From: a virus
IMG/VR virus record: IMGVR_UViG_3300037264_003470
Location: 1-63,163 of that record
Length of the DNA: 63,163 nt
Reading direction: 5' to 3' (one strand)
The translations under genes and the position numbers were made by a program. Under the pieces are notes generated by a model. That model searched no databases, was not told the origin of the DNA, and worked only from the letters and a program-made list of their open reading frames with translations. Every line of letters begins with the position of its first letter. The stretch's first letter is position 1. Of the stretch, positions 1-63,163 are shown piece by piece.

Positions 1-11
1 TTGAATGGCAT

Positions 12-344
12 TTAAGGCATCCCGCCAGTTGCATTTAGCATACTAATAGACATTTTCTTTTTCTTCTTAGCTTCCATTAAGTCCCGATGCTCAACATAAG
101 CAGCAAAAGACTCATCCTTGAATTCTGGTTTCTTTTTAGGCTCGCCTTTTGTGGTATGTGGCAATTCCTTATAATGGGCTGTATCACCTTCTTTTTTTTC
201 CTTGGTAGCAATAGCATAAGGGCAAAGTTTACCTTTTATTTTATGCTTGCAAGCTTCTTTACTAAACTTGTCGGGGTGATGAGTCAACATTGCTCGAATC
301 GTACCCCTGAAACCCGCATATGCTTTATGATCTGGTCCTGGCAT
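12..344 (-). CDS. Small lysine-rich hypothetical protein
   Basis: This 110-residue protein is very rich in lysine and has a basic middle segment. I do not recognise the family. Four Cys/His residues in the first half could bind a metal, but no standard zinc-finger spacing is present. The ATG at 344 has no Shine-Dalgarno (SD) site. It is preceded 5 bases upstream by CATAAATAAG, one of several TAAATA boxes found just 5' of starts in this window. The upstream neighbour is divergent, across a tandem duplication. Confidence 0.6.
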   Translation of the reverse strand: MPGPDHKAYAGFRGTIRAMLTHHPDKFSKEACKHKIKGKLCPYAIATKEKKEGDTAHYKELPHTTKGEPKKKPEFKDESFAAYVEHRDLMEAKKKKKMSISMLNATGGMP

Positions 345-358
345 AATAACTTATTTAT

Positions 359-428
359 GTACTATATTAATTTTATGAAAGAGTATTTGAAGTGTACTAT
401 ATTAATTTTATGAAAGAGTATTTGAAGT
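359..428. repeat. Perfect 35-bp tandem duplication
   Basis: Two identical adjacent 35-base copies lie at 359-393 and 394-428. Each contains an ATG (375 and 410) followed by the codons for MKEYLK. The period is not a multiple of three, so only the second ATG is in frame with the downstream gene; the first gives a 12-codon dead end. Confidence 0.9.
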
Positions 429-808
429 ATTTCATAGGTAAAGCTTGCACAATCACGACAATCCAAATCAATTTTCGTTTCAAGGAAGAAGCAATGATGG
501 ATTATTTTATGGGGTTTGTGGAAAGTATTGACGACAAAGGTATTTGGTTGGTTCATCCCATGACCAAATGCCGCAGCTACATACTATTCCCACATGTTGT
601 TTCAATTACTGAGGAGCAAATGCTCTTTGAAGACAACCCTGAACATGCTAAAATCATTGAGGAATATCGTAAGGAAAAACCATTAACGGCTACAAAAAAT
701 GCTATTCCGCCGATGAAAATGCAAGAAGCCTCCCCATTTGTTAATCCCGCTGCCTTAACAGAAATTGCTAAGAAAGCGAAACAGGCTTTTACTGAGGAAA
801 AGAAATGA
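410..808 (+). CDS. Hypothetical protein with a small beta-rich N-terminal domain
   Basis: The product is about 132 residues from the ATG in the second copy of the tandem duplication. The first 70 residues alternate hydrophobic and polar positions (DYFMGFVESIDDKGIWLVHP), suggesting a small beta-barrel of SH3 or Sm type; the C-terminus is helical and charged. A later ATG at 494 has a better SD (AAGGAA at 482-487), but starting there would cut into the predicted barrel. The last four bases overlap the next gene (ATGA), so it is probably translationally coupled to the bisphosphatase. Confidence 0.6.
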   Translation: MKEYLKYFIGKACTITTIQINFRFKEEAMMDYFMGFVESIDDKGIWLVHPMTKCRSYILFPHVVSITEEQMLFEDNPEHAKIIEEYRKEKPLTATKNAIPPMKMQEASPFVNPAALTEIAKKAKQAFTEEKK

Positions 809-1725
809 AATTGTTAGGTTTAGATTTGGTAAGATCGACAGAGAATAGTGCCATTGCCGCCTCTCATTGGATCGGCAGTGGAGATAAATTAGAAGCAGAC
901 AAAGCCGCCACCGAAGCAATAAGACGCCGATTAAACAAAATGGAATTTCGTGGGACTATTGCTATTGGCGAAGGTAAAAAAGATGAATCATATGGACTTT
1001 ATTGTGGGGAACACGTTGGGTTTTATCGAGACGATGACGACCGTGCCGCTCTGGATATAGCGGTTGATCCAATCGAAGGCACAAGACCAACCGTTACTTC
1101 TGGTCCTGAAGCCATGTCCACAATAGCTGTAGCCGATGGCGACAGTATGTTTCGGACACATGAGTTCTATATGAACAAACTGGCTTTTGGACCTTCCATT
1201 GCCAAAACAGTCCAATTAAACATAAACGATCCTATTGAACGAACAATACAGTTATTGGCACTTGCCACAGGCAAGAAAATGACTGATATTATGGTTTGTA
1301 TTTTGGATAGACCACGCCATATTGAAGTGATAGCAAGGATGAGACAAATGGGTGTCAGGATTAAGTTGATACAGGACTGCGACGTTAGTGGAGCTATAGC
1401 AGCTTGTTTGCCAGATAGAGGTATTGATTTGCTGTATGGCGCGGGTGGCGCACCCGAAGCGGTTTTGACTGCATGTGCTGTGAAATGCTTAGGCGGCGGC
1501 TTTCAAGTACAGCTATGCGATAAAGATGGCAAATATCTAGATGATAAAATCTACAATCAGGATGAATTGGTGATAGGACATTGTGTGTTTGCGGCCACTG
1601 GAATAACGGACGGTAGCCTTCTAAAAGGTGTTCGCTTTAGTGAATTTGGCCCTATTACCAATAGTGTGTTTATGCGATCAGAAAGTGGAACAGTCCGTTG
1701 GCTGACCAGTTATCACGGCAATTAA
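805..1725 (+). CDS. glpX: GlpX-type class II fructose-1,6-bisphosphatase
   Basis: The 306-residue protein matches class II fructose-1,6-bisphosphatase (GlpX; SBPase/FBPase in cyanobacteria), which removes the 1-phosphate of fructose-1,6-bisphosphate and in some bacteria also acts on sedoheptulose-1,7-bisphosphate. Residues equivalent to the E. coli metal and substrate ligands are present: Asp32, Glu56 (IGEG), Asp88 and Glu91 in DPIEGT, and the YGAGGAPE motif near residue 213. It is slightly shorter than the usual roughly 330 residues. The loop after GEG (GKKDESYGLY) is atypical. It overlaps the preceding gene by four bases and runs into the convergent gene by four. It is an unusual auxiliary metabolic gene for a phage and looks catalytically intact. 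Confidence 0.92.
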   Translation: MKLLGLDLVRSTENSAIAASHWIGSGDKLEADKAATEAIRRRLNKMEFRGTIAIGEGKKDESYGLYCGEHVGFYRDDDDRAALDIAVDPIEGTRPTVTSGPEAMSTIAVADGDSMFRTHEFYMNKLAFGPSIAKTVQLNINDPIERTIQLLALATGKKMTDIMVCILDRPRHIEVIARMRQMGVRIKLIQDCDVSGAIAACLPDRGIDLLYGAGGAPEAVLTACAVKCLGGGFQVQLCDKDGKYLDDKIYNQDELVIGHCVFAATGITDGSLLKGVRFSEFGPITNSVFMRSESGTVRWLTSYHGN

Positions 1726-4253
1726 GCTCTCAATAATGACTTCAAATATGTTACCTTTTCTTCAACTGGCAATGTAGCAAGTCTTCGTTCATGAATTATT
1801 CTGCCGTATTTTTCCATTGCGGACTCTTGTTTGCCTTTTAATAAATTTTTCGCTGTCCATTTTTCAACTTTTGATTTTGCAGTTTTTACTCTGTCGCTTT
1901 CAGATGCATGTGGCGTAGCATAGAATTGCCCCAAGATATCAATAAGGTCACTTCTGTTTCTAGCATGATGAATGTCTACATCCAAGTCTAAATGTCTGCC
2001 TATTTTTTTCAGTTCTGAAGTTGATAACTTTAAAAGTTCTTCATCTGTGTGTTTTTTATAATCCCTAACTGGTTCTCCCGCTGGCGCTTTTTCTTGTGGT
2101 GCTTCTTTAGCTTGTGGTGCTGTTTCGCCTGGTTCTAGTGCTTTTGCTGCTACTGCCGCTGGCTGTGGAGCTTCTGGTTTTGGAGCTTCTGGTTTTGGAG
2201 CTTCTGGTTTTGGAGCTTCTGGTTTTGGAGCTTCTGGTTTTGGATTTAATTCTGCCAGTTCTGGTGAAGGCGGTTCTTCAGGGCCACCTAATGACCGATT
2301 TAACCTAACTGCTAATTCTTTAACAAATCCTTTACGGTTTGAGGTGCCAGGACCACTAACAGCTATGTTGCCGTTATCGTCTTTTGCCAAATCACTAAGA
2401 CCGTGTTTTGCAATGAACACTTTTAAATCAGGTGAAGCTAAATGGCTAAGATAATCAAACTTCTTCTTTAGGGTTTCCAAAACTTCTTCTTTACTTAACG
2501 GTTTCTCTTCTTTAGTTGGCTCTTTTACTACAGGTGTACCAGCGATTTTATCTACTTTTGGAGTGCCTGTTCCACCTGATATTTTATCAGTAAGTTGTTG
2601 TAAAAACTGTCTGCCAAGAATTGCCATGTCTTTTACATCGTCTTCATTTGTTGGGACGTGCTGCGGGCCGCGCAACTGATGAAACGCATCAGTAAAAGTG
2701 TCCACGTCCATATCTTGTATTTTGTTCAACTGCGGCTTGTCGTTCTCTCCGTGTGCGGTGCCAAACATATATTGTGCTAATGTACCTAATTTGGCCAAAT
2801 CTTCTTCACTAGCATCTTTATAGTGATCCAAAATATCCTCCGCACGATCAAATTTTTTTCTAGCAGGTGCCGTAGGTGCGGGTGGCGCAGCAGCTTCTGG
2901 TGGTGTCTCAGGTGGTCCAGCCTCTGGTGGTATCGAAGTACCTTTTTCAGCTTTGTCTTTTGCAGCGTTATATCCGTATGCCCAAATATCAGCTTTAGGT
3001 TTATCCAATTTCTCAGGTCTAAGCCAAGGGTTATCCTCTAATTTTCTACCGTTACTAAAAGCCAATCGTCCTTGAAGCATTATCCCCTTTGCTACATTTG
3101 CTTCCTTCTTTTGTTTGACTGGTGGTGCAACAGGCACGGGCGCTGCTGGTGGTGTAGCTGAAATTGGTGGGGCAGTTGGTGTAACTGGAGCCACTGGTGG
3201 CGTCGGTTTTGGGGTTAGTACAGACGCGGGCGCAGGTGCTGCTGGGGTAGCTGAAACTGGTGGGGTAGTTGGTGTTGGGGCCGCTGGAGTTGGTGTAACT
3301 GGAGGCGAAGCTGTCGCTGCCGATGATGAAGTTGGAGTAGAAGGTGACGGAGCTTTAGGAACTCCTGCTGTTCCAAGCGAATCTTCTGGTGCTGTGCTTG
3401 TTGGCGATGCCGCCATTGGATTAACTTGTTTTCCTGGTACAGCCTCATGGTCTGTAGGTGTTAATCCCGCTGTGCGATACGCTCTTGTGGTCCCCAATTG
3501 GTCAATCATCGTATCTAATGATTTTATAAAGTTTGGGTGTATGTCAAAATTATCAGACAAATCTCTTAAATTCTTAAGAGCTTCTAATGCTTTTTGTTTT
3601 GTTTGTTCAAAATTGCGTTGGGTTTTTCGGTATTGCCATACTTTTTTGAGTAAGTTTGAAGCGCCGCCCCATAGACCACCCGCTAAACCACCTAAACCAG
3701 CCCCTGCGAATGTTCCACCAAGACCACCCGCAGCAGTGCCACCCAAAGCTCCATACCCCGCACCTTTTGCGGCATGTCTCCAAACGTCCCCCCAAAAGTC
3801 ACCTAGTTCTTCATTAAATTGCTCTGGCGGGAGCTTGTGAGCTTCTTCATACCAAACTACGAAAAGCTCTAGGGGGAACTGTTTTTCTTCCACTAATTCG
3901 GCTGTGATTTCTAACTTAAGATCGTTGGTTTTTGTTTCTAGAATTTTTGAGTAGTCATTGATAAAGACATTCTGGAATTCGTTGATAATTGTAAACTCTT
4001 GTCCATTATTCACTTCTAAGTTGGTTTTTATACTTTCGGCTATTTTTTTAAGATGGGCGTACTCTTGAAGTGATAGCTTCAATGAGTTATTGTTCTTAAT
4101 TTGGTCGCTGGTCCAGTTGTTTAAAGGTAACAACCACTTAGAACGCGGAGTTTTTAGATTACTGGCATTGTTGTTAATTTCAACGAATAATCCTTCAACT
4201 TCTCGTATTTTTTCCTGATAGATTTTGTTCTTGATCTTTGCCCACTTATTCAT
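1722..4253 (-). CDS. Large Ala/Pro-rich protein with glycine-zipper segment
   Basis: The 843-residue protein has a helical N-terminus (1-150) and a glycine-zipper stretch of GxxxG type at about 165-200, which could insert in or perforate a membrane. Long Pro/Ala/Thr-rich linkers follow (about 280-470), then folded segments, five PEAPK-type repeats near 690, and a SAP-like helical end. No enzyme motif is seen. The architecture (folded blocks on long linkers, amphipathic glycine segment) would fit a virion or ejected protein, but that is inference. There is no clear SD. Confidence 0.75.
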   Translation of the reverse strand: MNKWAKIKNKIYQEKIREVEGLFVEINNNASNLKTPRSKWLLPLNNWTSDQIKNNNSLKLSLQEYAHLKKIAESIKTNLEVNNGQEFTIINEFQNVFINDYSKILETKTNDLKLEITAELVEEKQFPLELFVVWYEEAHKLPPEQFNEELGDFWGDVWRHAAKGAGYGALGGTAAGGLGGTFAGAGLGGLAGGLWGGASNLLKKVWQYRKTQRNFEQTKQKALEALKNLRDLSDNFDIHPNFIKSLDTMIDQLGTTRAYRTAGLTPTDHEAVPGKQVNPMAASPTSTAPEDSLGTAGVPKAPSPSTPTSSSAATASPPVTPTPAAPTPTTPPVSATPAAPAPASVLTPKPTPPVAPVTPTAPPISATPPAAPVPVAPPVKQKKEANVAKGIMLQGRLAFSNGRKLEDNPWLRPEKLDKPKADIWAYGYNAAKDKAEKGTSIPPEAGPPETPPEAAAPPAPTAPARKKFDRAEDILDHYKDASEEDLAKLGTLAQYMFGTAHGENDKPQLNKIQDMDVDTFTDAFHQLRGPQHVPTNEDDVKDMAILGRQFLQQLTDKISGGTGTPKVDKIAGTPVVKEPTKEEKPLSKEEVLETLKKKFDYLSHLASPDLKVFIAKHGLSDLAKDDNGNIAVSGPGTSNRKGFVKELAVRLNRSLGGPEEPPSPELAELNPKPEAPKPEAPKPEAPKPEAPKPEAPQPAAVAAKALEPGETAPQAKEAPQEKAPAGEPVRDYKKHTDEELLKLSTSELKKIGRHLDLDVDIHHARNRSDLIDILGQFYATPHASESDRVKTAKSKVEKWTAKNLLKGKQESAMEKYGRIIHERRLATLPVEEKVTYLKSLLRA
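2167..2241. repeat. Five 15-bp units encoding PEAPK repeats
   Basis: The unit GGAGCTTCTGGTTTT occurs five times in tandem, encoding Pro-Lys-Pro-Glu-Ala units on the minus strand. The near-perfect identity suggests recent slippage expansion. Confidence 0.9.
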
Positions 4254-4261
4254 GCCAATAT

Positions 4262-4480
4262 TTAGTTAATTTGGGGCAGTTTTTTCAAGGACATTATACA
4301 AGAATCAAAGCGATGAAATTCACTATTAAGATATTTCCTATAAAGGCGGTCAAATTCTTCTGAATCTTTTTCATCTATTTCAAAAATAATAGCTTTGCCT
4401 CTTTTACCTATTGCTTCATATTTGTGCATCATGTAATAAGCACCTGCACCTAGATCATCTATTGTTTTCTGCATTACCAT
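4262..4480 (-). CDS. Small hypothetical protein
   Basis: The open frame extends to 4585, but the ATG at 4480 (MVMQKTIDD) has a good SD (AAAGGA) at proper spacing and lies downstream of a strong hairpin at 4508-4546. The longer version would be translated through that hairpin and into the preceding gene, so the 72-residue product is preferred. The protein is a mix of acidic and basic helices with no known family. It ends 8 bases before the 843-residue gene. Confidence 0.65.
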   Translation of the reverse strand: MVMQKTIDDLGAGAYYMMHKYEAIGKRGKAIIFEIDEKDSEEFDRLYRKYLNSEFHRFDSCIMSLKKLPQIN

Positions 4481-4507
4481 TCTATTCCTTTCTATTTCTA
4501 TAATAAG

Positions 4508-4546
4508 AAGGCAAGCCTTGAGCAACCACTGCTCAAGGCTTGCCTT
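4508..4546 (-). terminator. 17-bp perfect stem-loop between two genes
   Basis: The arms AAGGCAAGCCTTGAGCA and TGCTCAAGGCTTGCCTT are perfectly complementary with a 5-base loop. The stem starts 4 bases after the stop of the 200-residue gene. On the minus strand it is followed by CTTATTATAG rather than a clean U-run. It may be a partial terminator or an mRNA-stabilising hairpin. Confidence 0.7.
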
Positions 4547-4550
4547 ACAC

Positions 4551-5153
4551 TTAAATGAATAACTCTTTAAGTTTTTTTGTAACAATATTGCATATTATTG
4601 CTTGTGCGTTTAATTCCTCTGCAATATTTAATAACCCTTGGTAAGCAAGGGCTATTTTTTCCATGCTGATTTTTGTTGAACAATTATTGATTTTTAAACA
4701 AGGATTCCATGTTTCTTCACTCCAATCTAACTCTAGATTAGGGAATGACCTTTTTAGTTTAAGTAGAATATAATCCATCAATTCTTTGGTTGGACTAAAT
4801 ATTTGGGGTTCCAGATTTGCGTCACCAACTTTAACATCAGCCAATCTTCGCCATAAAGCGAATACATCTACATCCCTGTGAAAACAGCATGATTCTCTTG
4901 CGCCATTTAAATTTGGTAAACAGCAATCACTAGATTCGTCATCAAAGGTAAGCTTGGGTTCTTTTGATTTTAAGCCACAGGCTCCTTGGATGTTATCCAA
5001 GGAGTCTTGAAGTAGTTTCTTTCGCCACTCTTCTTCAGCCTTTTCAGCGTTCCGAATAATGTCTTTCACTTCCTGAATTTCTTGGTTGCCCAAGGCAACC
5101 ACATCAGGTTCTCCTTCTGGATGTATAGCTACATCACAATCATAGTTTTTCAT
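4551..5153 (-). CDS. Hypothetical acidic protein with Cys clusters
   Basis: The 200-residue protein is acidic, with a charged helical region (25-50) and a Cys-rich middle (SDCCLPN, ESCCFHRD). No family is recognised. The start is supported by an SD (AGAAAGG) about 6 bases upstream. It is the first gene of a minus-strand unit that reads through a hairpin into the 72-residue gene. Confidence 0.65.
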   Translation of the reverse strand: MKNYDCDVAIHPEGEPDVVALGNQEIQEVKDIIRNAEKAEEEWRKKLLQDSLDNIQGACGLKSKEPKLTFDDESSDCCLPNLNGARESCCFHRDVDVFALWRRLADVKVGDANLEPQIFSPTKELMDYILLKLKRSFPNLELDWSEETWNPCLKINNCSTKISMEKIALAYQGLLNIAEELNAQAIICNIVTKKLKELFI

Positions 5154-5338
5154 CTTTCGCCTTTCTAATTAACAAAATGCCTTACTATCGTCTAGCAACG
5201 AGGCCCAAATATAATGGAATCATTCCATATAACTTGGGTTATTATAATGGCTGCAAATATATTTATGTAATATTTAACAATTTTTACCAAGAGGAATGAA
5301 TAATTTCAAAGTAATGAATTTAGGGTATATATAAGTTT
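5154..5338. promoter_or_regulatory. Divergent AT-rich intergenic region
   Basis: This 185-base spacer separates divergent genes and probably holds promoters for both. On the plus side TATATATAA (5326-5334) lies only 4 bases before the ATG of the 80-residue gene. No clean sigma70 pair is seen. Confidence 0.35.
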
Positions 5339-5581
5339 ATGGAATTTAAAACATGGTTAGAGCAAAGAGAAAATAAGGAAAAGAGCCGAGAAGGTTTTGG
5401 TTCTAAGTTTTTGTCGTTAGCAATTCCTATGGGTGGGTCTATACTAGGTGGTCTTGCAGGTGGTACTATCGGCGGTCCAGCGGCAATATTACCTGCATAC
5501 CTTGCTGCTAAACACTTATTAACTAAACATGTTGAGAAGAATTACCCACAAAGTACCACAGAATTAATGAAGAAGAAGTAA
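5339..5581 (+). CDS. Small glycine-zipper membrane protein with CTS-like N-terminus
   Basis: This 80-residue protein begins MEFKTWLEQRENKEK, a short amphipathic sequence of the pattern shared by at least nine other proteins here and resembling the T4 capsid-targeting sequence (CTS). Residues 25-58 form a hydrophobic, glycine-zipper hairpin (GGSILGGLAGGTIGGP), suggesting membrane insertion; the tail is basic. A membrane-active internal virion protein is possible. There is no SD: a TATA-rich box abuts the start. It ends next to the convergent actin-like gene. Confidence 0.65.
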   Translation: MEFKTWLEQRENKEKSREGFGSKFLSLAIPMGGSILGGLAGGTIGGPAAILPAYLAAKHLLTKHVEKNYPQSTTELMKKK

Positions 5582-6592
5582 TTACTGTAGAGAATTTTCA
5601 GCCGCTACCAGGCATCCCCTAGCAACGCTGAACAATGGATCGTTTGGTCTAACTATATTTCCAATCTGGATTGGCAGTTCTGCTTGTTTCATAACATCTC
5701 TAAACAGTGTGTCAAAACCAACAGGAAGAGAAGTTCCCCCTGCAATTACTACATTAACTGGCTTGTCAGAGCGAGCTTTCTTGCCAACTTCACTTAAACC
5801 CTTTTTAATCGTAATAAGTGTCTTTTCTATCATAATACGATATTGAGTTTGAATTGCTCTTTCCACAATGTTAGCTGGATTAGCACTTAGATTAACCTTT
5901 GTTTTTTCTTGGTTGATGAAAGTAATACTTTCCCCTGTAGCTTTAGCTGCCATTTTGTCAATCCAGTCACCACTATTGACAATAGCAAATGTGAAAACTG
6001 GTACACCAAACATAGCAAAACACAAATTAACCATGCCTGCACCAAAGGATATACCTATGCCAGTATAATTGTCATCTTTAAGTTCAGCATAAACTAATGC
6101 TAATCCTTCGTTAATTGGCATCGCTTTGACTTTGTAGCCTTCATCAGATTCATATGCTTTGAAAATGGATTCTAATATGTTGGTATGAAATTCTGCATCT
6201 GTTTCTTCATTAATGGCGTTCGCTGGCACGCTGAAATAAAGAACATCATTATTACTCTTGACGTTACCTTCTAATAAGCTGTGTAACATAATGCTCATAA
6301 CTTCGTAGGCGTCACGTTCTTTTGAATTTACACAGCCATCCTTCATCGGACGTTTTAGTTCTAATTGAGCCAATGTATAAGCCATTCGAACGGCTTTTTC
6401 TCCAAGAGCGTAGGCTTTATTTGATCGCTCAATCAATGGCACTCCCACTGTCTTCATCATTTGAAAAACAAGCCGATCCTCTAGGGCTATCTCAAGAAAA
6501 GCGTTCACTTCTCGGTCATAAACAAAATCTTTCTTCTCGTCTCTTGTGCAGCAGACAAGATTATATGTTCCCGCATCAAATCCTATAGGCAT
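5582..6592 (-). CDS. Actin/ParM-like ATPase
   Basis: The 336-residue protein has the actin/Hsp70 ATPase-fold signature motifs in order: phosphate-1 GFDAGT (4-9), phosphate-2 GIGISFGAGMV (about 178-188) and the adenosine motif VIAGGTSLP (about 283-291). Proteins of this fold polymerise (ParM, MreB, AlfA) or act as chaperones. ParM-like filaments segregate plasmids and could position phage DNA or virions. It starts 2 bases after a small companion gene (6595-6831) with an SD (CAGGAG), the arrangement of filament/adaptor pairs, although the companion shows no obvious DNA-binding domain. Confidence 0.8.
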   Translation of the reverse strand: MPIGFDAGTYNLVCCTRDEKKDFVYDREVNAFLEIALEDRLVFQMMKTVGVPLIERSNKAYALGEKAVRMAYTLAQLELKRPMKDGCVNSKERDAYEVMSIMLHSLLEGNVKSNNDVLYFSVPANAINEETDAEFHTNILESIFKAYESDEGYKVKAMPINEGLALVYAELKDDNYTGIGISFGAGMVNLCFAMFGVPVFTFAIVNSGDWIDKMAAKATGESITFINQEKTKVNLSANPANIVERAIQTQYRIMIEKTLITIKKGLSEVGKKARSDKPVNVVIAGGTSLPVGFDTLFRDVMKQAELPIQIGNIVRPNDPLFSVARGCLVAAENSLQ

Positions 6593-6594
6593 AA

Positions 6595-6831
6595 TTACTC
6601 CTGTTCTTTTTTCTTGCCAAACTTTACTTTGTCTTCTGATTTAAAAGTAGGAATGGCCCAAATCGTTTTATCTTCTTCTTCTTTCTCTATAGTGGTTTTA
6701 GTAGCTTTACTAGACTGCAATTCGACAGTTCCAGTGTTGATGTTAATGTTCAGGTCTATTGTTATATTTAACTGACATTCACCTTCTTTTGTTACTACCT
6801 GTACTTTTGTGGGCCTAATTAAATCTGCCAT
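6595..6831 (-). CDS. Small protein upstream of the actin-like gene
   Basis: The 78-residue protein has a beta-rich first half (QLNITIDLNININ) and a charged Lys/Glu-rich tail. No family is recognised. It is tightly linked to the actin-like ATPase (2-base gap) and may be its partner; that rests on context only. The upstream glycosyltransferase ends 6 bases before its start. Confidence 0.6.
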   Translation of the reverse strand: MADLIRPTKVQVVTKEGECQLNITIDLNININTGTVELQSSKATKTTIEKEEEDKTIWAIPTFKSEDKVKFGKKKEQE

Positions 6832-6837
6832 AACTTA

Positions 6838-7863
6838 TTATATAGGCCACTTTGAGAGCATTTTATCAACTCCTGCCTCTATTTCAGCCAGTGTTAACTC
6901 CGTAACACATGGTCGTAAGCCCAATGGAGTTCTTTGGTTATTTGGTCCAGTAACAGGGGCATCGCATTTTGGATGAGTACAATAAAGATAATTGTAGCAA
7001 GGTCCACCACAAGGCCAGTCACCGTTATCTCTATGTTTTTGCACAAGTATAAAGTCGTAGAATTTACCCCTTAACTTGCCGTCAACATGAGTAAAAATAC
7101 CTGTAAGTGGTTTGTTTATCGCTCCTGCATAATGGAAGTTAGAAGTATCAACTGTTACAACATAATCTGCTGCGTGAATATAACTCATCCAATCTGCTAT
7201 TGTTTTCCCAACCAACACAGGCACTTCCAGGTTGTTTAAAATTTCCAAAGGTTCATTGTGGGCAGAATAAACGAATAAACCCTTACGTCTCAACATTTTG
7301 ACAGTATCATTGATTTGTTCCAGAGTCAAAGACCTTAGTTTTTCATATGCAAATGGGGAGAAAAATACGCTTCGACCATTCTTGTTATACTTTAATAAAG
7401 ACCTATTTCTTAGCTCTCGTAATGCTAAAACACCATCCATTATTATGCTGTTGCTAATATAAGGAAGGCACATGTTGTGATCCAATAGCTTGATGCCACA
7501 ATATTCTGCCCAAATTTCGGCACGGTGTTTGGTGTTTTTACTCATTTCACTGGATTCATACTTGATGCAGCAATTGCTAATATCGTAAGAAATCATGTAA
7601 TCATTCTTGTTTAGTTTTTCTATATCAATCACGGCATCAAGATACTGATAATCTTTAACTAATTCTGCATATTCCTCAAAACAAGCAAATGTCAAGTGTA
7701 GGTCTGGATGCAAGTTTTTGAAATTTTTGAACAGCATCCTGCAATTGAGAATGTCACCAATGCCCCTTGAATTGCGAATTAACACTACTTTGTTTCTTTT
7801 ATCGTAGAAATCCCTTAAAGTAGGTTCAGTGGGTTTTTGTTTCTTTTTGAGTCCTAGTATCAT
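6838..7863 (-). CDS. GT9/heptosyltransferase-like glycosyltransferase
   Basis: The 341-residue protein has the two landmarks of glycosyltransferase family 9 (ADP-heptose:LPS heptosyltransferase-like): an N-terminal GIGDILNC (about residues 34-41) and a C-terminal sugar-nucleotide site, DYVVTVDTSNFHYAGA. A Cys-rich segment (CGGPCYNYLYCTHPKC) near residue 290 is extra. Likely roles are modifying host surface glycans, or decorating phage DNA or virions. It is one of at least four probable glycosyl- or sugar-transfer genes in the window. There is no clear SD at the ATG. Confidence 0.75.
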   Translation of the reverse strand: MILGLKKKQKPTEPTLRDFYDKRNKVVLIRNSRGIGDILNCRMLFKNFKNLHPDLHLTFACFEEYAELVKDYQYLDAVIDIEKLNKNDYMISYDISNCCIKYESSEMSKNTKHRAEIWAEYCGIKLLDHNMCLPYISNSIIMDGVLALRELRNRSLLKYNKNGRSVFFSPFAYEKLRSLTLEQINDTVKMLRRKGLFVYSAHNEPLEILNNLEVPVLVGKTIADWMSYIHAADYVVTVDTSNFHYAGAINKPLTGIFTHVDGKLRGKFYDFILVQKHRDNGDWPCGGPCYNYLYCTHPKCDAPVTGPNNQRTPLGLRPCVTELTLAEIEAGVDKMLSKWPI

Positions 7864-7881
7864 GATCTAATAGAGTAAAAT

Positions 7882-7915
7882 AAAAAAAGCCTGTCCTTTT
7901 GAGACAGGCTTTTTT
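7882..7915 (-). terminator. Strong rho-independent terminator
   Basis: An A7 run plus GCCTGTC stem, a 7-base loop, GACAGGC and a T6 run. On the minus strand it terminates transcription of the 200-residue structural gene just upstream; its symmetry lets it act in both directions. Confidence 0.92.
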
Positions 7916-7929
7916 CGGATTTGTCCTTA

Positions 7930-8532
7930 TTAGCTGTTGCACTGAACCGTTAGACCTAGAATGATCTGTAGGGTCGTGGTTGTTACTGTACCGTCAAATG
8001 CAAGCTTGGTTACTGCCAAGTCACCTGCATTGAAGACCTGAGTATCGCCTGCGGCTAACAACATAACTGCGCCAACGTCGCCGTTTAGCTCAACAGTAAT
8101 GTTTTGGCCAACAACAGTACCCAAATTGGTCATCTGTACGAATGTTGCTGCTGCACCATATGTTCCAACAATGTCGATAAAGTTCGTTGCGAATGTAGCG
8201 GTATCGAGAACAGTATATGGATAGAAAATCTTCGGGAAGGTGTTTTCGCCTGGGATATCCGAGAAAATGCTACCGTCATCTACTAAAACTTCGATGAAAG
8301 CCGTTTCCTGTGGAACCTGTGGATAAGCAAAACGCTTCCAATAGTTGCAGTCCGTGAATACCTGGCCGTCAAATAATTCACGATAGATGCGATTTGGACC
8401 AGTGCAGAACATAGTGCGCTGCTTTGAAGGCTGCATCTGATTGCCCAAGAAACCTGGGGCCGCTGTCGCTGGGTTAAAATCTAAATAACCCTGCTTGCCT
8501 GGGTAATTTAAATGTACTTTAAAAACACTCAT
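7930..8532 (-). CDS. Probable abundant virion structural protein
   Basis: The 200-residue protein is beta-rich, low in charge and has a Thr/Val/Gly-rich C-terminal half typical of decoration or fibre proteins. No specific family is recognised. It has its own strong SD (AAGGAA), a strong terminator (7882-7915) and a possible TATATATA box (8574-8581). This monocistronic layout is usual for highly expressed structural genes. A head decoration or minor structural protein is the best guess. Confidence 0.6.
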   Translation of the reverse strand: MSVFKVHLNYPGKQGYLDFNPATAAPGFLGNQMQPSKQRTMFCTGPNRIYRELFDGQVFTDCNYWKRFAYPQVPQETAFIEVLVDDGSIFSDIPGENTFPKIFYPYTVLDTATFATNFIDIVGTYGAAATFVQMTNLGTVVGQNITVELNGDVGAVMLLAAGDTQVFNAGDLAVTKLAFDGTVTTTTLQIILGLTVQCNS

Positions 8533-8589
8533 TTAATTTCTTCCTTGTTTGAGTCTGGTCTGTCTGTCTTGAGTATATATAATCGTACT

Positions 8590-8904
8590 TTAAAAATTTT
8601 CAGGAATTGGTATTTTTGCATTAACTAAAAGTGCTTTTAAGTCATCTTTTTTTTCCAAATGACAAGTATGAGCCATTTTTCCTGCAAAATCACTCATTTT
8701 TGACTCTAAAATTATGTTTCTTTTGCCGTGCATTTCATTTTTGAAAACATCTTTACAAGCAATGAATATTTTTATTCCTTTTAATTCATTCTCGATATAC
8801 ATTCTGGCCCATAGTATCTCTGCTAGAAGGTCTTTATCTTCACCAAAATATGATAGGCAATAGTTGTCCTTAATCTCTAGATATTGATTGAAAGGTATTG
8901 TCAT
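8590..8904 (-). CDS. Small hypothetical protein
   Basis: The 104-residue protein begins MTIPFNQYLEIKD, weakly like the CTS-type pattern. The rest is a mixed helix/strand domain without known motif. Its start codon (CAT 8902-8904 on the plus strand) is face to face with the plus-strand ATG at 8903, so the divergent genes share two bases of their initiation codons. There is no convincing SD. Confidence 0.55.
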   Translation of the reverse strand: MTIPFNQYLEIKDNYCLSYFGEDKDLLAEILWARMYIENELKGIKIFIACKDVFKNEMHGKRNIILESKMSDFAGKMAHTCHLEKKDDLKALLVNAKIPIPENF

Positions 8905-9079
8905 GATAGAATCTCAGGAAAAAACTAAATTAGTACATGAAAGCTTTGGTTGTTTATTTAAACAACTTGAACCTTTTGATTATCATAGTAAAATGGTATT
9001 AGAGATTTTGTTTAAGCTTATTTTGGAGAAAAAACATGGAAAAACTGTATCTTTACCTAGCCAAGAGAAACAGGTCTGA
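8903..9079 (+). CDS. Small hypothetical protein
   Basis: The ATG at 8903 has an SD (AAAGG at 8891-8895) inside the divergent gene; an earlier TTG would put the SD inside the protein. The product is about 58 residues, helical and mixed charge, with no recognised family. It overlaps the next gene by 44 bases in another frame. Confidence 0.5.
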   Translation: MIESQEKTKLVHESFGCLFKQLEPFDYHSKMVLEILFKLILEKKHGKTVSLPSQEKQV

Positions 9080-9404
9080 TGCTAAAATCATTGGTCATAT
9101 GTTTACAAATTGTCACATCTCAGCATCCAGATTCTCAGGCTTAGAACATTTAAGTGCTTTGGACTTACCAATAAAAGAACGATCAGAGTTAGAAAGAGTA
9201 GTCCACGAACATCGCATTGAATGGGAACTTTGGATTGAAAGTGCCAAAGATTACCATGAATTAAGAGAAAGTATGCACAGGGCAGGTATTGCTGCCCCAC
9301 CTTCTCCGAATTCACCTTTAATTAATTTCCCAATAAAAGAAATTTCAAGAGTTGCCGAGTTGAAACTAAGCAAGAATAAAGTTATGACTCGCCGTATGAG
9401 CTAA
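9036..9404 (+). CDS. Hypothetical helical protein
   Basis: The 122-residue protein is mainly helical with many basic residues at its C-terminus (KLSKNKVMTRRMS). An SD (GGAG) lies about 9 bases upstream. The end overlaps the convergent 107-residue gene by 23 bases. I see no functional motif. Confidence 0.55.
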   Translation: MEKLYLYLAKRNRSDAKIIGHMFTNCHISASRFSGLEHLSALDLPIKERSELERVVHEHRIEWELWIESAKDYHELRESMHRAGIAAPPSPNSPLINFPIKEISRVAELKLSKNKVMTRRMS

Positions 9405-9705
9405 GTATATTTACGAAGAATTTAGGTATTCGGAATGTTCCTGATCTAACTTCGACCAGTAATATGTTGTCGCCATCACATTCTAGAATGGTCCCACCCC
9501 TACGTTTGAAATCCTTTGCCATTTCTTGAAGATCACCCTGGTCAATGTCCATCTTGGTTATAAGTCTTTTAAGACTTATTTTTGATTCAACAATGCACCC
9601 ACGGTACTTTGGCTTGCGAGACTCAAACTTTCGTTGTTTGCTCATCCACTTTCTAAAATCATTTAGTGAAAAATTAGGTTCCTTCCTATTATTTTTATCC
9701 ATCAT
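9382..9705 (-). CDS. Basic hypothetical protein
   Basis: The 107-residue protein is basic in its first half (FRKWMSKQRKFESRKPKYRG) and beta-rich in the second. The segment NFSLNDFRKWM near residue 12 recalls the CTS-like pattern but is not at the extreme N-terminus. An SD (AAAAGG) precedes two adjacent ATGs. It overlaps the upstream DUF115-like gene by 11 bases. Confidence 0.6.
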   Translation of the reverse strand: MMDKNNRKEPNFSLNDFRKWMSKQRKFESRKPKYRGCIVESKISLKRLITKMDIDQGDLQEMAKDFKRRGGTILECDGDNILLVEVRSGTFRIPKFFVNILSSYGES

Positions 9706-10522
9706 TGAAAAACCTTTTCAAACCAGCTAATTTTATATATGTAGCAAATTCATAAACTGGATCAGGGTTAGTGTAAGCTACATTAATTTTTGCCTTTTGC
9801 ATCCAATATAAATTAGCGTCAATTAAGTTATGTGCTACCTTTTGTTGTGGATAAATCCATAATCCATCCTTTACTTTATCTACTCCAGGCCGTTCATCAT
9901 TATACATTTCTAGAGTTGATATAATGGCTAATTTCTTTACATTAAGCTTGTAACATATTCCTATAGCAGCACATACTGGATTTCTATAATCATCAATGAA
10001 ATTATTATGCTCCGCGAATGGGCCGTTATAAACATCACCAGTCGTAGGTGAGTAAGTGTATAGTGAACCTTTGTAGACTTCTAAAAAATGGGCGAAAGTT
10101 CTTGTAGAAGCAATGCATTTTGGCCAAGACCTGATTATCTGCGGATAGTAATATAAACACTCTTGATATGGGTTGTTGACTACATAATAATTTAACCTTC
10201 GCTGACTTTGCCATTTTGCAAACGCTTTGTTTACCCCAATAATTACTACATCCGATGGCAGTTCTTCAATAGCTTTCAAACTTTCATCAAATCCATAACC
10301 ATCACCTATTATGATTGCCTTTTCATGCGAGCCTTCTTCCCAAGGTGGATATTTTTTGAGACTGTTTTTGAATTCATTCTCTACAATGAGCTTGATATCT
10401 TCTAGAGACATAATATCATTTATGTCAACAGGTTTAATTATAGGTTTGGTAAAATTCCTGACCCAATGACCACTTCTTGACAAACAATATTCATTCTTAT
10501 TTATGTGATTTTTAATTAGCAT
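9695..10522 (-). CDS. DUF115/MAF-like protein (putative sugar-transfer related)
   Basis: The 275-residue protein contains a Rossmann-like core beginning AIIIGDGYGFDESLKAI (about residues 68-84), then DVVIIGVNKAF. This resembles the DUF115/MptE-like domain of motility accessory factors and archaeal 6-hydroxymethylpterin pyrophosphokinases, a fold shared with some sialyltransferases. In flagellated bacteria MAF proteins attach nonulosonic acids to flagellin. In a phage it could modify fibres or host glycans. It lies 1 base after the giant Cys-rich fibre gene in the same direction, so a role with that fibre is possible. Confidence 0.55.
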   Translation of the reverse strand: MLIKNHINKNEYCLSRSGHWVRNFTKPIIKPVDINDIMSLEDIKLIVENEFKNSLKKYPPWEEGSHEKAIIIGDGYGFDESLKAIEELPSDVVIIGVNKAFAKWQSQRRLNYYVVNNPYQECLYYYPQIIRSWPKCIASTRTFAHFLEVYKGSLYTYSPTTGDVYNGPFAEHNNFIDDYRNPVCAAIGICYKLNVKKLAIISTLEMYNDERPGVDKVKDGLWIYPQQKVAHNLIDANLYWMQKAKINVAYTNPDPVYEFATYIKLAGLKRFFNDG

Positions 10523-10523
10523 A

Positions 10524-13500
10524 TTATCTTGGTGGAATAACTAAGTTAGTCAGCAATTTTTCTAAATCTGGACTTGGTTTTAATTCCACTGGCACCCCGT
10601 TCCATCGCATCATGATTTCTGGATTCTCAGGCATTACTAATTGAATAGTTCTTGGAATATTTTCAATGATTTCTATAGTTTTTGGTATGCCTGTAACCTG
10701 GAGAGTCTGTGGCATTCCTGTTACTTCTAACTTAATAGAAGTAGGGAAATTAGGTGCAGGTTCGACCAAAATTTTACGAGGAACATCTTTTGCATCAAGT
10801 ATAATTCTCTCTGGTAGATTATGAACTATCTCGATACTCTTTGGAATATCCCCACGAATAAGGATCGTATCTGGTATAGGCTGACTTGGCCCTATAACTT
10901 TAATTTCCTCTGGTAAGTTTCCTCTTAAGAAAATCTCTTGAGGTATGTCGTGCATTACCTTTATATCATTAATTTTAGGTACTACCAACTTAATTTCAGA
11001 AGGCAATAATTCACTTAAGTTAATAGCCAAATTATCATCATCAATTTCCTGCGTCATTTGTCGTCTGTTTGGTGCAACAGTCATTGGTGGTGCAGCCGCA
11101 AAAGCCATTGATGTAGATGGGCATACAACTTGTACAGTTACAACTGGTGGTGTACCCCAATCAACTGAAATTACTGGTGGTGGGCAGAAGCTTATGCATG
11201 GGAAACTTGGCGGCGCACAGAAGCTTATGCATGGGAAACTTGGCGGCGCACAGAAGTTAATACATGGAAATACTGGTGGTGGACAGAAGTTAATACATGG
11301 CAACACTGGTGATGGACAAAAACTGATACATGGGAAAGCTGGTGGCGTACAGAAGTTAATACAATCAATACTTGGCGGCGCACAGAAGCAAACAGGACTT
11401 ATTTTTACGTTTACATCAACATCCAACGATATTTTATCAAACACTGGTGGTGGACAAAAACTGATACATGGGAAAGTTGGCGGCGCACAGAAGTCAATGC
11501 ATGGGAAACTTGGCGGCGTACAGAAACTTATGCATGGGAAACTTGGCGGTACACAGATGTTAATACATAAATCTTCTGGTATGCAGAAACTAATACATGG
11601 GAACACTGGTGGTGGACAGAAACTTATACACTGAAAGCTAGGAGGTTCACAGAAACAAATAGGCTCCAGACTTAAATCCACAATTACATCAAATTTGATA
11701 GGAGATATAACAGGGAATGGAGCAAAGCTAATTGGTGGCGCTGTTGGAAATGCACAGAAACTTACACACTGGAAACTAGGAGGTTCACAGAAGCAAATAG
11801 GGCTTATTTTTACGTTTACATCAACATCGAATGATATTGTATCAAACACTGGTAACGGCGCGAAACTAATAGGAGCAAACGCTGGCGGTGGACAGAAGCT
11901 TACACAATGAAAATCTGGTGGTGGACAGAAGCTAATACACTGGAAGCTAGGAGGTTCACAGAAACAAATAGGCTCCAGACTCAAATCCACAACCACATCA
12001 AATTTGACAGGAGGTATAACAGGGAATGGAGCAAAGCTGATTGCTGGCACATTGCAGAAACTCACACACTGGAAGCTAGGAGGTTCACAGAAACTTACAC
12101 AATTAAACTTTGGCGGCTCACAGAAACAAATAGGCTCGATACTTAGCCCTACGGCCACATCGAATGATATTTTATCAAACACTGGCAACGGCGCGAAACT
12201 TATAGGAGCAAACGCTGGTGGTGGACAGAAACTAATACACTTAAAATCTGGTGGTGGACAGAAACTAATACACTGGAAGCTAGGCGGCTCACAGAAACAA
12301 ATAGGTTCTATGCTTAGCCCTACAGCCACATCGAATGATATTTTATCAAACACAGGCAATGGGGCGAAACTAATAGGGGCGAACTCTGGCATATTGCAGA
12401 AGCTTATACAGTCAAACTTTGGCGGCTCACAGAAACAAATAGGTTCTATGCTTAGCCCTACAGCCACATCGAATGATATTTTATCAAACACTGGTAACGG
12501 CGCGAAACTAATAGGAGCGAAGCTTGGCACATTGCAGAAACTTAAACAGTCAAACTTTGGCGGTTCACAGAAACAAATAGGTTCTATGCTTAGCCCTACA
12601 GCCACATCGAATGATATTTTATCAAACACTGGTAACGGGGCAAAGCTAATAGGAGCGAAGCTTGGCAATGAACAGAAGCTTATACAGTCAAACTTCGGCG
12701 GCTGGCAGAAGCACACAGGCTCCATGCTCACGTCTAGTATTATGCTAAATCTTACAGATTCTATGCTTGGGAATGGTGCGAAACTAATCACGCCAAAACT
12801 TGGCGGTTCACAGAAACAAATAGGTTCTATGCTTAGTCCTACAGCCACATCAAACGATACCCTATCTAGGTTTGGGAATGGCGCGAAACTAATAGGGGCG
12901 AAGCTAGGCGGTTCGCAGAAGCACACAGGTTCCAGGGTTAAGTCTATAGTTACATCAAATGATACTGGTTGGATGTTTGGGAACTGAGCAAAGCTAATAG
13001 GGGCGAAGCTAGGCGGTTCGCAGAAGCATATAGGGTCTATGCTTAGTCCTACAGCCACATCAAAAGACACTCTATCTATGCTTGGGAATGGTGCAAAGTT
13101 AATTAAACTAAAGCTTGGCGGTTCGCAGAAGCATACAGGCTCCATGCTTAAGTTTAATTGCATTGATATAGGATCAAACTTCGGTGGCTGGCAGAAGCAT
13201 ATAGGCTCCATGCTCACATCTAGTATTATGCTAAATCTTACAGATTCCATGCTTGGGAATGGTGCAAAACTAATTACGTCAAACTTTGGCGGCTCACAGA
13301 AACAAATAGGTTCTATGCTTAGTCCTACGGCCACATCGAATGATATTCTGTCAAAGCTTGGGAATGGTGCAAAGCCAATCACATCAAAACTTGGCGGTTT
13401 GCAGAAGCATATAGGCTCGAAACTAATAGGGGCAAAGCTAGGTGGTTCGCAGAAGCACACTGGTTCGATACTCAAATCTATAACTACGTCGAAGGATACG

Positions 13501-14627
13501 ATGCTTGGCATACAACAGCCAACCAAGGATATAACGCTAGGTAAATGGCATCCTTCTAGTGATATTACGCTGATTTTACATGGACTAACTATTTGTATAA
13601 CTTGTGGTGTTTTACATGCTTCAATTACAGATATACAACAAGATATTTGTGACATTGATATCTGTGAAGGACACAAGTTTACTTCTGGTAATAAAATAGG
13701 TGGCAAATTTAATAGTGGTCCAGGGCATATTTGTTTTGGAGCTATAAACTGTGGAAACGCTGGTATATCAGGAATATGAACCACAAATGGTACAGACGGG
13801 TTTGGTAGATTAATGCCGCAGCAGAACTCGTTTGGTGGCATTGGGCTTTGTACTAGACAACAATTAGCCGCACAAACTGTTACAGTAGGGTTATATGGCC
13901 CAGCACTTATGTATTGATGAACTCCAGATAGCTGAGTGTTTTCTTTAAATCCGTCACCAAAATCAAGTTCAAAAGAAAGATAATTACCAAAAATTCGAAT
14001 ACAATATTCAGCTAGGCCACCAGTGTTATTAAATTCAAATTCAACGTCAGGGCAGGCGTCATCACCCACTTGTGGGCAGCATCCTACCATTGAAGAGATT
14101 GATGAAGTGAGTGGGGCTGCATGTAAGGCATCTGGACTAGCTGCTAATGCATTAGTTTTCTGAACTTGTAGAGGCAATAAGTTCTTTCTTACGTTTTGTT
14201 GAGTTTTAAGTTGTGGTCCTACTTTTAATACATCACCAATATCACCTATTGCATCTTCAATTGCCATGACAGCATCTACTAATTGGTTGTGGGTCTGTGC
14301 CACTACATTTGAGTATATTGATGTGCCTTCATAATAGGACTGTGGCTCACCTTCCACCCCACGGATACAATCTTTTAACTGGTCTACTTTTCCATCTTCA
14401 TTAAGATTTACTGCGTCATAATAAATTAATTCGTCAGCGATAGTTACGAAACCGTTTTCAGGCCATATTTCTACTGAATTAGCATCTTGAGGAACGATGT
14501 TGATTAAATCGTCTAGTCTTTCTAAATTTTTGGACAAAGTGGCCTGCGTACTGTTTTTTACGTTGAACAGCGTGTAATCTGAATCGAGAGCAATCGGATA
14601 TACTGGTTTCGGTATCCCTCGCGGCAC
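10524..14627 (-). CDS. Giant fibre-like protein with Cys-Phe-Cys repeats
   Basis: The 1367-residue protein starts at a GTG with a strong SD (AAGGAG). Residues 1-135 match the N-terminal domain of the two neighbouring fibre-like proteins, and residues about 185-255 form a PKD-like domain (LDFGDG). Residues about 376-1155 are a tandem repeat region. The unit alternates ISFAPFPS-type strands with SFDVAVGLSIEPICFCEPP, and there are 17 Cys-Phe-Cys motifs plus many C-I-S-F-C motifs. Residues 1190-1367 are a different degenerate repeat around IP.xI(I/L). The alternating pattern suggests an elongated beta-solenoid; the cysteines could bind metal or be disulfide-linked. It is probably a tail fibre or spike shaft. 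No homologous family is recalled. Confidence 0.85.
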   Translation of the reverse strand: MPRGIPKPVYPIALDSDYTLFNVKNSTQATLSKNLERLDDLINIVPQDANSVEIWPENGFVTIADELIYYDAVNLNEDGKVDQLKDCIRGVEGEPQSYYEGTSIYSNVVAQTHNQLVDAVMAIEDAIGDIGDVLKVGPQLKTQQNVRKNLLPLQVQKTNALAASPDALHAAPLTSSISSMVGCCPQVGDDACPDVEFEFNNTGGLAEYCIRIFGNYLSFELDFGDGFKENTQLSGVHQYISAGPYNPTVTVCAANCCLVQSPMPPNEFCCGINLPNPSVPFVVHIPDIPAFPQFIAPKQICPGPLLNLPPILLPEVNLCPSQISMSQISCCISVIEACKTPQVIQIVSPCKISVISLEGCHLPSVISLVGCCMPSIVSFDVVIDLSIEPVCFCEPPSFAPISFEPICFCKPPSFDVIGFAPFPSFDRISFDVAVGLSIEPICFCEPPKFDVISFAPFPSMESVRFSIILDVSMEPICFCQPPKFDPISMQLNLSMEPVCFCEPPSFSLINFAPFPSIDRVSFDVAVGLSIDPICFCEPPSFAPISFAQFPNIQPVSFDVTIDLTLEPVCFCEPPSFAPISFAPFPNLDRVSFDVAVGLSIEPICFCEPPSFGVISFAPFPSIESVRFSIILDVSMEPVCFCQPPKFDCISFCSLPSFAPISFAPLPVFDKISFDVAVGLSIEPICFCEPPKFDCLSFCNVPSFAPISFAPLPVFDKISFDVAVGLSIEPICFCEPPKFDCISFCNMPEFAPISFAPLPVFDKISFDVAVGLSIEPICFCEPPSFQCISFCPPPDFKCISFCPPPAFAPISFAPLPVFDKISFDVAVGLSIEPICFCEPPKFNCVSFCEPPSFQCVSFCNVPAISFAPFPVIPPVKFDVVVDLSLEPICFCEPPSFQCISFCPPPDFHCVSFCPPPAFAPISFAPLPVFDTISFDVDVNVKISPICFCEPPSFQCVSFCAFPTAPPISFAPFPVISPIKFDVIVDLSLEPICFCEPPSFQCISFCPPPVFPCISFCIPEDLCINICVPPSFPCISFCTPPSFPCIDFCAPPTFPCISFCPPPVFDKISLDVDVNVKISPVCFCAPPSIDCINFCTPPAFPCISFCPSPVLPCINFCPPPVFPCINFCAPPSFPCISFCAPPSFPCISFCPPPVISVDWGTPPVVTVQVVCPSTSMAFAAAPPMTVAPNRRQMTQEIDDDNLAINLSELLPSEIKLVVPKINDIKVMHDIPQEIFLRGNLPEEIKVIGPSQPIPDTILIRGDIPKSIEIVHNLPERIILDAKDVPRKILVEPAPNFPTSIKLEVTGMPQTLQVTGIPKTIEIIENIPRTIQLVMPENPEIMMRWNGVPVELKPSPDLEKLLTNLVIPPR
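11160..13500. repeat. DNA repeats encoding the Cys-Phe-Cys region
   Basis: About 2.3 kb of related, imperfect tandem units. Several roughly 110-base blocks between 12.1 and 12.7 kb are nearly identical, while units near 11.2-11.6 kb are short, 30-40 base repeats. Recent unit duplication is likely. Long plus-strand open frames here are artefacts of the repeat. Confidence 0.9.
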
Positions 14628-14649
14628 TTCTACTCCTTTATACTATATA

Positions 14650-16770
14650 TTAAAAAATTGTCATTAACCACTGTTTATTTATAGGGCTTTGACTGAAAGT
14701 GACATAGGACATATCTAGTTCATTGAACTTAAAGAATGCTGTATCTTCAATGCTTATATATGCTTTTGATTCCAAATCAGACGCAGCCAACAAACTGTTT
14801 AAATCACTTCTCGCTATTTTATTATGGGAATTAACCAGTTCCCAAGTGCCGCTAGTAGTATTGAAGCAATAAGAGCCACCAGCGTTATTAAAGAAATAAA
14901 TTCCATTATTCAAACCAATTAAAGAACCTTCTTTATTCCCATCCCCAGGCATATCTGGAAGTTTGACTATATTCCTGAACGGCAGGCCCAGCGTACCTTC
15001 TGTCTTATAGAAACTCTGAAATGCGAAGTGTTCTCCCAACCCAACAGTTCTTACTATATAACCAACGTCGTCTTTCCAAGTCGTTCTGTAAGCAGAATAA
15101 TGTCCATGTGCAGCGTCGTATTTTGAATCAAATACACCAGGATTAACTATCAGGTCATGTGCGCCATTTTTGAAATTGCTGTACTCAAGAGTATCATTAT
15201 CGCTAATCTCCGCTGCAATGTTATATGTGGTTTTTGTTTTGTTAGTCAATGACAACGTAGGTAATTGCTCGGTTGTTGGTGATCCACATATAAAGTATAT
15301 GTCCTTGCTGGATGCCAGCGCCGCCCAATTCCAAGGTCTGTTAAGAGAATGTTCAATCTTGTAATGATCGCTAAATCCATTGTAGGTTGAAAAATGTATA
15401 CGTTCTTCGGCAGGTAAGTCCGCTATGGTCCTTCCGCTCGCCCAAAACAGTAAACATTCACCACCTTCTCCAGATTTAAGGTTGTCCTTCTTGGCTACTC
15501 CGTTATTCCTCCAAAATTCAAATATTTGTCTCTGGTTCTCTGGTTTGTCCTCAATGAATTTATCACTTGATCTTAAAGCGTAAGTATTATTTGATGTTTT
15601 CAATACTTCGCTAACTAAGCCAAACTCATAAGACCTGATTCTTTGCTTATTCTCATTACTCCAAATCCATAAATTTGTCGGCTCTACAACATCTATAGCG
15701 TTTTCGTAAGTTGTTATTCTGTAAGCACCTAAGCCAGTATCTGTCCGCACTACCAAATCATGAAAGCCTCCGACTGTGAAAAGCGCCTTTGTTTTATGAG
15801 CATTCGCATGTGGTAGGTCATCGCTCAGGTTCCAGGTATAACTTGTAACAGAATCTGTTGCTTTATTTGTTTTTGGGTCTATGAGTTCGCCAGCAAAGGT
15901 TTTTTTATTGTTTTCAACAGATTTTTGTGGAATTTCAATTAATACAGGTTGGTTAACTGGAGTACGAATTTTAGGGATGATATCATCCAGGTGGATTTGG
16001 TTCTCGAACGGCAAGAATTTTATACTGGCTTGGTCAGGAGCTTGGCCTTTGATTTTAACCATATCGACAAAAGTAACCGTATCTTCCCCATAATAGTTTT
16101 TAACAGTGAGTGAGATAGTATAATCTCCAGAGTTAATGAATGTTTTCTCAACAAATGGCTCAAATGTTGTTATTTCTTCATCGTTGAATTTCCATTCATA
16201 TGTGACATTGCCAACTGGTCCTACGTTACCAGAGCCAGTGAAGACAAACCTTGTTGTAAATGGTGCTGCACCTATTGATCTATCTACTTCGAACCATGCT
16301 TTGGGAGAGAATAGAATTTTTTTCATGAAGTTCAATCTTCCAAATATGGTTCCAGTCTTGGGTTCACTTTCAACTGAATGTTTTGTGCCTAAGAATTTTT
16401 CTATAGACAAAATAGCTTCTTTTAATGCCTCTCTGTGATTTGCCATTGCCTGAAGAGTTATCGTTGTGATTTTTTTAGGCTTCACACAATCAATGGAATC
16501 TGGCAATAGCTCTAAATTGGTGAATTCTCTATTAGTTCTAGCCCCATAATACAAAGATACTGCTCGTTCTTTTGGGGAATTGTGCTGTTCAACCAAGGTT
16601 ATGATTCCAGATGGTGGGAATTTACTAATATCGCCGTCAGCTAATATCATATTGCTGCCAGGATGGTAGTCGAACCCTAATGGCACTCTTAATCCATCAT
16701 GTACCAAGTATAAATTTTCATCATTGTCTAAGTGTTCTGGATAATAACTGCCTTGGGGTAGGTTCGTCAT
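14650..16770 (-). CDS. Fibre-like protein with PKD domains
   Basis: The 706-residue protein has the shared N-terminal fibre domain (about 1-135, ending in a helix MANHREALKEAILSIEKFLG). A PKD-like domain follows at about 165-250 (YEWKFNDEEITTFEPFVEKTF), with a second PKD-like segment near 320-360. The long C-terminal region has YxFxxxGGSYC- and ExxFAFQSF-like strands that could form a receptor-binding tip. The stop overlaps the start of the preceding fibre gene's reading unit by four bases (16767-16770). The SD is AGAAGG, and an ATAAATA box lies between SD and ATG. Confidence 0.75.
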   Translation of the reverse strand: MTNLPQGSYYPEHLDNDENLYLVHDGLRVPLGFDYHPGSNMILADGDISKFPPSGIITLVEQHNSPKERAVSLYYGARTNREFTNLELLPDSIDCVKPKKITTITLQAMANHREALKEAILSIEKFLGTKHSVESEPKTGTIFGRLNFMKKILFSPKAWFEVDRSIGAAPFTTRFVFTGSGNVGPVGNVTYEWKFNDEEITTFEPFVEKTFINSGDYTISLTVKNYYGEDTVTFVDMVKIKGQAPDQASIKFLPFENQIHLDDIIPKIRTPVNQPVLIEIPQKSVENNKKTFAGELIDPKTNKATDSVTSYTWNLSDDLPHANAHKTKALFTVGGFHDLVVRTDTGLGAYRITTYENAIDVVEPTNLWIWSNENKQRIRSYEFGLVSEVLKTSNNTYALRSSDKFIEDKPENQRQIFEFWRNNGVAKKDNLKSGEGGECLLFWASGRTIADLPAEERIHFSTYNGFSDHYKIEHSLNRPWNWAALASSKDIYFICGSPTTEQLPTLSLTNKTKTTYNIAAEISDNDTLEYSNFKNGAHDLIVNPGVFDSKYDAAHGHYSAYRTTWKDDVGYIVRTVGLGEHFAFQSFYKTEGTLGLPFRNIVKLPDMPGDGNKEGSLIGLNNGIYFFNNAGGSYCFNTTSGTWELVNSHNKIARSDLNSLLAASDLESKAYISIEDTAFFKFNELDMSYVTFSQSPINKQWLMTIF
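14676..14683 (-). promoter_or_regulatory. T4-late-type TATAAATA box
   Basis: An exact TATAAATA lies on the minus strand about 50 bases upstream of the GTG of the giant Cys-rich gene. T4 late promoters have this -10 element and no -35. It sits inside the end of the upstream fibre gene, so it could be chance. Confidence 0.3.
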
Positions 16771-17762
16771 ACTATATTTATTCCTTCTGGTAATACTACC
16801 TTCTTAATTTTGTTATCTGACAATCTGAGTATCAAGGATGGGGCGTAATTACCTTTCTTACTGTATTTGTGGGTAACGCTATGAATGTTTGGGTTAGTTA
16901 CTGTGATATCTACCCCATCCCCAAAAAACCAATGTCTTTCAACTATATCCCCGTCACTTTGGTCTACGAAAGAGAACTCAGTATCTATGCTGCCCTGAAG
17001 TGGAGTTACATAAAAGAACGAAGGGAGTTGATTGTTATTTATCTCTATGTAGTCAGCTTTTTCTGTTAAGCCTTGACCTTGGTTAACAGAAGTCATGGTT
17101 AATCGTACTGTGAATTTACCTTCGGTCGAGTAGGTGTGAATAGGATTTTCTTCGTTACTTGTTTCTCCGTCTCCAAAGTCCCACAAATATCTACCACCAT
17201 AGCCTGTTGAGAAATTATGAAAAGTTACAATTAAAGGTGCTGCACCCATTCGTGGGTAGCCCCTGAACACTGGTTTTGGGGCTAGCCATTTGTTTTCTAT
17301 ATAATTTAAAATTCCATTAATTGAGTCGTCACTTGGATTTTCCTTTAATCCTATTTTCTTTTCAATCTGAATAATGGCGTCTTTAATTGCGTTGTGGTGT
17401 TCTGCCATTAATGGGCAAGTAACTTTGCTTCCTGTTGGCCATGTGTGCGTAGAAGTGCCGTTGTAACCTCTGTGTAATAAATGCAACTGATCCCCAATTT
17501 TTTTACCATAAAAAACCACTTCATTGATTCCAAGCAATGTATCTGAATTAGGTGGTGTAATTTTGATTATGCCACTATTTGGGAAACTGCTTGCATTATC
17601 TAAAACTATGTATTTACCATTGGCTGGTAATGTATATCTGAGCGTATCTTGAGCCTTATTTGTCGCATAGTGTAGGTTAAACGGAGTGTCTTTTGCCTTC
17701 GGGAAAACAGATAAATGGCCTGGCGTTGAACTTTTATTGATTGTCAATTTGTTTTCGGACAT
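16767..17762 (-). CDS. Fibre-like protein with two PKD domains
   Basis: The ATG at 17762 (MSENKLTINKS) has a strong SD (AAGGAG); the frame remains open 21 bases further. The 331-residue protein has the shared N-terminal domain (ending AEHHNAIKDAIIQIEKKIG) and two PKD-like domains with YLWDFGDGE and HWFFGDGV. It is the shortest and simplest of three paralogues, perhaps a connector or proximal fibre segment. It overlaps the coiled-coil gene by 29 bases. Confidence 0.78.
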   Translation of the reverse strand: MSENKLTINKSSTPGHLSVFPKAKDTPFNLHYATNKAQDTLRYTLPANGKYIVLDNASSFPNSGIIKITPPNSDTLLGINEVVFYGKKIGDQLHLLHRGYNGTSTHTWPTGSKVTCPLMAEHHNAIKDAIIQIEKKIGLKENPSDDSINGILNYIENKWLAPKPVFRGYPRMGAAPLIVTFHNFSTGYGGRYLWDFGDGETSNEENPIHTYSTEGKFTVRLTMTSVNQGQGLTEKADYIEINNNQLPSFFYVTPLQGSIDTEFSFVDQSDGDIVERHWFFGDGVDITVTNPNIHSVTHKYSKKGNYAPSLILRLSDNKIKKVVLPEGINIV

Positions 17763-18426
17763 TATTCTCCTTTTCACATGCAACTTGTATTTGAGCTTTA
17801 CAGCCTTCTAAAAGATTAATTACCTGTGCCTTTACTCCAGATTTTTCATGCAAAGATAACGCTGTTCTAAGTAAATCAGATGGCAATGGCTGTTTGGTCA
17901 AAATCCTCAAATTAATTTCTTCTGAAATCTTTGCTTCCCAAAATTCCTGTTGTGCTTCATGGTTGTCGTAATCTTTTAGTTGTTCTACTTTCTCTAAAGC
18001 TTCAAATGCCTGAAGAAAGAACTTCGCTTCCTGAATTTCAAACTCTAGCTTTTTTTGCATCTTATCTATGTTGTTTAAAAGGGATTCTACTTTCCTTTTT
18101 AGTCTTCTTGCCTTTATTACCTGTTCACGCTTGCAAATCTCGTTTAACTTTGTATTTTGATAAGTTAAATCCGTATCGGAATAGAACTTTTCATGGTCTA
18201 TTTTGATTAGTTCGATTTCGTCCTTAGTGTCTTCGATTTGCAGGGTTAGTGTCTCGATAGTTTCCTTTCTTGACTGAAGTTCTTTTAGACATTGCCATAG
18301 TTGTGCTTGTGTGGTAGGCTCTTTGCCTAATACGAAATACTTCAACTGGTAGAAACTGTGTCGATTTTCAGGCGCGCGTTCCAAAACCTTATCAATCTTC
18401 TCAAAAAACTCTTCATTACTTGACAT
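17734..18426 (-). CDS. Coiled-coil protein upstream of the fibre genes
   Basis: The 230-residue protein is almost entirely helical with a long coiled coil at about 55-145 (heptad-like leucines and isoleucines). The SD is CAGGAG. Its position directly before three fibre genes suggests a fibre-assembly chaperone or connector, by context only. An AATAAATAACC box lies just upstream in a short divergent promoter region (18427-18469). Confidence 0.65.
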   Translation of the reverse strand: MSSNEEFFEKIDKVLERAPENRHSFYQLKYFVLGKEPTTQAQLWQCLKELQSRKETIETLTLQIEDTKDEIELIKIDHEKFYSDTDLTYQNTKLNEICKREQVIKARRLKRKVESLLNNIDKMQKKLEFEIQEAKFFLQAFEALEKVEQLKDYDNHEAQQEFWEAKISEEINLRILTKQPLPSDLLRTALSLHEKSGVKAQVINLLEGCKAQIQVACEKENNVRKQIDNQ

Positions 18427-18469
18427 TTTATTTTCTCCTGGTTATTTATTATAGTTTCGGAGATTACAA

Positions 18470-19012
18470 ATGGCTACAACCAAAAAGACAAAGAAAAAAA
18501 CATATCTTGCTGGCAGGCGATGCTACTTGTCTGGCCCAATTGAGAATGACACTCATGGGCATAACTGGCGAGATGAACCTAAACGGATTCTGACGAGAAG
18601 GTTTAAAATTGACATGTTTGATCCTTTTGCCGATCCAAAGCAAATCTTTGCTGACGATCTTTACCAGGCGCGGGACACCCGTGATTACGATACCATAGTT
18701 AAAATTGCAAAAGGCTTTGTCAGAAAAGACCTGGCAATGGTGGATCGTGCAGACTTCATAATTGCCTATCTGCCCTACAAAGTTCCCACCTGTGGAACCC
18801 ATCACGAAATTATCAATAGCAACAACGCCAAAAAACCGACGTTGTTAGTATGCCCGCAGGGGAAAGAATTTGTTCCACTGTGGTATTATGGCTTTATTCC
18901 ACATGAGTTTATGTTTGGCTGTTGGGATGATTTATACAAATATTTAAAGGACGTGGATTGCGGCTTACACATGGGTAATAATCGCTGGCACTTTATCTAT
19001 GGTCTAGTTTAG
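18470..19012 (+). CDS. Nucleoside 2-deoxyribosyltransferase-like protein
   Basis: The 180-residue protein has the hallmarks of the nucleoside 2-deoxyribosyltransferase/DUF4406 group: CYLSGPIEN near the N-terminus, a DMFDPF segment, DLAMVDRADFIIAYLP, then CGTHHEI and KPTLLVC. The family cleaves or exchanges the N-glycosidic bond of nucleosides or nucleotides. In phages it could serve nucleotide salvage, base hypermodification or nucleotide-signal removal. The SD is GGAG. It is the only plus-strand gene among minus-strand tail genes, a typical inserted accessory gene. Confidence 0.72.
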   Translation: MATTKKTKKKTYLAGRRCYLSGPIENDTHGHNWRDEPKRILTRRFKIDMFDPFADPKQIFADDLYQARDTRDYDTIVKIAKGFVRKDLAMVDRADFIIAYLPYKVPTCGTHHEIINSNNAKKPTLLVCPQGKEFVPLWYYGFIPHEFMFGCWDDLYKYLKDVDCGLHMGNNRWHFIYGLV

Positions 19013-19551
19013 AATGGTTTTGCACCGACAAGTCCCTTGAACTTGTATCCTTTTTGTATTGCATTACTTGCCCAAATTATTTTACTTGAATCTAAAGGGT
19101 CCACGTCAGGAAAGTCGCCAATGTCTTGAAAAGATTTTTTGTGGATAAAGAGTCCGTTCATGTCTGAATAAGCGAAAGTAAGGTTGCGATTGATGATCGG
19201 GAATAGAATATCTTGCTCGTTTTCTACGAAATAGGAATACTTAATGTCTATTCTATTTCTGATCCAGCCTTTTGAGAAGAGTATAAAATTCCACTCGTCA
19301 CAGAGGGTGTGTGCCATGCCAGCATTAATCATTGCAGCTATTGTTTTACCACCCTTGTAACTCTTCTTGAAGCTAGATGCTGTATCTAAATCTTCTTTTT
19401 TACAGTTGTTGGGTAAAATAATAACCGTTTTAGCGTCTGGAAAATATATATTTATAGAGCTAATGGTATTAGTCAAATGGCCCAAATTTAAATTTGGACA
19501 CAATACTATAAACCCAAATTTTAAGGGTTTGTATTTATATAAATTAGTCAT
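19009..19551 (-). CDS. Putative glycosyltransferase-like protein
   Basis: The ATG at 19551 (MTNLYKYKP) follows the stop of the preceding gene by 4 bases. The roughly 180-residue protein resembles a truncated glycosyltransferase A fold: a strand FGFIVLCPN, a pseudo-active segment around DAKTVIILPNN, and a late DIGDFPDVDPLDSSKIIW segment like the acceptor side of GT2 proteins. The DxD motif is not clear. A role in modifying fibres or host glycans is possible. The C-terminus overlaps the convergent deoxyribosyltransferase-like gene by four bases. Confidence 0.5.
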   Translation of the reverse strand: MTNLYKYKPLKFGFIVLCPNLNLGHLTNTISSINIYFPDAKTVIILPNNCKKEDLDTASSFKKSYKGGKTIAAMINAGMAHTLCDEWNFILFSKGWIRNRIDIKYSYFVENEQDILFPIINRNLTFAYSDMNGLFIHKKSFQDIGDFPDVDPLDSSKIIWASNAIQKGYKFKGLVGAKPF

Positions 19552-19555
19552 ACTA

Positions 19556-20020
19556 TTAAACGAAACAAATAAACCAACTCCAGGCAATCTCCATTTGATC
19601 TGTTTTGTTCAAATCAGCAAAAGTTGAAAGATTGAAAAGAGTACCATCGGATAATTCTAATCCCATTTCATTTAAAGGGAAATCATTACCTTCATTGTCG
19701 GTAATAATTACGCTAAAAATAACTTGAGTTGGCATTTCAGGGTCAAGTTGAGCAATTACTGGCTTCTTGATCCTTGTTACTCCGAAAAGTTTATCTTGGG
19801 ATGGAGAAATTTCTTTCGGAGTGCCATTAGCAGTTCCACTATCCCCAAAGAGTATATGGCTAACATACTTCTTGGGACTATCATCTAAAAGACAGCCAGC
19901 CAAGTATTCCTTGCCAGCAGATAAAATACTATTGTTGAATCTGAGTATCTCAGTCCTGCCAGTGTCTTTATACGTTATCCTAGCTTCTATAAAACCTTTT
20001 GGCTTAATTAAATCTGTCAT
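19556..20020 (-). CDS. Tail-fibre/baseplate-associated structural protein
   Basis: The 154-residue, beta-rich protein sits directly after tail protein I, where fibre-linking proteins occur. Segments HILFGDSGTANGTP and FPLNEMGLELSDGTLFN are like those in small structural proteins of other myoviruses. SD AGGAG. Assigned by context and composition, not a firm family match. Confidence 0.6.
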   Translation of the reverse strand: MTDLIKPKGFIEARITYKDTGRTEILRFNNSILSAGKEYLAGCLLDDSPKKYVSHILFGDSGTANGTPKEISPSQDKLFGVTRIKKPVIAQLDPEMPTQVIFSVIITDNEGNDFPLNEMGLELSDGTLFNLSTFADLNKTDQMEIAWSWFICFV

Positions 20021-20027
20021 AATTCTC

Positions 20028-21776
20028 CTAAACTAATCTTCCGTTTTCTGTTCTACCATCCTTGTACATTACTTGACAATAAATAGCTTCAAAGCATTTT
20101 ATATTATCACCTGTATTGGAATTTTTACTCTTGATTTCACTCCTAATTTTTTCTACAGGAACCACAAAATCAGTCGTTCGACTGGTTATTTTCATATTAT
20201 GTAAAACCGCATGAAACGGAGAATAATCTATTATTGTTTCCTTAGCTTCTTCTATTTTTTCATCGCTAACTTTTTCAAATTCAAGGTGAACGTTAAACTT
20301 ACTGCTTTGCCCACCACTACACGGGTCTACAAAATCTTTATCCACGTCGCACGGATTATTAGAGTTATACAGACTGCCATTGTATGTGTCCATATTAAAA
20401 GCTTTTTCACTATACAGGAACGTGGTCCTAATTTTGCCAAAAGTGACTGGATTATGGAATGAATGTCTCTCTGGAATAAGTAAATCAAATAATGGATCGT
20501 CTTCTTCAATTAACTTGACATTCCAGTTTTTAAGTGGGTAAACCACCTTCGTCTCATCCCGCTGGTCAGCCAATGGCAGACTTTGTATATAGCTTTCTAT
20601 TGTTTTAGCATCTTCTGGAATTTTGTTATAATTATATTTAACCTTGACCACATCCCCTTTAAATAGATTGATTGGCTCTTGCTGAGCGTCTCCTCGCCAG
20701 ACTACTGCTATTTTTGGTTCTGGTATTAAAGTTTCTTGTAGAGATATAATACTGCTGGGCAGAGTAAAATATTCGTTTTTCTCCACTGATTTAATTGATA
20801 CTTCTATATCCTGGCTCATTGGTTTTTTACTTAGATATCCCAATATGCCGTCCTGCATATCTTTACTAATCACAAAGCCATCTGTCCAAGTATAAGGTGA
20901 TATAACTTGCCACAAGTTAGTTAACTTTAATAATCTGACGCCCGATTTGTCTAACGCCTCTTTTAAACCATTTAAAGTTCCTTTTTTCTTATATAAAGTC
21001 ATCACATGCTTCACTTGGTTTCGCCAAGCAGCAACACTATTAGATGTGAGTTGGAGATTGAAGAAATTTGCCAAAGCTGGCAGAAAACCGTCTGGTATGA
21101 ATGTGGGGCTTATTAGGTCAACCAAACCTACTGCCAAATCGTCTAAATCTAGAAAGAATTGAGCAATTGCTCTGTTGAACTTAACAAGTGTTTCGGGCGT
21201 CATATCTTCCGTAGTTGTTTTAGTTCGATACATCGCTGGAATGTACTTGTCGAATAAGAAATTGTATTTCTGCCTTGGAGCAAAGTGTCGATAAATGCTG
21301 TTTATTTTTTCTGCGGCTGGATAAAGAGTAAAGAGTTTTTGACCTGTTTGCAGCGGCCCATTTTCTTTATTTCTCCAATTCCAACTGATGAGATAAGTTC
21401 CTTCTCTCATCCCTTTAGGGTGCCAGAAAAACAGGAATTTACCTTCTATTACTTTTTTGTTCTCTATTAAATTAACAATCAAGTTCTTATTGCCCGACTT
21501 CCATAAAGGCTTTAAGGTTTCTAATACAATTTTAGCATCTGAGTAATATGTTCTTTTGGCCGCTTTCTTGCTTCTCGATAACAAGTCATTGGTTTCCCAC
21601 TCTGCTACTTCAAGAAATCTTTCATTCCCGCGCGAACTTCTTTCAATGTGATATATGACTACCTGCTCTACCGTGTACGGATTTTTTAACACACCTTCGT
21701 CACTATATGTTTCCAAGGTAAACCCAACATTATCATCTGTCTTTGGGGAATCCACATCCCTTATATAATTTATCAA
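20028..21776 (-). CDS. Tail protein I (P2 gpI-like) baseplate protein
   Basis: The 582-residue protein contains the P2 gpI/phage tail protein I core around residues 160-290: a KYIPAMYR segment, FLDLDDLAVGLVDLISPTFIPDGFLPALANFF, then AAWRNQVKHVMTLYKKKGT and GLKEALDKSGV. In P2 and related contractile systems this protein joins gpJ in the baseplate wedge and links to fibres. Here it is larger than P2 gpI (176 residues), with extra N- and C-terminal domains. It overlaps the J-like gene by four bases (ATGA). Confidence 0.85.
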   Translation of the reverse strand: MINYIRDVDSPKTDDNVGFTLETYSDEGVLKNPYTVEQVVIYHIERSSRGNERFLEVAEWETNDLLSRSKKAAKRTYYSDAKIVLETLKPLWKSGNKNLIVNLIENKKVIEGKFLFFWHPKGMREGTYLISWNWRNKENGPLQTGQKLFTLYPAAEKINSIYRHFAPRQKYNFLFDKYIPAMYRTKTTTEDMTPETLVKFNRAIAQFFLDLDDLAVGLVDLISPTFIPDGFLPALANFFNLQLTSNSVAAWRNQVKHVMTLYKKKGTLNGLKEALDKSGVRLLKLTNLWQVISPYTWTDGFVISKDMQDGILGYLSKKPMSQDIEVSIKSVEKNEYFTLPSSIISLQETLIPEPKIAVVWRGDAQQEPINLFKGDVVKVKYNYNKIPEDAKTIESYIQSLPLADQRDETKVVYPLKNWNVKLIEEDDPLFDLLIPERHSFHNPVTFGKIRTTFLYSEKAFNMDTYNGSLYNSNNPCDVDKDFVDPCSGGQSSKFNVHLEFEKVSDEKIEEAKETIIDYSPFHAVLHNMKITSRTTDFVVPVEKIRSEIKSKNSNTGDNIKCFEAIYCQVMYKDGRTENGRLV

Positions 21777-23350
21777 CTATCTCCTGCCTCATATGTAAAG
21801 TTTATATTGATGTTGTCAGGTCTTATGATTTCGTTATGTTTTACTGTTACTATGTTTTCGGAAACCGTGCTGCCATCTACGGATTTATTGGTTATGAAAG
21901 ATATGTCAAAGTGATTAACTTCTTTCACTGCGGATAAGTTTTTTATCATGTCTTTTTCTTTCAAAGGCAATCCAAACTCCCACTTGTTTAGATCGAAATA
22001 TTGCTCTAGTTTTTCAGTTATCTTATTTCTTATTTCATTTTCAAATCTTTTCATTTTTTTGTTTAAATTAGCATTAACATTTATATCAACATACAACACT
22101 TCGCCGTCCTTGATACACAAATGATCTGTGAAAGTCTTTTTGTCATTGAGCATTTGAATTAACGCAGTCTTTAGGTTATCCCCAGCTTTAACTAATCTGT
22201 AATTACCTGTTTGCGCTAATATTATAATGTCGATTACGTTGCCTGCACATCCATGATTTCTCAATGATATATTAGACTTACCAACGACGCCATCGTATGA
22301 TGTTGCAAAACTGTCTGTTAAATATTTGTAGTCGGCTCCAGTGACAGCACGGTTTTGTGTTCTTAAGTAAGCTGGAAGTTTTTTCCTGATATCGTTTATG
22401 GTGTCACCAGGATAACCGTATTCGCTTTTTGTATAATTTTTAACATTTACAATAATATCATTGGATATTCCAGGTATTGCAGCAAAAACCTTTGTGTCAA
22501 AAGCGCCACTGACAATCTCAGTGGTTGATTTGTTTGGAAGTCTGAAACTAGCTTTAATGACTGAATCAGGCTGTGGAACCAGTCCAGCTTTATTGTCGCC
22601 AAATATTATAGATGGTTTATAGTAAGCATCGTATTCCACCATGTATTCAAGTTTTGGGCGCGATTCTGTAAAATGATCTACCTCAGTCCAAGGCGTATCA
22701 TTAATTGTAACCTTAATTGAACCAAAAAATACGTTTTCGAAAGGAATGGTAAAAATTTGGTTTGATTTGCCCGTGCTTTTAAATATTGTTCTTCTTGACA
22801 TTCCTTCTAGCCCTACAACAGCCTCAGTAAACATTGCACCAGCAGGGATGATTATATTAGTATCAAACACGGGGTTATTGCTCCCATCAGATGCGAATAG
22901 TTCGTAGGCAACATCAAATCCCAAACCATCCAGGTTAATTGTTATTGGCGCTCTTATGATTAAATCCTGAGAGTAAACATTGTTAACTCTAGCAAAGAAC
23001 ATTGCCTTGGCTGGCAGCGGTGGCATTGGTTTGTAACCAACTAATTTAGCTAGTCGAAAAGCATTTTCTAATTCAGTAACAGTATCAATGTAAAGCTCAT
23101 TAGCTAACTGATCTATTTTGAATGACAACATATCTGCCATTGCAGCCCAACATTCAATTAACATTATGGCCAATGAAGACTCACCTATATCATTAAAATC
23201 TTCACCAAAATTAGCCTTCAGTAAATCTAATGTTCTGGCTCTAATAGAAGAAAAATCCTGATTGGTGTAATTTACACTGTAAACAGGTAAATTATTTACA
23301 AATCTAGGTACAGCCAATGGTGTTACATCAAAAGGGCATGTTTCTGCCAT
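21773..23350 (-). CDS. Baseplate J/gp6-like wedge protein
   Basis: The 525-residue protein matches the baseplate_J family (T4 gp6, P2 gpJ). The N-terminal region has the typical MLIECWAAMADMLSFKIDQLANELYI and LENAFRLAKLVGYKP segments, and the middle contains TGADYKYLTD. It forms the baseplate wedge ring around the hub. The ATG at 23350 has an SD (GGAGG) inside the end of the W-like gene; an upstream TTG at 23362 is less likely. Confidence 0.9.
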   Translation of the reverse strand: MAETCPFDVTPLAVPRFVNNLPVYSVNYTNQDFSSIRARTLDLLKANFGEDFNDIGESSLAIMLIECWAAMADMLSFKIDQLANELYIDTVTELENAFRLAKLVGYKPMPPLPAKAMFFARVNNVYSQDLIIRAPITINLDGLGFDVAYELFASDGSNNPVFDTNIIIPAGAMFTEAVVGLEGMSRRTIFKSTGKSNQIFTIPFENVFFGSIKVTINDTPWTEVDHFTESRPKLEYMVEYDAYYKPSIIFGDNKAGLVPQPDSVIKASFRLPNKSTTEIVSGAFDTKVFAAIPGISNDIIVNVKNYTKSEYGYPGDTINDIRKKLPAYLRTQNRAVTGADYKYLTDSFATSYDGVVGKSNISLRNHGCAGNVIDIIILAQTGNYRLVKAGDNLKTALIQMLNDKKTFTDHLCIKDGEVLYVDINVNANLNKKMKRFENEIRNKITEKLEQYFDLNKWEFGLPLKEKDMIKNLSAVKEVNHFDISFITNKSVDGSTVSENIVTVKHNEIIRPDNININFTYEAGDS

Positions 23351-23741
23351 CAATTCCTCCAAGAGACTTATAAACTGTTAAACTTTCAACATTGTTCACG
23401 TTAATAGGATCAATAAATAAAACAGTGATTTTAATTATCAATTTATTTTCTTCATTTCTGGCCAACTCCACAAGAATGTTTTCAACTTGAACCTTTGTTT
23501 CCCATTTTTTAATAGCACTAGCTATTTTCACTTTTAGTTCACTTTTGACCATCTCTATAGGTGCATTGAAATTGACCCTTTTTAATCCTACGCCAAAATA
23601 AGGAACAAATATTCTATCCTCTGGTTCTGTCAATATTATCGTTGCAATACTAGATTTTATTTGTGTTACATCTAATGCGGCATTATGGAAAAACCCTTGC
23701 GGGTGTTTAATAAGTGGATAAGCTATGCCTTTGTATCTCAT
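23328..23741 (-). CDS. gp25/W-like baseplate wedge protein
   Basis: The 137-residue protein matches the GPW/gp25 family: an IKSSIATIILTEPEDRIFVPYFGVGLKRVNF core where T4 gp25 has its conserved EPR-type motif. It nucleates sheath assembly in the wedge. The gene order gp25, J, I is the standard one for contractile tails. Confidence 0.88.
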   Translation of the reverse strand: MRYKGIAYPLIKHPQGFFHNAALDVTQIKSSIATIILTEPEDRIFVPYFGVGLKRVNFNAPIEMVKSELKVKIASAIKKWETKVQVENILVELARNEENKLIIKITVLFIDPINVNNVESLTVYKSLGGIDGRNMPF

Positions 23742-23748
23742 TTAGTCC

Positions 23749-26022
23749 TCAATCGCTGGCTATTCCTTCACACGGTTCTGGTTCATGCAGCGCAGAAGCA
23801 AACACATGTTCGCTTGCTTTAAGTCCCGTAACAGCAGAAACATACTCAGGAATTTGCTGGAAAGCTACTACAACTGGATATACACAAGGCTGCCCCTGTC
23901 CAACAGGGTTTTGTGGCTCGCAATCCTTTCCAGCCAGTAAGAATATATAATCATCTGCCCAAAAAACTGCTGTACCACATCTGTTATAATATACATCTTT
24001 AACACTGACTAGCTTGTTTTTAGAAATAAACTCCATTTTGTCGGATGGGTTATCCTTTTCTTCACCAACCACTTCCACAAATTTATCATAGGAATAAACA
24101 ATATAATCTCCACCAGCACGCAAGAAGATTTGTCCTGGCCCGTGTAGGCGTTCTTGCATATGGAGAACATGTGGACCACGGATAAGATTGTCTTTTTGAG
24201 GTGACATAATTTGGAAATACTGCTGGTCAGTCTTAGTCTGGTCATGGAAATCGCATAAAGTTACGGTTATTCCATAACCACTTCGAAGTCTTACGAATGC
24301 TTTCTTTGCGTAAGGACCAGTTTTAGAACAACCGTTACGGTCAGCACTGCATTGTTTATTAAGTTCGTCAACCATGTCAAAAGTATGATTGGCGGTACTC
24401 TTCATGTGAATACCACGCAATGGACCAGCGATACAACCTGGCAATGTTTCATCGTTAAGACATATCTGATTGCCGCAAGCCGTAACGATATTAATACCAT
24501 TACGCTTACTTCGTAAATGTGGCTGATCTTCATAGTCAACCATTTCAATATAATGACCTGTTGCTGATCGCCAGTAAGTTCGTCCTTTGAATCTGCCTGT
24601 GCAACCGTCATAATCAAAAGGCTTCAAAGTTCGTTCCCATTCTGGCTTTTCCCTTGGCTCCTCCACAGAATCATCAAATACTATAGTGGCCCCTGAACGA
24701 GAACGAACTTGAATGCCCGACTGATTTAACCCGCAATCTTGACAATAGTATGGGTAACAGTCATGTCGATGTTTTTGATACTTGTTTTTGCCATAGTTGT
24801 TGAATTTAAAACAAAAGTCGGTTAGACCGTCAATAATGCCGTGCAAACAGTCTTTCGGTATTTCTGGTAAAACAACGTCAGGAAATGGTGTTTGTGGTGG
24901 ACACCAATCTTCTCTCCCTACCACGACAGGGATGCGAATGCCACCATATCCAACACCTGTCACGCCACCTGGCGGAAAGGAGAAAGTGCCATCCCCAACA
25001 TACTCTTGATCTACTGTCAGACTTGGAGTTTCTGGAATTGTATTACAATTTTCTGGACCTTGTGGACAAGTGTAAGGTATATCAGTTGGAACGAATTTTA
25101 TTATATTGTTGAGTGGATCACTATAAATTGTCATTGACACAGCGCAAATTTTTGGCACTACATCAACATAAGAAATAAAGCATTGTGGATTAAGCCATTC
25201 GCCGCATGGATGATATGGGTCGTCCTTCATGAGAAGAAGATTGCCCATGCTGGATATTACTTCTAATCTTTTCCATCTTCTATTACATTTTGGATCACCG
25301 TCATCCATAATAACGCGGTGCTTATCTGGTGTGGATATACTGTATTGATGTGGCCAAGTAGTCTTAGTAACCGAATCTGGAGAAAATTCTATATCTGTTT
25401 GTGTGTCTACGTCATAGCCCTGGTAGTTATCGGTGTTATTATGCGCATAAATCTGTGATTCATCATTCGGTCCTACCATGTAACCAGAACGATGCCCTTC
25501 CCATATCTTGTAATACTCTTGGATATGTGTATTCCAATTATCATGTTGAATTGGTCCCTTATCTCGATACCAAGTGCTTCCTATGTAAAAAGTCATCTGC
25601 GGGTCGCCATGCAAGAATGTTAAGCATAACATAGACCCTGGTGGTGGAACCCAATTTAAGCCGCAGTCATCAAACCCACCCATCGAGGAAATTGGCCACG
25701 CCCAATCAAGTTGGCTTATTTTAGTAGCTAGAGACTCTCCAGGCTGTCCATCGAATAAAGCTTTCTGGCTAAACTTTAAACCAGTGTGCAAAATTGGACT
25801 GAAGTATTTGACTCTGTTCTGTTTTAATGGATCACGGGTATCTACGCACAAAGCTAAATGCATACCGCGATATGCATTTATTTGGTGCATGAAATTAATT
25901 TTTCTTTTGAATATCTTCTTAAAATTAGACTGAAAATTGGTTTCTCTTAACCTCTTCTCATGCCTATCAAGCAGATTATATATTGTTTTTATGTGATCTT
26001 TTAAATTTCTAGGTCTTTCCAT
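23749..26022 (-). CDS. gp5-like baseplate spike with OB-fold domain
   Basis: The frame is open to 26148, but the ATG at 26022 (MERPRNLKDH) has a perfect SD (AGGAGG) and does not overlap the hub gene, so the protein is 757 residues. Residues about 60-180 look like a gp5/VgrG-type OB fold (YFSPILHTG, PPPGSMLCLTFLHGDPQMTFYIG). The remainder has beta repeats (LRSGYGITVTLCDF, IFLRAGGDYIVYSYD) as in a spike stalk. It is unusually rich in cysteine. No lysozyme domain is evident. Confidence 0.78.
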   Translation of the reverse strand: MERPRNLKDHIKTIYNLLDRHEKRLRETNFQSNFKKIFKRKINFMHQINAYRGMHLALCVDTRDPLKQNRVKYFSPILHTGLKFSQKALFDGQPGESLATKISQLDWAWPISSMGGFDDCGLNWVPPPGSMLCLTFLHGDPQMTFYIGSTWYRDKGPIQHDNWNTHIQEYYKIWEGHRSGYMVGPNDESQIYAHNNTDNYQGYDVDTQTDIEFSPDSVTKTTWPHQYSISTPDKHRVIMDDGDPKCNRRWKRLEVISSMGNLLLMKDDPYHPCGEWLNPQCFISYVDVVPKICAVSMTIYSDPLNNIIKFVPTDIPYTCPQGPENCNTIPETPSLTVDQEYVGDGTFSFPPGGVTGVGYGGIRIPVVVGREDWCPPQTPFPDVVLPEIPKDCLHGIIDGLTDFCFKFNNYGKNKYQKHRHDCYPYYCQDCGLNQSGIQVRSRSGATIVFDDSVEEPREKPEWERTLKPFDYDGCTGRFKGRTYWRSATGHYIEMVDYEDQPHLRSKRNGINIVTACGNQICLNDETLPGCIAGPLRGIHMKSTANHTFDMVDELNKQCSADRNGCSKTGPYAKKAFVRLRSGYGITVTLCDFHDQTKTDQQYFQIMSPQKDNLIRGPHVLHMQERLHGPGQIFLRAGGDYIVYSYDKFVEVVGEEKDNPSDKMEFISKNKLVSVKDVYYNRCGTAVFWADDYIFLLAGKDCEPQNPVGQGQPCVYPVVVAFQQIPEYVSAVTGLKASEHVFASALHEPEPCEGIASD

Positions 26023-26033
26023 TTGCCTCCTAA

Positions 26034-28247
26034 TTAATCTGGCGGTAAATCTCCCCCAGGAACAACTAAATAATTTTCTGAACAGGCTGTGCCACCACCA
26101 ACGAATAAGCCGCAAGCCGAATGTGGTGTTCCTGGCTGATTGCCCCAAGATACACCAGCATTACCTGATACAACCTTATCCAAACAACCAAATCTACCGC
26201 CATAGGGTACAGGTGTGCCTTCATCTGGACTTGAACCATCCCACGCACCAAGATTTGTAATAGACCCAGCCTGATTTAATTCAGCCGCAGGAGCTACAAG
26301 CTTAAGTTTTAAAGTAGTTATATATTGCCCATCTTTAATTTGATGATCTACCCCAAATATGAACCATCCCTTGTTGGTAAGTAACTTATTGATACTAGCC
26401 TTAAGGTCTGCATTTTCTTCATCTGGATCACCAGCAAGCCAACCAGGACAACCCTTAACAGGATTGTTAGGATCGTCTTCCAAGAAAAATGGGTTTACAA
26501 ATACTATCCCTACACATCTACCCATCCCTTCAATTGGACTGCATAGGAAGAAAGCAGGATCACCTTGTACCCTTAAATCCGCTTCAATAGCTCCAATACC
26601 TAAGTTAGCCATAATGTGGTGGAATGTAGATTCTTGTGTCTGAAGAGAAGGACTTCTTGTTTTTGAAGTTTCTTGTGTTGCTGTAACTGTTGCCATTCTT
26701 GTGTACCCAGGAGATGAAGCAATAGGACAATTTGCCCTGAAATATCCCTGTCTTGTATCAACGTTCGTTCCCACAATTGGAGTTGTATTACCCGCTGTTC
26801 TCTGTGCCGCTGCCACATGCCATCTAAAACTAGGAGCAAAAGACAACACTGGTGAACAATTACCTCCATTTACAATATAGACCGCCTTTAATCTCTTATT
26901 AATTTCTGCATCGTTGTAGTTAGATTGACAGTAAGGGATAGCGTTAGCCCATAAAATTAATCTTCCATATTGTGGCTGATCTGAACTACACACAGCACAA
27001 GGGTCATTGGTTCCGCCTGGTTGACCATTGGGTATAAACTTATAAGAAGGATCATAGTTCATAGTGATACCCACCCTCATCTTATTGCTAGTAACCTTGC
27101 CTGTTAAATCCCTTGCCAGCACACCTTGATTTAGCCATTCATGTATGATGGCCAAAGGTGGTTTTGTATTTGGATAAAAAACTTTTAAAGGACCATACCC
27201 AAGGCAATCAGCAAAACCATCATCAGAAAACTCCCTACACTTAGTATCGTTATCTGGTGTTACAAATTCCATGTCTACAACATCGCCATTTTTATCTAAT
27301 GCTTTAAATTCTACCCTAAATTGTGGGAAAGATACTCTACCAAGTAATTCAACAGCTTTAGTAAAATATATTTCTTTTTGATCTGTCCCGAAGACTTGCT
27401 GTATCATCTGTTCTTGCCCACGAACCAATGTATCTGTTCCCTCTACTTCGTATATAAATTTACCTTGTTCATAGTGGGCATTAACCCAATCTGTTAAGAA
27501 ATATAATACTGGACTACAGATGATAAAAGCAGAATTAAAGCCTGGTGGTGGCGGTGCTTTGGGTATGAGGTGTCCAGTATCAGTTAAAAACCCATCATTC
27601 AACCCACACCCTGGATCACCTAAATCTTGTGGTGGCTGGCCGCAAATATCTTCTGGCGCACCACCAGTTACATACCAACCCCATTGAACCTTCATGCGAT
27701 ACTTACCTTGAATTGGCGTAGAGTCAGCTTCGGGGTTAATACCCATTCTCTGAACCCATTCCTGAAATTCACTTCCTTTTTGATCCATAATGGTAACTCT
27801 TACTCTGTTGCCCTGGTCAGTAGTTCCCCAGCCATATTGAAAAGTTTTGATAACAGCTTTACATTGTTCAGGATTACATGGCTGTGAAATATTACCCATT
27901 GTTACGATTGTTTCAGCCGTTGATGGTGGGTATTCGTCATCACCGCAATATTGCTGGAAAGCTATTCTTGCCCATGCAGACATGGTAGTGCCGCCCAATG
28001 CTGTCTTTAGCATCGGCGCACCCTCACTATTTTCTTCTGGAAATGACATGAACTGACCACCACCAAAAGGGAATCCGACTAAACAAGTGCCGTCAGTACA
28101 TTCAACGAAATTGCCAGTATCGAACTCAGGCGAAGGTTGACAACAATAGGCTTTTTCATAATCAACATCGCACACAAGCGGGAAGTTTGGGTCTATAAAA
28201 TGATAAGCACAACTCGGCTTTATCGGTGGTGCTGGTGGGTCTGCCAT
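26034..28247 (-). CDS. Baseplate hub protein (gp27/gpD-like)
   Basis: The 737-residue protein sits between the LysM/gp53-like protein and the spike, the usual place of the hub (T4 gp27, P2 gpD). The segment IKTFQYGWGTTDQGNRVRVTIMDQKGSEFQEW and the C-terminal WFIFGVDHQIKDGQYITTLKLKLV are typical of such hub domains. It is Cys-rich, like several tail proteins here. It ends 11 bases before the spike start. Confidence 0.72.
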   Translation of the reverse strand: MADPPAPPIKPSCAYHFIDPNFPLVCDVDYEKAYCCQPSPEFDTGNFVECTDGTCLVGFPFGGGQFMSFPEENSEGAPMLKTALGGTTMSAWARIAFQQYCGDDEYPPSTAETIVTMGNISQPCNPEQCKAVIKTFQYGWGTTDQGNRVRVTIMDQKGSEFQEWVQRMGINPEADSTPIQGKYRMKVQWGWYVTGGAPEDICGQPPQDLGDPGCGLNDGFLTDTGHLIPKAPPPPGFNSAFIICSPVLYFLTDWVNAHYEQGKFIYEVEGTDTLVRGQEQMIQQVFGTDQKEIYFTKAVELLGRVSFPQFRVEFKALDKNGDVVDMEFVTPDNDTKCREFSDDGFADCLGYGPLKVFYPNTKPPLAIIHEWLNQGVLARDLTGKVTSNKMRVGITMNYDPSYKFIPNGQPGGTNDPCAVCSSDQPQYGRLILWANAIPYCQSNYNDAEINKRLKAVYIVNGGNCSPVLSFAPSFRWHVAAAQRTAGNTTPIVGTNVDTRQGYFRANCPIASSPGYTRMATVTATQETSKTRSPSLQTQESTFHHIMANLGIGAIEADLRVQGDPAFFLCSPIEGMGRCVGIVFVNPFFLEDDPNNPVKGCPGWLAGDPDEENADLKASINKLLTNKGWFIFGVDHQIKDGQYITTLKLKLVAPAAELNQAGSITNLGAWDGSSPDEGTPVPYGGRFGCLDKVVSGNAGVSWGNQPGTPHSACGLFVGGGTACSENYLVVPGGDLPPD

Positions 28248-28255
28248 ATTTCTCC

Positions 28256-28579
28256 TTAAAACATTAATGAACTGCCAGGCAGGACAATATTCCTACCAGC
28301 TTTAAATTCTAAAATATCTTTCATGCCATTCATTTCCATAATCTTCCACCAATAATCAGGCGCACCATAAGCTTTGGAAGAAACCAAGTCTGGTCTAAAT
28401 TCTACTTCCTTGGTTATTTCATAATGCTTATCGTGGTGATTAAAAGTTGCTTTTTTCTTCCTGTAAATTGGATAAGTCATCTTTCCATCATAAAATATTA
28501 CTAATGAAGTCGCATACCTGCTAGTTGGTGGGACATATGATCGCCCCTCCATGTTAGAATATTTAATTGATTTGGCCAT
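28256..28579 (-). CDS. gp53/LysM-like baseplate protein
   Basis: The 107-residue protein ends with a LysM-like segment (RPDLVSSKAYGAPDYWWKIMEMNGMKDILEFKAGRNIVLP) as in T4 gp53 and tail LysM proteins such as P2 gpX, which connect tube, hub and wedge. The upstream sequence has AATAAATAAGG about 7-15 bases before the ATG. It lies 8 bases before the hub gene. Confidence 0.72.
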   Translation of the reverse strand: MAKSIKYSNMEGRSYVPPTSRYATSLVIFYDGKMTYPIYRKKKATFNHHDKHYEITKEVEFRPDLVSSKAYGAPDYWWKIMEMNGMKDILEFKAGRNIVLPGSSLMF

Positions 28580-28587
28580 AATTTACC

Positions 28588-29205
28588 TTATTTATTCTTA
28601 GTGTAATACTTACTTCCTTGGCTAATGTCTTGATCCCCCTTAAAGAATATTTTATTTGGATCGTCTTTATTTATGCAATTATTAACTGGCAACTTATTAC
28701 AAGGATAAACAACTTCCCAGCTACAACTAATAGAGAATTTATATGGTATAAAAGTGGTAACATCCCAAGCAACCTCTGTTGGATATCGTATGCTATAATT
28801 CTTTAATACTAAACATAATCCATCAGTGCCATCCATTAGAACCCCACATATAAATCTAACCACAGGCGGTGGAGTAAAAGGCACTATGCCGCTTGGTGGA
28901 CCTGGGTAAACTAGGTTTTGTATAATTCTTATAGCTTTTAAGTTTTCCATTATGTCTTTAAACTTGGTTATCATGAAGTGAAATTCAGTATTGATATTTC
29001 TAGGTTCAGAATAAGCGTAGGTGAGCATCGGACTTGATCTGCCTGGGGCTGGATCGTTTACATACTGCGCGCCTTTGCTGTCAGTGATATCTGGAAGTAT
29101 TTTTAGGTTTATGCAACCGCAAGGTGTTTGCAGTTCACACTTTCCTGCATTTGGACCATATTGTAATGGGGCTAATGACCCATCATTCTTCGTTCCCCTT
29201 GGCAT
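28588..29205 (-). CDS. Tube-initiator / CIS-tube-like baseplate protein
   Basis: The 205-residue protein follows the tape measure gene and precedes the LysM-like protein. That is the position of the contractile injection system tube-adaptor (Afp7-like, T4 gp48/gp54 region). Segments TPPPVVRFICGVLMDGTDGLCLVLKNYSIRYP and ISCSWEVVY fit the CIS_tube pattern of a beta sandwich. SD AAGGAG. The precise T4 counterpart is uncertain. Confidence 0.6.
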   Translation of the reverse strand: MPRGTKNDGSLAPLQYGPNAGKCELQTPCGCINLKILPDITDSKGAQYVNDPAPGRSSPMLTYAYSEPRNINTEFHFMITKFKDIMENLKAIRIIQNLVYPGPPSGIVPFTPPPVVRFICGVLMDGTDGLCLVLKNYSIRYPTEVAWDVTTFIPYKFSISCSWEVVYPCNKLPVNNCINKDDPNKIFFKGDQDISQGSKYYTKNK

Positions 29206-29213
29206 TATTCTCC

Positions 29214-32200
29214 TTAATTACCTGTAAAATCACCTACTTCAAATTCCAAACCTACCTGTCTTTCTTTCGTCGCGTTAGCCCAACCTACGGGCAAAACATC
29301 TTCCATAAATGCTTCTAATGGATAATCTGGCCCTTCGTCACCTAAGTTGTTGTTACCCTTCTTAGCCAACAGTCTTCCTATTTTGTTGAGGACTTTAACT
29401 GTTGCCATTACCCCCGCCGCAGTTGTGCCTGTATTGTTCTCTGTTTTTGCCATATCAACATCACCATTTTGAGCCTCAGCCTTATTGCGTCTAAGCTCTG
29501 CTTCCACATCCTGTGACATGCCTGCTGGCATTGTAGGATTAGCAATGATTTGCTTATCAACCAGTGGTGCTATCGTTTCTGCAAGTTGTTGACTTGACAT
29601 GCCAAACATTTTCTCCGTTATCATGTTCTTTAAAGCGGTGTCTTCAACATAAAGTGTACCCTTTTTTGTTGCCTCTTCAGTAAGAGCGTTGCTAGCCGTT
29701 GCCGCCGTTACTTGAATGTCATATGTCTTTTGAAGTATGTCTTTTATTTCGTTCAATACAGTTAATTGTAAATCTGCTGGAGTGCCAGGTGCTGGCGCAG
29801 CCGCTGCCGCCGTTGTTTGCATTTTCTTTTCTAGTAACTCTGTCGCCAACTGCATTTTTGCTAATTGCTGAGCAATATCGCCTTTTGTTGTAAGACTATT
29901 TGCCTCATCATATTGTGCCTTAAGTGCGGTCTGCTCTTTTTCACTCATCTGCTTTAGTTCTGTTATATTTTTTGCACCACTTAATTTACCTGTAATATCT
30001 TCACCAATATCTTCTGGCCTTAACATTTGTTTGAGATTACCTGCCGCCACGTCAGCCGCTACATACTTACCCTGATTCATTAACAATGGCTTTAGGAACT
30101 CAGTCTTTGCTAAATACATAGCATCTTTTACACCTGATGCTCTTTCTAGTATTGCTGTTTTTTCTTTTTCGGTTCTGGCCCCGTGGAATTGTTCTTTGAA
30201 CTTATTCATTAAACCTTTATTCAAGGTGTCCATATCTTCAAGCGTTTTCTGCTCTTTAAAAGCTTTTAATGCGTCTTTGTCTGGTGCCAAACTATATACA
30301 CCCTTCTTTGTTCTGGTGAAAGATTCGTTGAATTTATCCAGCACTTTCTCAAATGGTGCCACCCTGCCTTGCTCATCTTTAAGCATACCTTCTACTATCT
30401 TGCCTCTTGCTGCTTCATATGCGTTCAGTCTCTTGGCTTGCTCTTCAGCCATTTGCTGCGACTTTTTCAGACCTTCTTCGGTATCTGGCAGTGTTGCATA
30501 AATCTTCCACGCATCTCTGGTGGACTGATCCATTTTTTTAAACATCTCGCCAAGAGATTCGGTCTTAGCAAATTCTGCGGCAGCAGCTTTGTCTACGTCC
30601 TTAGTAGCAGCTTGCCATCGCTTGCCAGCTTCCTGAATGTTGAGCCATTGTATGTTGCCTTTTTCATCTTTTCTCTGTAAGGTTTCTCTCATTACACCAA
30701 GGATTTGTGCCTCTTTTTCTCTTAGGGCTTCTTGTTGTTTTTCAAGTTTGGGCAAAAGTGCTAAAGCCTCATCTTCTTCTTTAGTGGTGCCGTGGAAAAA
30801 CTTTGTTATGTTTACACCAGCATTGACTCTTTGTGTATGGCGACCATGAATTTCTGCCAATTCAGCTTGTAAACCTTCTGCGCCTTTTTTGGCTTCAAGT
30901 CTTGCTTGCTCATATGTTTTAGCTAATTTAATATTTGCGACTGCCATGTTTTCTGCGTATGCTTCACGATAAGCTATTTCTTGTAATCTTGATTTTTCTT
31001 CTTTTGACGTAGCATCAGCAATTGCATCAGCATGTTTCGCCATGATAATAGCTTCTTTAGCTTCCATTTCTTGTTTTTTAATGGCTATTTTTGCTTTCAT
31101 TTCTTGTTCTCTTGTGCCTGCCCCATAAAATCCAAAGGTAAGGTCTTCGACCATGCCAAACCCTGTCCCACTTTCCATTAATTTTCCTACATTTTGTGCT
31201 GCTACCAATCTTTTCTCAGCATTTTCCTTTTCTATTTTAATTTGCTCCTTAGTAAGTTCACCACTCGCCAGTTTTGTAGTTCGCTCTATTCCCTCTTTAG
31301 AAATTTCACCTCCTCTTTTTTCAATAGCTGTGCCTTGATCTTGAATACTTTTTTCTATACCTCTTATATTGTTGTGTAAAGCATATATTGCTACGCCCAA
31401 GCCAGCAAGTAGTGCTATTAAACCAGCAGCGCCTGCAAGAGCGCCAGAAACACCAGCAAATGCGGCTATTAGACCACCAACCGCCAAAAGACCAATGACA
31501 ACTAGAATGACTTCTTTCCATTCCCACAAAAACATAATTACATTGCTAATTACCCCAATAATATCTCTGATTTGTATTGCCACGTCCTTAATGCCCTTGA
31601 TAAATTCATCAAAATTGAACCCATCGAACATCTTTGCTAATTCAGGTGCATTCTTCTTTATGTACTCACCTATACCATCAAGTAGTGGCTTAGCAATAGT
31701 GGCTATGCCATTAATAATAGCGGCGAGGAATCTTTGGAAACCAGTATGAGTAGGTAAACCTTCTATTTGACCCATAGCTTTCATTATGTTGTCAGCCATG
31801 TTGCCTACAAAATCACCAAGTAATTCAAATCCTTTCTTTATATCACCTTTTGCAAAAGCATCCCAAAATGGCGCAGTTGTTAATTGCCTTATAGCTTCCG
31901 TAAGGAATGGCATCGCTTGAGCTAATTTATCTAACAAAAATCCCTTGAACCTAGCTTCAAGTCTTAATAATGCGTCTCGCATTTCTGAAATAGGATCAGC
32001 TTTCTTCTGAGCCTGTCTTTGAATACGACCCTGTAAATCAGCCAATTCTGTAGCCAATGATTTTATGGTTTTAACATCTTTCTCTGCGATAGCTTTCTTA
32101 ATTTCTTCGGCTGTAGGTACAGTCTGAGCTATTTCTGGCGCTCCTATTTTTATCGCTTCATCTCTCATTCTCTTTGCTTGGTCTAGCAAAGCTTTTTCTA

Positions 32201-35165
32201 CAGCTTCTGTGCCCTTGCCTGGGTCTGCCCCAATAGCTTTTAAATACTCTTGATAATCTTTACTTCCTTTTGCGATGTTTTCAATTGCGCCATCAAAGTC
32301 TTTTGCCCCATCTTCAACGCTGTTACTAAACTGCTGTAAGAAATCAGCGCCAGTTGTCAGGAAGAGTTGTTGTTTCTGATAAGATGCTTGTTGTGCGCTC
32401 AATTGCCCCTGCAACTGCTTTCTCATTTCTCTTGGCAAGTCACCCATGTTGAGAAGTTCATCTAAAGCTTTCGAAGTATCTGGACCTGCTTCTTTTATTG
32501 CTTTATCAAATTTTTGTCTCCATGTAAGACCATCTTTCCCAACCGCTTTTTCTTTATCGGCAATTGCTGCAAGTTCATCTATGGTCATTGCCTGAGTGCT
32601 TGTGGACTTATTCAAATCTTCAATACGCTGAGCAAATGTCTTTGATCTGTCTTTTATGTTATCAATCTCAATACGCATAGCTTCAGCACCCATTCCGAAC
32701 AATTCTTTCGTCAAATAAGACATTCTGGATATCGCTGTCGCAGAAAGCTTTTTCATGTTCTCAGCTAGCGATTTATTTGGGTCTAAAGTCTTACCTTCTG
32801 CTTGTAATGCCTGTGCTGTTTGACTCGTCAACCAACCCTCAAGGTTTTTAGCAAACTTTGCCTCAAGTTCTTTATTACCTTGTACGACACCAAATGTTAT
32901 TGCATCTTCCATTCCCTTGCCGCCGACCGCCGCCAAGTTCATTTCTTGTGGACTTAAATTACCGCGCAACCTACCACCCGACATTATTTTTGTCATTGAT
33001 TGAGCTTCTGCTTCAGTACCAGTTTTCTTAGCTCTTGCCATTGTTTCAATAAGACTTCTAGCAGCCGTCGTAGTTAGAGTTCCAGCTTTTCTCATGTCTT
33101 CCATGAATGAATGCGCTGATTTAGCAACGTTAAGTAATTCATTACCTACCAAACCTGTGCTTCTGGCGATCTGAGTCATACCTCTTTGCATACTGCGAAG
33201 ATCATTTGTGGTCATGCCTAATCTTTGGTGCCAATCCAAGAACATTTCTGAGGTTTGTTCGCCATCAGCATTAATAAGTGTTGCTGTTTGCAAACCTACT
33301 CTGGTCAATTTATTTAGAGTCTTAGTCTCTTGGACACCTTTTTTGAAGTTGGTAAGCTGTCTTTTTTGGATGGTGGTAAAACTCTGGCCAGTTTCACCTA
33401 TATCATCCATAGTTGTGCCTAATTTTTCTAATGTCCTTGAGGCGGCGTCCAGATTGCTGTTATATTCTGTTACTCGTTTAGCAATAGTAGTCCATTCATC
33501 ACCTGTTCCCTTTGGTGGCGCACCAAAACCACTCATATTTACCGTAGGGGCCATTGTGGTTGCTCCTGTCGAAACAAACATGGCTTGACTCGCGTTACTG
33601 AAGGCTTCAACCTGCTCAATAAGTGGGGTTAATACAAAATTAATCATACCTTCTGCTAAGCCACCTAAAGCAGCACCAAAAGCTTTGATTACTGGTCCTA
33701 ATGCTGAGAAAAGAGAACCTACATATGGTATTAGACCACCAAGTTTATCTGTTACATCACCAAGTAATGTGAATGGAGCTTCAACTACTTTGCCCGCAGT
33801 TTTAGCTATGCCTGTTGCTACTCCATTTAGCAAAGCTTCCATCGGTTTTTCGCTAAATACAAATCTTGATGCTGCTGAAGTGCCTTGTAATGCCCTTCCT
33901 CTGGCAGTGGCACCAATTCTTTCCCATTTTTCTCTACGCTTATCCTGCATCCATTCCCGCATCATTGCTTTTTGGGAATCTTTGCCATTCTTTTTAGTTT
34001 CTTCTACACCTTCTTTTTCCACTGCCATTTGAGCTTTCTGGCCACCCCTGTTTTTCCTGGCTTGGCTTAGCGTTGACCTTGCTGTTTGTTTTGTGTGCTT
34101 AACGCCATCCTTTGTAACTCCAAGCAGCTTGTTTATACATCTACAAATACAACGACATAAATCAGATGTACCACCACCTACTTTTGCTTTACGTCCTTTG
34201 TCAACTGGCGTTCCTTCCCCATGTGTTACTCTGCCTTTTCCAGTTAAGTCATCTATATCACTTTGAGCTTTCTTTTGTGGTTTTTCTGTAGTCTTACCCA
34301 ATTGAAGAAAATTTCTAACCGTACCACCTACAGCCTTACCTAGCGCATCAACAGAACGTCCTACAAAACCAAATACCTTGCCGACCCAACTATCTGAAAC
34401 TTTTTTCGTAAGTTTCTCCCACCAGCCAGAAACTTTATTCGTAACTCCTTCCCACAAAGCAGAAGCCTTGCTTGTAACTCCTTCCCACAAAGCAGAAGCC
34501 TTGCTTGTAACTCCTTCCCACAAAGCATTGGCTTTCTCAGAGAAGGCAGTTGTCATACGCTGCCAACCATCTTTAAAGAAAGTCATAGTTGTGTTCCATC
34601 CACTGCGGAACATGTTTTGAGATTCTTTAGCAGCCTTCTCTCCCTCTTTCTGAAACCACTTAAAAGGATTTAGTTTCCCTAGATTACCAAAAGTTTTTGT
34701 GAAGTCCTTGCCGATCATGCCAAAAGCAGCACTAAATCTTCTTTGACTCTTTTCCAAAGCCTTGCCAAAGGTCATTGTTTTATCGGTGATTTTCTCAAAT
34801 GCTGGTTTAATTTCGCTAAAGGTGTCTTTAATTACTTTTGATATGTCACCACCATTGCCTGGCTTTAATGCTTTGGCAACTGCCTTAGCATAAGCTTTTG
34901 CCTGCTTATCTATTTGCTGGCCTTTTTTACTTATAGCTTCTTCACAACACTCTGCTACTCGTTTGATTAACTTGTTAAGAGCTTTTAATTCTCTGTCAAG
35001 ATCATTGCCAATAATCTTTTCTAGATTATCATTGAGTTTTTTAAGCTCCGCAGTATTTTCATCTTTTTTTTGCGCAGTCTTTTTGTTGCCAACATCACCA
35101 AGTAATGCTGCTTTAATTTCATCAATACTAGCTTTTACCTCACGATCAAATACATCGACTGGCAT
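29214..35165 (-). CDS. Tail tape measure protein
   Basis: The 1983-residue protein is a classic tape measure: mostly helical, with coiled coil at the N-terminus, WEGVTSKAS-type repeats near residue 215-245, and hydrophobic/transmembrane stretches near 1245-1300 (VILVVIGLLAVGGLIAAFAGVSG). An A/E/K-rich helical C-terminal half follows. At about 1.5 angstrom per residue the length predicts a tail near 300 nm. It begins with a GATAAATAAC box 5 bases from the ATG and no strong SD. It heads the tail operon. Confidence 0.93.
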   Translation of the reverse strand: MPVDVFDREVKASIDEIKAALLGDVGNKKTAQKKDENTAELKKLNDNLEKIIGNDLDRELKALNKLIKRVAECCEEAISKKGQQIDKQAKAYAKAVAKALKPGNGGDISKVIKDTFSEIKPAFEKITDKTMTFGKALEKSQRRFSAAFGMIGKDFTKTFGNLGKLNPFKWFQKEGEKAAKESQNMFRSGWNTTMTFFKDGWQRMTTAFSEKANALWEGVTSKASALWEGVTSKASALWEGVTNKVSGWWEKLTKKVSDSWVGKVFGFVGRSVDALGKAVGGTVRNFLQLGKTTEKPQKKAQSDIDDLTGKGRVTHGEGTPVDKGRKAKVGGGTSDLCRCICRCINKLLGVTKDGVKHTKQTARSTLSQARKNRGGQKAQMAVEKEGVEETKKNGKDSQKAMMREWMQDKRREKWERIGATARGRALQGTSAASRFVFSEKPMEALLNGVATGIAKTAGKVVEAPFTLLGDVTDKLGGLIPYVGSLFSALGPVIKAFGAALGGLAEGMINFVLTPLIEQVEAFSNASQAMFVSTGATTMAPTVNMSGFGAPPKGTGDEWTTIAKRVTEYNSNLDAASRTLEKLGTTMDDIGETGQSFTTIQKRQLTNFKKGVQETKTLNKLTRVGLQTATLINADGEQTSEMFLDWHQRLGMTTNDLRSMQRGMTQIARSTGLVGNELLNVAKSAHSFMEDMRKAGTLTTTAARSLIETMARAKKTGTEAEAQSMTKIMSGGRLRGNLSPQEMNLAAVGGKGMEDAITFGVVQGNKELEAKFAKNLEGWLTSQTAQALQAEGKTLDPNKSLAENMKKLSATAISRMSYLTKELFGMGAEAMRIEIDNIKDRSKTFAQRIEDLNKSTSTQAMTIDELAAIADKEKAVGKDGLTWRQKFDKAIKEAGPDTSKALDELLNMGDLPREMRKQLQGQLSAQQASYQKQQLFLTTGADFLQQFSNSVEDGAKDFDGAIENIAKGSKDYQEYLKAIGADPGKGTEAVEKALLDQAKRMRDEAIKIGAPEIAQTVPTAEEIKKAIAEKDVKTIKSLATELADLQGRIQRQAQKKADPISEMRDALLRLEARFKGFLLDKLAQAMPFLTEAIRQLTTAPFWDAFAKGDIKKGFELLGDFVGNMADNIMKAMGQIEGLPTHTGFQRFLAAIINGIATIAKPLLDGIGEYIKKNAPELAKMFDGFNFDEFIKGIKDVAIQIRDIIGVISNVIMFLWEWKEVILVVIGLLAVGGLIAAFAGVSGALAGAAGLIALLAGLGVAIYALHNNIRGIEKSIQDQGTAIEKRGGEISKEGIERTTKLASGELTKEQIKIEKENAEKRLVAAQNVGKLMESGTGFGMVEDLTFGFYGAGTREQEMKAKIAIKKQEMEAKEAIIMAKHADAIADATSKEEKSRLQEIAYREAYAENMAVANIKLAKTYEQARLEAKKGAEGLQAELAEIHGRHTQRVNAGVNITKFFHGTTKEEDEALALLPKLEKQQEALREKEAQILGVMRETLQRKDEKGNIQWLNIQEAGKRWQAATKDVDKAAAAEFAKTESLGEMFKKMDQSTRDAWKIYATLPDTEEGLKKSQQMAEEQAKRLNAYEAARGKIVEGMLKDEQGRVAPFEKVLDKFNESFTRTKKGVYSLAPDKDALKAFKEQKTLEDMDTLNKGLMNKFKEQFHGARTEKEKTAILERASGVKDAMYLAKTEFLKPLLMNQGKYVAADVAAGNLKQMLRPEDIGEDITGKLSGAKNITELKQMSEKEQTALKAQYDEANSLTTKGDIAQQLAKMQLATELLEKKMQTTAAAAAPAPGTPADLQLTVLNEIKDILQKTYDIQVTAATASNALTEEATKKGTLYVEDTALKNMITEKMFGMSSQQLAETIAPLVDKQIIANPTMPAGMSQDVEAELRRNKAEAQNGDVDMAKTENNTGTTAAGVMATVKVLNKIGRLLAKKGNNNLGDEGPDYPLEAFMEDVLPVGWANATKERQVGLEFEVGDFTGN
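34441..34527. repeat. 33-bp tandem units in the tape measure gene
   Basis: Two full 33-base copies (34441 and 34474) and a 21-base partial third (34507), each encoding ALWEGVTSKAS. Adding or losing units would change tail length in 11-residue steps (about 1.6 nm). Confidence 0.9.
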
Positions 35166-35234
35166 ATTGTTATTTATCTCTTTCTAAAAAACTATTAATG
35201 TAATAAAATGAATTGCGAAAAGGAATTATGGTAT

Positions 35235-35768
35235 CTATGCAAGTGGCTGCTGAATTTCTCCTGGTTGAGCAACAGGTTGATTTAATTGATACTTTATTAA
35301 CTCTTCTATCTGCATCCTTATTTGATCCAATTCATTTACGTCTAAAGTCCTAGACACTGCCGCAATACCTCTCAAGAAATCACTATCCATCATTCTTAAC
35401 TGGCTAATCCCGCTTCTTTTATAAGTTCTAAACGTGCCAGGATCATCCTTCCCCCCTGTTAAGTAAGCATTGCCCTTTATAAGTGAGTAAGCAAATGGTT
35501 TGTCTAAATAGGTGTTAATCATATATTTAACGTAAGGAACTGTTAAGTAATTTAAATTCACGCCTCTTATAGCATCACTATATATATCTGATACTAATAA
35601 CAACGGGTAAGGATCATGGACCATCTTATTCGCCCGCTGTCCAGCATAGTGAAAATTTACAATACTGCCTTTGTGAACTATTTTTGGGGTGGGTACAGCA
35701 GGGGTCGGATAGTCGATAGCTTTCCAGAAACTGCCTAATTGTTGAACTTGCTGCGGGGTAATCGGCAT
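35235..35768 (-). CDS. Tail-region hypothetical protein
   Basis: The 177-residue protein lies just upstream of the tape measure gene. It contains a small barrel-like segment (GSIVNFHYAGQRANKMVHDPYPLLLVSDIYSDAIRGVNLNYL), a layout seen in uncharacterised structural proteins of other large myoviruses, and ends with a Gln/Pro-rich tail. A tape-measure chaperone or minor tail role is plausible by position only. Confidence 0.55.
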   Translation of the reverse strand: MPITPQQVQQLGSFWKAIDYPTPAVPTPKIVHKGSIVNFHYAGQRANKMVHDPYPLLLVSDIYSDAIRGVNLNYLTVPYVKYMINTYLDKPFAYSLIKGNAYLTGGKDDPGTFRTYKRSGISQLRMMDSDFLRGIAAVSRTLDVNELDQIRMQIEELIKYQLNQPVAQPGEIQQPLA

Positions 35769-35793
35769 GTTTTATTTAGACTATTAACCCCAT

Positions 35794-36282
35794 TTACGCT
35801 TTCATGTAAGTAAGATTGCTGTAATCCATGCCATAGTCGGACGATCTAACAACCACCTTGCCCCACGGATCACGTTCGAACTCTTTGTCGCGCAACTCTT
35901 TTTCAGCAATAGCACTTCGGTCAAAAAACTTTTTAACTTCAGTGGTCACTGCTGACATTATTTTTCTGCCAGCTTCTTCAGGTTTGTAATCTGTAACCAA
36001 GTCTTCAAACATTTCTTCAATGTCCATTGGGTATGCACGGCCAAAAGGCTCTGTTTTTTCGTCTTTTTGAACTCTAAAAGATATTTGATCGCCAACCTTG
36101 TAGATTCTAATACCTTCAAAGAAAGTGTTTTTCTTTGTGTTGTAAACAAAAAGGTACGGGTCATCGTCATCCAAGTGGCTTTTGACGTTCATGCCGTGAG
36201 CGAGAAGAATATGCTCAATGATCTTGAGTTGCTTCTTTGTCTCTCTTTCCTTTTTGTCAATGAATTCAATAAACTTTATCAT
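35794..36282 (-). CDS. Hypothetical protein with CTS-like N-terminus
   Basis: The 162-residue protein begins MIKFIEFIDKKERETKK, a close match to the T4 capsid-targeting pattern (KTYQEFI). The rest is a mixed fold with an acidic patch (SHLDDDDPYLFVYN) and no known motif. It lacks an SD. It is a candidate internal virion protein, given the shared leader. Confidence 0.6.
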   Translation of the reverse strand: MIKFIEFIDKKERETKKQLKIIEHILLAHGMNVKSHLDDDDPYLFVYNTKKNTFFEGIRIYKVGDQISFRVQKDEKTEPFGRAYPMDIEEMFEDLVTDYKPEEAGRKIMSAVTTEVKKFFDRSAIAEKELRDKEFERDPWGKVVVRSSDYGMDYSNLTYMKA

Positions 36283-36411
36283 CGGAATATCTATTGCACT
36301 CGACAGTGAATTTTAGTATCTTTTTGTCATGCTGCTTCGCTACCAATGAAACTTGTTGTTACTTTGGAAATGGAGATAGTAATATGTAACATTACTGAAA
36401 GGGTACGTCCT

Positions 36412-37053
36412 ATGGCTTATTATCAAAGTTCATATGACAAACGTGGTTCAGGTCGGGAAGGCGCGTTCGCCCAAGACCTTTATCACAGAACCTTGAAACA
36501 CTACAAAATTGGTTTCAAGGAATCTTCTATTAAAGAAGATTGCGAAGGCAAAGACCTTCGCCGTCTTAACGGTGAGGAAGACGATGTTAAAGCTCGTAAG
36601 AGCGCTGGGCCACACCGATTCTGGATGGAAATTTGTGCGGCTTTCAACGCTCCAATCGGTAGCGGTTGGAGCTATCATAATGTATGGATCGCCCAACTCA
36701 TGGTTTACGAAGCCGACCAATTCATCACCGACATTATCTTCGGCAGATATTTCTCGCCCGACGCAATAAGAGATATTGTCGAAAAGAAATGTGACCTCAA
36801 TGTTACTACGCGAGTTAGTAACGAGTTACACAAACTCTACCATCGCTGGTCCAGTAACGTTAAAACGGGGGAAATGGAACATCGTGGCGCAACTGTGTGT
36901 GCTACTTATGAAGACCTGGAAAGCGTGGAATCATTCCAGAGAATCGAAGTTCCCCGTGACTGGTGGCCAGATATTATGAAAGAATATAATACCCTGGCCA
37001 CAATTAAAGCAAAAGGTAAGAAGGCTAATCCTCCTTATTTTGGCATTAAGTAA
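36412..37053 (+). CDS. Hypothetical protein between convergent units
   Basis: The frame is open from 36346, but the ATG at 36412 (MAYYQSSYDKRGSG) has an SD (AAAGGG) 9 bases upstream, giving about 213 residues. The protein has a Gly/Tyr/Arg-rich N-terminus and an internal helical domain with many Trp residues. No family is recognised. A strong terminator follows 5 bases after the stop, so it is monocistronic. A TTGTTA...TAATAT pair upstream is a weak sigma70 candidate. Confidence 0.65.
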   Translation: MAYYQSSYDKRGSGREGAFAQDLYHRTLKHYKIGFKESSIKEDCEGKDLRRLNGEEDDVKARKSAGPHRFWMEICAAFNAPIGSGWSYHNVWIAQLMVYEADQFITDIIFGRYFSPDAIRDIVEKKCDLNVTTRVSNELHKLYHRWSSNVKTGEMEHRGATVCATYEDLESVESFQRIEVPRDWWPDIMKEYNTLATIKAKGKKANPPYFGIK

Positions 37054-37058
37054 ACCAA

Positions 37059-37084
37059 AAAGGCCACTCGCAAGAGTGGCCTTT
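37059..37084. terminator. Bidirectional terminator between convergent genes
   Basis: Stem AAAGGCCACTC/GAGTGGCCTTT with GCAA tetraloop, flanked by A-rich sequence on the left and CTTATT on the right. It ends both the plus-strand gene at 37053 and the minus-strand gene at 37089. Confidence 0.9.
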
Positions 37085-37088
37085 CTTA

Positions 37089-38423
37089 TTATCCGCACTG
37101 TCTCATTAGTATTTCTGACGCATTTGGCACGCATCGCTGTAAAACTCGTAGATCACTTGGATTGCCAGTATAAGGCGTTTCCCTTATGACTATGCCAGGA
37201 AAACTTGAAGCTGCTTCTTTGATAATATGCATGTTTGCAGTCAGGAACAACTGTCCTTGACGCCTTACAATAAATTCATGCTCTTTCTTATAAGGCTTGC
37301 CATCTTCGTCTACTTCACCACTATTTTTCATGTACATGATTTTAAGATCAACGAAACTAATAATCGCTCCGTCGTCATCAATCATGGCTTCTGAACCGTC
37401 ATCCTGTTTTGTGCGAACAACTAAACGACCATCCGTGTAAGCTGCTTTCAAAGAAGTGGCGATATCCCAACCTACGGAATATACCGTTCCATCAGTACCA
37501 GTAACGTTGATGATGAAAGCCCTTGTTTTGAAAGTTTCAGCAATTGATTCCATCACAACACGCTTACGAAGCACATCTTTTTCTTCTGGACTGCCATCCT
37601 CTAATCTTTGCAATTCTGGCGCTTTTAAATACCTTTGTGGGTCATCTGTCCTCAGACTCCAGTTGCCAATATAAAGATCACCAAACCTGGAATTAAATCT
37701 TGTAGACATACGAATAGAGAAATCTTTTTCGTTGTAAATAAGGTCTTCCGTAGATGCACCACTACCAACCTGTACGGAGCCAGTTAATGCCGCGATGAAC
37801 TTGCGATGCATGTCTGCCTTCATGCTGTACAAACCAGTAAGTTTAATATAGACATTGTTCAATAGTGGTTGGGTCTGCAAAACTTCAACTATGTGGTTGG
37901 AGACGGATGTGCCTGGATTGGTATGGTCTAAGTCATCCTTGATTAATTTCTTGATTTCTTTTGAAGCTTTGTCAATGTTTGAATGTTCTCTTAGGAATAT
38001 AATTTGTAGGTTGTCTTCTACGAACTTTCTTTGATAGGGGTCTAAATTCCTATCACGAACATCCATAATCATTTCTTTCATTTCTTGAACATCACCTTTG
38101 ATAGATGAATTCATGAATTCTTTTTTCCATTGTTCGAAGTCGAGATGTTTCTTTTCTTCTGGCATGTCTGGATGCTGAGGATCAGCAGAAAAATCTTCTT
38201 CGCCTGGGTGTGTATCCATCTGGTCAGGCGGCATATTAGCTACATTTGGATCGCCACCTGGAGACGCAGCAGGAGCATTTGCCCCCGTTGGACTATAAGG
38301 ATCAGTAGGCAAGCCACCAGCTTGATCGCCTGGACCTGTACCCGTAGCATAAGCACCTTGTTCAGTTAGCTTCTTTTTGTTGAACCCTTCCAACCAATCC
38401 TCAAGATTTATTCTGTCCGTCAT
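37089..38423 (-). CDS. Putative virion-associated protein with CTS-like N-terminus
   Basis: The 444-residue protein begins with INLEDWLEGFNKKK, followed by a Pro/Gly/Ala-rich linker (25-85) and a second similar motif (HLDFEQWKKEF, about 92-102). The body (105-444) is a large mixed domain without enzyme motifs. Repeating the leader-like motif after a flexible linker is unusual. It overlaps the upstream gene by 23 bases. Confidence 0.6.
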   Translation of the reverse strand: MTDRINLEDWLEGFNKKKLTEQGAYATGTGPGDQAGGLPTDPYSPTGANAPAASPGGDPNVANMPPDQMDTHPGEEDFSADPQHPDMPEEKKHLDFEQWKKEFMNSSIKGDVQEMKEMIMDVRDRNLDPYQRKFVEDNLQIIFLREHSNIDKASKEIKKLIKDDLDHTNPGTSVSNHIVEVLQTQPLLNNVYIKLTGLYSMKADMHRKFIAALTGSVQVGSGASTEDLIYNEKDFSIRMSTRFNSRFGDLYIGNWSLRTDDPQRYLKAPELQRLEDGSPEEKDVLRKRVVMESIAETFKTRAFIINVTGTDGTVYSVGWDIATSLKAAYTDGRLVVRTKQDDGSEAMIDDDGAIISFVDLKIMYMKNSGEVDEDGKPYKKEHEFIVRRQGQLFLTANMHIIKEAASSFPGIVIRETPYTGNPSDLRVLQRCVPNASEILMRQCG

Positions 38424-38862
38424 TTGCTTCCTTTTGCTTTTGTATCTTATTAATCTGCTTAATTAATTCCCGTTTGGCGGAACTATCGCCTAAATTTATA
38501 GTGTTGTTTTGATGTGCCGCCAAGTATCTAGGGAAAGTATCTCGTTCTTTCAGTTTAACCCTAGTAGCCAAATCAAGAACTTTGGTCATTTTCTCAGAAA
38601 TACCTGCTTTAATCTCAAAGAGTTTGGTCAAAGCTTCCTTGCTAGCACTTGTCGAATCGCCTTCGTTAATAACCATTTCGATAAAATTATGCTTAACTTC
38701 ATCTACTTCTTGTCGCTCCTGGCGTAAATTATTCATAACCTCGTTACACCAACCCATCCACACTTCGTCAGGGATAAGAGCCTTTTCTTCTTCTTGAGAT
38801 TGTGGTGCTGGAACATTTACGTTCATTTGAGGAATTAAGCTTTCCAGTTCTTTGTCGTCCAT
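38401..38862 (-). CDS. Helical hypothetical protein
   Basis: The 153-residue protein is helical, with a VKLKERDTFPRYLAAHQNNTIN stretch. Proteins of similar size and composition occur as uncharacterised or small-terminase-like proteins in large myoviruses, but I cannot confirm that. An initiating CTAAATAA box lies 7 bases from the ATG. It is probably cotranscribed with the 444-residue gene. Confidence 0.55.
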   Translation of the reverse strand: MDDKELESLIPQMNVNVPAPQSQEEEKALIPDEVWMGWCNEVMNNLRQERQEVDEVKHNFIEMVINEGDSTSASKEALTKLFEIKAGISEKMTKVLDLATRVKLKERDTFPRYLAAHQNNTINLGDSSAKRELIKQINKIQKQKEANDGQNKS

Positions 38863-38928
38863 ATAATTATTTAGGGCAAGTGCATCTATTTTGTATGTTT
38901 ATTAAAACTATATATGGCAAGGATATCT

Positions 38929-39315
38929 ATGGAAGAGAAATTTAGAGAAGTTAACGATTCACTGAAACTTGTTTTTGAAATGACCGCTCGTATTGACGAG
39001 CGGATGAAAGTGCTTATCGAGAGCAATAGTGAATCTAAGGATAGAATTGAGAAACTATATGAAAACCAAATGACTTTAATAAATCGTATTGCTATACTGG
39101 AAAACAAAAATAGTACAGAATTAATTACTGATCTTAAAAACGATGTTAATATAATAGATGGTAAAATTGAGCATCTTTCAGAACGATTGATTCACGTCGA
39201 GAAAGAGATGGCGCAAACAACTAATAAGTGGTCCAGTGTTGTTGATTTTATTTTCAAAGTCGGCGTGGTAGTAATTGGCAGTATAATTTTGTGGAAATTG
39301 GGCCTTAAGCCGTAA
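38929..39315 (+). CDS. XhlA-like coiled-coil membrane protein
   Basis: About 128 residues from the ATG at 38929, which has an SD (AAGGA at 38919-38923); an ATG at 38914 is also in frame but lacks one. The N-terminal 90 residues form a coiled coil, and a single C-terminal transmembrane helix (VVDFIFKVGVVVIGSIILW) ends with a basic tail. This matches the XhlA/holin-associated layout. A role in lysis or inner-membrane anchoring is likely. Confidence 0.65.
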   Translation: MEEKFREVNDSLKLVFEMTARIDERMKVLIESNSESKDRIEKLYENQMTLINRIAILENKNSTELITDLKNDVNIIDGKIEHLSERLIHVEKEMAQTTNKWSSVVDFIFKVGVVVIGSIILWKLGLKP

Positions 39316-39339
39316 ATATAATAATAGGTGAAAAGGTAT

Positions 39340-40935
39340 ATGAGAAAAACATTTTTAGAATTTGTTGGATTGAAAGAGAACACAGATGCTAAGAAGGCGT
39401 CTTCGGAAGTTAAACTAGCTGACGATACCGACTTCAAGCCATTTGTTATTGATGGTGAAAATCACCCTAATTTAAGGGTTATTGCTAAAGCCTTCTTGGA
39501 TAGTGATAAAGTTTCCCTGCCTGGTCCTGACGGTTATCCACAAAAGTTAACCACCATCGACCCAGCCAAGGGCGAAACCTCACCACGTCTAAAGAAAAAG
39601 GGATTATATCTTGTCGGCGGTGCAGTCCGTGACCATCTCTTGGGCAAAACTCCTAGAGATTACAACTTAGTAACGGATGCGGGACCAGATGAAATTCGTT
39701 TAATTCTGAGAAGCGCTGGATTTACCGAAGTTAAACCACAAAGCGATGGGAAGTCGCAAACAACCAAATATGACAAGCATCCAGATGCAGGACAAAAGAA
39801 CAAGGTTTTCCACGCAAAGGGCTGGGATCGTGGCGGGAAAGAATATATTTTTAACGCCAGAGTCAATGGAGAAGAGTTCGAAATAGCCACGTTTAGAAAA
39901 GGCTCTAAAGGCAGCGGTGACGGCAAGACTCCAGACAACATGGAGTTCGGCACTTTAGATGATGATGCGGGCAGAAGAGACTTTACTGTTAATGCCATGT
40001 ATATTCCTTTGACAAGTGCTGATGGTGCTAATGCTAAACTTGTTGACCCGCACGGCGGCGCACATCACTTGCGTCGAGGTGAAATTGAATTCGTAGGCAA
40101 TCCAAAAGAACGACTTGGGGAAGATCAGGGCCGCGTGTTGAGATATGTTCGTCAGGTTGCTTCACACGGCAAGAATACTAAGATTGGCGACGATGTTAAA
40201 TCTGCTATCAAAGATATCAAAGATTTACCATCAATCAGCCGTGAAAAGATTAAAGAAGAGTTTCTTAAAGGCTTACAACATCCAGACACCGATCCTGTCC
40301 AGTATGTCAAAATGTATAAGGAAATGGGTCTATTGGATACTGTGTTCCCTGACATGACTTTCAAACTTGACTCAGCCGAAGACTTCTCTGATAAAAAAGA
40401 AAAGCGATTGGCAATTGCGTGGTTGCTAAGAGCTAATCCGCCTGCCAAAGTAGAGAAAATGCTCCATCAGGGTACTTGGTCAGATGACGAAGTGCGTGAT
40501 ATTGTTACACTTATCGAATTCTCAAAATGGATGAGTGAACATGGCAAAAATCCAAAGCTATTCTTGGATAAGTTCTTCGACATGAAGAAGAATTTTCATA
40601 AGACTGGCATGGTGCCTAGCTTGATTAAACAGTGGGGTGGTATGAATAAGCAGCCAGAAGATGTTTTACACCACTTCCTAAATCATGAACTTGACACCAA
40701 GGGTTTTGTTGCCGATGAAAAAGGCAAGAAGAGTATTAACCCATTAATTGCCAAGCTTTTCGGTGGTCGTACTCCACAAGGTTCAGAGTTTTCAGATGCA
40801 ATTAAATGGCTAGAAACTGACAAGTTCCGCAAGAGACTTGAAACAAAAGATGAAGCTCTGTCTAGTGGCGAAGAAGATCATGACCATGATGACCACGACG
40901 AAGAAGATCATCATGACGATGACACCGAGGAGTAA
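39340..40935 (+). CDS. tRNA nucleotidyltransferase-like (CCA-adding family) protein with CTS-like N-terminus
   Basis: The ATG at 39340 gives MRKTFLEFVGLKENTD, a close match to the T4 capsid-targeting pattern. The 531-residue protein carries a class II nucleotidyltransferase domain: LYLVGGAVRDHLLGKTPRDYNLVT (about 88-111), FEIATFRK, RRDFTVNAMY, then a head/neck RNA-binding region (GRVLRYVRQVA, ISREKIKEEFLKGL, GLLDTVFPD). The metal-binding DxD reads D-Y-N, so the second Asp is replaced. The C-terminus is a His/Asp/Glu-rich tail. The family repairs or builds the 3' CCA of tRNAs. It is followed after 2 bases by an RNA-repair-type HAD phosphatase. Confidence 0.8.
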   Translation: MRKTFLEFVGLKENTDAKKASSEVKLADDTDFKPFVIDGENHPNLRVIAKAFLDSDKVSLPGPDGYPQKLTTIDPAKGETSPRLKKKGLYLVGGAVRDHLLGKTPRDYNLVTDAGPDEIRLILRSAGFTEVKPQSDGKSQTTKYDKHPDAGQKNKVFHAKGWDRGGKEYIFNARVNGEEFEIATFRKGSKGSGDGKTPDNMEFGTLDDDAGRRDFTVNAMYIPLTSADGANAKLVDPHGGAHHLRRGEIEFVGNPKERLGEDQGRVLRYVRQVASHGKNTKIGDDVKSAIKDIKDLPSISREKIKEEFLKGLQHPDTDPVQYVKMYKEMGLLDTVFPDMTFKLDSAEDFSDKKEKRLAIAWLLRANPPAKVEKMLHQGTWSDDEVRDIVTLIEFSKWMSEHGKNPKLFLDKFFDMKKNFHKTGMVPSLIKQWGGMNKQPEDVLHHFLNHELDTKGFVADEKGKKSINPLIAKLFGGRTPQGSEFSDAIKWLETDKFRKRLETKDEALSSGEEDHDHDDHDEEDHHDDDTEE

Positions 40936-40937
40936 TA

Positions 40938-41549
40938 TTGCAACTAAAATTCAGAAAATTTGTAGAGGCAGTATCCCCTGGTATCAAAAGGATTGTAATT
41001 TTCGATTTTGATGATACGCTGGTTTCTACTCCGACTCCAGAAGAAGGAAAACTTGCATATCAAAATGCTACAGGACAACCGTGGCCGCATAAAGGCTGGT
41101 GGGGCAACCCTGAAAGTTTAAAACCGCCAGTCTTTAACACAGAACCTGCAAAATTAAACCCAGCAGTTGCCAATGCTTTTCGCTCTTTTAAAGATGATGC
41201 GCAAACCTACGTTGTCGTAATGACAGGCCGTATAGCTAAATTTGAAAATCAAGTCAAAGAAATATTGAACAAGTACGGAATCCATCCAGACGAATACTTT
41301 TTCCGTGGACAAAAAGACCTTACCCAGCATCCAAACTATCCCCATAAAGGCGATACTTATGACTATAAAGAATTCGTAATCCTAAACCGCCTAATGAATC
41401 AAGAAGTGCAAATGGTAGAAATTTTTGATGACAGGGAAGAACACATTCCTAATTTCGTGCAACTTGGCAAAACTTTAAGAGCAAAGTGGCCCAATCTACA
41501 ATCGGTTATTATTCATGATGTTCGTCAACATAAGGACTACAATTTATAA
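40938..41549 (+). CDS. HAD phosphatase of the RNA-repair (HAD-SAK) type with CTS-like N-terminus
   Basis: It starts with TTG (SD GAGGAG) and gives MQLKFRKFVEAVSPG, again the CTS-like pattern. The 203-residue protein has HAD motifs FDFDDTLV (about 22-29), VVMTGR, and FDDREEH. The GWWGNPESL segment is typical of the HAD domain of Swiss-Army-Knife RNA-repair proteins (HAD_SAK). It probably removes phosphates from nucleic acid ends. It lies 2 bases after the tRNA nucleotidyltransferase-like gene; together they look like an end-healing RNA repair pair. Confidence 0.8.
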   Translation: MQLKFRKFVEAVSPGIKRIVIFDFDDTLVSTPTPEEGKLAYQNATGQPWPHKGWWGNPESLKPPVFNTEPAKLNPAVANAFRSFKDDAQTYVVVMTGRIAKFENQVKEILNKYGIHPDEYFFRGQKDLTQHPNYPHKGDTYDYKEFVILNRLMNQEVQMVEIFDDREEHIPNFVQLGKTLRAKWPNLQSVIIHDVRQHKDYNL

Positions 41550-41576
41550 GTCCGTGTTTCTGCTGGATTAATTTAG

Positions 41577-42386
41577 ATGAAAGACGTTATTAAATTAGAA
41601 ATACACGCTTCCCACGCCTGTAACTTTACATGCGAAAGTTGTAGCCATTTTTCAAATAATGGGCACAAAGGATTCCTTACTCCAGAAGACGCTGACTACC
41701 AAATGGGTTTATGGAGTAATAGATTAAATCCACAACGGTTCTGCGTGCTAGGTGGTGAACCATTACTTAATCCGCGCATTGAAGAATTTCTTCGGATTGC
41801 CAGAAAACACTGGAAGGGCGCTGTTGAACTTATAACAAATGGATTTTTACTACCCCATTTTTCAAACTTGGGATCATTGCTGCGGGAACTTGACATAAAT
41901 TTAGTTATAAGCAAACATGGGAACTCGCCCAAATTTGATGAACAATGGGACGTAGTTATGACCTGCTTAAATTCCATGAATATTCCATATTATGTAAGAG
42001 ATAGTATTAGCAATTGGACTCGCCGCTATAAAGGCTATGGCCCAAACGTACTTCCCTACGAAGATAATCGCCCTGAGGATAGCTGGAATATCTGTCCCTG
42101 TAAATACTGCCTCCAAATACTAGATGGCAAACTATACAAATGTTCTGTAATCACCTACTTACAACTTCAAAAAAGACGCTGGCCTGATATCTCCCCTAAA
42201 TGGGATCGTTACCTGGCATATAAGCCATTGGAACATACCGCTACGGATCAGGAACTTGACGAGTTTATCTCTCGAAAACACGAATCAATTTGTGAGATGT
42301 GTCCTGCGGAAGTTGATAAGTTTGAAAAACCATCACCTTTAATCACGGTTGGCGAGCTATTATCTAAATTGCGTCCAACTTCTTGA
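41577..42386 (+). CDS. Radical SAM protein
   Basis: The 269-residue protein has a canonical radical SAM cluster motif, Cys15-x3-Cys19-x2-Cys22 (ACNFTCESC), followed by GGEPLLNP and ELITNGFLL. C-terminal cysteines (CPCKYC, KLYKC, CEMCP) suggest an auxiliary SPASM-like cluster. Similar proteins occur in surface-polysaccharide or nucleotide modification clusters. The stop overlaps the convergent glycosyltransferase by 23 bases, and the pairing suggests related functions. The substrate is unknown. Confidence 0.78.
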   Translation: MKDVIKLEIHASHACNFTCESCSHFSNNGHKGFLTPEDADYQMGLWSNRLNPQRFCVLGGEPLLNPRIEEFLRIARKHWKGAVELITNGFLLPHFSNLGSLLRELDINLVISKHGNSPKFDEQWDVVMTCLNSMNIPYYVRDSISNWTRRYKGYGPNVLPYEDNRPEDSWNICPCKYCLQILDGKLYKCSVITYLQLQKRRWPDISPKWDRYLAYKPLEHTATDQELDEFISRKHESICEMCPAEVDKFEKPSPLITVGELLSKLRPTS

Positions 42387-43347
42387 TTTCGTTAATGGTA
42401 TTAAGTATAAAAGCATTTGCTTTTTGCAACATAACAACTTGTTGTTCAGCCGCATCTGCCAAAGCGTATATTGGAGTTAATTTCTTTATATCATAAATGA
42501 TTTTATCATCGCTTGATATAGGATCATAAATTATCTTTAAGTCTTTTTTGATTGCGGAACATCGCATATAAACTTCTACAACCGCTTGAGCAGCTTGATC
42601 CTCTGTTATTGCGGGGGTCGTTTTGAATAAATCAAATAGCGTTTTCCAGTGATGCCATGTAGGTATTTTACCATCTTTTAATTTACCAGATATGTGTAAA
42701 GGATTGGCAAGTTTAAATAACCAATTTGAAAAGACTTTTACCTTAATCTGATCCAGACTTCTCATTGGGAAATGAGCTAAATAAATTGAAATTGTAGCTG
42801 AGCAAGGGGCTACTTTAAGGTCTTCTTCATTTTTATAGTAAATTTCATGACCACCCAATAAAACAAAACTGTTTGGCTTTGAATAAATTGACCGAGGAAT
42901 AAGCGATTTGTGTTGATTAATGTCTACAGGCGCAAGTCGATGTTGAATCCTTTTCAAAACGTTTATTTCACTTTTGTCGTCACCTGGCTGCGGTAAATAA
43001 TTGTGCCATACTACAAGAGAAGCTTTGTCCGTAGGTAGCTTGTCCAAATTAGCAGAAAAATCTTTCGAAATAATGAACTCGTCTGCATCTAAAAAGATAA
43101 CGAAATCACTGTCTATCTCCCTTATTAACCTGTTGAACTCCTCGGCTTGTATATGTCTTGACGAACTATTGGTATAAATTTCTATATTATATCCTTCGTT
43201 TTTTAATTTGCTAATAATCTCAGAAGTATTGTCTTGTGGGTTGTGTTCTACTAGATATAACTTGTTTAAGTATTTGAGGTTATGTCTAATGAAGATTTCA
43301 ATAATATCTGATTCATTTTTGACTACGGAGATGCCTGTGCAATTCAA
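42364..43347 (-). CDS. GT2-like glycosyltransferase
   Basis: Starting at a TTG (43347) with a strong SD (GGAGG at about 43353-43357), the 327-residue protein begins with a GT2 nucleotide-sugar domain: VVKNESDIIEIFIRHNLKYL, then SDFVIFLDADEFI with a DxD-type metal motif (DAD). The C-terminal half is helical. It belongs to the family that follows a 'KNE' start, as in GT2 and GT92-like proteins. It is one of several glycan-directed genes here. A TATATATAAAT box lies just upstream on the minus strand. Confidence 0.75.
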   Translation of the reverse strand: MNCTGISVVKNESDIIEIFIRHNLKYLNKLYLVEHNPQDNTSEIISKLKNEGYNIEIYTNSSSRHIQAEEFNRLIREIDSDFVIFLDADEFIISKDFSANLDKLPTDKASLVVWHNYLPQPGDDKSEINVLKRIQHRLAPVDINQHKSLIPRSIYSKPNSFVLLGGHEIYYKNEEDLKVAPCSATISIYLAHFPMRSLDQIKVKVFSNWLFKLANPLHISGKLKDGKIPTWHHWKTLFDLFKTTPAITEDQAAQAVVEVYMRCSAIKKDLKIIYDPISSDDKIIYDIKKLTPIYALADAAEQQVVMLQKANAFILNTINEIKKLDAI

Positions 43348-43373
43348 TTTGCCTCCTTGCAAATTTATATATA

Positions 43374-43745
43374 ATGGCTAAAACAAATCTAGGATTTATA
43401 AGTGTAGATAATGCAATTCTTGTTTTCGGGGTGACTATGGTGTATGATTACTTCCGAGAAGTAGCCAGTTTCTTTAAGAACTCTAATTTAGTAGAAGAAC
43501 AAATAAGCGTAAGACGTGTAAAGATACGCGAAGGTTTGGATGGTTTATGTGAAAAAAAGGATGATAAATTTATTATAAAGGTTAGTTCAAATCTTAATGA
43601 GAACTACTCCATTGATGTGCTGATACACGAAGTTGCCCATGCTGTGGCCTGGGACAAGGACACAGATATTCATGGGCCAAATTGGGGACGAGCTTACAGC
43701 AAAGTTTACCGATTATTTCTTGAAAAGTTTGTGAGCGACGAGTAG
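43374..43745 (+). CDS. SprT-like zinc metallopeptidase
   Basis: The 123-residue protein has an HExxH motif (HEVAH, about residues 85-89) followed by HGPNWGRAY, matching the SprT/WLM-like family where the downstream His completes the zinc site. TATATATA directly precedes the ATG (43374), with no SD. A later ATG at 43437 (MVYDYFREVA) is possible. The family processes DNA-protein crosslinks or acts as a generic protease. Confidence 0.68.
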   Translation: MAKTNLGFISVDNAILVFGVTMVYDYFREVASFFKNSNLVEEQISVRRVKIREGLDGLCEKKDDKFIIKVSSNLNENYSIDVLIHEVAHAVAWDKDTDIHGPNWGRAYSKVYRLFLEKFVSDE

Positions 43746-43817
43746 GATAAAATATTACCAACTTGAAGGGTAGCAATTCTTTTGCTCAAAGGTAAATAAA
43801 CATCTAAGGAGTAGAAG

Positions 43818-44447
43818 ATGGTGCCAGCGCTTTTTATAAAAGACAAGGTTGTTACTGGCTCGCATCATGGAGATGCGTTTTCCAAACTGACCGAACAAGA
43901 AAAAAACGATTGCGGACTAATAAGTGGTTTTCTTGATGACGAACACCACAAGTTTGTAACCGAGGATGAGACGATCTATCTAAAAGATATTATCATCTTG
44001 CGACACGCTCAAAGCGATCTTCGAGTAGAAGATGGCTCAATTACATCGGGCGGGCGTGCGCAAGCATTCCGTGCAGCAGAATTCTTAAGGGAACTTCATC
44101 TTGCTGGTTATGTTGGTCTTTGTAGTCCCTATCTAAGATGCAAGCAAACTTCTGCAATAATCAGGGAAATATGTTCTATCTCATTTGAGGCTGACAACCA
44201 TCTTTGTAAACAAACACCATTTGAAGATTACCACGATTTTCAAAATCGCATCACAGAAACACTTGATATTCTCCCGCCTAAATCTGTCCTAATCACACAT
44301 ACTGATTTCATCCAAAATATCCTTAGCCTTACTCATTTGATAAAAGAAAACTTGAAAATGATTTTGAATTGTAGTATAACCTACATACATCAAAATAGGC
44401 TAATATGGCTAGCTAAGGATATCAATGCTCAAGAAAATCGAAGTTGA
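43818..44447 (+). CDS. Histidine phosphatase (phosphoglycerate mutase-like)
   Basis: The 209-residue protein has the catalytic IILRHAQSD (Arg62-His63) and a second VLITHTDF His near residue 157, typical of the histidine phosphatase superfamily (SixA, PhoE, CobC types). An N-terminal 55-residue extension is atypical. It could dephosphorylate phosphohistidine proteins, sugar phosphates or nucleotides. The SD AAGGAG is strong. It overlaps the ClpP-like gene by 23 bases. Confidence 0.75.
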   Translation: MVPALFIKDKVVTGSHHGDAFSKLTEQEKNDCGLISGFLDDEHHKFVTEDETIYLKDIIILRHAQSDLRVEDGSITSGGRAQAFRAAEFLRELHLAGYVGLCSPYLRCKQTSAIIREICSISFEADNHLCKQTPFEDYHDFQNRITETLDILPPKSVLITHTDFIQNILSLTHLIKENLKMILNCSITYIHQNRLIWLAKDINAQENRS

Positions 44448-45036
44448 TCCACGCATTAAAGTTAAGAATTTAGTAGATTTAATTGAACAGCCCGTTGTTA
44501 TAAGGTTGAAAAAATTTAATGAAGAAGGAACAGATAAATTTTCAGAAGACTTAAATAAAGCTCATGAGACAGGCCAGCCTGTTATTCCTATAGTCGTAGA
44601 CTCATACGGCGGGCAAGTTTATTCTGTTCTAGGCATGATTTCGGAAATTCAAAGTTGTCATTTGCCCGTCGCCACTATTGTTGAATCAAAAGCAATGTCT
44701 GCGGGCGCAATCCTGTTTGGTTTAGGCAATAATGGCTTGCGGTATATGGCCCCACATGCTACCCTAATGATTCATGAGGTTTCAAGCTTTCAATTTGGAA
44801 AAATTGAAGATTTAAAAGCAGATGTTGATGAAACAGATCGCCTCAACAGTTATATTTTTGAGATTCTAGCCAAAAATTGCGGTAAATCAAAGAACTATTT
44901 CATGGACATAATCCATGAAAAAGGTCATGCCGACTGGTATCTCACAGCCAAGGAAGCAAAAAAACATGATTTATGTAATCATATTCGGGTGCCGCAATTT
45001 AACGTTAAGATAGAGGTTGATTACAAATTTATTTAA
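44425..45036 (+). CDS. ClpP-like serine protease (S14 family)
   Basis: The 203-residue protein keeps the ClpP core: VVDSYGGQVYSVLGMISEIQ, the catalytic Ser92 in KAMSAGA, His117 in MIHEVSS, and DWYLTAKEAKKHDL, where the Asp (about 172) would complete the triad. It is a ClpP homologue or a prohead-protease-type S14 enzyme. It is not beside capsid genes, so ClpP mimicry or a specialised regulatory protease is also possible. Confidence 0.78.
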   Translation: MLKKIEVDPRIKVKNLVDLIEQPVVIRLKKFNEEGTDKFSEDLNKAHETGQPVIPIVVDSYGGQVYSVLGMISEIQSCHLPVATIVESKAMSAGAILFGLGNNGLRYMAPHATLMIHEVSSFQFGKIEDLKADVDETDRLNSYIFEILAKNCGKSKNYFMDIIHEKGHADWYLTAKEAKKHDLCNHIRVPQFNVKIEVDYKFI

Positions 45037-45045
45037 GGAATTACA

Positions 45046-45276
45046 ATGGAACTTGAATTTTGCACAACCGAAGAACTTGTTGATGAAATTTCCAAACGCA
45101 CAACCTTTGCAGGTATCGTTCTCCGCTCCCACAAAGAAGCAAAAAATTGCAGCGAGGTTACGATCCATCAGAATTGGGATATTACTTATTCCAGACTGTC
45201 CGCGCAACAGGTGGCCGATCTTTTGGAAGACGCAGTAGATCATTTCCGCCAGTTGGCCGAAGCCGATAACGAATAA
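45046..45276 (+). CDS. Small hypothetical protein
   Basis: The 76-residue acidic, helical protein has an SD (AAGGAATT) 9 bases after the ClpP-like stop. No family is recognised; it may be an adaptor for the preceding protease, by position only. Confidence 0.6.
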   Translation: MELEFCTTEELVDEISKRTTFAGIVLRSHKEAKNCSEVTIHQNWDITYSRLSAQQVADLLEDAVDHFRQLAEADNE

Positions 45277-45328
45277 TTTGCTTTGCCTGTTGATCTGTGA
45301 TATGCTTGTCAAAAAGCGGAGAATAAAG

Positions 45329-45568
45329 ATGCCGAAATATTATGTAGATGCTGGGGAGTTTCGCAAAATAATTGAAGAAAAGACCCCCACTAATGCAGCT
45401 ATAGAAGCCTTTAGAGCATTAGAAAACAATCCAGTGCGGACCTTAAGCAGCATTACTGTTGTAAGTGAACTTGGCTTTGACGCCAATAGCGAAGACGATT
45501 GGTGTATGTCAACAATGGAAATTCTAGAACAGAGCGACCAGTTGGGTCGGTATAAATCAGACTTGTAA
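45329..45568 (+). CDS. Small hypothetical protein
   Basis: The ATG at 45329 (MPKYYVDAG) has an SD (CGGAG); an upstream extension to 45278 lacks one. The 79-residue protein contains PVRTLSSITVVSELGFD, compatible with a small alpha/beta domain. The family is unknown. Confidence 0.55.
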   Translation: MPKYYVDAGEFRKIIEEKTPTNAAIEAFRALENNPVRTLSSITVVSELGFDANSEDDWCMSTMEILEQSDQLGRYKSDL

Positions 45569-45578
45569 AGGAGCTTCG

Positions 45579-45899
45579 ATGCGGTGCCCTAGAATGGATG
45601 AATTGCCAGTCGTATCCGATTGGCAAATGAAAATCTATTGCCCCAATTGTAAACATTACTCCACAGGACAGTGCAATAATCCCGCCCGCAAAAACGACAC
45701 TGACCTGTGCCCAATGACGAATGTTGAACCCGTAGAATATGCAGGTGAATTCAAACACAAAGTTCACCAGAAAGTTATAATTAAACCACAAAATGTGGAA
45801 GGTGAAATAGTAAATAGACAGTTATCATCAATTGGTGTTTTGTATGAAATAAAGACTGCTGATAATAGATTTTGGATTACTGAAAACCACCTGGAGTAG
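45579..45899 (+). CDS. Small protein with Cys-rich zinc-binding segment
   Basis: The 106-residue protein has CPNCKHYSTGQCNNPARKNDTDLCP (residues about 21-45), four cysteines that could bind zinc or an iron-sulfur cluster, followed by a beta-rich domain (YEIKTADNRFWIT). SD AAAGGAG. The family is unknown. Confidence 0.6.
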   Translation: MRCPRMDELPVVSDWQMKIYCPNCKHYSTGQCNNPARKNDTDLCPMTNVEPVEYAGEFKHKVHQKVIIKPQNVEGEIVNRQLSSIGVLYEIKTADNRFWITENHLE

Positions 45900-45902
45900 C
45901 TT

Positions 45903-46487
45903 ATGCCGATCTTTAGCGGGTTCGAGGGAGAAGAATTTCGATTCGATGGAATTCCAAATAAATATTTCAATCTTCTAACAGATGAGAACGTCCAGGTAAA
46001 CGCACACTTTAACTCGCATAAAAAAATAGGTGAAATCGGCATCAAAATCGGTAACTCAAAAATAAGATGGTCAGCACAGGATGGTAAAGCAGAAATCAAT
46101 GGTCAGAAACTTCATCATCGTTCTTATATCACTGTTGATAATCAAGCTTATCACTCTTTTGTCGAAATAAAATCTTTAATCGCAACAGCCATAAATGGTA
46201 ACACTCCTGTTAATAGCCTTTTTGTCAATGCAGTTAAATACTGTTTCAACATCGTTAGAAATAAAAATTGTAGCGTAGTGTTACCCTATTTTTTTAAGTT
46301 TGATGCCATTATATATAATGGAAATGTTCGACCACATGGTATAGTTGGACAAACAGCAGACTTCAATGGTGCCCCAAGAATTTCCAATGGAAACCAAGGA
46401 CAAGGCATTATTGAAGGAAATTCACTCGATTATGTGGTGAACGATATCTGGAGCAATAACTTCAGATATAATAAGTTTAAGGATTGA
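45903..46487 (+). CDS. vWFD/ITI-heavy-chain-like domain protein
   Basis: The 194-residue protein has the landmark features of a von Willebrand D / inter-alpha-trypsin-inhibitor heavy-chain C-terminal fold: NKYFNLLTDENVQVNAHF at the N-terminus, then IGEIGIKIG and a terminal PHGIVGQTADF. In animals and plants this fold is extracellular and protein- or matrix-binding. Its presence among small accessory genes is unexpected, and the function here is unknown. Confidence 0.5.
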   Translation: MPIFSGFEGEEFRFDGIPNKYFNLLTDENVQVNAHFNSHKKIGEIGIKIGNSKIRWSAQDGKAEINGQKLHHRSYITVDNQAYHSFVEIKSLIATAINGNTPVNSLFVNAVKYCFNIVRNKNCSVVLPYFFKFDAIIYNGNVRPHGIVGQTADFNGAPRISNGNQGQGIIEGNSLDYVVNDIWSNNFRYNKFKD

Positions 46488-46488
46488 A

Positions 46489-46665
46489 ATGGATGTTTAT
46501 TATGTAAAACCTAAAGACTTCGCCGCTTGCTCATTTGACAATGTAGATGAAGCTTTAGAAGAAGCAAAAATGCACTTAGTTGATGGTGTTAAAGAAGTTA
46601 AGATCATTCTAAAGGAAATGACTCAAGAAGAATATGACTCTCTTCCTGAATTTGAGGGCTATTAA
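46489..46665 (+). CDS. Very small acidic protein
   Basis: A 58-residue ORF. It begins MDVYYVKPKDF and ends EFEGY, with acidic, helical character. It is preceded by AAGGATTGAA and follows the previous gene by one base, and the next gene's ATG begins immediately after its stop. The compact arrangement supports that it is real. Confidence 0.55.
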   Translation: MDVYYVKPKDFAACSFDNVDEALEEAKMHLVDGVKEVKIILKEMTQEEYDSLPEFEGY

Positions 46666-46908
46666 ATGGATATTGACACTATTCCTATTGACCGTGATAT
46701 GGCTCATGTTATTCTTGGCGCATTCAGCGTTGCAGAACACGAAGCTATGTCTAGCCTTGTTTCTACCACTGACGAAAATGGAATCCACGGCAGACCAGAA
46801 GGTAAAGCCTACGCTGAAGCAGAACTAAGAGTGCTAAGGGTTATTACCAAACTTTATCCTGATGTAGCTAAGCAATATTTTGATCTAAATAAACAGCCAA
46901 AGCTATAA
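46666..46908 (+). CDS. Small hypothetical protein
   Basis: The 80-residue protein is helical and acidic. Its ATG directly follows the stop of the previous small gene (no gap). Function unknown. Confidence 0.55.
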   Translation: MDIDTIPIDRDMAHVILGAFSVAEHEAMSSLVSTTDENGIHGRPEGKAYAEAELRVLRVITKLYPDVAKQYFDLNKQPKL

Positions 46909-46996
46909 ATAATGCATGGCTTTTTATTGTCCCAAGGACATTTCATTACCCCCACCGTAGGACATTGGCAAGCTCAGAAAAGTGGTAATTTTAATG

Positions 46997-47026
46997 TTGA
47001 CTCCAGCTATTGGGGATCGTTAATAT
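46997..47026 (+). promoter_or_regulatory. Sigma70-like promoter for a possibly leaderless transcript
   Basis: -35 TTGACT (46997-47002), 18-base spacer, -10 TAATAT (47021-47026). The ATG of the next gene is only 7 bases after the -10, so the transcript would start at or next to the start codon. Confidence 0.45.
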
Positions 47027-47032
47027 ACCTAT

Positions 47033-47236
47033 ATGCGTAAATTCTGGCAGGACGTGAAAAGAACCCTCAAACTTTACTTGACCGTTCTTGTCCCAGGCAC
47101 AGCTATCGCAGTAGTTGTTGGCCTAGCCACTGACGAAGAAATCGGGAATATAACTGCTGTAATCGCAGGTATTATTGGTGGACTATATATTGTCTACTAT
47201 GAACATAAACATGATGTTTGGAGAAGGAATAAATGA
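47033..47236 (+). CDS. Small membrane protein
   Basis: The 67-residue protein has two predicted transmembrane helices (LKLYLTVLVPGTAIAVVVGLA and ITAVIAGIIGGLYIVYY) with basic ends. No SD is seen. It overlaps the next gene by 4 bases. It could be a holin-type or membrane-modifying protein. Confidence 0.6.
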   Translation: MRKFWQDVKRTLKLYLTVLVPGTAIAVVVGLATDEEIGNITAVIAGIIGGLYIVYYEHKHDVWRRNK

Positions 47237-47487
47237 ACACAGAACCAAGAGAACCATACGTTAAAGGACAATTGATCGTCTGGTTCGTTAAAGATAAAGA
47301 GATTGATAAAAATACCATCCAAGAAATTTGTGATAATTGCGGTGTTGAAATGATAGACTTTCATAATGACCGCTGCCGCGTTAAATTCGATGAAAAAGAT
47401 GTTGATGCTGTTATGGAAAAATTATATGGCTGGCCAGAATATATCAAAAATACTAGCCGTAATTACTACGTTTATTTGCGTGGGTAA
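47233..47487 (+). CDS. Small hypothetical protein
   Basis: The 84-residue protein is alpha/beta in pattern, with CDNCGVEMIDFHNDRC as possible metal ligands. It is tightly coupled to the upstream membrane protein gene. No family recognised. Confidence 0.55.
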   Translation: MNTEPREPYVKGQLIVWFVKDKEIDKNTIQEICDNCGVEMIDFHNDRCRVKFDEKDVDAVMEKLYGWPEYIKNTSRNYYVYLRG

Positions 47488-47490
47488 CAT

Positions 47491-47655
47491 ATGAATGATC
47501 TATGGGATAAATTGACTAATAATGTCATCACCAGTGTCGTTTTCATGCTCTGTGCAACCATTTTGGGTTGTGCTTTAATCTTTGGCGCTTATTCATGCAT
47601 TAACGCCGAATATCAATACAACCTCAAAAGGATTGAATTGATTAAACCAAGATGA
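47491..47655 (+). CDS. 54-residue single-TM protein
   Basis: The 54-residue protein has one hydrophobic helix (VITSVVFMLCATILGCALIF) and a basic tail. It lies between two other membrane-protein genes and overlaps the next by 4 bases. Confidence 0.5.
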   Translation: MNDLWDKLTNNVITSVVFMLCATILGCALIFGAYSCINAEYQYNLKRIELIKPR

Positions 47656-48071
47656 CCAATAAAGAACACTACGGCGATTACAAGTGGATTAAAGTCAAGC
47701 GATATACTATGGATGAATCCAAGTCCTGGGAAGATCGCTATAAAGACTTAGATAATCACCACTTAAAGGAAACTACTTTCCTTATTAGTGAAATTAGAGC
47801 GTTGGCGGAAAGATTGGACGAAACCGAAAAAGTAGAAACTGAACGTAAAAGAAAAGAAAAACTTGGCGAATATTTTAGATCGTTCATGATTTTTTGGTTT
47901 GGCTTCGCCATGCTCCCAGCACTAACCATAGATTTTTTTATGGACAAAAAAACTCAATTTCTCTACCATGATTGGATATTCGGTGGTATGATCCTATTTG
48001 GATTGGTCATGTCCTCTTTGTTAACCTACTGTAAATACAGGAAAGACAACAATGGCGCTAACACAAATTGA
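47652..48071 (+). CDS. Two-TM membrane protein with coiled coil
   Basis: The 139-residue protein has an N-terminal coiled-coil-like region and two transmembrane helices (FRSFMIFWFGFAMLPALTI and WIFGGMILFGLVMSSLLTY). It overlaps the following gene by 20 bases. The four-gene membrane block 47033-48071 may act together; role unknown. Confidence 0.55.
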   Translation: MTNKEHYGDYKWIKVKRYTMDESKSWEDRYKDLDNHHLKETTFLISEIRALAERLDETEKVETERKRKEKLGEYFRSFMIFWFGFAMLPALTIDFFMDKKTQFLYHDWIFGGMILFGLVMSSLLTYCKYRKDNNGANTN

Positions 48072-48372
48072 CAAAGAAGTTGTAACCTTCTTGAAGACCT
48101 TGGGTTCTGGCCCTAACAAGATTGCAGAAAATCTTACTGAATTGAAAATCAAAGGCGTGGCGGGCGATGACAGCCAATGCCCAATCGCCAAAGCCATCAG
48201 AAAACAATTCAAGAACTTGAAAGGGCTTTCCGTAACCGCAGAGGTGGAATTCACCTATAAAGGTGAAAATCATTTCGTTACCTACCCAGCAGCAGTTGGT
48301 AAGTTTATCGAAAAGTTTGACAAGGGTGATTATCCAGCACTTGCTACAAAACAAAGTTTAGCAGCAATCTAA
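48052..48372 (+). CDS. Small hypothetical protein
   Basis: The 106-residue protein contains VAGDDSQCPIAKAIRKQF, which could be a small alpha/beta fold with a Cys near a surface helix. It sits in an operon of small proteins. No known family is recognised. Confidence 0.55.
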   Translation: MALTQIDKEVVTFLKTLGSGPNKIAENLTELKIKGVAGDDSQCPIAKAIRKQFKNLKGLSVTAEVEFTYKGENHFVTYPAAVGKFIEKFDKGDYPALATKQSLAAI

Positions 48373-48602
48373 TGGCAAAAACAAAAATCCCTGAAGGCTT
48401 TCAGGAATGGTGGGACAACTATAAACATAAAGTCCCAAGCCCAAAAAGAAACTCTGTCAAACATTGGGCGCTCCTCGGATGGAGCGCCCATGTTGATTAT
48501 GAAGAACAACTAGATTTACAAAGCAAAGAATTTGATAAGAAAATACTAGAAGAATACCAAAAAGCAGGCTGTCCCCCTGGCTGGTGGGGCGAGTGTTCAT
48601 AG
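48372..48602 (+). CDS. Small hypothetical protein
   Basis: The 76-residue basic, Trp-rich protein (five Trp) starts one base within the previous stop. A hairpin-forming inverted repeat, GGGCGCTCC/GGAGCGCCC, lies within the gene at 48468-48490. Function unknown. Confidence 0.5.
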   Translation: MAKTKIPEGFQEWWDNYKHKVPSPKRNSVKHWALLGWSAHVDYEEQLDLQSKEFDKKILEEYQKAGCPPGWWGECS

Positions 48603-48610
48603 GAGAAATC

Positions 48611-48958
48611 ATGCTCACGATCATCCATTGCGATCAATGTAACAAGTCTGGTATGTTTGACTTTGAACTTAAATTCCATATCGAAAGCCATTTGTGCGAA
48701 AAGTGCCACCACCATGAAATGGAAAACTGGACGTTCTACTTCTGTAATATAGAATGCCTAATGGCCTGGATAAAGAAAATAGAACTAGAAGAAAAAGGTC
48801 TGCATTGCCGCAATTGTAAAGATATGCACGGAAAATCCACAGGCTTCCGCTGGGGCTTTGAAGCCAATGGTATCTGTACCACCTGTAATGGCACCAAAAG
48901 AGTCAAAGCCCATCGACTGCAAGAATGGGAACATAGACTTACTTCGGCGGAAGCTTAG
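48611..48958 (+). CDS. Multi-zinc-ribbon protein
   Basis: The ATG at 48611 has an SD (AGGAG). The 115-residue protein has five CxxC-like pairs (CDQC, CEKC, CNIEC, CRNC, CTTC), which could form two or three zinc ribbons. These often mediate nucleic-acid or protein binding. It is convergent with, and overlaps by 20 bases, the 73-residue CTS-like gene. Confidence 0.6.
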   Translation: MLTIIHCDQCNKSGMFDFELKFHIESHLCEKCHHHEMENWTFYFCNIECLMAWIKKIELEEKGLHCRNCKDMHGKSTGFRWGFEANGICTTCNGTKRVKAHRLQEWEHRLTSAEA

Positions 48959-49160
48959 AGTCTTTTCCGTGCTTCTTTTCATGTTTGTTACGCTTTACAA
49001 TAGCATCCTTTATTGCAGGTGGTGCAGTAGAATAACTATTAATCGCCGCATCAGGAATACTCGGTCCTTTACCTATGTCAATGCCAGCAGCAGCCCGTCT
49101 TGCTCTTTTAGCAGCCGTTGATTCTTTAAACTTTATCCAATCCGAAAATAACTGTATCAT
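48939..49160 (-). CDS. Small basic protein with CTS-like N-terminus
   Basis: The 73-residue protein begins MIQLFSDWIKFKESTAAKRARRAAAG, with the CTS-like pattern (LFSDWI) followed by a basic helix. The remainder is basic, Lys-rich and apparently disordered: a candidate DNA-binding internal protein. It overlaps the methyltransferase start region by 4 bases. Confidence 0.6.
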   Translation of the reverse strand: MIQLFSDWIKFKESTAAKRARRAAAGIDIGKGPSIPDAAINSYSTAPPAIKDAIVKRNKHEKKHGKDSKLPPK

Positions 49161-49885
49161 GCATTATTTATCCTTTCTTTCGCTTTTTCAAACATAGATT
49201 TATCAATTTCCATACCTATAAATCTTCTCTTTAAGTTCTTACAAGCCACACCCGTTGATCCAGACCCCATAACATTATCTAAAACCAAATCATTCTCATT
49301 CGAATATGTTTTAATTAAATACTCTAATAATGGCACAGGCTTCTGCGTCGAATGTATCCTCTTCTTCTGCGGGTCGCGGGCATACCTAAGTGTGTTCTTT
49401 GGATAAGCGTGCGTGTAAGATACATAAGTATATTCTGGCTTATCAAAACTCTTAACTTCATTTACCAATTCGCTTTTTAAATGTGGAAGCTTGTGCTTAT
49501 AAGGCTTGTCAAGCTCTACCATCTGTGGATTGTAAGTCGGCCTCTTACTATAAAATACACAAATTTCTTCAATAACCCGCAATGGCTGATGCTTTGAATT
49601 CAAAAAACCTGTTCCCTTCTCCTTCTCCCAATACCAACAATACTTGAATTCATCCAGATTACTCATGATTAAGTACGATGTAAAAGGCTGCGATGCAAAT
49701 AATAACACCGTTCCATTAGCCTTTAGTATACGCTTGTACTCAACCCACAATTTGCCTAAATCAAAACTTTTGTCCCACCGTGCAGGCGTTATACCATATG
49801 GAAGATCAGCTATAACCAAGTCTACAGATTTTTCTGAAATCTGCGGCATAAACTCAAAACAATCGCCTAAGTGTAAACCCATCAT
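49157..49885 (-). CDS. DNA methyltransferase (N4/N6, beta class)
   Basis: The start at MMGLHLGDCFEF (49885) is chosen because the family begins there; the frame is open 90 bases further. The 242-residue protein has LGDCFEFMPQISEKSVDLVIADLPYG (motif IV as DLPY) and, near the C-terminus, HSTQKPVPLLEYLI and DNVMGSGSTGVAC (motif I), the order of a beta-class amino methyltransferase. It could protect phage DNA from host restriction. Confidence 0.82.
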   Translation of the reverse strand: MMGLHLGDCFEFMPQISEKSVDLVIADLPYGITPARWDKSFDLGKLWVEYKRILKANGTVLLFASQPFTSYLIMSNLDEFKYCWYWEKEKGTGFLNSKHQPLRVIEEICVFYSKRPTYNPQMVELDKPYKHKLPHLKSELVNEVKSFDKPEYTYVSYTHAYPKNTLRYARDPQKKRIHSTQKPVPLLEYLIKTYSNENDLVLDNVMGSGSTGVACKNLKRRFIGMEIDKSMFEKAKERINNA

Positions 49886-49999
49886 GAACTTAGATGAGTA
49901 ACCACAATGCAATAAACCCACCAAACATGACGTTCTTTGAAAATACAGCATTTGCAACTGCTTGATGCTAAACAACTTACGTCAAAACTTAAAAAGAAT

Positions 50000-50027
50000 T
50001 TGACAATGGACATTTGCGGAGTATTAT
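50000..50027 (+). promoter_or_regulatory. Strong sigma70-type promoter
   Basis: Perfect -35 TTGACA (50000-50005), 16-base spacer, -10 TATTAT (50022-50027). It drives the helicase-like gene at 50078 and is the clearest host-type promoter in the AT-rich part. Confidence 0.65.
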
Positions 50028-50077
50028 AAGGGTAGACGTTTTGAACACTGCCATCAACAATTTCCAGAGACTAACTC

Positions 50078-52387
50078 ATGACTGCTGTATTGAAGCTCCG
50101 TGATGAGACGGGGCTAAAACTGCCTACAGGCCAATTTCTCACGCCGCCTAAAATTGATTGTTCTGTCTATAAAGAACACATCAAGGTTGTTGTAAACGAT
50201 TTTAACAAAAGCCTACATGTTGCTGGCTTCAAGGATGTTCTCTTTGAGTGTGATGAAATTCTAGCTTGCAGTGATCGTCAGCTAGCGAGCAATGATGCAA
50301 TCTGCCGTTTCATCAGCGGTCAATGCAACGGTAAAATTTGGGAAAACACCATCCTTAACTGCGTTGATACCCTCAAGATCGTGCGGGATTGCGCAGGTAA
50401 ATCCATCGTTTTCCACAGTCCTATGTTGTCGGGCAAGACTACTTATAGCCATGCCCTGCAACTTATGCTCCTGCCAGTCATTCATTTCATCCGTGACGTG
50501 CCTTATTGGGGTATCCGCCTGGTTCCCAATAAGTGCGGTCTTGAAGATCAATCGCTAGCTGACTATAAGAAGTTTTGCCAGCTTTATGATGGCCTTCATA
50601 TTCGTATGGGCAGCACAATTCTCACGCTCCGCGAATATCAGGTCAAAATGAGCGGTTACTTCGATTTGAATAATTTTGCTGAATGTGAAGATTTGTTCGT
50701 CAAGCGAATCAACAAAAATTCCAGAGAAGAAATTTTCAAAATTCTTGAACGAGTTTATCAGAAACAAGGTAATGGTCTGTTCATTGTAGATGAACCAGAC
50801 TATGGTAGCAAGTTTGAATCTGAACTTCATAAGATTTTAAACTTGAGCAAAGATTTGCATGACCGTCATAAGGGCGATATGCTTATCGGCACCACTGCCA
50901 CAGAAAAAGAACTATCAAACGAAGAACATATTGTTCACCAGAAGGGAAACCTGTACGCTTCGTACTGCGGTCCTAACTGCACGGGCGGCGATTATATCGA
51001 CCCTGATTTCCCTGATCTGCCGTCGCCCGAAATCTATAACCACGCTGACTTTTCCCAAGAAATGGGCCTATCAGGGGATTTGGCCTATGTCTGGCCAAGC
51101 TATTACGAAGATTCTGTCAGGTTTGAGAAACATTTGAAACGGCAAGAAAAATGCGAAGAAACTGGCCGTAGTGAACCGCCCCACGATATTTGGCTTCCCA
51201 CTACCAGCCATGACGAATATCAAGAACTTTGTGAATCTGCCATTATCGAGTACCTAGAAACCGTTCTAATTAAGAATAACTATAAGGGAATGCCTGGTGC
51301 TGCAATCCGCTTTGTAAACTCCAATACATCAATGCAAGCTTTTGCCGAAATTCTAAAGAAGGCTTTACCCGAAGTCCAAATTCTTGAGTATAACGATGGA
51401 CGTAATAAGGTGTCTTTTGAAACATTCCTGAAACGACACCGTAATGAACAATCCTATTTTGCCATCCTGGTAACTGGTAGCTTCCGCATGGGCGATTATG
51501 TCTCTCCTAATACCATCGGCTATTGGTTGGAATTTGCTGAGTCTGTAACCATGCGAGCAATTCTTCAAGGCTTCTACGGTCGATGCTGCGGTGCCAATAA
51601 AGGAAATCCGCCTGCGGCCTGGGTCGCCAAAGACAGAACAGCTAACGCCTTGCAGGTTTATATTGACTCTAAAGGAAAAATTAACCTTCTGAAATTCTGT
51701 GAACGAACAGAGGTCGCAGATAATGACCCTCGATCTTTCGTCGTCTATAATGATACCATATGCCCCACCTGCAAAAAATTCCTTAACTTGCTTGAACATC
51801 ACGCTGTAAGCAAGTTGGGGAATGGCTTTTACAGAGATAAATTCAGGGGCGGCGGTATGAATGTAGAGAACGAATATGAGGAGTTTAAGAAGCACGTTGC
51901 CCAATATCATAACCGCCGCCTACTCGGTGTGCGGGAAACTGTACGGGAAACCATTGGTGACAAAATCATGAATTGTGGCATGAAAAAGCACGGTGATCTA
52001 CCGTTCTTTAGCTGCTACAAACTAACCAGCAAAGCCGACCAACGTGGTACAGCCAATGATCGAACCGACCGCTTGGTTGACCCACGCGGCGCAAATGTAA
52101 CCAAAGTTAATGAAATTCTCTTTAGCTTGCTGTGGCTAAAGAAGGATAATAAGCGGAAAACCGTTGCTGTAGATAACGCTAAATTCCGCTGTGTGCCTAA
52201 AGGTGCTGATAAGAAAGAACAAGCCAAAGTGAGTAGTTCCTTTATCATGTTTTCCGCTGAGCGGCGCGGCGTACAAGACGCTCAGAACGGAATAAAACCC
52301 AAAGATAATCCCTATGACTCAGCAAAATACCCGCAACAAAATCAAGAATGGCTCCAAGGTTATAACTCCGTTGCAATGGCACGATAG
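50078..52387 (+). CDS. SF2 helicase-like protein with RMF-like C-terminus
   Basis: The 769-residue protein has helicase-like motifs: Walker A-type SGKT (about 118-121), DEPD box (about 238-241), TAT motif (about 273-275) and a GRCCG segment near 520 in the place of motif VI. A CPTC...HH region near 560 could bind zinc. The last 45 residues (RRGVQDAQNG, NPYDSAKYP, NQEWLQGYNSVAMA) match the pattern of ribosome modulation factor (RMF): A-x2-R-G, N-P-Y, W-x2-G. A link to ribosomes, or a common RNA-binding module, is possible. The upstream promoter is strong; the SD is weak. Confidence 0.72.
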   Translation: MTAVLKLRDETGLKLPTGQFLTPPKIDCSVYKEHIKVVVNDFNKSLHVAGFKDVLFECDEILACSDRQLASNDAICRFISGQCNGKIWENTILNCVDTLKIVRDCAGKSIVFHSPMLSGKTTYSHALQLMLLPVIHFIRDVPYWGIRLVPNKCGLEDQSLADYKKFCQLYDGLHIRMGSTILTLREYQVKMSGYFDLNNFAECEDLFVKRINKNSREEIFKILERVYQKQGNGLFIVDEPDYGSKFESELHKILNLSKDLHDRHKGDMLIGTTATEKELSNEEHIVHQKGNLYASYCGPNCTGGDYIDPDFPDLPSPEIYNHADFSQEMGLSGDLAYVWPSYYEDSVRFEKHLKRQEKCEETGRSEPPHDIWLPTTSHDEYQELCESAIIEYLETVLIKNNYKGMPGAAIRFVNSNTSMQAFAEILKKALPEVQILEYNDGRNKVSFETFLKRHRNEQSYFAILVTGSFRMGDYVSPNTIGYWLEFAESVTMRAILQGFYGRCCGANKGNPPAAWVAKDRTANALQVYIDSKGKINLLKFCERTEVADNDPRSFVVYNDTICPTCKKFLNLLEHHAVSKLGNGFYRDKFRGGGMNVENEYEEFKKHVAQYHNRRLLGVRETVRETIGDKIMNCGMKKHGDLPFFSCYKLTSKADQRGTANDRTDRLVDPRGANVTKVNEILFSLLWLKKDNKRKTVAVDNAKFRCVPKGADKKEQAKVSSSFIMFSAERRGVQDAQNGIKPKDNPYDSAKYPQQNQEWLQGYNSVAMAR

Positions 52388-53222
52388 GGAGTATAAAGAC
52401 CAAGCCAGACACTATGTAATGGAATACGCTCGGCATTCCCTGCATAGTGTCTGGCTCCCTGGCAGCGAAGCTATGTGCTTTGAACAAGCCGTCGATCTAG
52501 GCATCTGCACCAAACGCAGCCATGCCCACCTGATCGAACGTGATAAACCTACGTTTATAAAGTTGCAAGAAACAATCAAGAAAAAAAGACTCCATGAACG
52601 AGCTAATATCCATCTGCATAACATCAACCTGGAAGACTTCATCCCTCCAGAACCAATTGACTTCGCCTTTATTGACCTGTTGGGTACGTTTACACCGTCC
52701 GTCCTATTGTGGCTACAACAAATACTAGCTAAGAATGTTATACCTGACTGTCGCCTGTGCTTTACACACTTATATAAAAATAGAAATAACTATAACCTAG
52801 AAGAACTTATGGAACTATGTCAAACCAAATATAAAGATGTATATGATAGCTGTAAAGACCTGTGGCAGTATAACGATGAATGGATTGCATTGACAGCATT
52901 TGAACTTAAATGCTGCTTCAATGAATGGGATTTTGTGCTGAAAAGTCCATATCCCTATAGAGATAGTCATTGGGGTATGACCGTGTACCGCTGTGAAGAT
53001 TTCCAGCGAAAAGAAACTGGTCTGCCTGATATCCAAACACTAATCATGCAAACCAATTCTGGTAAGCGTGATATTCATTGGAATAGAGTATTGAAAGCAT
53101 ACAAAAATGCCTTCGATATCACCAAAGAGTATTGTGAGCAGCAGGATGTTCCTGACTTTAGTGAACGTTTCACAACCATGTTAAATGAGGTGCTACATGA
53201 AAGAGATTACAAGATTGATTGA
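52314..53222 (+). CDS. Putative Rossmann-fold methyltransferase-like protein
   Basis: The 302-residue protein overlaps the helicase gene by 74 bases. Its first third resembles an SAM-methyltransferase Rossmann core (EAMCFEQAVDLG, LIERD, NIHLHNINLEDF, IDFAFIDLLGTF). Methyltransferase-like class is likely, activity uncertain. The start is uncertain: an ATG at 52419 lies inside a large hairpin. Confidence 0.5.
   Translation: MTQQNTRNKIKNGSKVITPLQWHDREYKDQARHYVMEYARHSLHSVWLPGSEAMCFEQAVDLGICTKRSHAHLIERDKPTFIKLQETIKKKRLHERANIHLHNINLEDFIPPEPIDFAFIDLLGTFTPSVLLWLQQILAKNVIPDCRLCFTHLYKNRNNYNLEELMELCQTKYKDVYDSCKDLWQYNDEWIALTAFELKCCFNEWDFVLKSPYPYRDSHWGMTVYRCEDFQRKETGLPDIQTLIMQTNSGKRDIHWNRVLKAYKNAFDITKEYCEQQDVPDFSERFTTMLNEVLHERDYKID
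52403..52456. promoter_or_regulatory. Nested RNA hairpin after the helicase gene
   Basis: A 14-bp perfect outer stem (AGCCAGACACTATG / CATAGTGTCTGGCT, 52403-52416 with 52443-52456) encloses an inner 5-bp stem (GGAAT/ATTCC). It starts 16 bases after the helicase stop and contains the alternative start codon at 52419. It may control translation of the downstream gene. Confidence 0.6.
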
Positions 53223-53391
53223 CAAGCTCAAGAAGGCAAAAGGTGATTATGATAAGATGCGAGGCTTCCGCCGCGCTCTTACTGTATGGAGCCAAAAACG
53301 GGAACAAGAGACGGGTACACCCGCCTTCTACTTCATCCGTGCCTTCAAAATGAGAGTAACCAAAGAAGGTTTAAACGCTCTAGCCGTTTAA
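53197..53391 (+). CDS. Small basic protein
   Basis: The ATG at 53197 (MKEITRLIDK) has an SD-like GAGGTG; the frame is open a little further. The 64-residue protein is basic with helical character. It is the last gene before the 53396 terminator. No family recognised. Confidence 0.5.
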   Translation: MKEITRLIDKLKKAKGDYDKMRGFRRALTVWSQKREQETGTPAFYFIRAFKMRVTKEGLNALAV

Positions 53392-53395
53392 ACAA

Positions 53396-53423
53396 AAAAA
53401 AGGCGGGGCAACCCGCCTTTTTT
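53396..53423. terminator. Rho-independent terminator
   Basis: Stem AAAAAAGGCGGG/CCCGCCTTTTTT with GCAA loop and T-run. It ends the plus-strand helicase unit and abuts the stop of the convergent gene. Confidence 0.93.
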
Positions 53424-54076
53424 CATTTCCAAATACTCGCTTCCAAATCTCTCCAGGTTCCACCACGCCTAACCAACGCCTGCTCAAGATTCTTTAATAA
53501 AGGATGAGCCACCCTTGGAGGTAATTGCCCAATCGCTTGAAATAAGATTGTAAAAGCTTCCTTGAACTTCATAAGATTGCCAGTAGTAATACCACTAGAA
53601 CCAAATAATGTATCCGCCACATTACGCGCAGAAGTCATCACTCCCTTCCATACCGCCGACCCAATATCCGCCAACTTACTGTAACCAGCAGTGTTCACAC
53701 TAGGAAACTCGCCACCACCCACTACCCCCATCGCCCGCCCCGCCTTGGGTTCCTTTGATTCATACCCAACACTTTCAACCGCCTTCACCGCCTGCCTTAT
53801 ATTGTTCAATATGGGTCCACGCCAACTTTCATTTTTGTTTATGTAGTCTAATATTGCCGCAGCAGCACCATAAGCACGCGATTTGCTCCCGCGAAATGCC
53901 TTCATCACCCCAATCGTCGCTGGAACTAAACCAGATGCAGCCGCTGGCGCTACACCAGCCGCAGCACCAAGCCCTTTGTAAATCCATGAATCAGGATTGT
54001 CCTTCATGGGTGTGTAATCCGTAACGTTAAAACTGGCTTCATCCCGCCTTACTACATACTCAGCAAAAGTTTGCAT
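53423..54076 (-). CDS. Hypothetical protein with CTS-like N-terminus
   Basis: The 217-residue protein begins MQTFAEYVVRRDEASF, a CTS-type leader. An Ala/Gly-rich hydrophobic stretch (about 33-58) follows, then helices with Gly/Ala-rich character. It resembles the layout of small internal or membrane-associated virion proteins. Otherwise unrecognised. Confidence 0.6.
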   Translation of the reverse strand: MQTFAEYVVRRDEASFNVTDYTPMKDNPDSWIYKGLGAAAGVAPAAASGLVPATIGVMKAFRGSKSRAYGAAAAILDYINKNESWRGPILNNIRQAVKAVESVGYESKEPKAGRAMGVVGGGEFPSVNTAGYSKLADIGSAVWKGVMTSARNVADTLFGSSGITTGNLMKFKEAFTILFQAIGQLPPRVAHPLLKNLEQALVRRGGTWRDLEASIWK

Positions 54077-54119
54077 ACCCTATCTATTGTCCCCAACGTC
54101 AAAATCTATTTTTATTAAT

Positions 54120-54671
54120 TTAACCACGCTTCATGCCAGAAAAAGTATTCTGGTCAATTATCTTAACTCTAATCGGTGATCCCAAAGCTAAAGCTGCATA
54201 TAACCTCGTCCTCCCACCAATTACAATAAGCCCATTAGAACCTTTTAATAACACGGGTGCCTCATAATTTCCACTCTGTATGCCCCTAATTAAACTAGAA
54301 ACATCATACCCGCGATTCCTCCCCTCCCCACTATCCCGCGACTGCATCAACTGAACAAACTTCATAGCAGCATCAGGCTGACCACTAATTTGCGCTATCT
54401 GCTGAGGTAATTGCTCCTGCCCCACCTTGTTTGCAAGATTCTTCAAAGTAATAATCGACTTGGCAGGTATCGTTGTCTCTGGTGCTGAATCAATAATCTT
54501 ACCCAACTGAATCGCCATCTCATTCTCTTCGTTTGACCAAACTGAACCTGGCGGCTTATGAGAAATACCTATTGATTTTAATAAAGCTTGTATCTCTGGC
54601 ACCCGTTGAGATATTAATTCCCCAGCCTCTTCGTAACCACTCTCAAATAACCATTCCCTAAAAATCCCCAT
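54120..54671 (-). CDS. ParB-like domain protein with CTS-like N-terminus
   Basis: The 183-residue protein begins MGIFREWLFESGYEEAG, the CTS-like pattern. The C-terminal part (about 120-175) has the ParB/Srx-like pattern: DVSSLIRGIQSGNYEAPVLLKG, LIVIGGRTRLYAALALGSPIRVKII, including the GGRTRLYAA box. ParB-fold proteins are CTPase/DNA-binding or nuclease-type. A packaged DNA-binding or nuclease protein is a possibility. Confidence 0.62.
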   Translation of the reverse strand: MGIFREWLFESGYEEAGELISQRVPEIQALLKSIGISHKPPGSVWSNEENEMAIQLGKIIDSAPETTIPAKSIITLKNLANKVGQEQLPQQIAQISGQPDAAMKFVQLMQSRDSGEGRNRGYDVSSLIRGIQSGNYEAPVLLKGSNGLIVIGGRTRLYAALALGSPIRVKIIDQNTFSGMKRG

Positions 54672-54701
54672 AAAACTATTTAACCACGCTACCTTAAATA
54701 T

Positions 54702-55133
54702 ATGAAAACCTATAACATATTAGTCCAATTCCCCAACCACCACTTCCAAGGTCCAGTCACCGTCCAAGATGGCTGGGAAATATCCAATAAACACGAAATC
54801 ATTACCACCTTTACCTTCGATGGCCTGACAGTCTATGAAGATGGCTCAAACATCGCACTCGAAGAAAGAGAATTACTCTCCATCTTCGCTGAATTCTTTG
54901 ACTTTGGTGCCAAATACTTTAAGAATGGTGAACTAAACGGCGATGATGTGGCCGCTAAATTGAGATTACAACTCGGAGAACTTTATCTAGGAAATCAACC
55001 TAAGTCTACCTACAGTTACCGCTTCACTGGCGTCTGGCCACACTCCGTTAACTTCGGGGAACTATGCTATAGTTCCGATCCCACTGTCCACCTCGAAGTA
55101 ACCTGGAAATATAAAGAAATGACTACCCTCTAA
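54702..55133 (+). CDS. T4 gp19-like (tail tube fold) protein
   Basis: The 143-residue protein has the pattern of T4 gp19/tube-fold proteins near its C-terminus: YRFTGVWPHSVNFGELCYSSDPTVHLEVTWKYKEM. It could be a tube or tube-like minor protein, although it is far from the tail cluster and lies among accessory genes. TAAATAT directly precedes the ATG. Confidence 0.45.
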   Translation: MKTYNILVQFPNHHFQGPVTVQDGWEISNKHEIITTFTFDGLTVYEDGSNIALEERELLSIFAEFFDFGAKYFKNGELNGDDVAAKLRLQLGELYLGNQPKSTYSYRFTGVWPHSVNFGELCYSSDPTVHLEVTWKYKEMTTL

Positions 55134-55134
55134 T

Positions 55135-55551
55135 TTACCACTTTATCTTTAACCCCCATCGAGGTTCATACCACTCCCTGGCCGTTACATAATCCACATT
55201 CGCCGCTTCCATGTAATTATCACAATGAACACTTATAGGATCAATCTTGAACTTGTAAGCTTTATTCAATCTGCCCAACTGCGCCACCGCCATTTCCCAC
55301 GCTGGCTCCCTTGTGACACCATCCCCAAATCGAATCTCCGTCTCCCTCTTACCCTTATTAATCGCGTAAAAAATATCCTCCTCTATACGCTTAATAATAT
55401 CTTCTATATCCTTCTTTAGTTTAGCCTCTTCCGCCTTCATCTTCTTTTCCTCCGCTATTTTAACTCTGACCCGATTCTCTGCCGCTTCCTTGATGTTTCT
55501 TATATTAGCCTCATTAAGCATCTTAACCAATTGTTTTCTCTTGGGTAACAT
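55135..55551 (-). CDS. Small helical hypothetical protein
   Basis: The 138-residue, very basic protein starts with coiled-coil-type helix (MLPKRKQLVKMLNEANIRNIKEAAENRVRVKIAEEKKMKAEE). It overlaps the next gene by 29 bases. No family recognised. Confidence 0.55.
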   Translation of the reverse strand: MLPKRKQLVKMLNEANIRNIKEAAENRVRVKIAEEKKMKAEEAKLKKDIEDIIKRIEEDIFYAINKGKRETEIRFGDGVTREPAWEMAVAQLGRLNKAYKFKIDPISVHCDNYMEAANVDYVTAREWYEPRWGLKIKW

Positions 55552-55918
55552 ATTCCATCACCTCATAGTGAAGTTTAAGCTCTAAAATACTTTCTTCATA
55601 TGATTGAATCACTTCTGCCGTTACACCCTTATAATTGTAACTGTCAGATTCCTTTAATTCGTAATGACCCAATCCCATGTTGTGTAACTCATGACCACAA
55701 TTTGGACACTTAGGCGGAACCTTAATATACCACTTAACACTCACCGTCCCCTTCGGGACGGGAAACGTGTGTAAAAAGAAATTCCTTATATCGCATTCAA
55801 CATCAAATATGATAACATGAAAAGTGTTTTCCTCTGTTGGTGATGCTGTTACCTTAACACTCGCCGTAACAAAACTGTACTCACCAAACTTACCTTCAAT
55901 AGTTTGTTTAGAATGCAT
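55523..55918 (-). CDS. Small zinc-binding hypothetical protein
   Basis: The 131-residue protein has CPNCGHELHNMGLGHYELKES near residue 71, a likely zinc site, in a beta-rich fold. It overlaps the neighbours at both ends by 29 and 11 bases. Confidence 0.55.
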   Translation of the reverse strand: MHSKQTIEGKFGEYSFVTASVKVTASPTEENTFHVIIFDVECDIRNFFLHTFPVPKGTVSVKWYIKVPPKCPNCGHELHNMGLGHYELKESDSYNYKGVTAEVIQSYEESILELKLHYEVMEYVTQEKTIG

Positions 55919-56561
55919 TTTTATTCCATAATTCCTTAATTATACTCAAATCATACCTGTAATCATTCATCTTAAATAATGTCTTAGGCGCAGCTTTGAT
56001 GTAATCTAAAAACCGTTCTTCTTTAGCCATAAATTCTTCTGGAATATCATAACTGTGATGCGGTATCTCCAACGCCTTCTCCCATAAGAAATTAAAAAGC
56101 AACTCTTCAGGCTGACTCACCCTGTAATAAAATAAATTGGGCGGTATACTCCTGCCACTATACTTCTTTATAGGCTCCTGCGGATCATTCAATTGACAAT
56201 TATGACACAATTTTACCAAATTGATTTTCTTAAATTTCTTGAAACTGGTCTTTCTGTACCTTAAATCCATATGATCGGCTTTGCCAAGTATAGAACCAGG
56301 ATGACCAGAAATACCAACAAACTCAGCAGTGCTAACAACATCACTACTCTCGTCATCATAACGATTAACATTCCTGTCTATCTTTACATCCGTTGACGCC
56401 AGCGTTCTACCAATATACCACCAGAAATCAATCTTCTGATAATAGTTTTCGTAAAACGTCGCCTCCCTGTCAAATATACAAATAGGGAACTTGAGCGGCA
56501 AAGATAAAACATGCGCCTGCTCAGTCGTGAAGCCGTAAGCAAGTGATTTAATGTCGTACAT
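55908..56561 (-). CDS. Hypothetical protein
   Basis: The 217-residue protein has aromatic-rich helices and a CHNCQ pair near 119. No known motif is recognised. It lies in a unit of three overlapping genes. Confidence 0.55.
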   Translation of the reverse strand: MYDIKSLAYGFTTEQAHVLSLPLKFPICIFDREATFYENYYQKIDFWWYIGRTLASTDVKIDRNVNRYDDESSDVVSTAEFVGISGHPGSILGKADHMDLRYRKTSFKKFKKINLVKLCHNCQLNDPQEPIKKYSGRSIPPNLFYYRVSQPEELLFNFLWEKALEIPHHSYDIPEEFMAKEERFLDYIKAAPKTLFKMNDYRYDLSIIKELWNKNAF

Positions 56562-56623
56562 CAGTTGAACCCTGTGAAATTGGTCAAAAACTCATGATAA
56601 CGGGTTTTCAGGAGAAAAACAAG

Positions 56624-57115
56624 TTACCATATTTCTATTTCTTTGGATAGTGATGGTGTCGGCTGATCTACTGGTCTACTAATTACTGCTGGTCTTGGCT
56701 CATCTATATTTCTAACACGCGGTACTTTCGCCGCGTTTGGATTGTAACGACGATTTGGTATAAAAACCATATTATTACGGTCGATAACGCCGACGATTTG
56801 AGTATTAGGGACAAAGTTTTGTGGGGCGTTGGCGCGGTGTTTACGATGATGGTCATACGGCATGTCAATCAAGAGAACATGATCGCCAAAATGAGAGCGA
56901 TTAAATGGCCCCGTATTCCCTGATTGAACCAGATTAGTAATATCATTATTATTAGAGAAAGAATCAGTAGTCGAATCCAAAGCTTTATATAAGAACGGTT
57001 GCCCTTGTAAAAACCTTTTAGCTATATTTTCAGATGTGAAGTGTGTTAAACGAATCATATCTGGTGGAATAGACGGCAATTGAAGTTGAGATTCTAACCA
57101 TAATCTAAAGTTCAT
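56624..57115 (-). CDS. Possible ADP-ribosyltransferase-like protein with CTS-like N-terminus
   Basis: The 163-residue protein begins MNFRLWLESQLQLPS, a CTS-like leader. It contains IRLTHFTSENIAKRFLQG, an H-(F/Y)-T motif followed by a helix as in ART-type toxins such as the DarT and Tpt1 group, and GDHVLLIDMPYD, compatible with the next strand. T4 also packages an ADP-ribosyltransferase (Alt) in its capsid. The catalytic glutamate cannot be assigned. Confidence 0.45.
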   Translation of the reverse strand: MNFRLWLESQLQLPSIPPDMIRLTHFTSENIAKRFLQGQPFLYKALDSTTDSFSNNNDITNLVQSGNTGPFNRSHFGDHVLLIDMPYDHHRKHRANAPQNFVPNTQIVGVIDRNNMVFIPNRRYNPNAAKVPRVRNIDEPRPAVISRPVDQPTPSLSKEIEIW

Positions 57116-57116
57116 A

Positions 57117-57347
57117 TTATTGCCCCATCATTCCGTGTTTTTGAAATAACGCTATTACTTGCCTATTCATGGTTTGTGCTACATTCATTAACTCCCCTTT
57201 TAATTGCGGATTTTGAATTTGACTTGCCGCACGCATAAGCCCACTCTGAGCCTGCCCAAATTGCTGAATATCTGGACCTATCTGACCAGGCTGTTGCTGG
57301 CCTAATACTTCATCTTTTCTTGTTATAAACTTATTAAACTTTTCCAT
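57117..57347 (-). CDS. Small Gln-rich protein with CTS-like N-terminus
   Basis: The 76-residue protein begins MEKFNKFITRKDEVLGQQQPGQ, a CTS-like leader. The rest is Gln/Gly-rich, with helical Met/Gln-rich end (QVIALFQKHGMMGQ). It precedes the ART-like gene by one base, and both probably share a promoter in the 57348-57403 region. Confidence 0.55.
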   Translation of the reverse strand: MEKFNKFITRKDEVLGQQQPGQIGPDIQQFGQAQSGLMRAASQIQNPQLKGELMNVAQTMNRQVIALFQKHGMMGQ

Positions 57348-57403
57348 TAAATATATAATGTCTTGGTGTATAATAAAAAATTGGCGGCGGCGATTTTTGG
57401 AAA

Positions 57404-57535
57404 ATGGAAAAATTAGTTTTTTTAGATATGTGTGTGGAAATTGAAAAATCCCTGGCGTGGAATTTTGAAATTGATTCTTTAAAAGAACTAACTGGTATTG
57501 CGTCCACGGTAGGCTCCCCTATGTTACTTTTTTAA
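57404..57535 (+). CDS. Possible 43-residue protein
   Basis: An ORF of 43 codons: MEKLVFLDM...SLKELTGIASTVGSPMLLF. It has a GGAAA-like SD just upstream. It is the only candidate coding sequence in the AT-rich spacer at the left edge of the GC-rich array. Confidence is limited by the short length. Confidence 0.35.
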   Translation: MEKLVFLDMCVEIEKSLAWNFEIDSLKELTGIASTVGSPMLLF

Positions 57536-57621
57536 ACAGAAAATGAAATTAATTTCTCCTTTCTTAATTATGTTAGTACAACCTCAATAGCAATTCAATG
57601 GGCATGGGCGATGCCCCCACG

Positions 57622-57747
57622 TTAGCACGTTGCCATACGCTTGCACCAGCGTAGGCTGCGCCACTTGCCATACCACGCAAGGCGTGCTTGCGTCTTGAAG
57701 CGGCGTGCCCGCTTGCTCCCGTCCACGATGCAGCTTGACTTCTTCAT
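57622..57747 (-). CDS. 41-residue highly basic protein
   Basis: A 41-codon ORF with a strong SD (AGGAGG). The product (MKKSSCIVDGSKRARRFK..., ending KRMATC) is very rich in Lys/Arg/Trp and likely binds nucleic acid or membrane. It is the leftmost gene of the cassette array. A GC-rich hairpin (GGGCAT/ATGCCC) follows. Confidence 0.55.
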   Translation of the reverse strand: MKKSSCIVDGSKRARRFKTQARLAWYGKWRSLRWCKRMATC

Positions 57748-57767
57748 AGGGGTATCCTCCTACCCCA

Positions 57768-57790
57768 TTCAGTACAACCGCAATTAGAGG
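57768..57790 (-). promoter_or_regulatory. Representative promoter-like core of the cassette array
   Basis: Core copy 21 bases 5' of the 41-residue gene. On the minus strand it reads CCTCTAATTGCGGTTG then TACTGAA. The short distance to an SD-linked ATG leaves room only for a transcription start just after the TACTAAT-type element. No -35 is evident, so a phage-specific RNA polymerase or factor is suggested. Confidence 0.55.
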
Positions 57791-57800
57791 TTCATTAGTA

Positions 57801-57828
57801 AAAAGGGCAGGGTTGCGGTCCCCTGCCC
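57801..57828 (-). terminator. Terminator hairpin of the first cassette
   Basis: On the plus strand AAAA GGGCAGGG, 8-base loop, CCCTGCCC; on the minus strand it is followed by a T5 run. It ends the bL12-like gene (57844). Confidence 0.75.
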
Positions 57829-57843
57829 TTACCCCTAACGTTG

Positions 57844-58065
57844 TTACGCGGCGTCCAGCAACTCCATGCCGAATTCGACGGCTTCCTTCGCTTCGCGGAG
57901 GCCGATGCCCGTCTGCGTGCGGAGGTGCTTGATCGCCATGATCTTCTTTTCGTGGAGGTCCACGCCGAAGTCGCGGAGCATCTTGAGCATCTTGAGGGCC
58001 GCGCGGGTGTCGCGGATCATTTCGTCGCGGGCCGACAGGGGCGGGTTGTAACCAGTGCTGTTCAT
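57844..58065 (-). CDS. Ribosomal bL12 C-terminal-domain-like protein
   Basis: The 73-residue protein has KKIMAIKHLRTQTGIGLREAKEAVE (about 40-64), which matches the bL12 (L7/L12) C-terminal domain (KxAVIKxVRExTGLGLKEAKxLV). The bL12 N-terminal dimerisation domain and hinge are absent, leaving a stand-alone factor-binding domain. bL12 CTD recruits EF-Tu, EF-G and other GTPase factors to the ribosome. SD TGGAG. Confidence 0.7.
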   Translation of the reverse strand: MNSTGYNPPLSARDEMIRDTRAALKMLKMLRDFGVDLHEKKIMAIKHLRTQTGIGLREAKEAVEFGMELLDAA

Positions 58066-58172
58066 CGTTCGTCTCCAGAAAGGGGTGATCGTCGCTACAC
58101 TGTAATTAGTACAACCTCAATTAGAGGTTCATTAGAGAAAGGGCAGGGTTGCGGTCCCCTGCCCGTCTCGCC

Positions 58173-58619
58173 TTAGTCGAGTAAGGCGGCGACTTCGCAG
58201 CAGACAAAACCGCAGTCGATTGCTACTGCCATCGGCAGCGCCAGTAGCAACGGGCTTCCCGTCAGTGCAGCGATGGACAAGGAACAGTGCCAAACCGATA
58301 GCGCCAGCAGGCCAACGCCAACGCAAGCCGTGAGGATTGCTGCCCTGCGCTGGCCGCGCTTGTAAAGCAGACTGGCCACCTTGCCCAACACGAGGATGAT
58401 GACGGGGACGATGAGGCCCATGCCCCAACCCGCCCAACCGATTTCCGCGTGCTGCGCGTTGGCGTAGCCGTTCAGCAGCGCCGACAAGATCGCCATGATG
58501 ACAACGCCAGCGTTGGCGTAAGCCGTCAAGTGATCGCCCTTCACAGCGACGGGCTTGGCCTTGCGAGCGGGCTTGCGGGCGGGCTTGGCGTCGGTCAGCT
58601 TCAGTGCAGTGGCGTTCAT
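58173..58619 (-). CDS. Four-TM membrane protein
   Basis: The 148-residue protein starts with a basic, Ala/Lys-rich stretch (ARKPARKAKPVAVK) followed by four predicted transmembrane helices (about 38-55, 63-85, 92-111 and 118-145). It is a membrane protein of unknown function in the cassette array. Confidence 0.65.
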   Translation of the reverse strand: MNATALKLTDAKPARKPARKAKPVAVKGDHLTAYANAGVVIMAILSALLNGYANAQHAEIGWAGWGMGLIVPVIILVLGKVASLLYKRGQRRAAILTACVGVGLLALSVWHCSLSIAALTGSPLLLALPMAVAIDCGFVCCEVAALLD

Positions 58620-58709
58620 CGCAGTTCTCCGTAAGGGGTGACTCGTCCTACACCTGATTTAGTACAACCTCAATTAGAGGTTAATTAGGGAGTGGGCGCT
58701 CCCTTCCCC

Positions 58710-58949
58710 TTAGTATTCGTCCACCTCTTGCCAGTCGTCGCCACGGTAGTCGGGGCCGTCGTCCTCATCGGCGTCATCGGGCCGACACGTCGCGCAGATC
58801 GCCTTGAACGTTTCCCACGTCACGCGCTCGCCGCTCTCGCCAATGCGGAGGTAAGTGGGGCGCGGCCCACTGTAGTTGCGCATCTCCTCCAGCGTGAACA
58901 CCGCACGACTGAACTCGCCAGCGCCGTTGTCAACGTACAGTGCGAACAT
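58710..58949 (-). CDS. Small acidic protein
   Basis: The 79-residue protein ends with an Asp/Glu-rich tail (DDADEDDGPDYRGDDWQEVDEY), a pattern of DNA-mimic or inhibitor proteins in early phage regions. This is inference; there is no family match. A GGGAG/CTCCC hairpin and the next core flank it. Confidence 0.6.
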   Translation of the reverse strand: MFALYVDNGAGEFSRAVFTLEEMRNYSGPRPTYLRIGESGERVTWETFKAICATCRPDDADEDDGPDYRGDDWQEVDEY

Positions 58950-59038
58950 GTCAGGCTCCGTAAGGGGTGATCGTCGTTACAACCCAATTAGTACAACCTC
59001 AATTAGAGGCTGATTAGGGAGTGGGCGCTCCCTTCCCC

Positions 59039-59404
59039 TTAACTCCAGTGTAGTCCTCCCGTCAGCGCCACGTCCACGCCGATCCCGTTCGCCTGCAACA
59101 AGCGGGCCGCGCGGCTGAGGTCGTCCTCATGGCCAGCGCAGTCTTCCCCGATCCCGTCCACGGGACGGAACTTCCCCCAGCCGAACGTGAGGAAGCCGTC
59201 CAAGTCCCCGATGGGGCCGTCGCTATCGCGCTCCTTCCACTGGCGATAGCCGTCCTCATACTCATTCCAGGCAGTCGCCGCAGCGCGTTCGGCATCGTGC
59301 CGCTTGGCCATTTCGGTCATGCGGTCGTGCGTGCCGCTGGGGACGCGAGCCAGGACTTCCAAGGCGGCGCGGTCGGTCGTGTTCGGATAGAGGCGGGTTC
59401 CCAT
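59039..59404 (-). CDS. Small hypothetical protein
   Basis: The 121-residue protein is rich in Asp and Arg, helical at the N-terminus, with FLTFGWGKFRPVDGIGEDC. No family recognised. GC-rich codons as in the rest of the array. Confidence 0.55.
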   Translation of the reverse strand: MGTRLYPNTTDRAALEVLARVPSGTHDRMTEMAKRHDAERAAATAWNEYEDGYRQWKERDSDGPIGDLDGFLTFGWGKFRPVDGIGEDCAGHEDDLSRAARLLQANGIGVDVALTGGLHWS

Positions 59405-59696
59405 CGTCAGACTCCAGTAAGGGGTGATCGTCGCTACAACCCAATTAGTACAACCTTGATTAGAGGTTCATTAGGGAGGAACGGCTGGACGGCGCAAAGT
59501 CGGTCGAGGTTCGAGGTTAAAATGGCCCGTAATCGCGCCAGGATCGCTTGAGACGAGCGCAAACGGGTCGAGGCTATGTCGGGTCGGTTTTAGGTTTGGA
59601 GGGCTTAAAAGCGATTTAATCGCATTCCAGGCTGGCGCTAGTTTGTACACTATAAATTGGCATTAAATGAGGTTGTACTGATATTAAATTGGTAAT
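59405..59696. other. Non-cassette spacer with an inverted core copy
   Basis: This spacer is longer than the others. It contains the core of the 59404 gene (59444-59466), then about 190 bases without a convincing gene, a GCGATTTAATCGC hairpin (59611-59623), and an isolated copy of the core on the plus strand (GAGGTTGTACTGAT, about 59669-59682). This could be the position of a small RNA or a displaced cassette. Confidence 0.45.
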
Positions 59697-59697
59697 A

Positions 59698-59718
59698 AAA
59701 AACCCACCCTTGCGGGTG
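59698..59718 (-). terminator. Rho-independent terminator
   Basis: CCCACCC/GGGTGGG with TTGC loop; on the minus strand it is followed by a T6 run. It ends the 104-residue gene (59730). Confidence 0.9.
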
Positions 59719-59729
59719 GGCTGTGTCGG

Positions 59730-60044
59730 TCAAACCTCGACCGTTTCCTGCCCGTTGGCGATACGGGCAAGCTGGCCAGCGTACTTGTGCAGCATACGGC
59801 GGGCTGCGCCAAGCTGATTGACAGACAACGGGCAAGGATAGCGCGGGTCGGGTCGGAGGCACTTCTGCGCCAAGTCGGAACCGAACTTGGCATCCCTGTA
59901 ATTGAAGCCGCGCCCGTTGTCGTGCTTGGTGGTTTCGTCGCTTTTCTCGTCCTCGGTCTGGCGCTCGTACAGGACGACAAGAGCGCGGTAGACGGCCTTG
60001 GGGTTGTTGGCCAGCAGCACGCGGATGGATTCGGTAGTGTGCAT
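59730..60044 (-). CDS. Small conserved-type phage/plasmid protein
   Basis: The 104-residue protein has GFNYRDAKFGSDLAQKCL and PLSVNQLGAARRMLHKYAGQLARIAN, a segment seen in various phage or plasmid proteins of unknown function. It probably binds DNA or protein. It is the only cassette with a canonical U-run terminator with a Gly-rich stem. Confidence 0.55.
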   Translation of the reverse strand: MHTTESIRVLLANNPKAVYRALVVLYERQTEDEKSDETTKHDNGRGFNYRDAKFGSDLAQKCLRPDPRYPCPLSVNQLGAARRMLHKYAGQLARIANGQETVEV

Positions 60045-60149
60045 CGCGGTACTCCGTAAGGGGTGATCTTCACTACACCCCGATTAGTACAACCGCAATG
60101 ATCCTGTAATGGGAAAGGGCAGGGTTGCGGTCCCCTGCCTTCCCTGGAG

Positions 60150-60395
60150 TTACTCGTCGTACTTGCCGTGATACTGGCGGTCGCTCACCTTGCGGTCGAG
60201 GTTGCGACCGATGCCGCGCGATTCGGGCCGCTTGGCAGGCGGGTCGCAATCGGCGCAGGCGCTCTTGTGTTCGTTGTAGGCGCTCCAGAAAGCGTGCTTG
60301 CAAGAGCAGCAAAGCCGCTGCACCAGGATAGCGCCGCCCGTCGTCTTGCGGGACGCGATGACCTCACCGACGCCGACTTGGACCAGAGCGTTCAT
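60150..60395 (-). CDS. Small zinc-ribbon-like protein
   Basis: The 81-residue protein starts at the ATG at 60395 (SD AAGGAG). It has CCSCKHAF and SACADC, likely a zinc ribbon, followed by a basic tail (RGIGRNLDRKVSDRQYHGKYDE). Confidence 0.6.
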   Translation of the reverse strand: MNALVQVGVGEVIASRKTTGGAILVQRLCCSCKHAFWSAYNEHKSACADCDPPAKRPESRGIGRNLDRKVSDRQYHGKYDE

Positions 60396-60486
60396 GCGAT
60401 GCTCCTTGAAAGGGGTGATGTTCGCTACACCAGGATTAGTACAACCGCAATGATCCTGTAATGGGAGTGGGCGCACTCCCTCGGTG

Positions 60487-60672
60487 TTACTCCGCTTTCC
60501 AGCGGCGGGCCTTGCGTGCGGCCTTGATGCGGCGGCGCTCCCTGCGCTTGTCAGCAGCAGCGGCCATACCGATCTGATCCTCGATGCGGAACAGGTTGCC
60601 GCGTTCGGGCGCAGGGCCGAGCTTGATGGTGAAGCCCTTGTCATTGCGGCGGATTGCGGTTGTCTGGTGCAT
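60487..60672 (-). CDS. Small basic protein
   Basis: The 61-residue protein has a C-terminal basic helix (KRRERRRIKAARKARRWK), likely nucleic-acid binding. The SD is AAGGAG. The core is only 20 bases from the ATG. Confidence 0.6.
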   Translation of the reverse strand: MHQTTAIRRNDKGFTIKLGPAPERGNLFRIEDQIGMAAAADKRRERRRIKAARKARRWKAE

Positions 60673-60741
60673 GATTGTTCTCCTTACTCTATTTAGTACA
60701 ACCGCAATGATCTTGTAATGGGAGTGGGCGCTCCCTTGCTG

Positions 60742-60915
60742 TTAGCAGACCTGATACTCATGTCCGTTCACAGTCAAGACGCCGCCGAAGAACGTCCACG
60801 TCGGTTCGCTGGTCAGCGCAGCTTCATGCGCCGCAAGCAATTGCTCCATGTCCTCCTCGATCTGTTGCTTGCTCAGACTCTGGCCGCTACGGTCGGTTGC
60901 GTTCAGAATGGTCAT
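60742..60915 (-). CDS. Small hypothetical protein
   Basis: A 57-codon ORF: MTILNATDRSGQSL..., helical acidic middle, ending VNGHEYQVC. It has a strong SD (AAGGAGG), a core 19 bases upstream and a hairpin downstream. Confidence 0.6.
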   Translation of the reverse strand: MTILNATDRSGQSLSKQQIEEDMEQLLAAHEAALTSEPTWTFFGGVLTVNGHEYQVC

Positions 60916-60985
60916 GCTTCCCTCCTTGCTCCAATCAGTACAACCTCGATTAGAGGATGATTAGGGAGTGGGCGCTCCCTTCCCC

Positions 60986-61261
60986 TTAGTCCTGGGTGCG
61001 GCAGTAGCACTTGTAGGGCTTGTTATCGGGGCCGTAGACGACGAGGTTGAAAGACGAGCCACTGCCGTCTTCTCTCTGAATGCTGGACAGGATGCAAGGG
61101 ATGCCATTGATGCTGATGCCGCCCTTGCATCCGCTGGCCGTGAGCGCGTTGAACAGGGTGAACTTGGTCATCGGCGTGGCACAACGCATCAAGCGCTGTT
61201 CCATCGTCAAGTCGAGCGTGGCAGTGGCAGAGCGCCGAGTCGAGAGAGTCCCTTGCAGCAT
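60986..61261 (-). CDS. Small hypothetical protein
   Basis: The 91-residue protein is mixed alpha/beta with MTKFTLFNALTASGCKGGISINGIPCILSSI; an internal ATG at MTKF could also be used. The SD is TGGAGG. No family recognised. Confidence 0.5.
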   Translation of the reverse strand: MLQGTLSTRRSATATLDLTMEQRLMRCATPMTKFTLFNALTASGCKGGISINGIPCILSSIQREDGSGSSFNLVVYGPDNKPYKCYCRTQD

Positions 61262-61359
61262 GACAGCCTCCAGTTAGGGTTATCGTTACACTTCATTTAG
61301 TACAACCTTAATTAGAGGATAAAAAGGCAGGGTTTGCGTTCCCCTGCCCACCCCTAACG

Positions 61360-61563
61360 TTATGCTACCATGTCTTTGAGTTGTTCGCTCTGGCTCTTGG
61401 CGTGGTTGAACGGGACCAGATAGAACCCGTGCGGGATGACGTGGCCAAGCCAGAACAATTCGCCGCCGCGCCAGACCAGCATCAGCTTCCCCCGCTTGGC
61501 ATGGGAATAGGTGAAGTCGTCAGCAAGGACGCGGGCCAACTGGCGAGAGATGTAGGTTCGCAT
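61360..61563 (-). CDS. Small hypothetical protein
   Basis: The ATG at 61563 (MRTYISRQLARVL) has an SD (CGGAG); the frame is open further. The 67-residue product is basic, with GELFWLGHVIPHGFYLVPF. No family recognised. Confidence 0.55.
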   Translation of the reverse strand: MRTYISRQLARVLADDFTYSHAKRGKLMLVWRGGELFWLGHVIPHGFYLVPFNHAKSQSEQLKDMVA

Positions 61564-61666
61564 CGCAGTTCTCCGTAAGGGGTGATGTTGGCTACACACA
61601 AATTAGTACAACCTTAATTACAGGATGATAACAAAAAAAGGCAGGGGTTTCCCCCTGCCCTATTGT

Positions 61667-61945
61667 TTACGCGGCCTTGACCGCGAGGAGCGTGTCGAGC
61701 GGCGACTGCCCCTCGAAGTCGGCCAGGTAGGAAATGGGGTTCATCTTCCGCGCCTCCTGCGCCTTGTTCTTGCTCAAGCCCGTCTTGGCGACGACCTCCT
61801 TGACGGACAAGAGCCGACGCATCAGCGGGCCGATGACGGGCTTGCCCTTGTCGGACGGCACCGTGGGATTGTCCACGATGCGGGACACCTTCAGACCGTT
61901 CTCGATGCGGGACAGCAGGACCACCGTGACGTTGAGCAGCTTCAT
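61667..61945 (-). CDS. Small hypothetical protein
   Basis: The 92-residue protein contains LSVKEVVAKTGLSKNKAQEARKM, a helix-turn-helix-like segment, so it may bind DNA. The SD TGGAG is in the same relation to the core as in other type-A cassettes. Confidence 0.55.
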   Translation of the reverse strand: MKLLNVTVVLLSRIENGLKVSRIVDNPTVPSDKGKPVIGPLMRRLLSVKEVVAKTGLSKNKAQEARKMNPISYLADFEGQSPLDTLLAVKAA

Positions 61946-62036
61946 CGCGTTACTCCAGAAAGGGGTGATGTTCGTTACAACCCAATTAGTACAACCTTGA
62001 TTAAGGGATCATTAGGGAGTGGGCGCTCCCTGTCCC

Positions 62037-62225
62037 TTATTCCCAATACGTCCCTCCCAGCGCTCCGCGCACCTTGACCAGACCAGCGGAGCGGAGCGCA
62101 TCTTCGCGTGCCTTGCGTGACGCATTCCGCTTGTCCCGCTTGCGCTTGCCTTCGTCGCAATCGCGGCAGAGGTTGTCGCCGTCAGCCGTGGCAATCTCGC
62201 AGCCGCATTTCTCGCAAACCTTCAT
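62037..62225 (-). CDS. Small zinc-ribbon protein
   Basis: The 62-residue protein starts MKVCEKCGCEI and has CRDC, a zinc ribbon (CxxC...CxxC), followed by a basic helix (KRKRDKRNASRKARED). It is a plausible RNA polymerase or ribosome-binding protein. Confidence 0.65.
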   Translation of the reverse strand: MKVCEKCGCEIATADGDNLCRDCDEGKRKRDKRNASRKAREDALRSAGLVKVRGALGGTYWE

Positions 62226-62294
62226 GGTCGCCTCCAGTGTTAGGGTTATACCACAATTAGTACAACCTTAATTAGAGGAAGATTGGGCGCTCCC

Positions 62295-62468
62295 TTAGCG
62301 TGGTTCAACTTTGGTATAGTGCCAAAAGTGGCGGATTGTGCCGTCCCGTCTCGCATCGTCCAGGCGCTTTACCTCTTCGTCGGCCCGTTCTTTGGTCCAA
62401 ACGACCTTGACAACGGTGATAGCACCGTCTTGAAAATGATGCCGAACAACCGCGAATGCGTCATCCAT
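62295..62468 (-). CDS. Small hypothetical protein
   Basis: A 57-codon ORF: MDDAFAVVRHHFQDG..., with helical KERADEEVKRLDDARRDG. The SD AAAGGGG is next to the ATG, and the core is 18 bases upstream. Confidence 0.6.
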   Translation of the reverse strand: MDDAFAVVRHHFQDGAITVVKVVWTKERADEEVKRLDDARRDGTIRHFWHYTKVEPR

Positions 62469-62543
62469 TGTTTCCCCTTTGTAGGTCTAGTACAACCTTA
62501 ATTAGAGGAAGATTGGCAGGGTTTGCGGTCCCCTGCCCACCCC

Positions 62544-62735
62544 TTACTTGACGTACTCTTTGCTTTCGCCCGTCTTGATGCTGACGACCTCGTACTTGCG
62601 CTGAATGAGGTCTTTCAGGGTTTGCGGGTGAACGCCCGCCATGCTGCGGATGACGACGGTGAATTCCTGCACCGCATGGTCGAGGGTGACGGTCTTTCCA
62701 TCGGTCAGCTTCTCGCCGTAGAGGTGAATCATCAT
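62544..62735 (-). CDS. Small hypothetical protein
   Basis: The 63-residue protein is alpha/beta and mixed in charge (MMIHLYGEKLTDGKTVTL, then KDLIQRKYEVVSIKTGESKEYVK). The SD is TGGAG. No family recognised. Confidence 0.6.
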   Translation of the reverse strand: MMIHLYGEKLTDGKTVTLDHAVQEFTVVIRSMAGVHPQTLKDLIQRKYEVVSIKTGESKEYVK

Positions 62736-62824
62736 GGCACTTCTCCAGTGTTAGGGTTATACCTCAATTAGTACAACCTTAATTAGAGGAAGATTGGCAG
62801 GGTTTGCGGTCCCCTGCCTTCCCC

Positions 62825-63085
62825 TTAGTGCGGCACCGTTGCGAGCAGCTTTTGCAACTTCTCTTTCTGTTTCCAGTGTTCCGCGTTCCAGATGTTCTCA
62901 TTCAGAGCGCGGCGGATGCGGTCGCGTATCTCTCGCGTCTTGTAAGCGTAAGAGCATTCCGCCCACATCTCTTCCGCGAAGTCGAGCAGCGTCAGCGCCT
63001 CCTCGTACTTCTCCGCGTTGCAGAGGTCCAGAATGCGGTCCTTCTGGCGAACAAGCAGATTGTCCAGAGCGTATTCAGCGATCAT
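62825..63085 (-). CDS. Small helical protein
   Basis: The 86-residue protein is helical, with TPR-like repeating pattern (AEKYEEALTLLDFAEEMWAECSYAYKTREIRDRIRRAL). The upstream gene probably lies beyond the window end, with a hairpin visible at 63146-63161. Confidence 0.6.
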   Translation of the reverse strand: MIAEYALDNLLVRQKDRILDLCNAEKYEEALTLLDFAEEMWAECSYAYKTREIRDRIRRALNENIWNAEHWKQKEKLQKLLATVPH

Positions 63086-63163
63086 GGTCGCCTCCAGGGT
63101 TAGGGTTATACACCAATTAGTACAACCTTAATTAGAGGATAATTAGGGAGTGGGCGCTCCCTT

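Follow-up and report, generated by a model that had tools for sequence, protein, structure and literature searches.

Small phage genes preceded by individual putative promoters, and intergenic spacers as probable joints for gene exchange

The window analyzed here is the whole 63,163-nucleotide stretch of IMG/VR record IMGVR_UViG_3300037264_003470, and one end of it carries an array of sixteen small minus-strand genes. Between positions 57573 and 63127, the minus strand holds 17 copies of the core GGTTGTACTRR, written as the pattern GGTTGTACT[AG][AG], where a first-order Markov model would give 0.0023, and no exact copy was found in the window from 1 to 57.5 kb. Sixteen of the 17 cores sit upstream of small ATG open reading frames (41–148 aa), as in the original prediction, which gave each small gene its own near-identical core. 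In these cassettes, the distance from core to ATG varies between 18 and 40 nt, and the ribosome site is separate from the core. The remaining core (core 17) opens onto an AT-rich stretch whose sole ORF is a doubtful 57-aa GTG ORF. An inverted core copy lies within a conserved non-coding stretch and probably drives no gene. The bL12 C-terminal domain is the one Pfam assignment above cut-off among the array products.

The genes are separated by spacers of recurring composition. A clear hairpin follows 14 of the 16 genes, in line with the prediction of a hairpin behind most of them, and is alpha-type (GGGAG-CGCCCA-CTCCC), beta-type (GGCAGGG-GACCGCAA-CCCTGCC), or classic U-tailed; the exceptions are a truncated half-hairpin after gene 3 and a weaker stem after gene 16. 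These hairpins had been called terminators, a name that suits those with a U-tail, but nine of the 14 have no clear U-run. Since most hairpins therefore lack this hallmark of an intrinsic terminator, transcription may read through. Thirty hairpins share one loop and covary in their stems, with at least six different paired versions, and no constant-loop hairpin was found on the opposite strand. The spacers had also been described as nearly the same, which is true of the 11-nt core, nearly invariant across the window, but not of the parts around it: hairpins fall into two main types, pre-core sequences into two (CCTCTAATTRA and GATCATTGC), and leaders into three. Beside gene 3, a truncated alpha hairpin (GGGAGCGCCCA) is fused to the beta-type ATCTTCC, and we read this half-hairpin as a putative recombination scar. 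A search for relatives of gene 3 gave none, and the gene is likely a recent arrival.

The window contig terminates within a repeated spacer, so the array in the window is incomplete. The prediction had placed the array correctly, but the contig end cuts it off, and what was taken for a library of 16 genes is instead the end of a block that contains 94 cores in G001, a syntenic relative of 159 kb. These 94 cores are all on one strand and spread over about 83 kb; the block ends at the same boundary with AT-rich late genes as in the window, and cores are absent from the late block of G001. Along the block, third-position GC rises steeply, 0.45 to 0.83, toward its most densely promoted end. GC content jumps at 57.6 kb, which raised the idea of a chimeric contig; this was rejected, because G001 shares the junction and is collinear across nearly the whole window. 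A homologous array, whose core reads TAAAGCTGTACTWA, is present in the 595-kb huge phage LR756511.1. Other contigs matching the core patterns mostly had a single match, which we treated as chance, and the close comparison covers two genomes only, both metagenome assemblies. As to a possible place among T4-like phages, G001 has a RIIA match and the window a baseplate wedge match. The terminator stem of gene 11, a phrog_21015 member, covaries with G001. Near a relative of phrog_21015, a 366-kb phage (G003) has a local repeated element of its own, unrelated in sequence.

Table 1. Cores, genes, and associated features of the array (window positions; aa identities are to the named ortholog)
Feature	Position	Strand	Remarks
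Core 1	63117..63127	-	putative transcription start 63109
Core 2	62768..62778	-	
Core 3	62487..62497	-	spacer 62488-62537 is an exact 50-bp copy of 62769-62818
Core 4	62257..62267	-	
Core 5	61986..61996	-	
Core 6	61603..61613	-	
Core 7	61297..61307	-	
Core 8	60935..60945	-	
Core 9	60693..60703	-	
Core 10	60436..60446	-	
Core 11	60084..60094	-	
Core 12	59445..59455	-	
Core 13	58988..58998	-	
Core 14	58659..58669	-	
Core 15	58106..58116	-	leader end CACCCCTTTCTGGAGACGAACG, as in unrelated gene at same position in G001
Core 16	57769..57779	-	
Core 17	57573..57583	-	last of array; kept in G001 (95163); clear cassette gene absent downstream
Inverted core copy	59671..59682	+	within conserved non-coding stretch, facing terminator
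Truncated alpha hairpin fused to beta-type sequence	62284..62294	-	beside gene 3
Gene 1	62825..63085	-	86 aa; G001 89281, 88%; beta hairpin 62796-62818
Gene 2	62544..62735	-	63 aa; G001 89627, 87%; beta hairpin 62515-62537
Gene 3	62295..62468	-	57 aa; unrelated gene (89899) in its place in G001
Gene 4	62037..62225	-	62 aa; two CxxC pairs, zinc-ribbon-like; G001 90246, 92%; alpha hairpin 62014-62031
Gene 5	61667..61945	-	92 aa; G001 90520, 71%; U-tailed hairpin 61638-61661
Gene 6	61360..61563	-	67 aa; G001 90945, 63%; U-tailed beta hairpin 61325-61349
Gene 7	60986..61261	-	91 aa; G001 91252, 86%; LR756511.1 17105, 41%; alpha hairpin 60963-60980
Gene 8	60742..60915	-	57 aa; G001 87412; LR756511.1 16026; alpha hairpin 60720-60735
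Gene 9	60487..60672	-	61 aa; basic; G001 91613, 90%; hairpin 60463-60480
Gene 10	60150..60395	-	81 aa; two CxxC pairs; G001 91870, 93%; beta hairpin 60118-60139
Gene 11	59730..60044	-	104 aa; phrog_21015; classic terminator 59701-59722
Gene 12	59039..59404	-	121 aa; G001 93548, 77%; alpha hairpin 59017-59032
Gene 13	58710..58949	-	79 aa; acidic; G001 94003, 93% over 56 aa; alpha hairpin 58687-58704
Gene 14	58173..58619	-	148 aa; hydrophobic, membrane-like; G001 94321, 79%; beta hairpin 58141-58164
Gene 15	57844..58065	-	73 aa; bL12 C-terminal-domain-like; G001 92224; U-tailed beta hairpin 57803-57830
Gene 16	57622..57747	-	41 aa; basic; LR756511.1 relative, 51% over 35 aa; weak hairpin 57603-57621

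Genes and spacers tell different stories when the window is set against G001. All 14 genes common to the two are closest to their own orthologs, whereas the ortholog's spacer is the closest in only three to five of the 14 cases. The comparison shows independent histories for genes and spacers. Two cassettes have moved between the two genomes, and cassette order differs again in LR756511.1. Gene 15 is a relocated cassette, as is gene 8, whose neighbors differ among the window, G001, and LR756511.1; gene 16 has no counterpart in G001. Cassettes are moved, replaced, and missing between relatives. The proposal that cassettes can be exchanged at the spacers is upheld by the relatives, which show gain, loss, moves, and re-splicing there; this was the comparison that the original prediction had suggested, and gene content at the repeats is not fixed. 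Alternatively, selection could keep the spacers of a promoter array alike without any special exchange, the gene changes being ordinary phage mosaicism. The collinearity of 12 of the 14 shared genes favors this, as does a core that is identical everywhere, as expected from selection. We nevertheless regard it as unlikely, given that non-orthologous spacers in front of unrelated genes are identical over 60–84 bp that take in leader bases beyond the core (exact repeats reach at most 50 bp in the window array and 84 bp in G001), that orthologous genes bear different leader and hairpin types, and that the scar fuses two spacer types.

The conserved sequence upstream forms one unbroken block, TAATTgaGGTTGTACTAAt. 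Across the 94 G001 sites, a pyrimidine (94%) and then a purine (95%) occur at a fixed distance, 7 nt downstream of this block, and in 16 of the 94 the ATG lies exactly at this step; the LR756511.1 array has the same pyrimidine-purine step. A fixed step with an ATG exactly on it allows the likely transcription start to be named to the base, and it is likely that some of the mRNAs are leaderless. We infer that the cores are active promoters. It is quite improbable that the core is instead a site close to start codons that serves translation or binds a protein. One-way repeats by start codons are known, as in the start-associated sequences (SAS) that precede many non-structural genes of Cluster K mycobacteriophages (PMC3203893). 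Those repeats contain the ribosome site, 3–7 bp from the start codon, whereas the array core is distinct from the ribosome site and farther from the start codon, by a distance that varies, yet at a fixed distance from the pyrimidine-purine step; an ATG at the predicted start also fits leaderless mRNA.

As for what reads the core, sigma70-like sites number two against 3.0 expected, with none at any core, and sigma70 promoters were rejected. RNA polymerase and sigma were searched for in G001 and neither was found. Markers of the phiKZ-type multisubunit RNA polymerase (phrog_3148 and PF00562) are absent across all 595 kb of LR756511.1; the window and G001 are fragments. A search for single-subunit RNA polymerase with PF00940 gave no match, a weak negative in that control genomes were also blank. 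LR756511.1 encodes two sigma proteins, neither tied to the core. Our preferred guess is that the core is read by host RNA polymerase equipped with a sigma from the phage or with another specificity factor. No known RNA family matched at gathering threshold (one weak sub-threshold match was set aside), and a k-mer search for a late promoter brought out just ribosome sites and AT-rich words.

Altogether, the array is probably where a long block of genes, each with a promoter to itself, reaches its distal end; the core would be the promoter and the spacers exchange joints. The carrier would be a huge tailed phage, and each unit would consist of a promoter core, a leader with a ribosome site, a small gene, and a hairpin. 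The core would be a phage-specific promoter from which transcription starts about 7 nt further downstream, where a purine follows a pyrimidine, and the constant-loop hairpin would end or trim the upstream transcript, at least partly. Because core, leader, and hairpin are all repeated, a gene landing between two spacers would be expressed at once, and this is what would let the spacers serve as joints. There, homologous or short-homology recombination would insert, remove, move, or replace genes and also swap parts of spacers. General phage recombination may carry out the exchange, and the block may be expressed ahead of the late genes. We see little likelihood that each spacer, with its conserved core and constant-loop hairpin, is a dedicated exchange site for a phage factor and the block a promoter-bearing analogue of the integron, with frequent exchange driving third-position GC from 0.45 to 0.83 through biased gene conversion; the array differs from integron cassettes in that its cassettes bear their own predicted promoters. 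It is also very improbable that the repeats misled the assembly and so produced the apparent reordering, as the metagenome origin of both close genomes and the contig end within a repeated spacer might suggest, since exact repeats in the window array are so short, moved genes have diverged between genomes rather than being duplicated, the scar lies away from any identical repeat, and the third genome has its own order.

Promoter-early-stem-loop (PeSL) cassettes of T4-type phages were reportedly described by Arbiol in 2010 and Comeau in 2014. These have a hairpin and a promoter between small genes, are dense in variable regions, and are tied to shuffling (PMC4503421). The array is similar in its order of hairpin then promoter between small genes (14 of 16 window genes) and in its association with modular gene shuffling. 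It differs in that its core is not sigma70-like, whereas PeSL has a host-type early promoter, and in its contiguous promoter block and predicted start at a set distance of 7 nt downstream, its 94 copies over 83 kb in G001, its conserved hairpin loop, and its putative leaderless genes. The array appears to work like PeSL cassettes with an unrelated promoter. In the early promoters of the phiKZ-type phage AR9, too, the conserved block is single and contiguous, and transcription starts about 6 nt past it (PMC5312081); their consensus is AT-rich, unlike the array core GGTTGTACTAA, and LR756511.1 yielded no RNA polymerase of the phiKZ type. Halovirus HF2 has near-identical intergenic repeats containing promoters of shown activity (PMC8707807), but the repeat positions are strongly conserved among its relatives, whereas array genes and spacers are reshuffled. 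The SPO1 host takeover module clusters small phage genes under several promoters (PMC6873191); its genes form operons with tested effects, whereas the array has one core per gene and a putative takeover role.

Little is understood of how the orphan genes of huge phages, which number in the hundreds, are controlled and turned over. In the uncultivated phage studied here, a single sequence pattern gives base-level predictions for about 94 transcription starts and also marks the putative joints where genes come and go, which offers a route to cassette blocks in other huge phages. Repeated joints would let a phage rearrange its small genes while leaving their control unrewired. It also becomes testable whether promoter-hairpin shuffling, known from T4-type phages, arose repeatedly, each time with promoters of unrelated sequence.

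The array is organised around a promoter-like 11-nt core. The pattern GGTTGTACT[AG][AG] occurs 17 times on the minus strand of 57572–63163, against 0.0023 expected, and no exact copy was found in the remaining 57 kb of the window. Downstream of 16 of the 17 cores there is a ribosome site and an ORF starting with ATG (41–148 aa), bearing out the original prediction of sixteen small minus-strand genes, each with its own core upstream. GC content is ~60% in the array and ~40% in the first 57 kb, which carries structural genes (e.g., baseplate wedge, head protease).

A pattern scan of IMG/VR for the core yielded one related core-rich contig, IMGVR_UViG_3300037137_001027 (G001, 159 kb). Its DNA is collinear with, and 72–91% identical to, nearly the entire window; the sharp junction at the array is shared too, and thus an assembly chimera at this junction is ruled out. 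The window, a virus record of 63 kb, terminates within a repeated spacer. Since the 94 cores of G001, all on a single strand, run from 11.8 to 95.2 kb, the window holds just the final 6 kb of a far longer block, which in G001 also carries larger genes (RIIA, NAD synthase, RNA ligase, and a DUF932 gene). Third-position GC of the G001 cassette genes rises from 0.45 (11–45 kb) to 0.83 (92–95 kb; Spearman 0.87); it is 0.78 for the window array genes (57622-63085) and about 0.31–0.38 for the AT-rich late block. A similar tendency is seen in LR756511.1, a 595 kb huge phage with a homologous array. Biased gene conversion, foreign origin, or adaptation to a host of high GC content may each explain this gradient.

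The conserved stretch in G001 is one unbroken block, TAATTgaGGTTGTACTAAt. Counted after the 11-nt core, the seventh nucleotide is a pyrimidine in 94% of sites and the eighth a purine in 95%. An ATG begins exactly at this purine in 16 of 94 sites, while any other offset under 15 gives 0–3; this points to the pyrimidine–purine step as the transcription start and implies that some cassette mRNAs may be leaderless. In the LR756511.1 array the core is TAAAGCTGTACTWA; AAAGCTGTAC is present 34 times at 3.2–18.9 kb, always on the same strand, and a T–A step follows at an equal distance. Set against G001 71-95 kb, this array is inverted with respect to the remainder of the promoted block. We infer promoter activity of the core and the timing of expression; a sigma70 scan turned up nothing at the cores. 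In LR756511.1, sigma-70 region 4 occurs in two proteins, and a phage RNA polymerase was not detected, so it is plausible that a specificity factor on the host polymerase reads the core, but neither protein could be tied to it. In one of the two, region 4 lies in a short ORF overlapping the end of another ORF.

Clear hairpins follow 14 of the 16 cassette genes in the window (of the other two, one is truncated and one weak), and are of three types: alpha (GGGAG-CGCCCA-CTCCC), beta (GGCAGGG-GACCGCAA-CCCTGCC), and a classic U-tailed terminator. Searching all three phages for loops like GACCGCAA or GAACGCCAA on stems of at least 5 pairs returned 30 hairpins on the sense strand and 0 on the opposite strand. 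Their inner stems take at least six distinct forms, each of them paired (CAGGG/CCCTG, GCGGG/CCCGC, CGGGG/CCCCG, GGGAG/CTCCC, GGAGG/CCTCC, and GGCGG/CCGCC). Because the loop is conserved while the stems change yet stay paired, this covariation speaks for an RNA element with a function. A clear U-run is present in only 5 of the 14 hairpins in the window, and so complete termination after each gene is not supported; of the predicted cassette anatomy, the hairpin after most genes holds, and its role as a terminator is partly supported.

Genes and spacers have separate histories. Each of the 14 window cassette genes with a G001 ortholog matches that ortholog best (14/14), while among their spacers this is true of 3/14 leaders, 5/14 pre-core sequences, and 4/14 hairpin regions. 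Within G001, genes that are unrelated to each other can be preceded by spacers sharing identical stretches of 84, 72, 68, and 60 bp. Twelve of the shared genes are collinear and two are relocated. The moved bL12-like gene has the same leader end, CACCCCTTTCTGGAGACGAACG, as the unrelated gene at the same G001 position, which places one joint within its leader. The other, a 57-aa gene, is flanked by different genes in each of the three phages. Gene 3, which has no known relative, occupies a site where G001 carries a different gene; its preceding spacer shares 50 identical bp with the neighbour's, and behind it half an alpha hairpin is joined to beta-type sequence, which we interpret as a recombination scar. 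Cassette 93227 of G001 is absent from the window, and the order of genes shared with LR756511.1 is kept in part (Kendall tau 0.64 for 20 ORF pairs), several having been displaced. Assembly error, a rival explanation for the apparent rearrangement, is unlikely: repeats in the array are short, relocated genes have diverged, and the scar is not located at an identical repeat. Altogether, comparison with the relatives found moved, replaced, and missing cassettes, in agreement with the predicted gene exchange at repeated spacers; the recombination pathway is our inference.

Positions of exchanged genes and other features
Feature	Record	Position	G001 position	Observation
Gene 3	window	62295–62468		
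bL12-like gene	window	57844–58065	92276	73 aa; carries part of a bL12 (L7/L12) C-terminal domain, scoring over the Pfam cut-off; related proteins fall in several PHROGs without assigned function
57-aa gene	window	60742–60915	87451	
Non-coding stretch	window	59480-59700		seems nearly unchanged in G001, surrounding genes ~80% alike; contains the sole inverted core; perhaps an RNA or an origin
Just past last core	window	57377-57483		74% identical to extreme end of LR756511.1 record, the only DNA match in the phage collection searched
Repetitive protein	window	10524-14627		1367 aa; many near-repeats, Cys- and Pro-rich (FCEPPSF-like); differs between window and G001
Homologous array	LR756511.1 (L010)	1-19000		
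Sigma protein, region 4 in short ORF	LR756511.1 (L065)	1444-2380		
Sigma protein	LR756511.1 (L066)	1486-1983		

The array operates in the manner of PeSL elements from T4-type phages, as described in PMC4503421; the host-type promoter, which we take as their defining feature, is absent, so we do not file the array as PeSL. In the architecture of the start it is similar to early promoters of the phiKZ type (PMC5312081); no phiKZ-type polymerase was found in the 595 kb of LR756511.1. The HF2 intergenic repeats (PMC8707807), whose positions are fixed, are a further analogue. IMGVR_UViG_3300020154_000003, a phage of 366 kb that carries a phrog_21015 relative, has its own repeated element between small genes, CCTTAATTAAGG ... 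CGTTAATATAC, which in places follows hairpins with U-runs and has a core sequence unrelated to that of the array. By likeness to the SPO1 module (PMC6873191), the cassette genes may have a role in host takeover.
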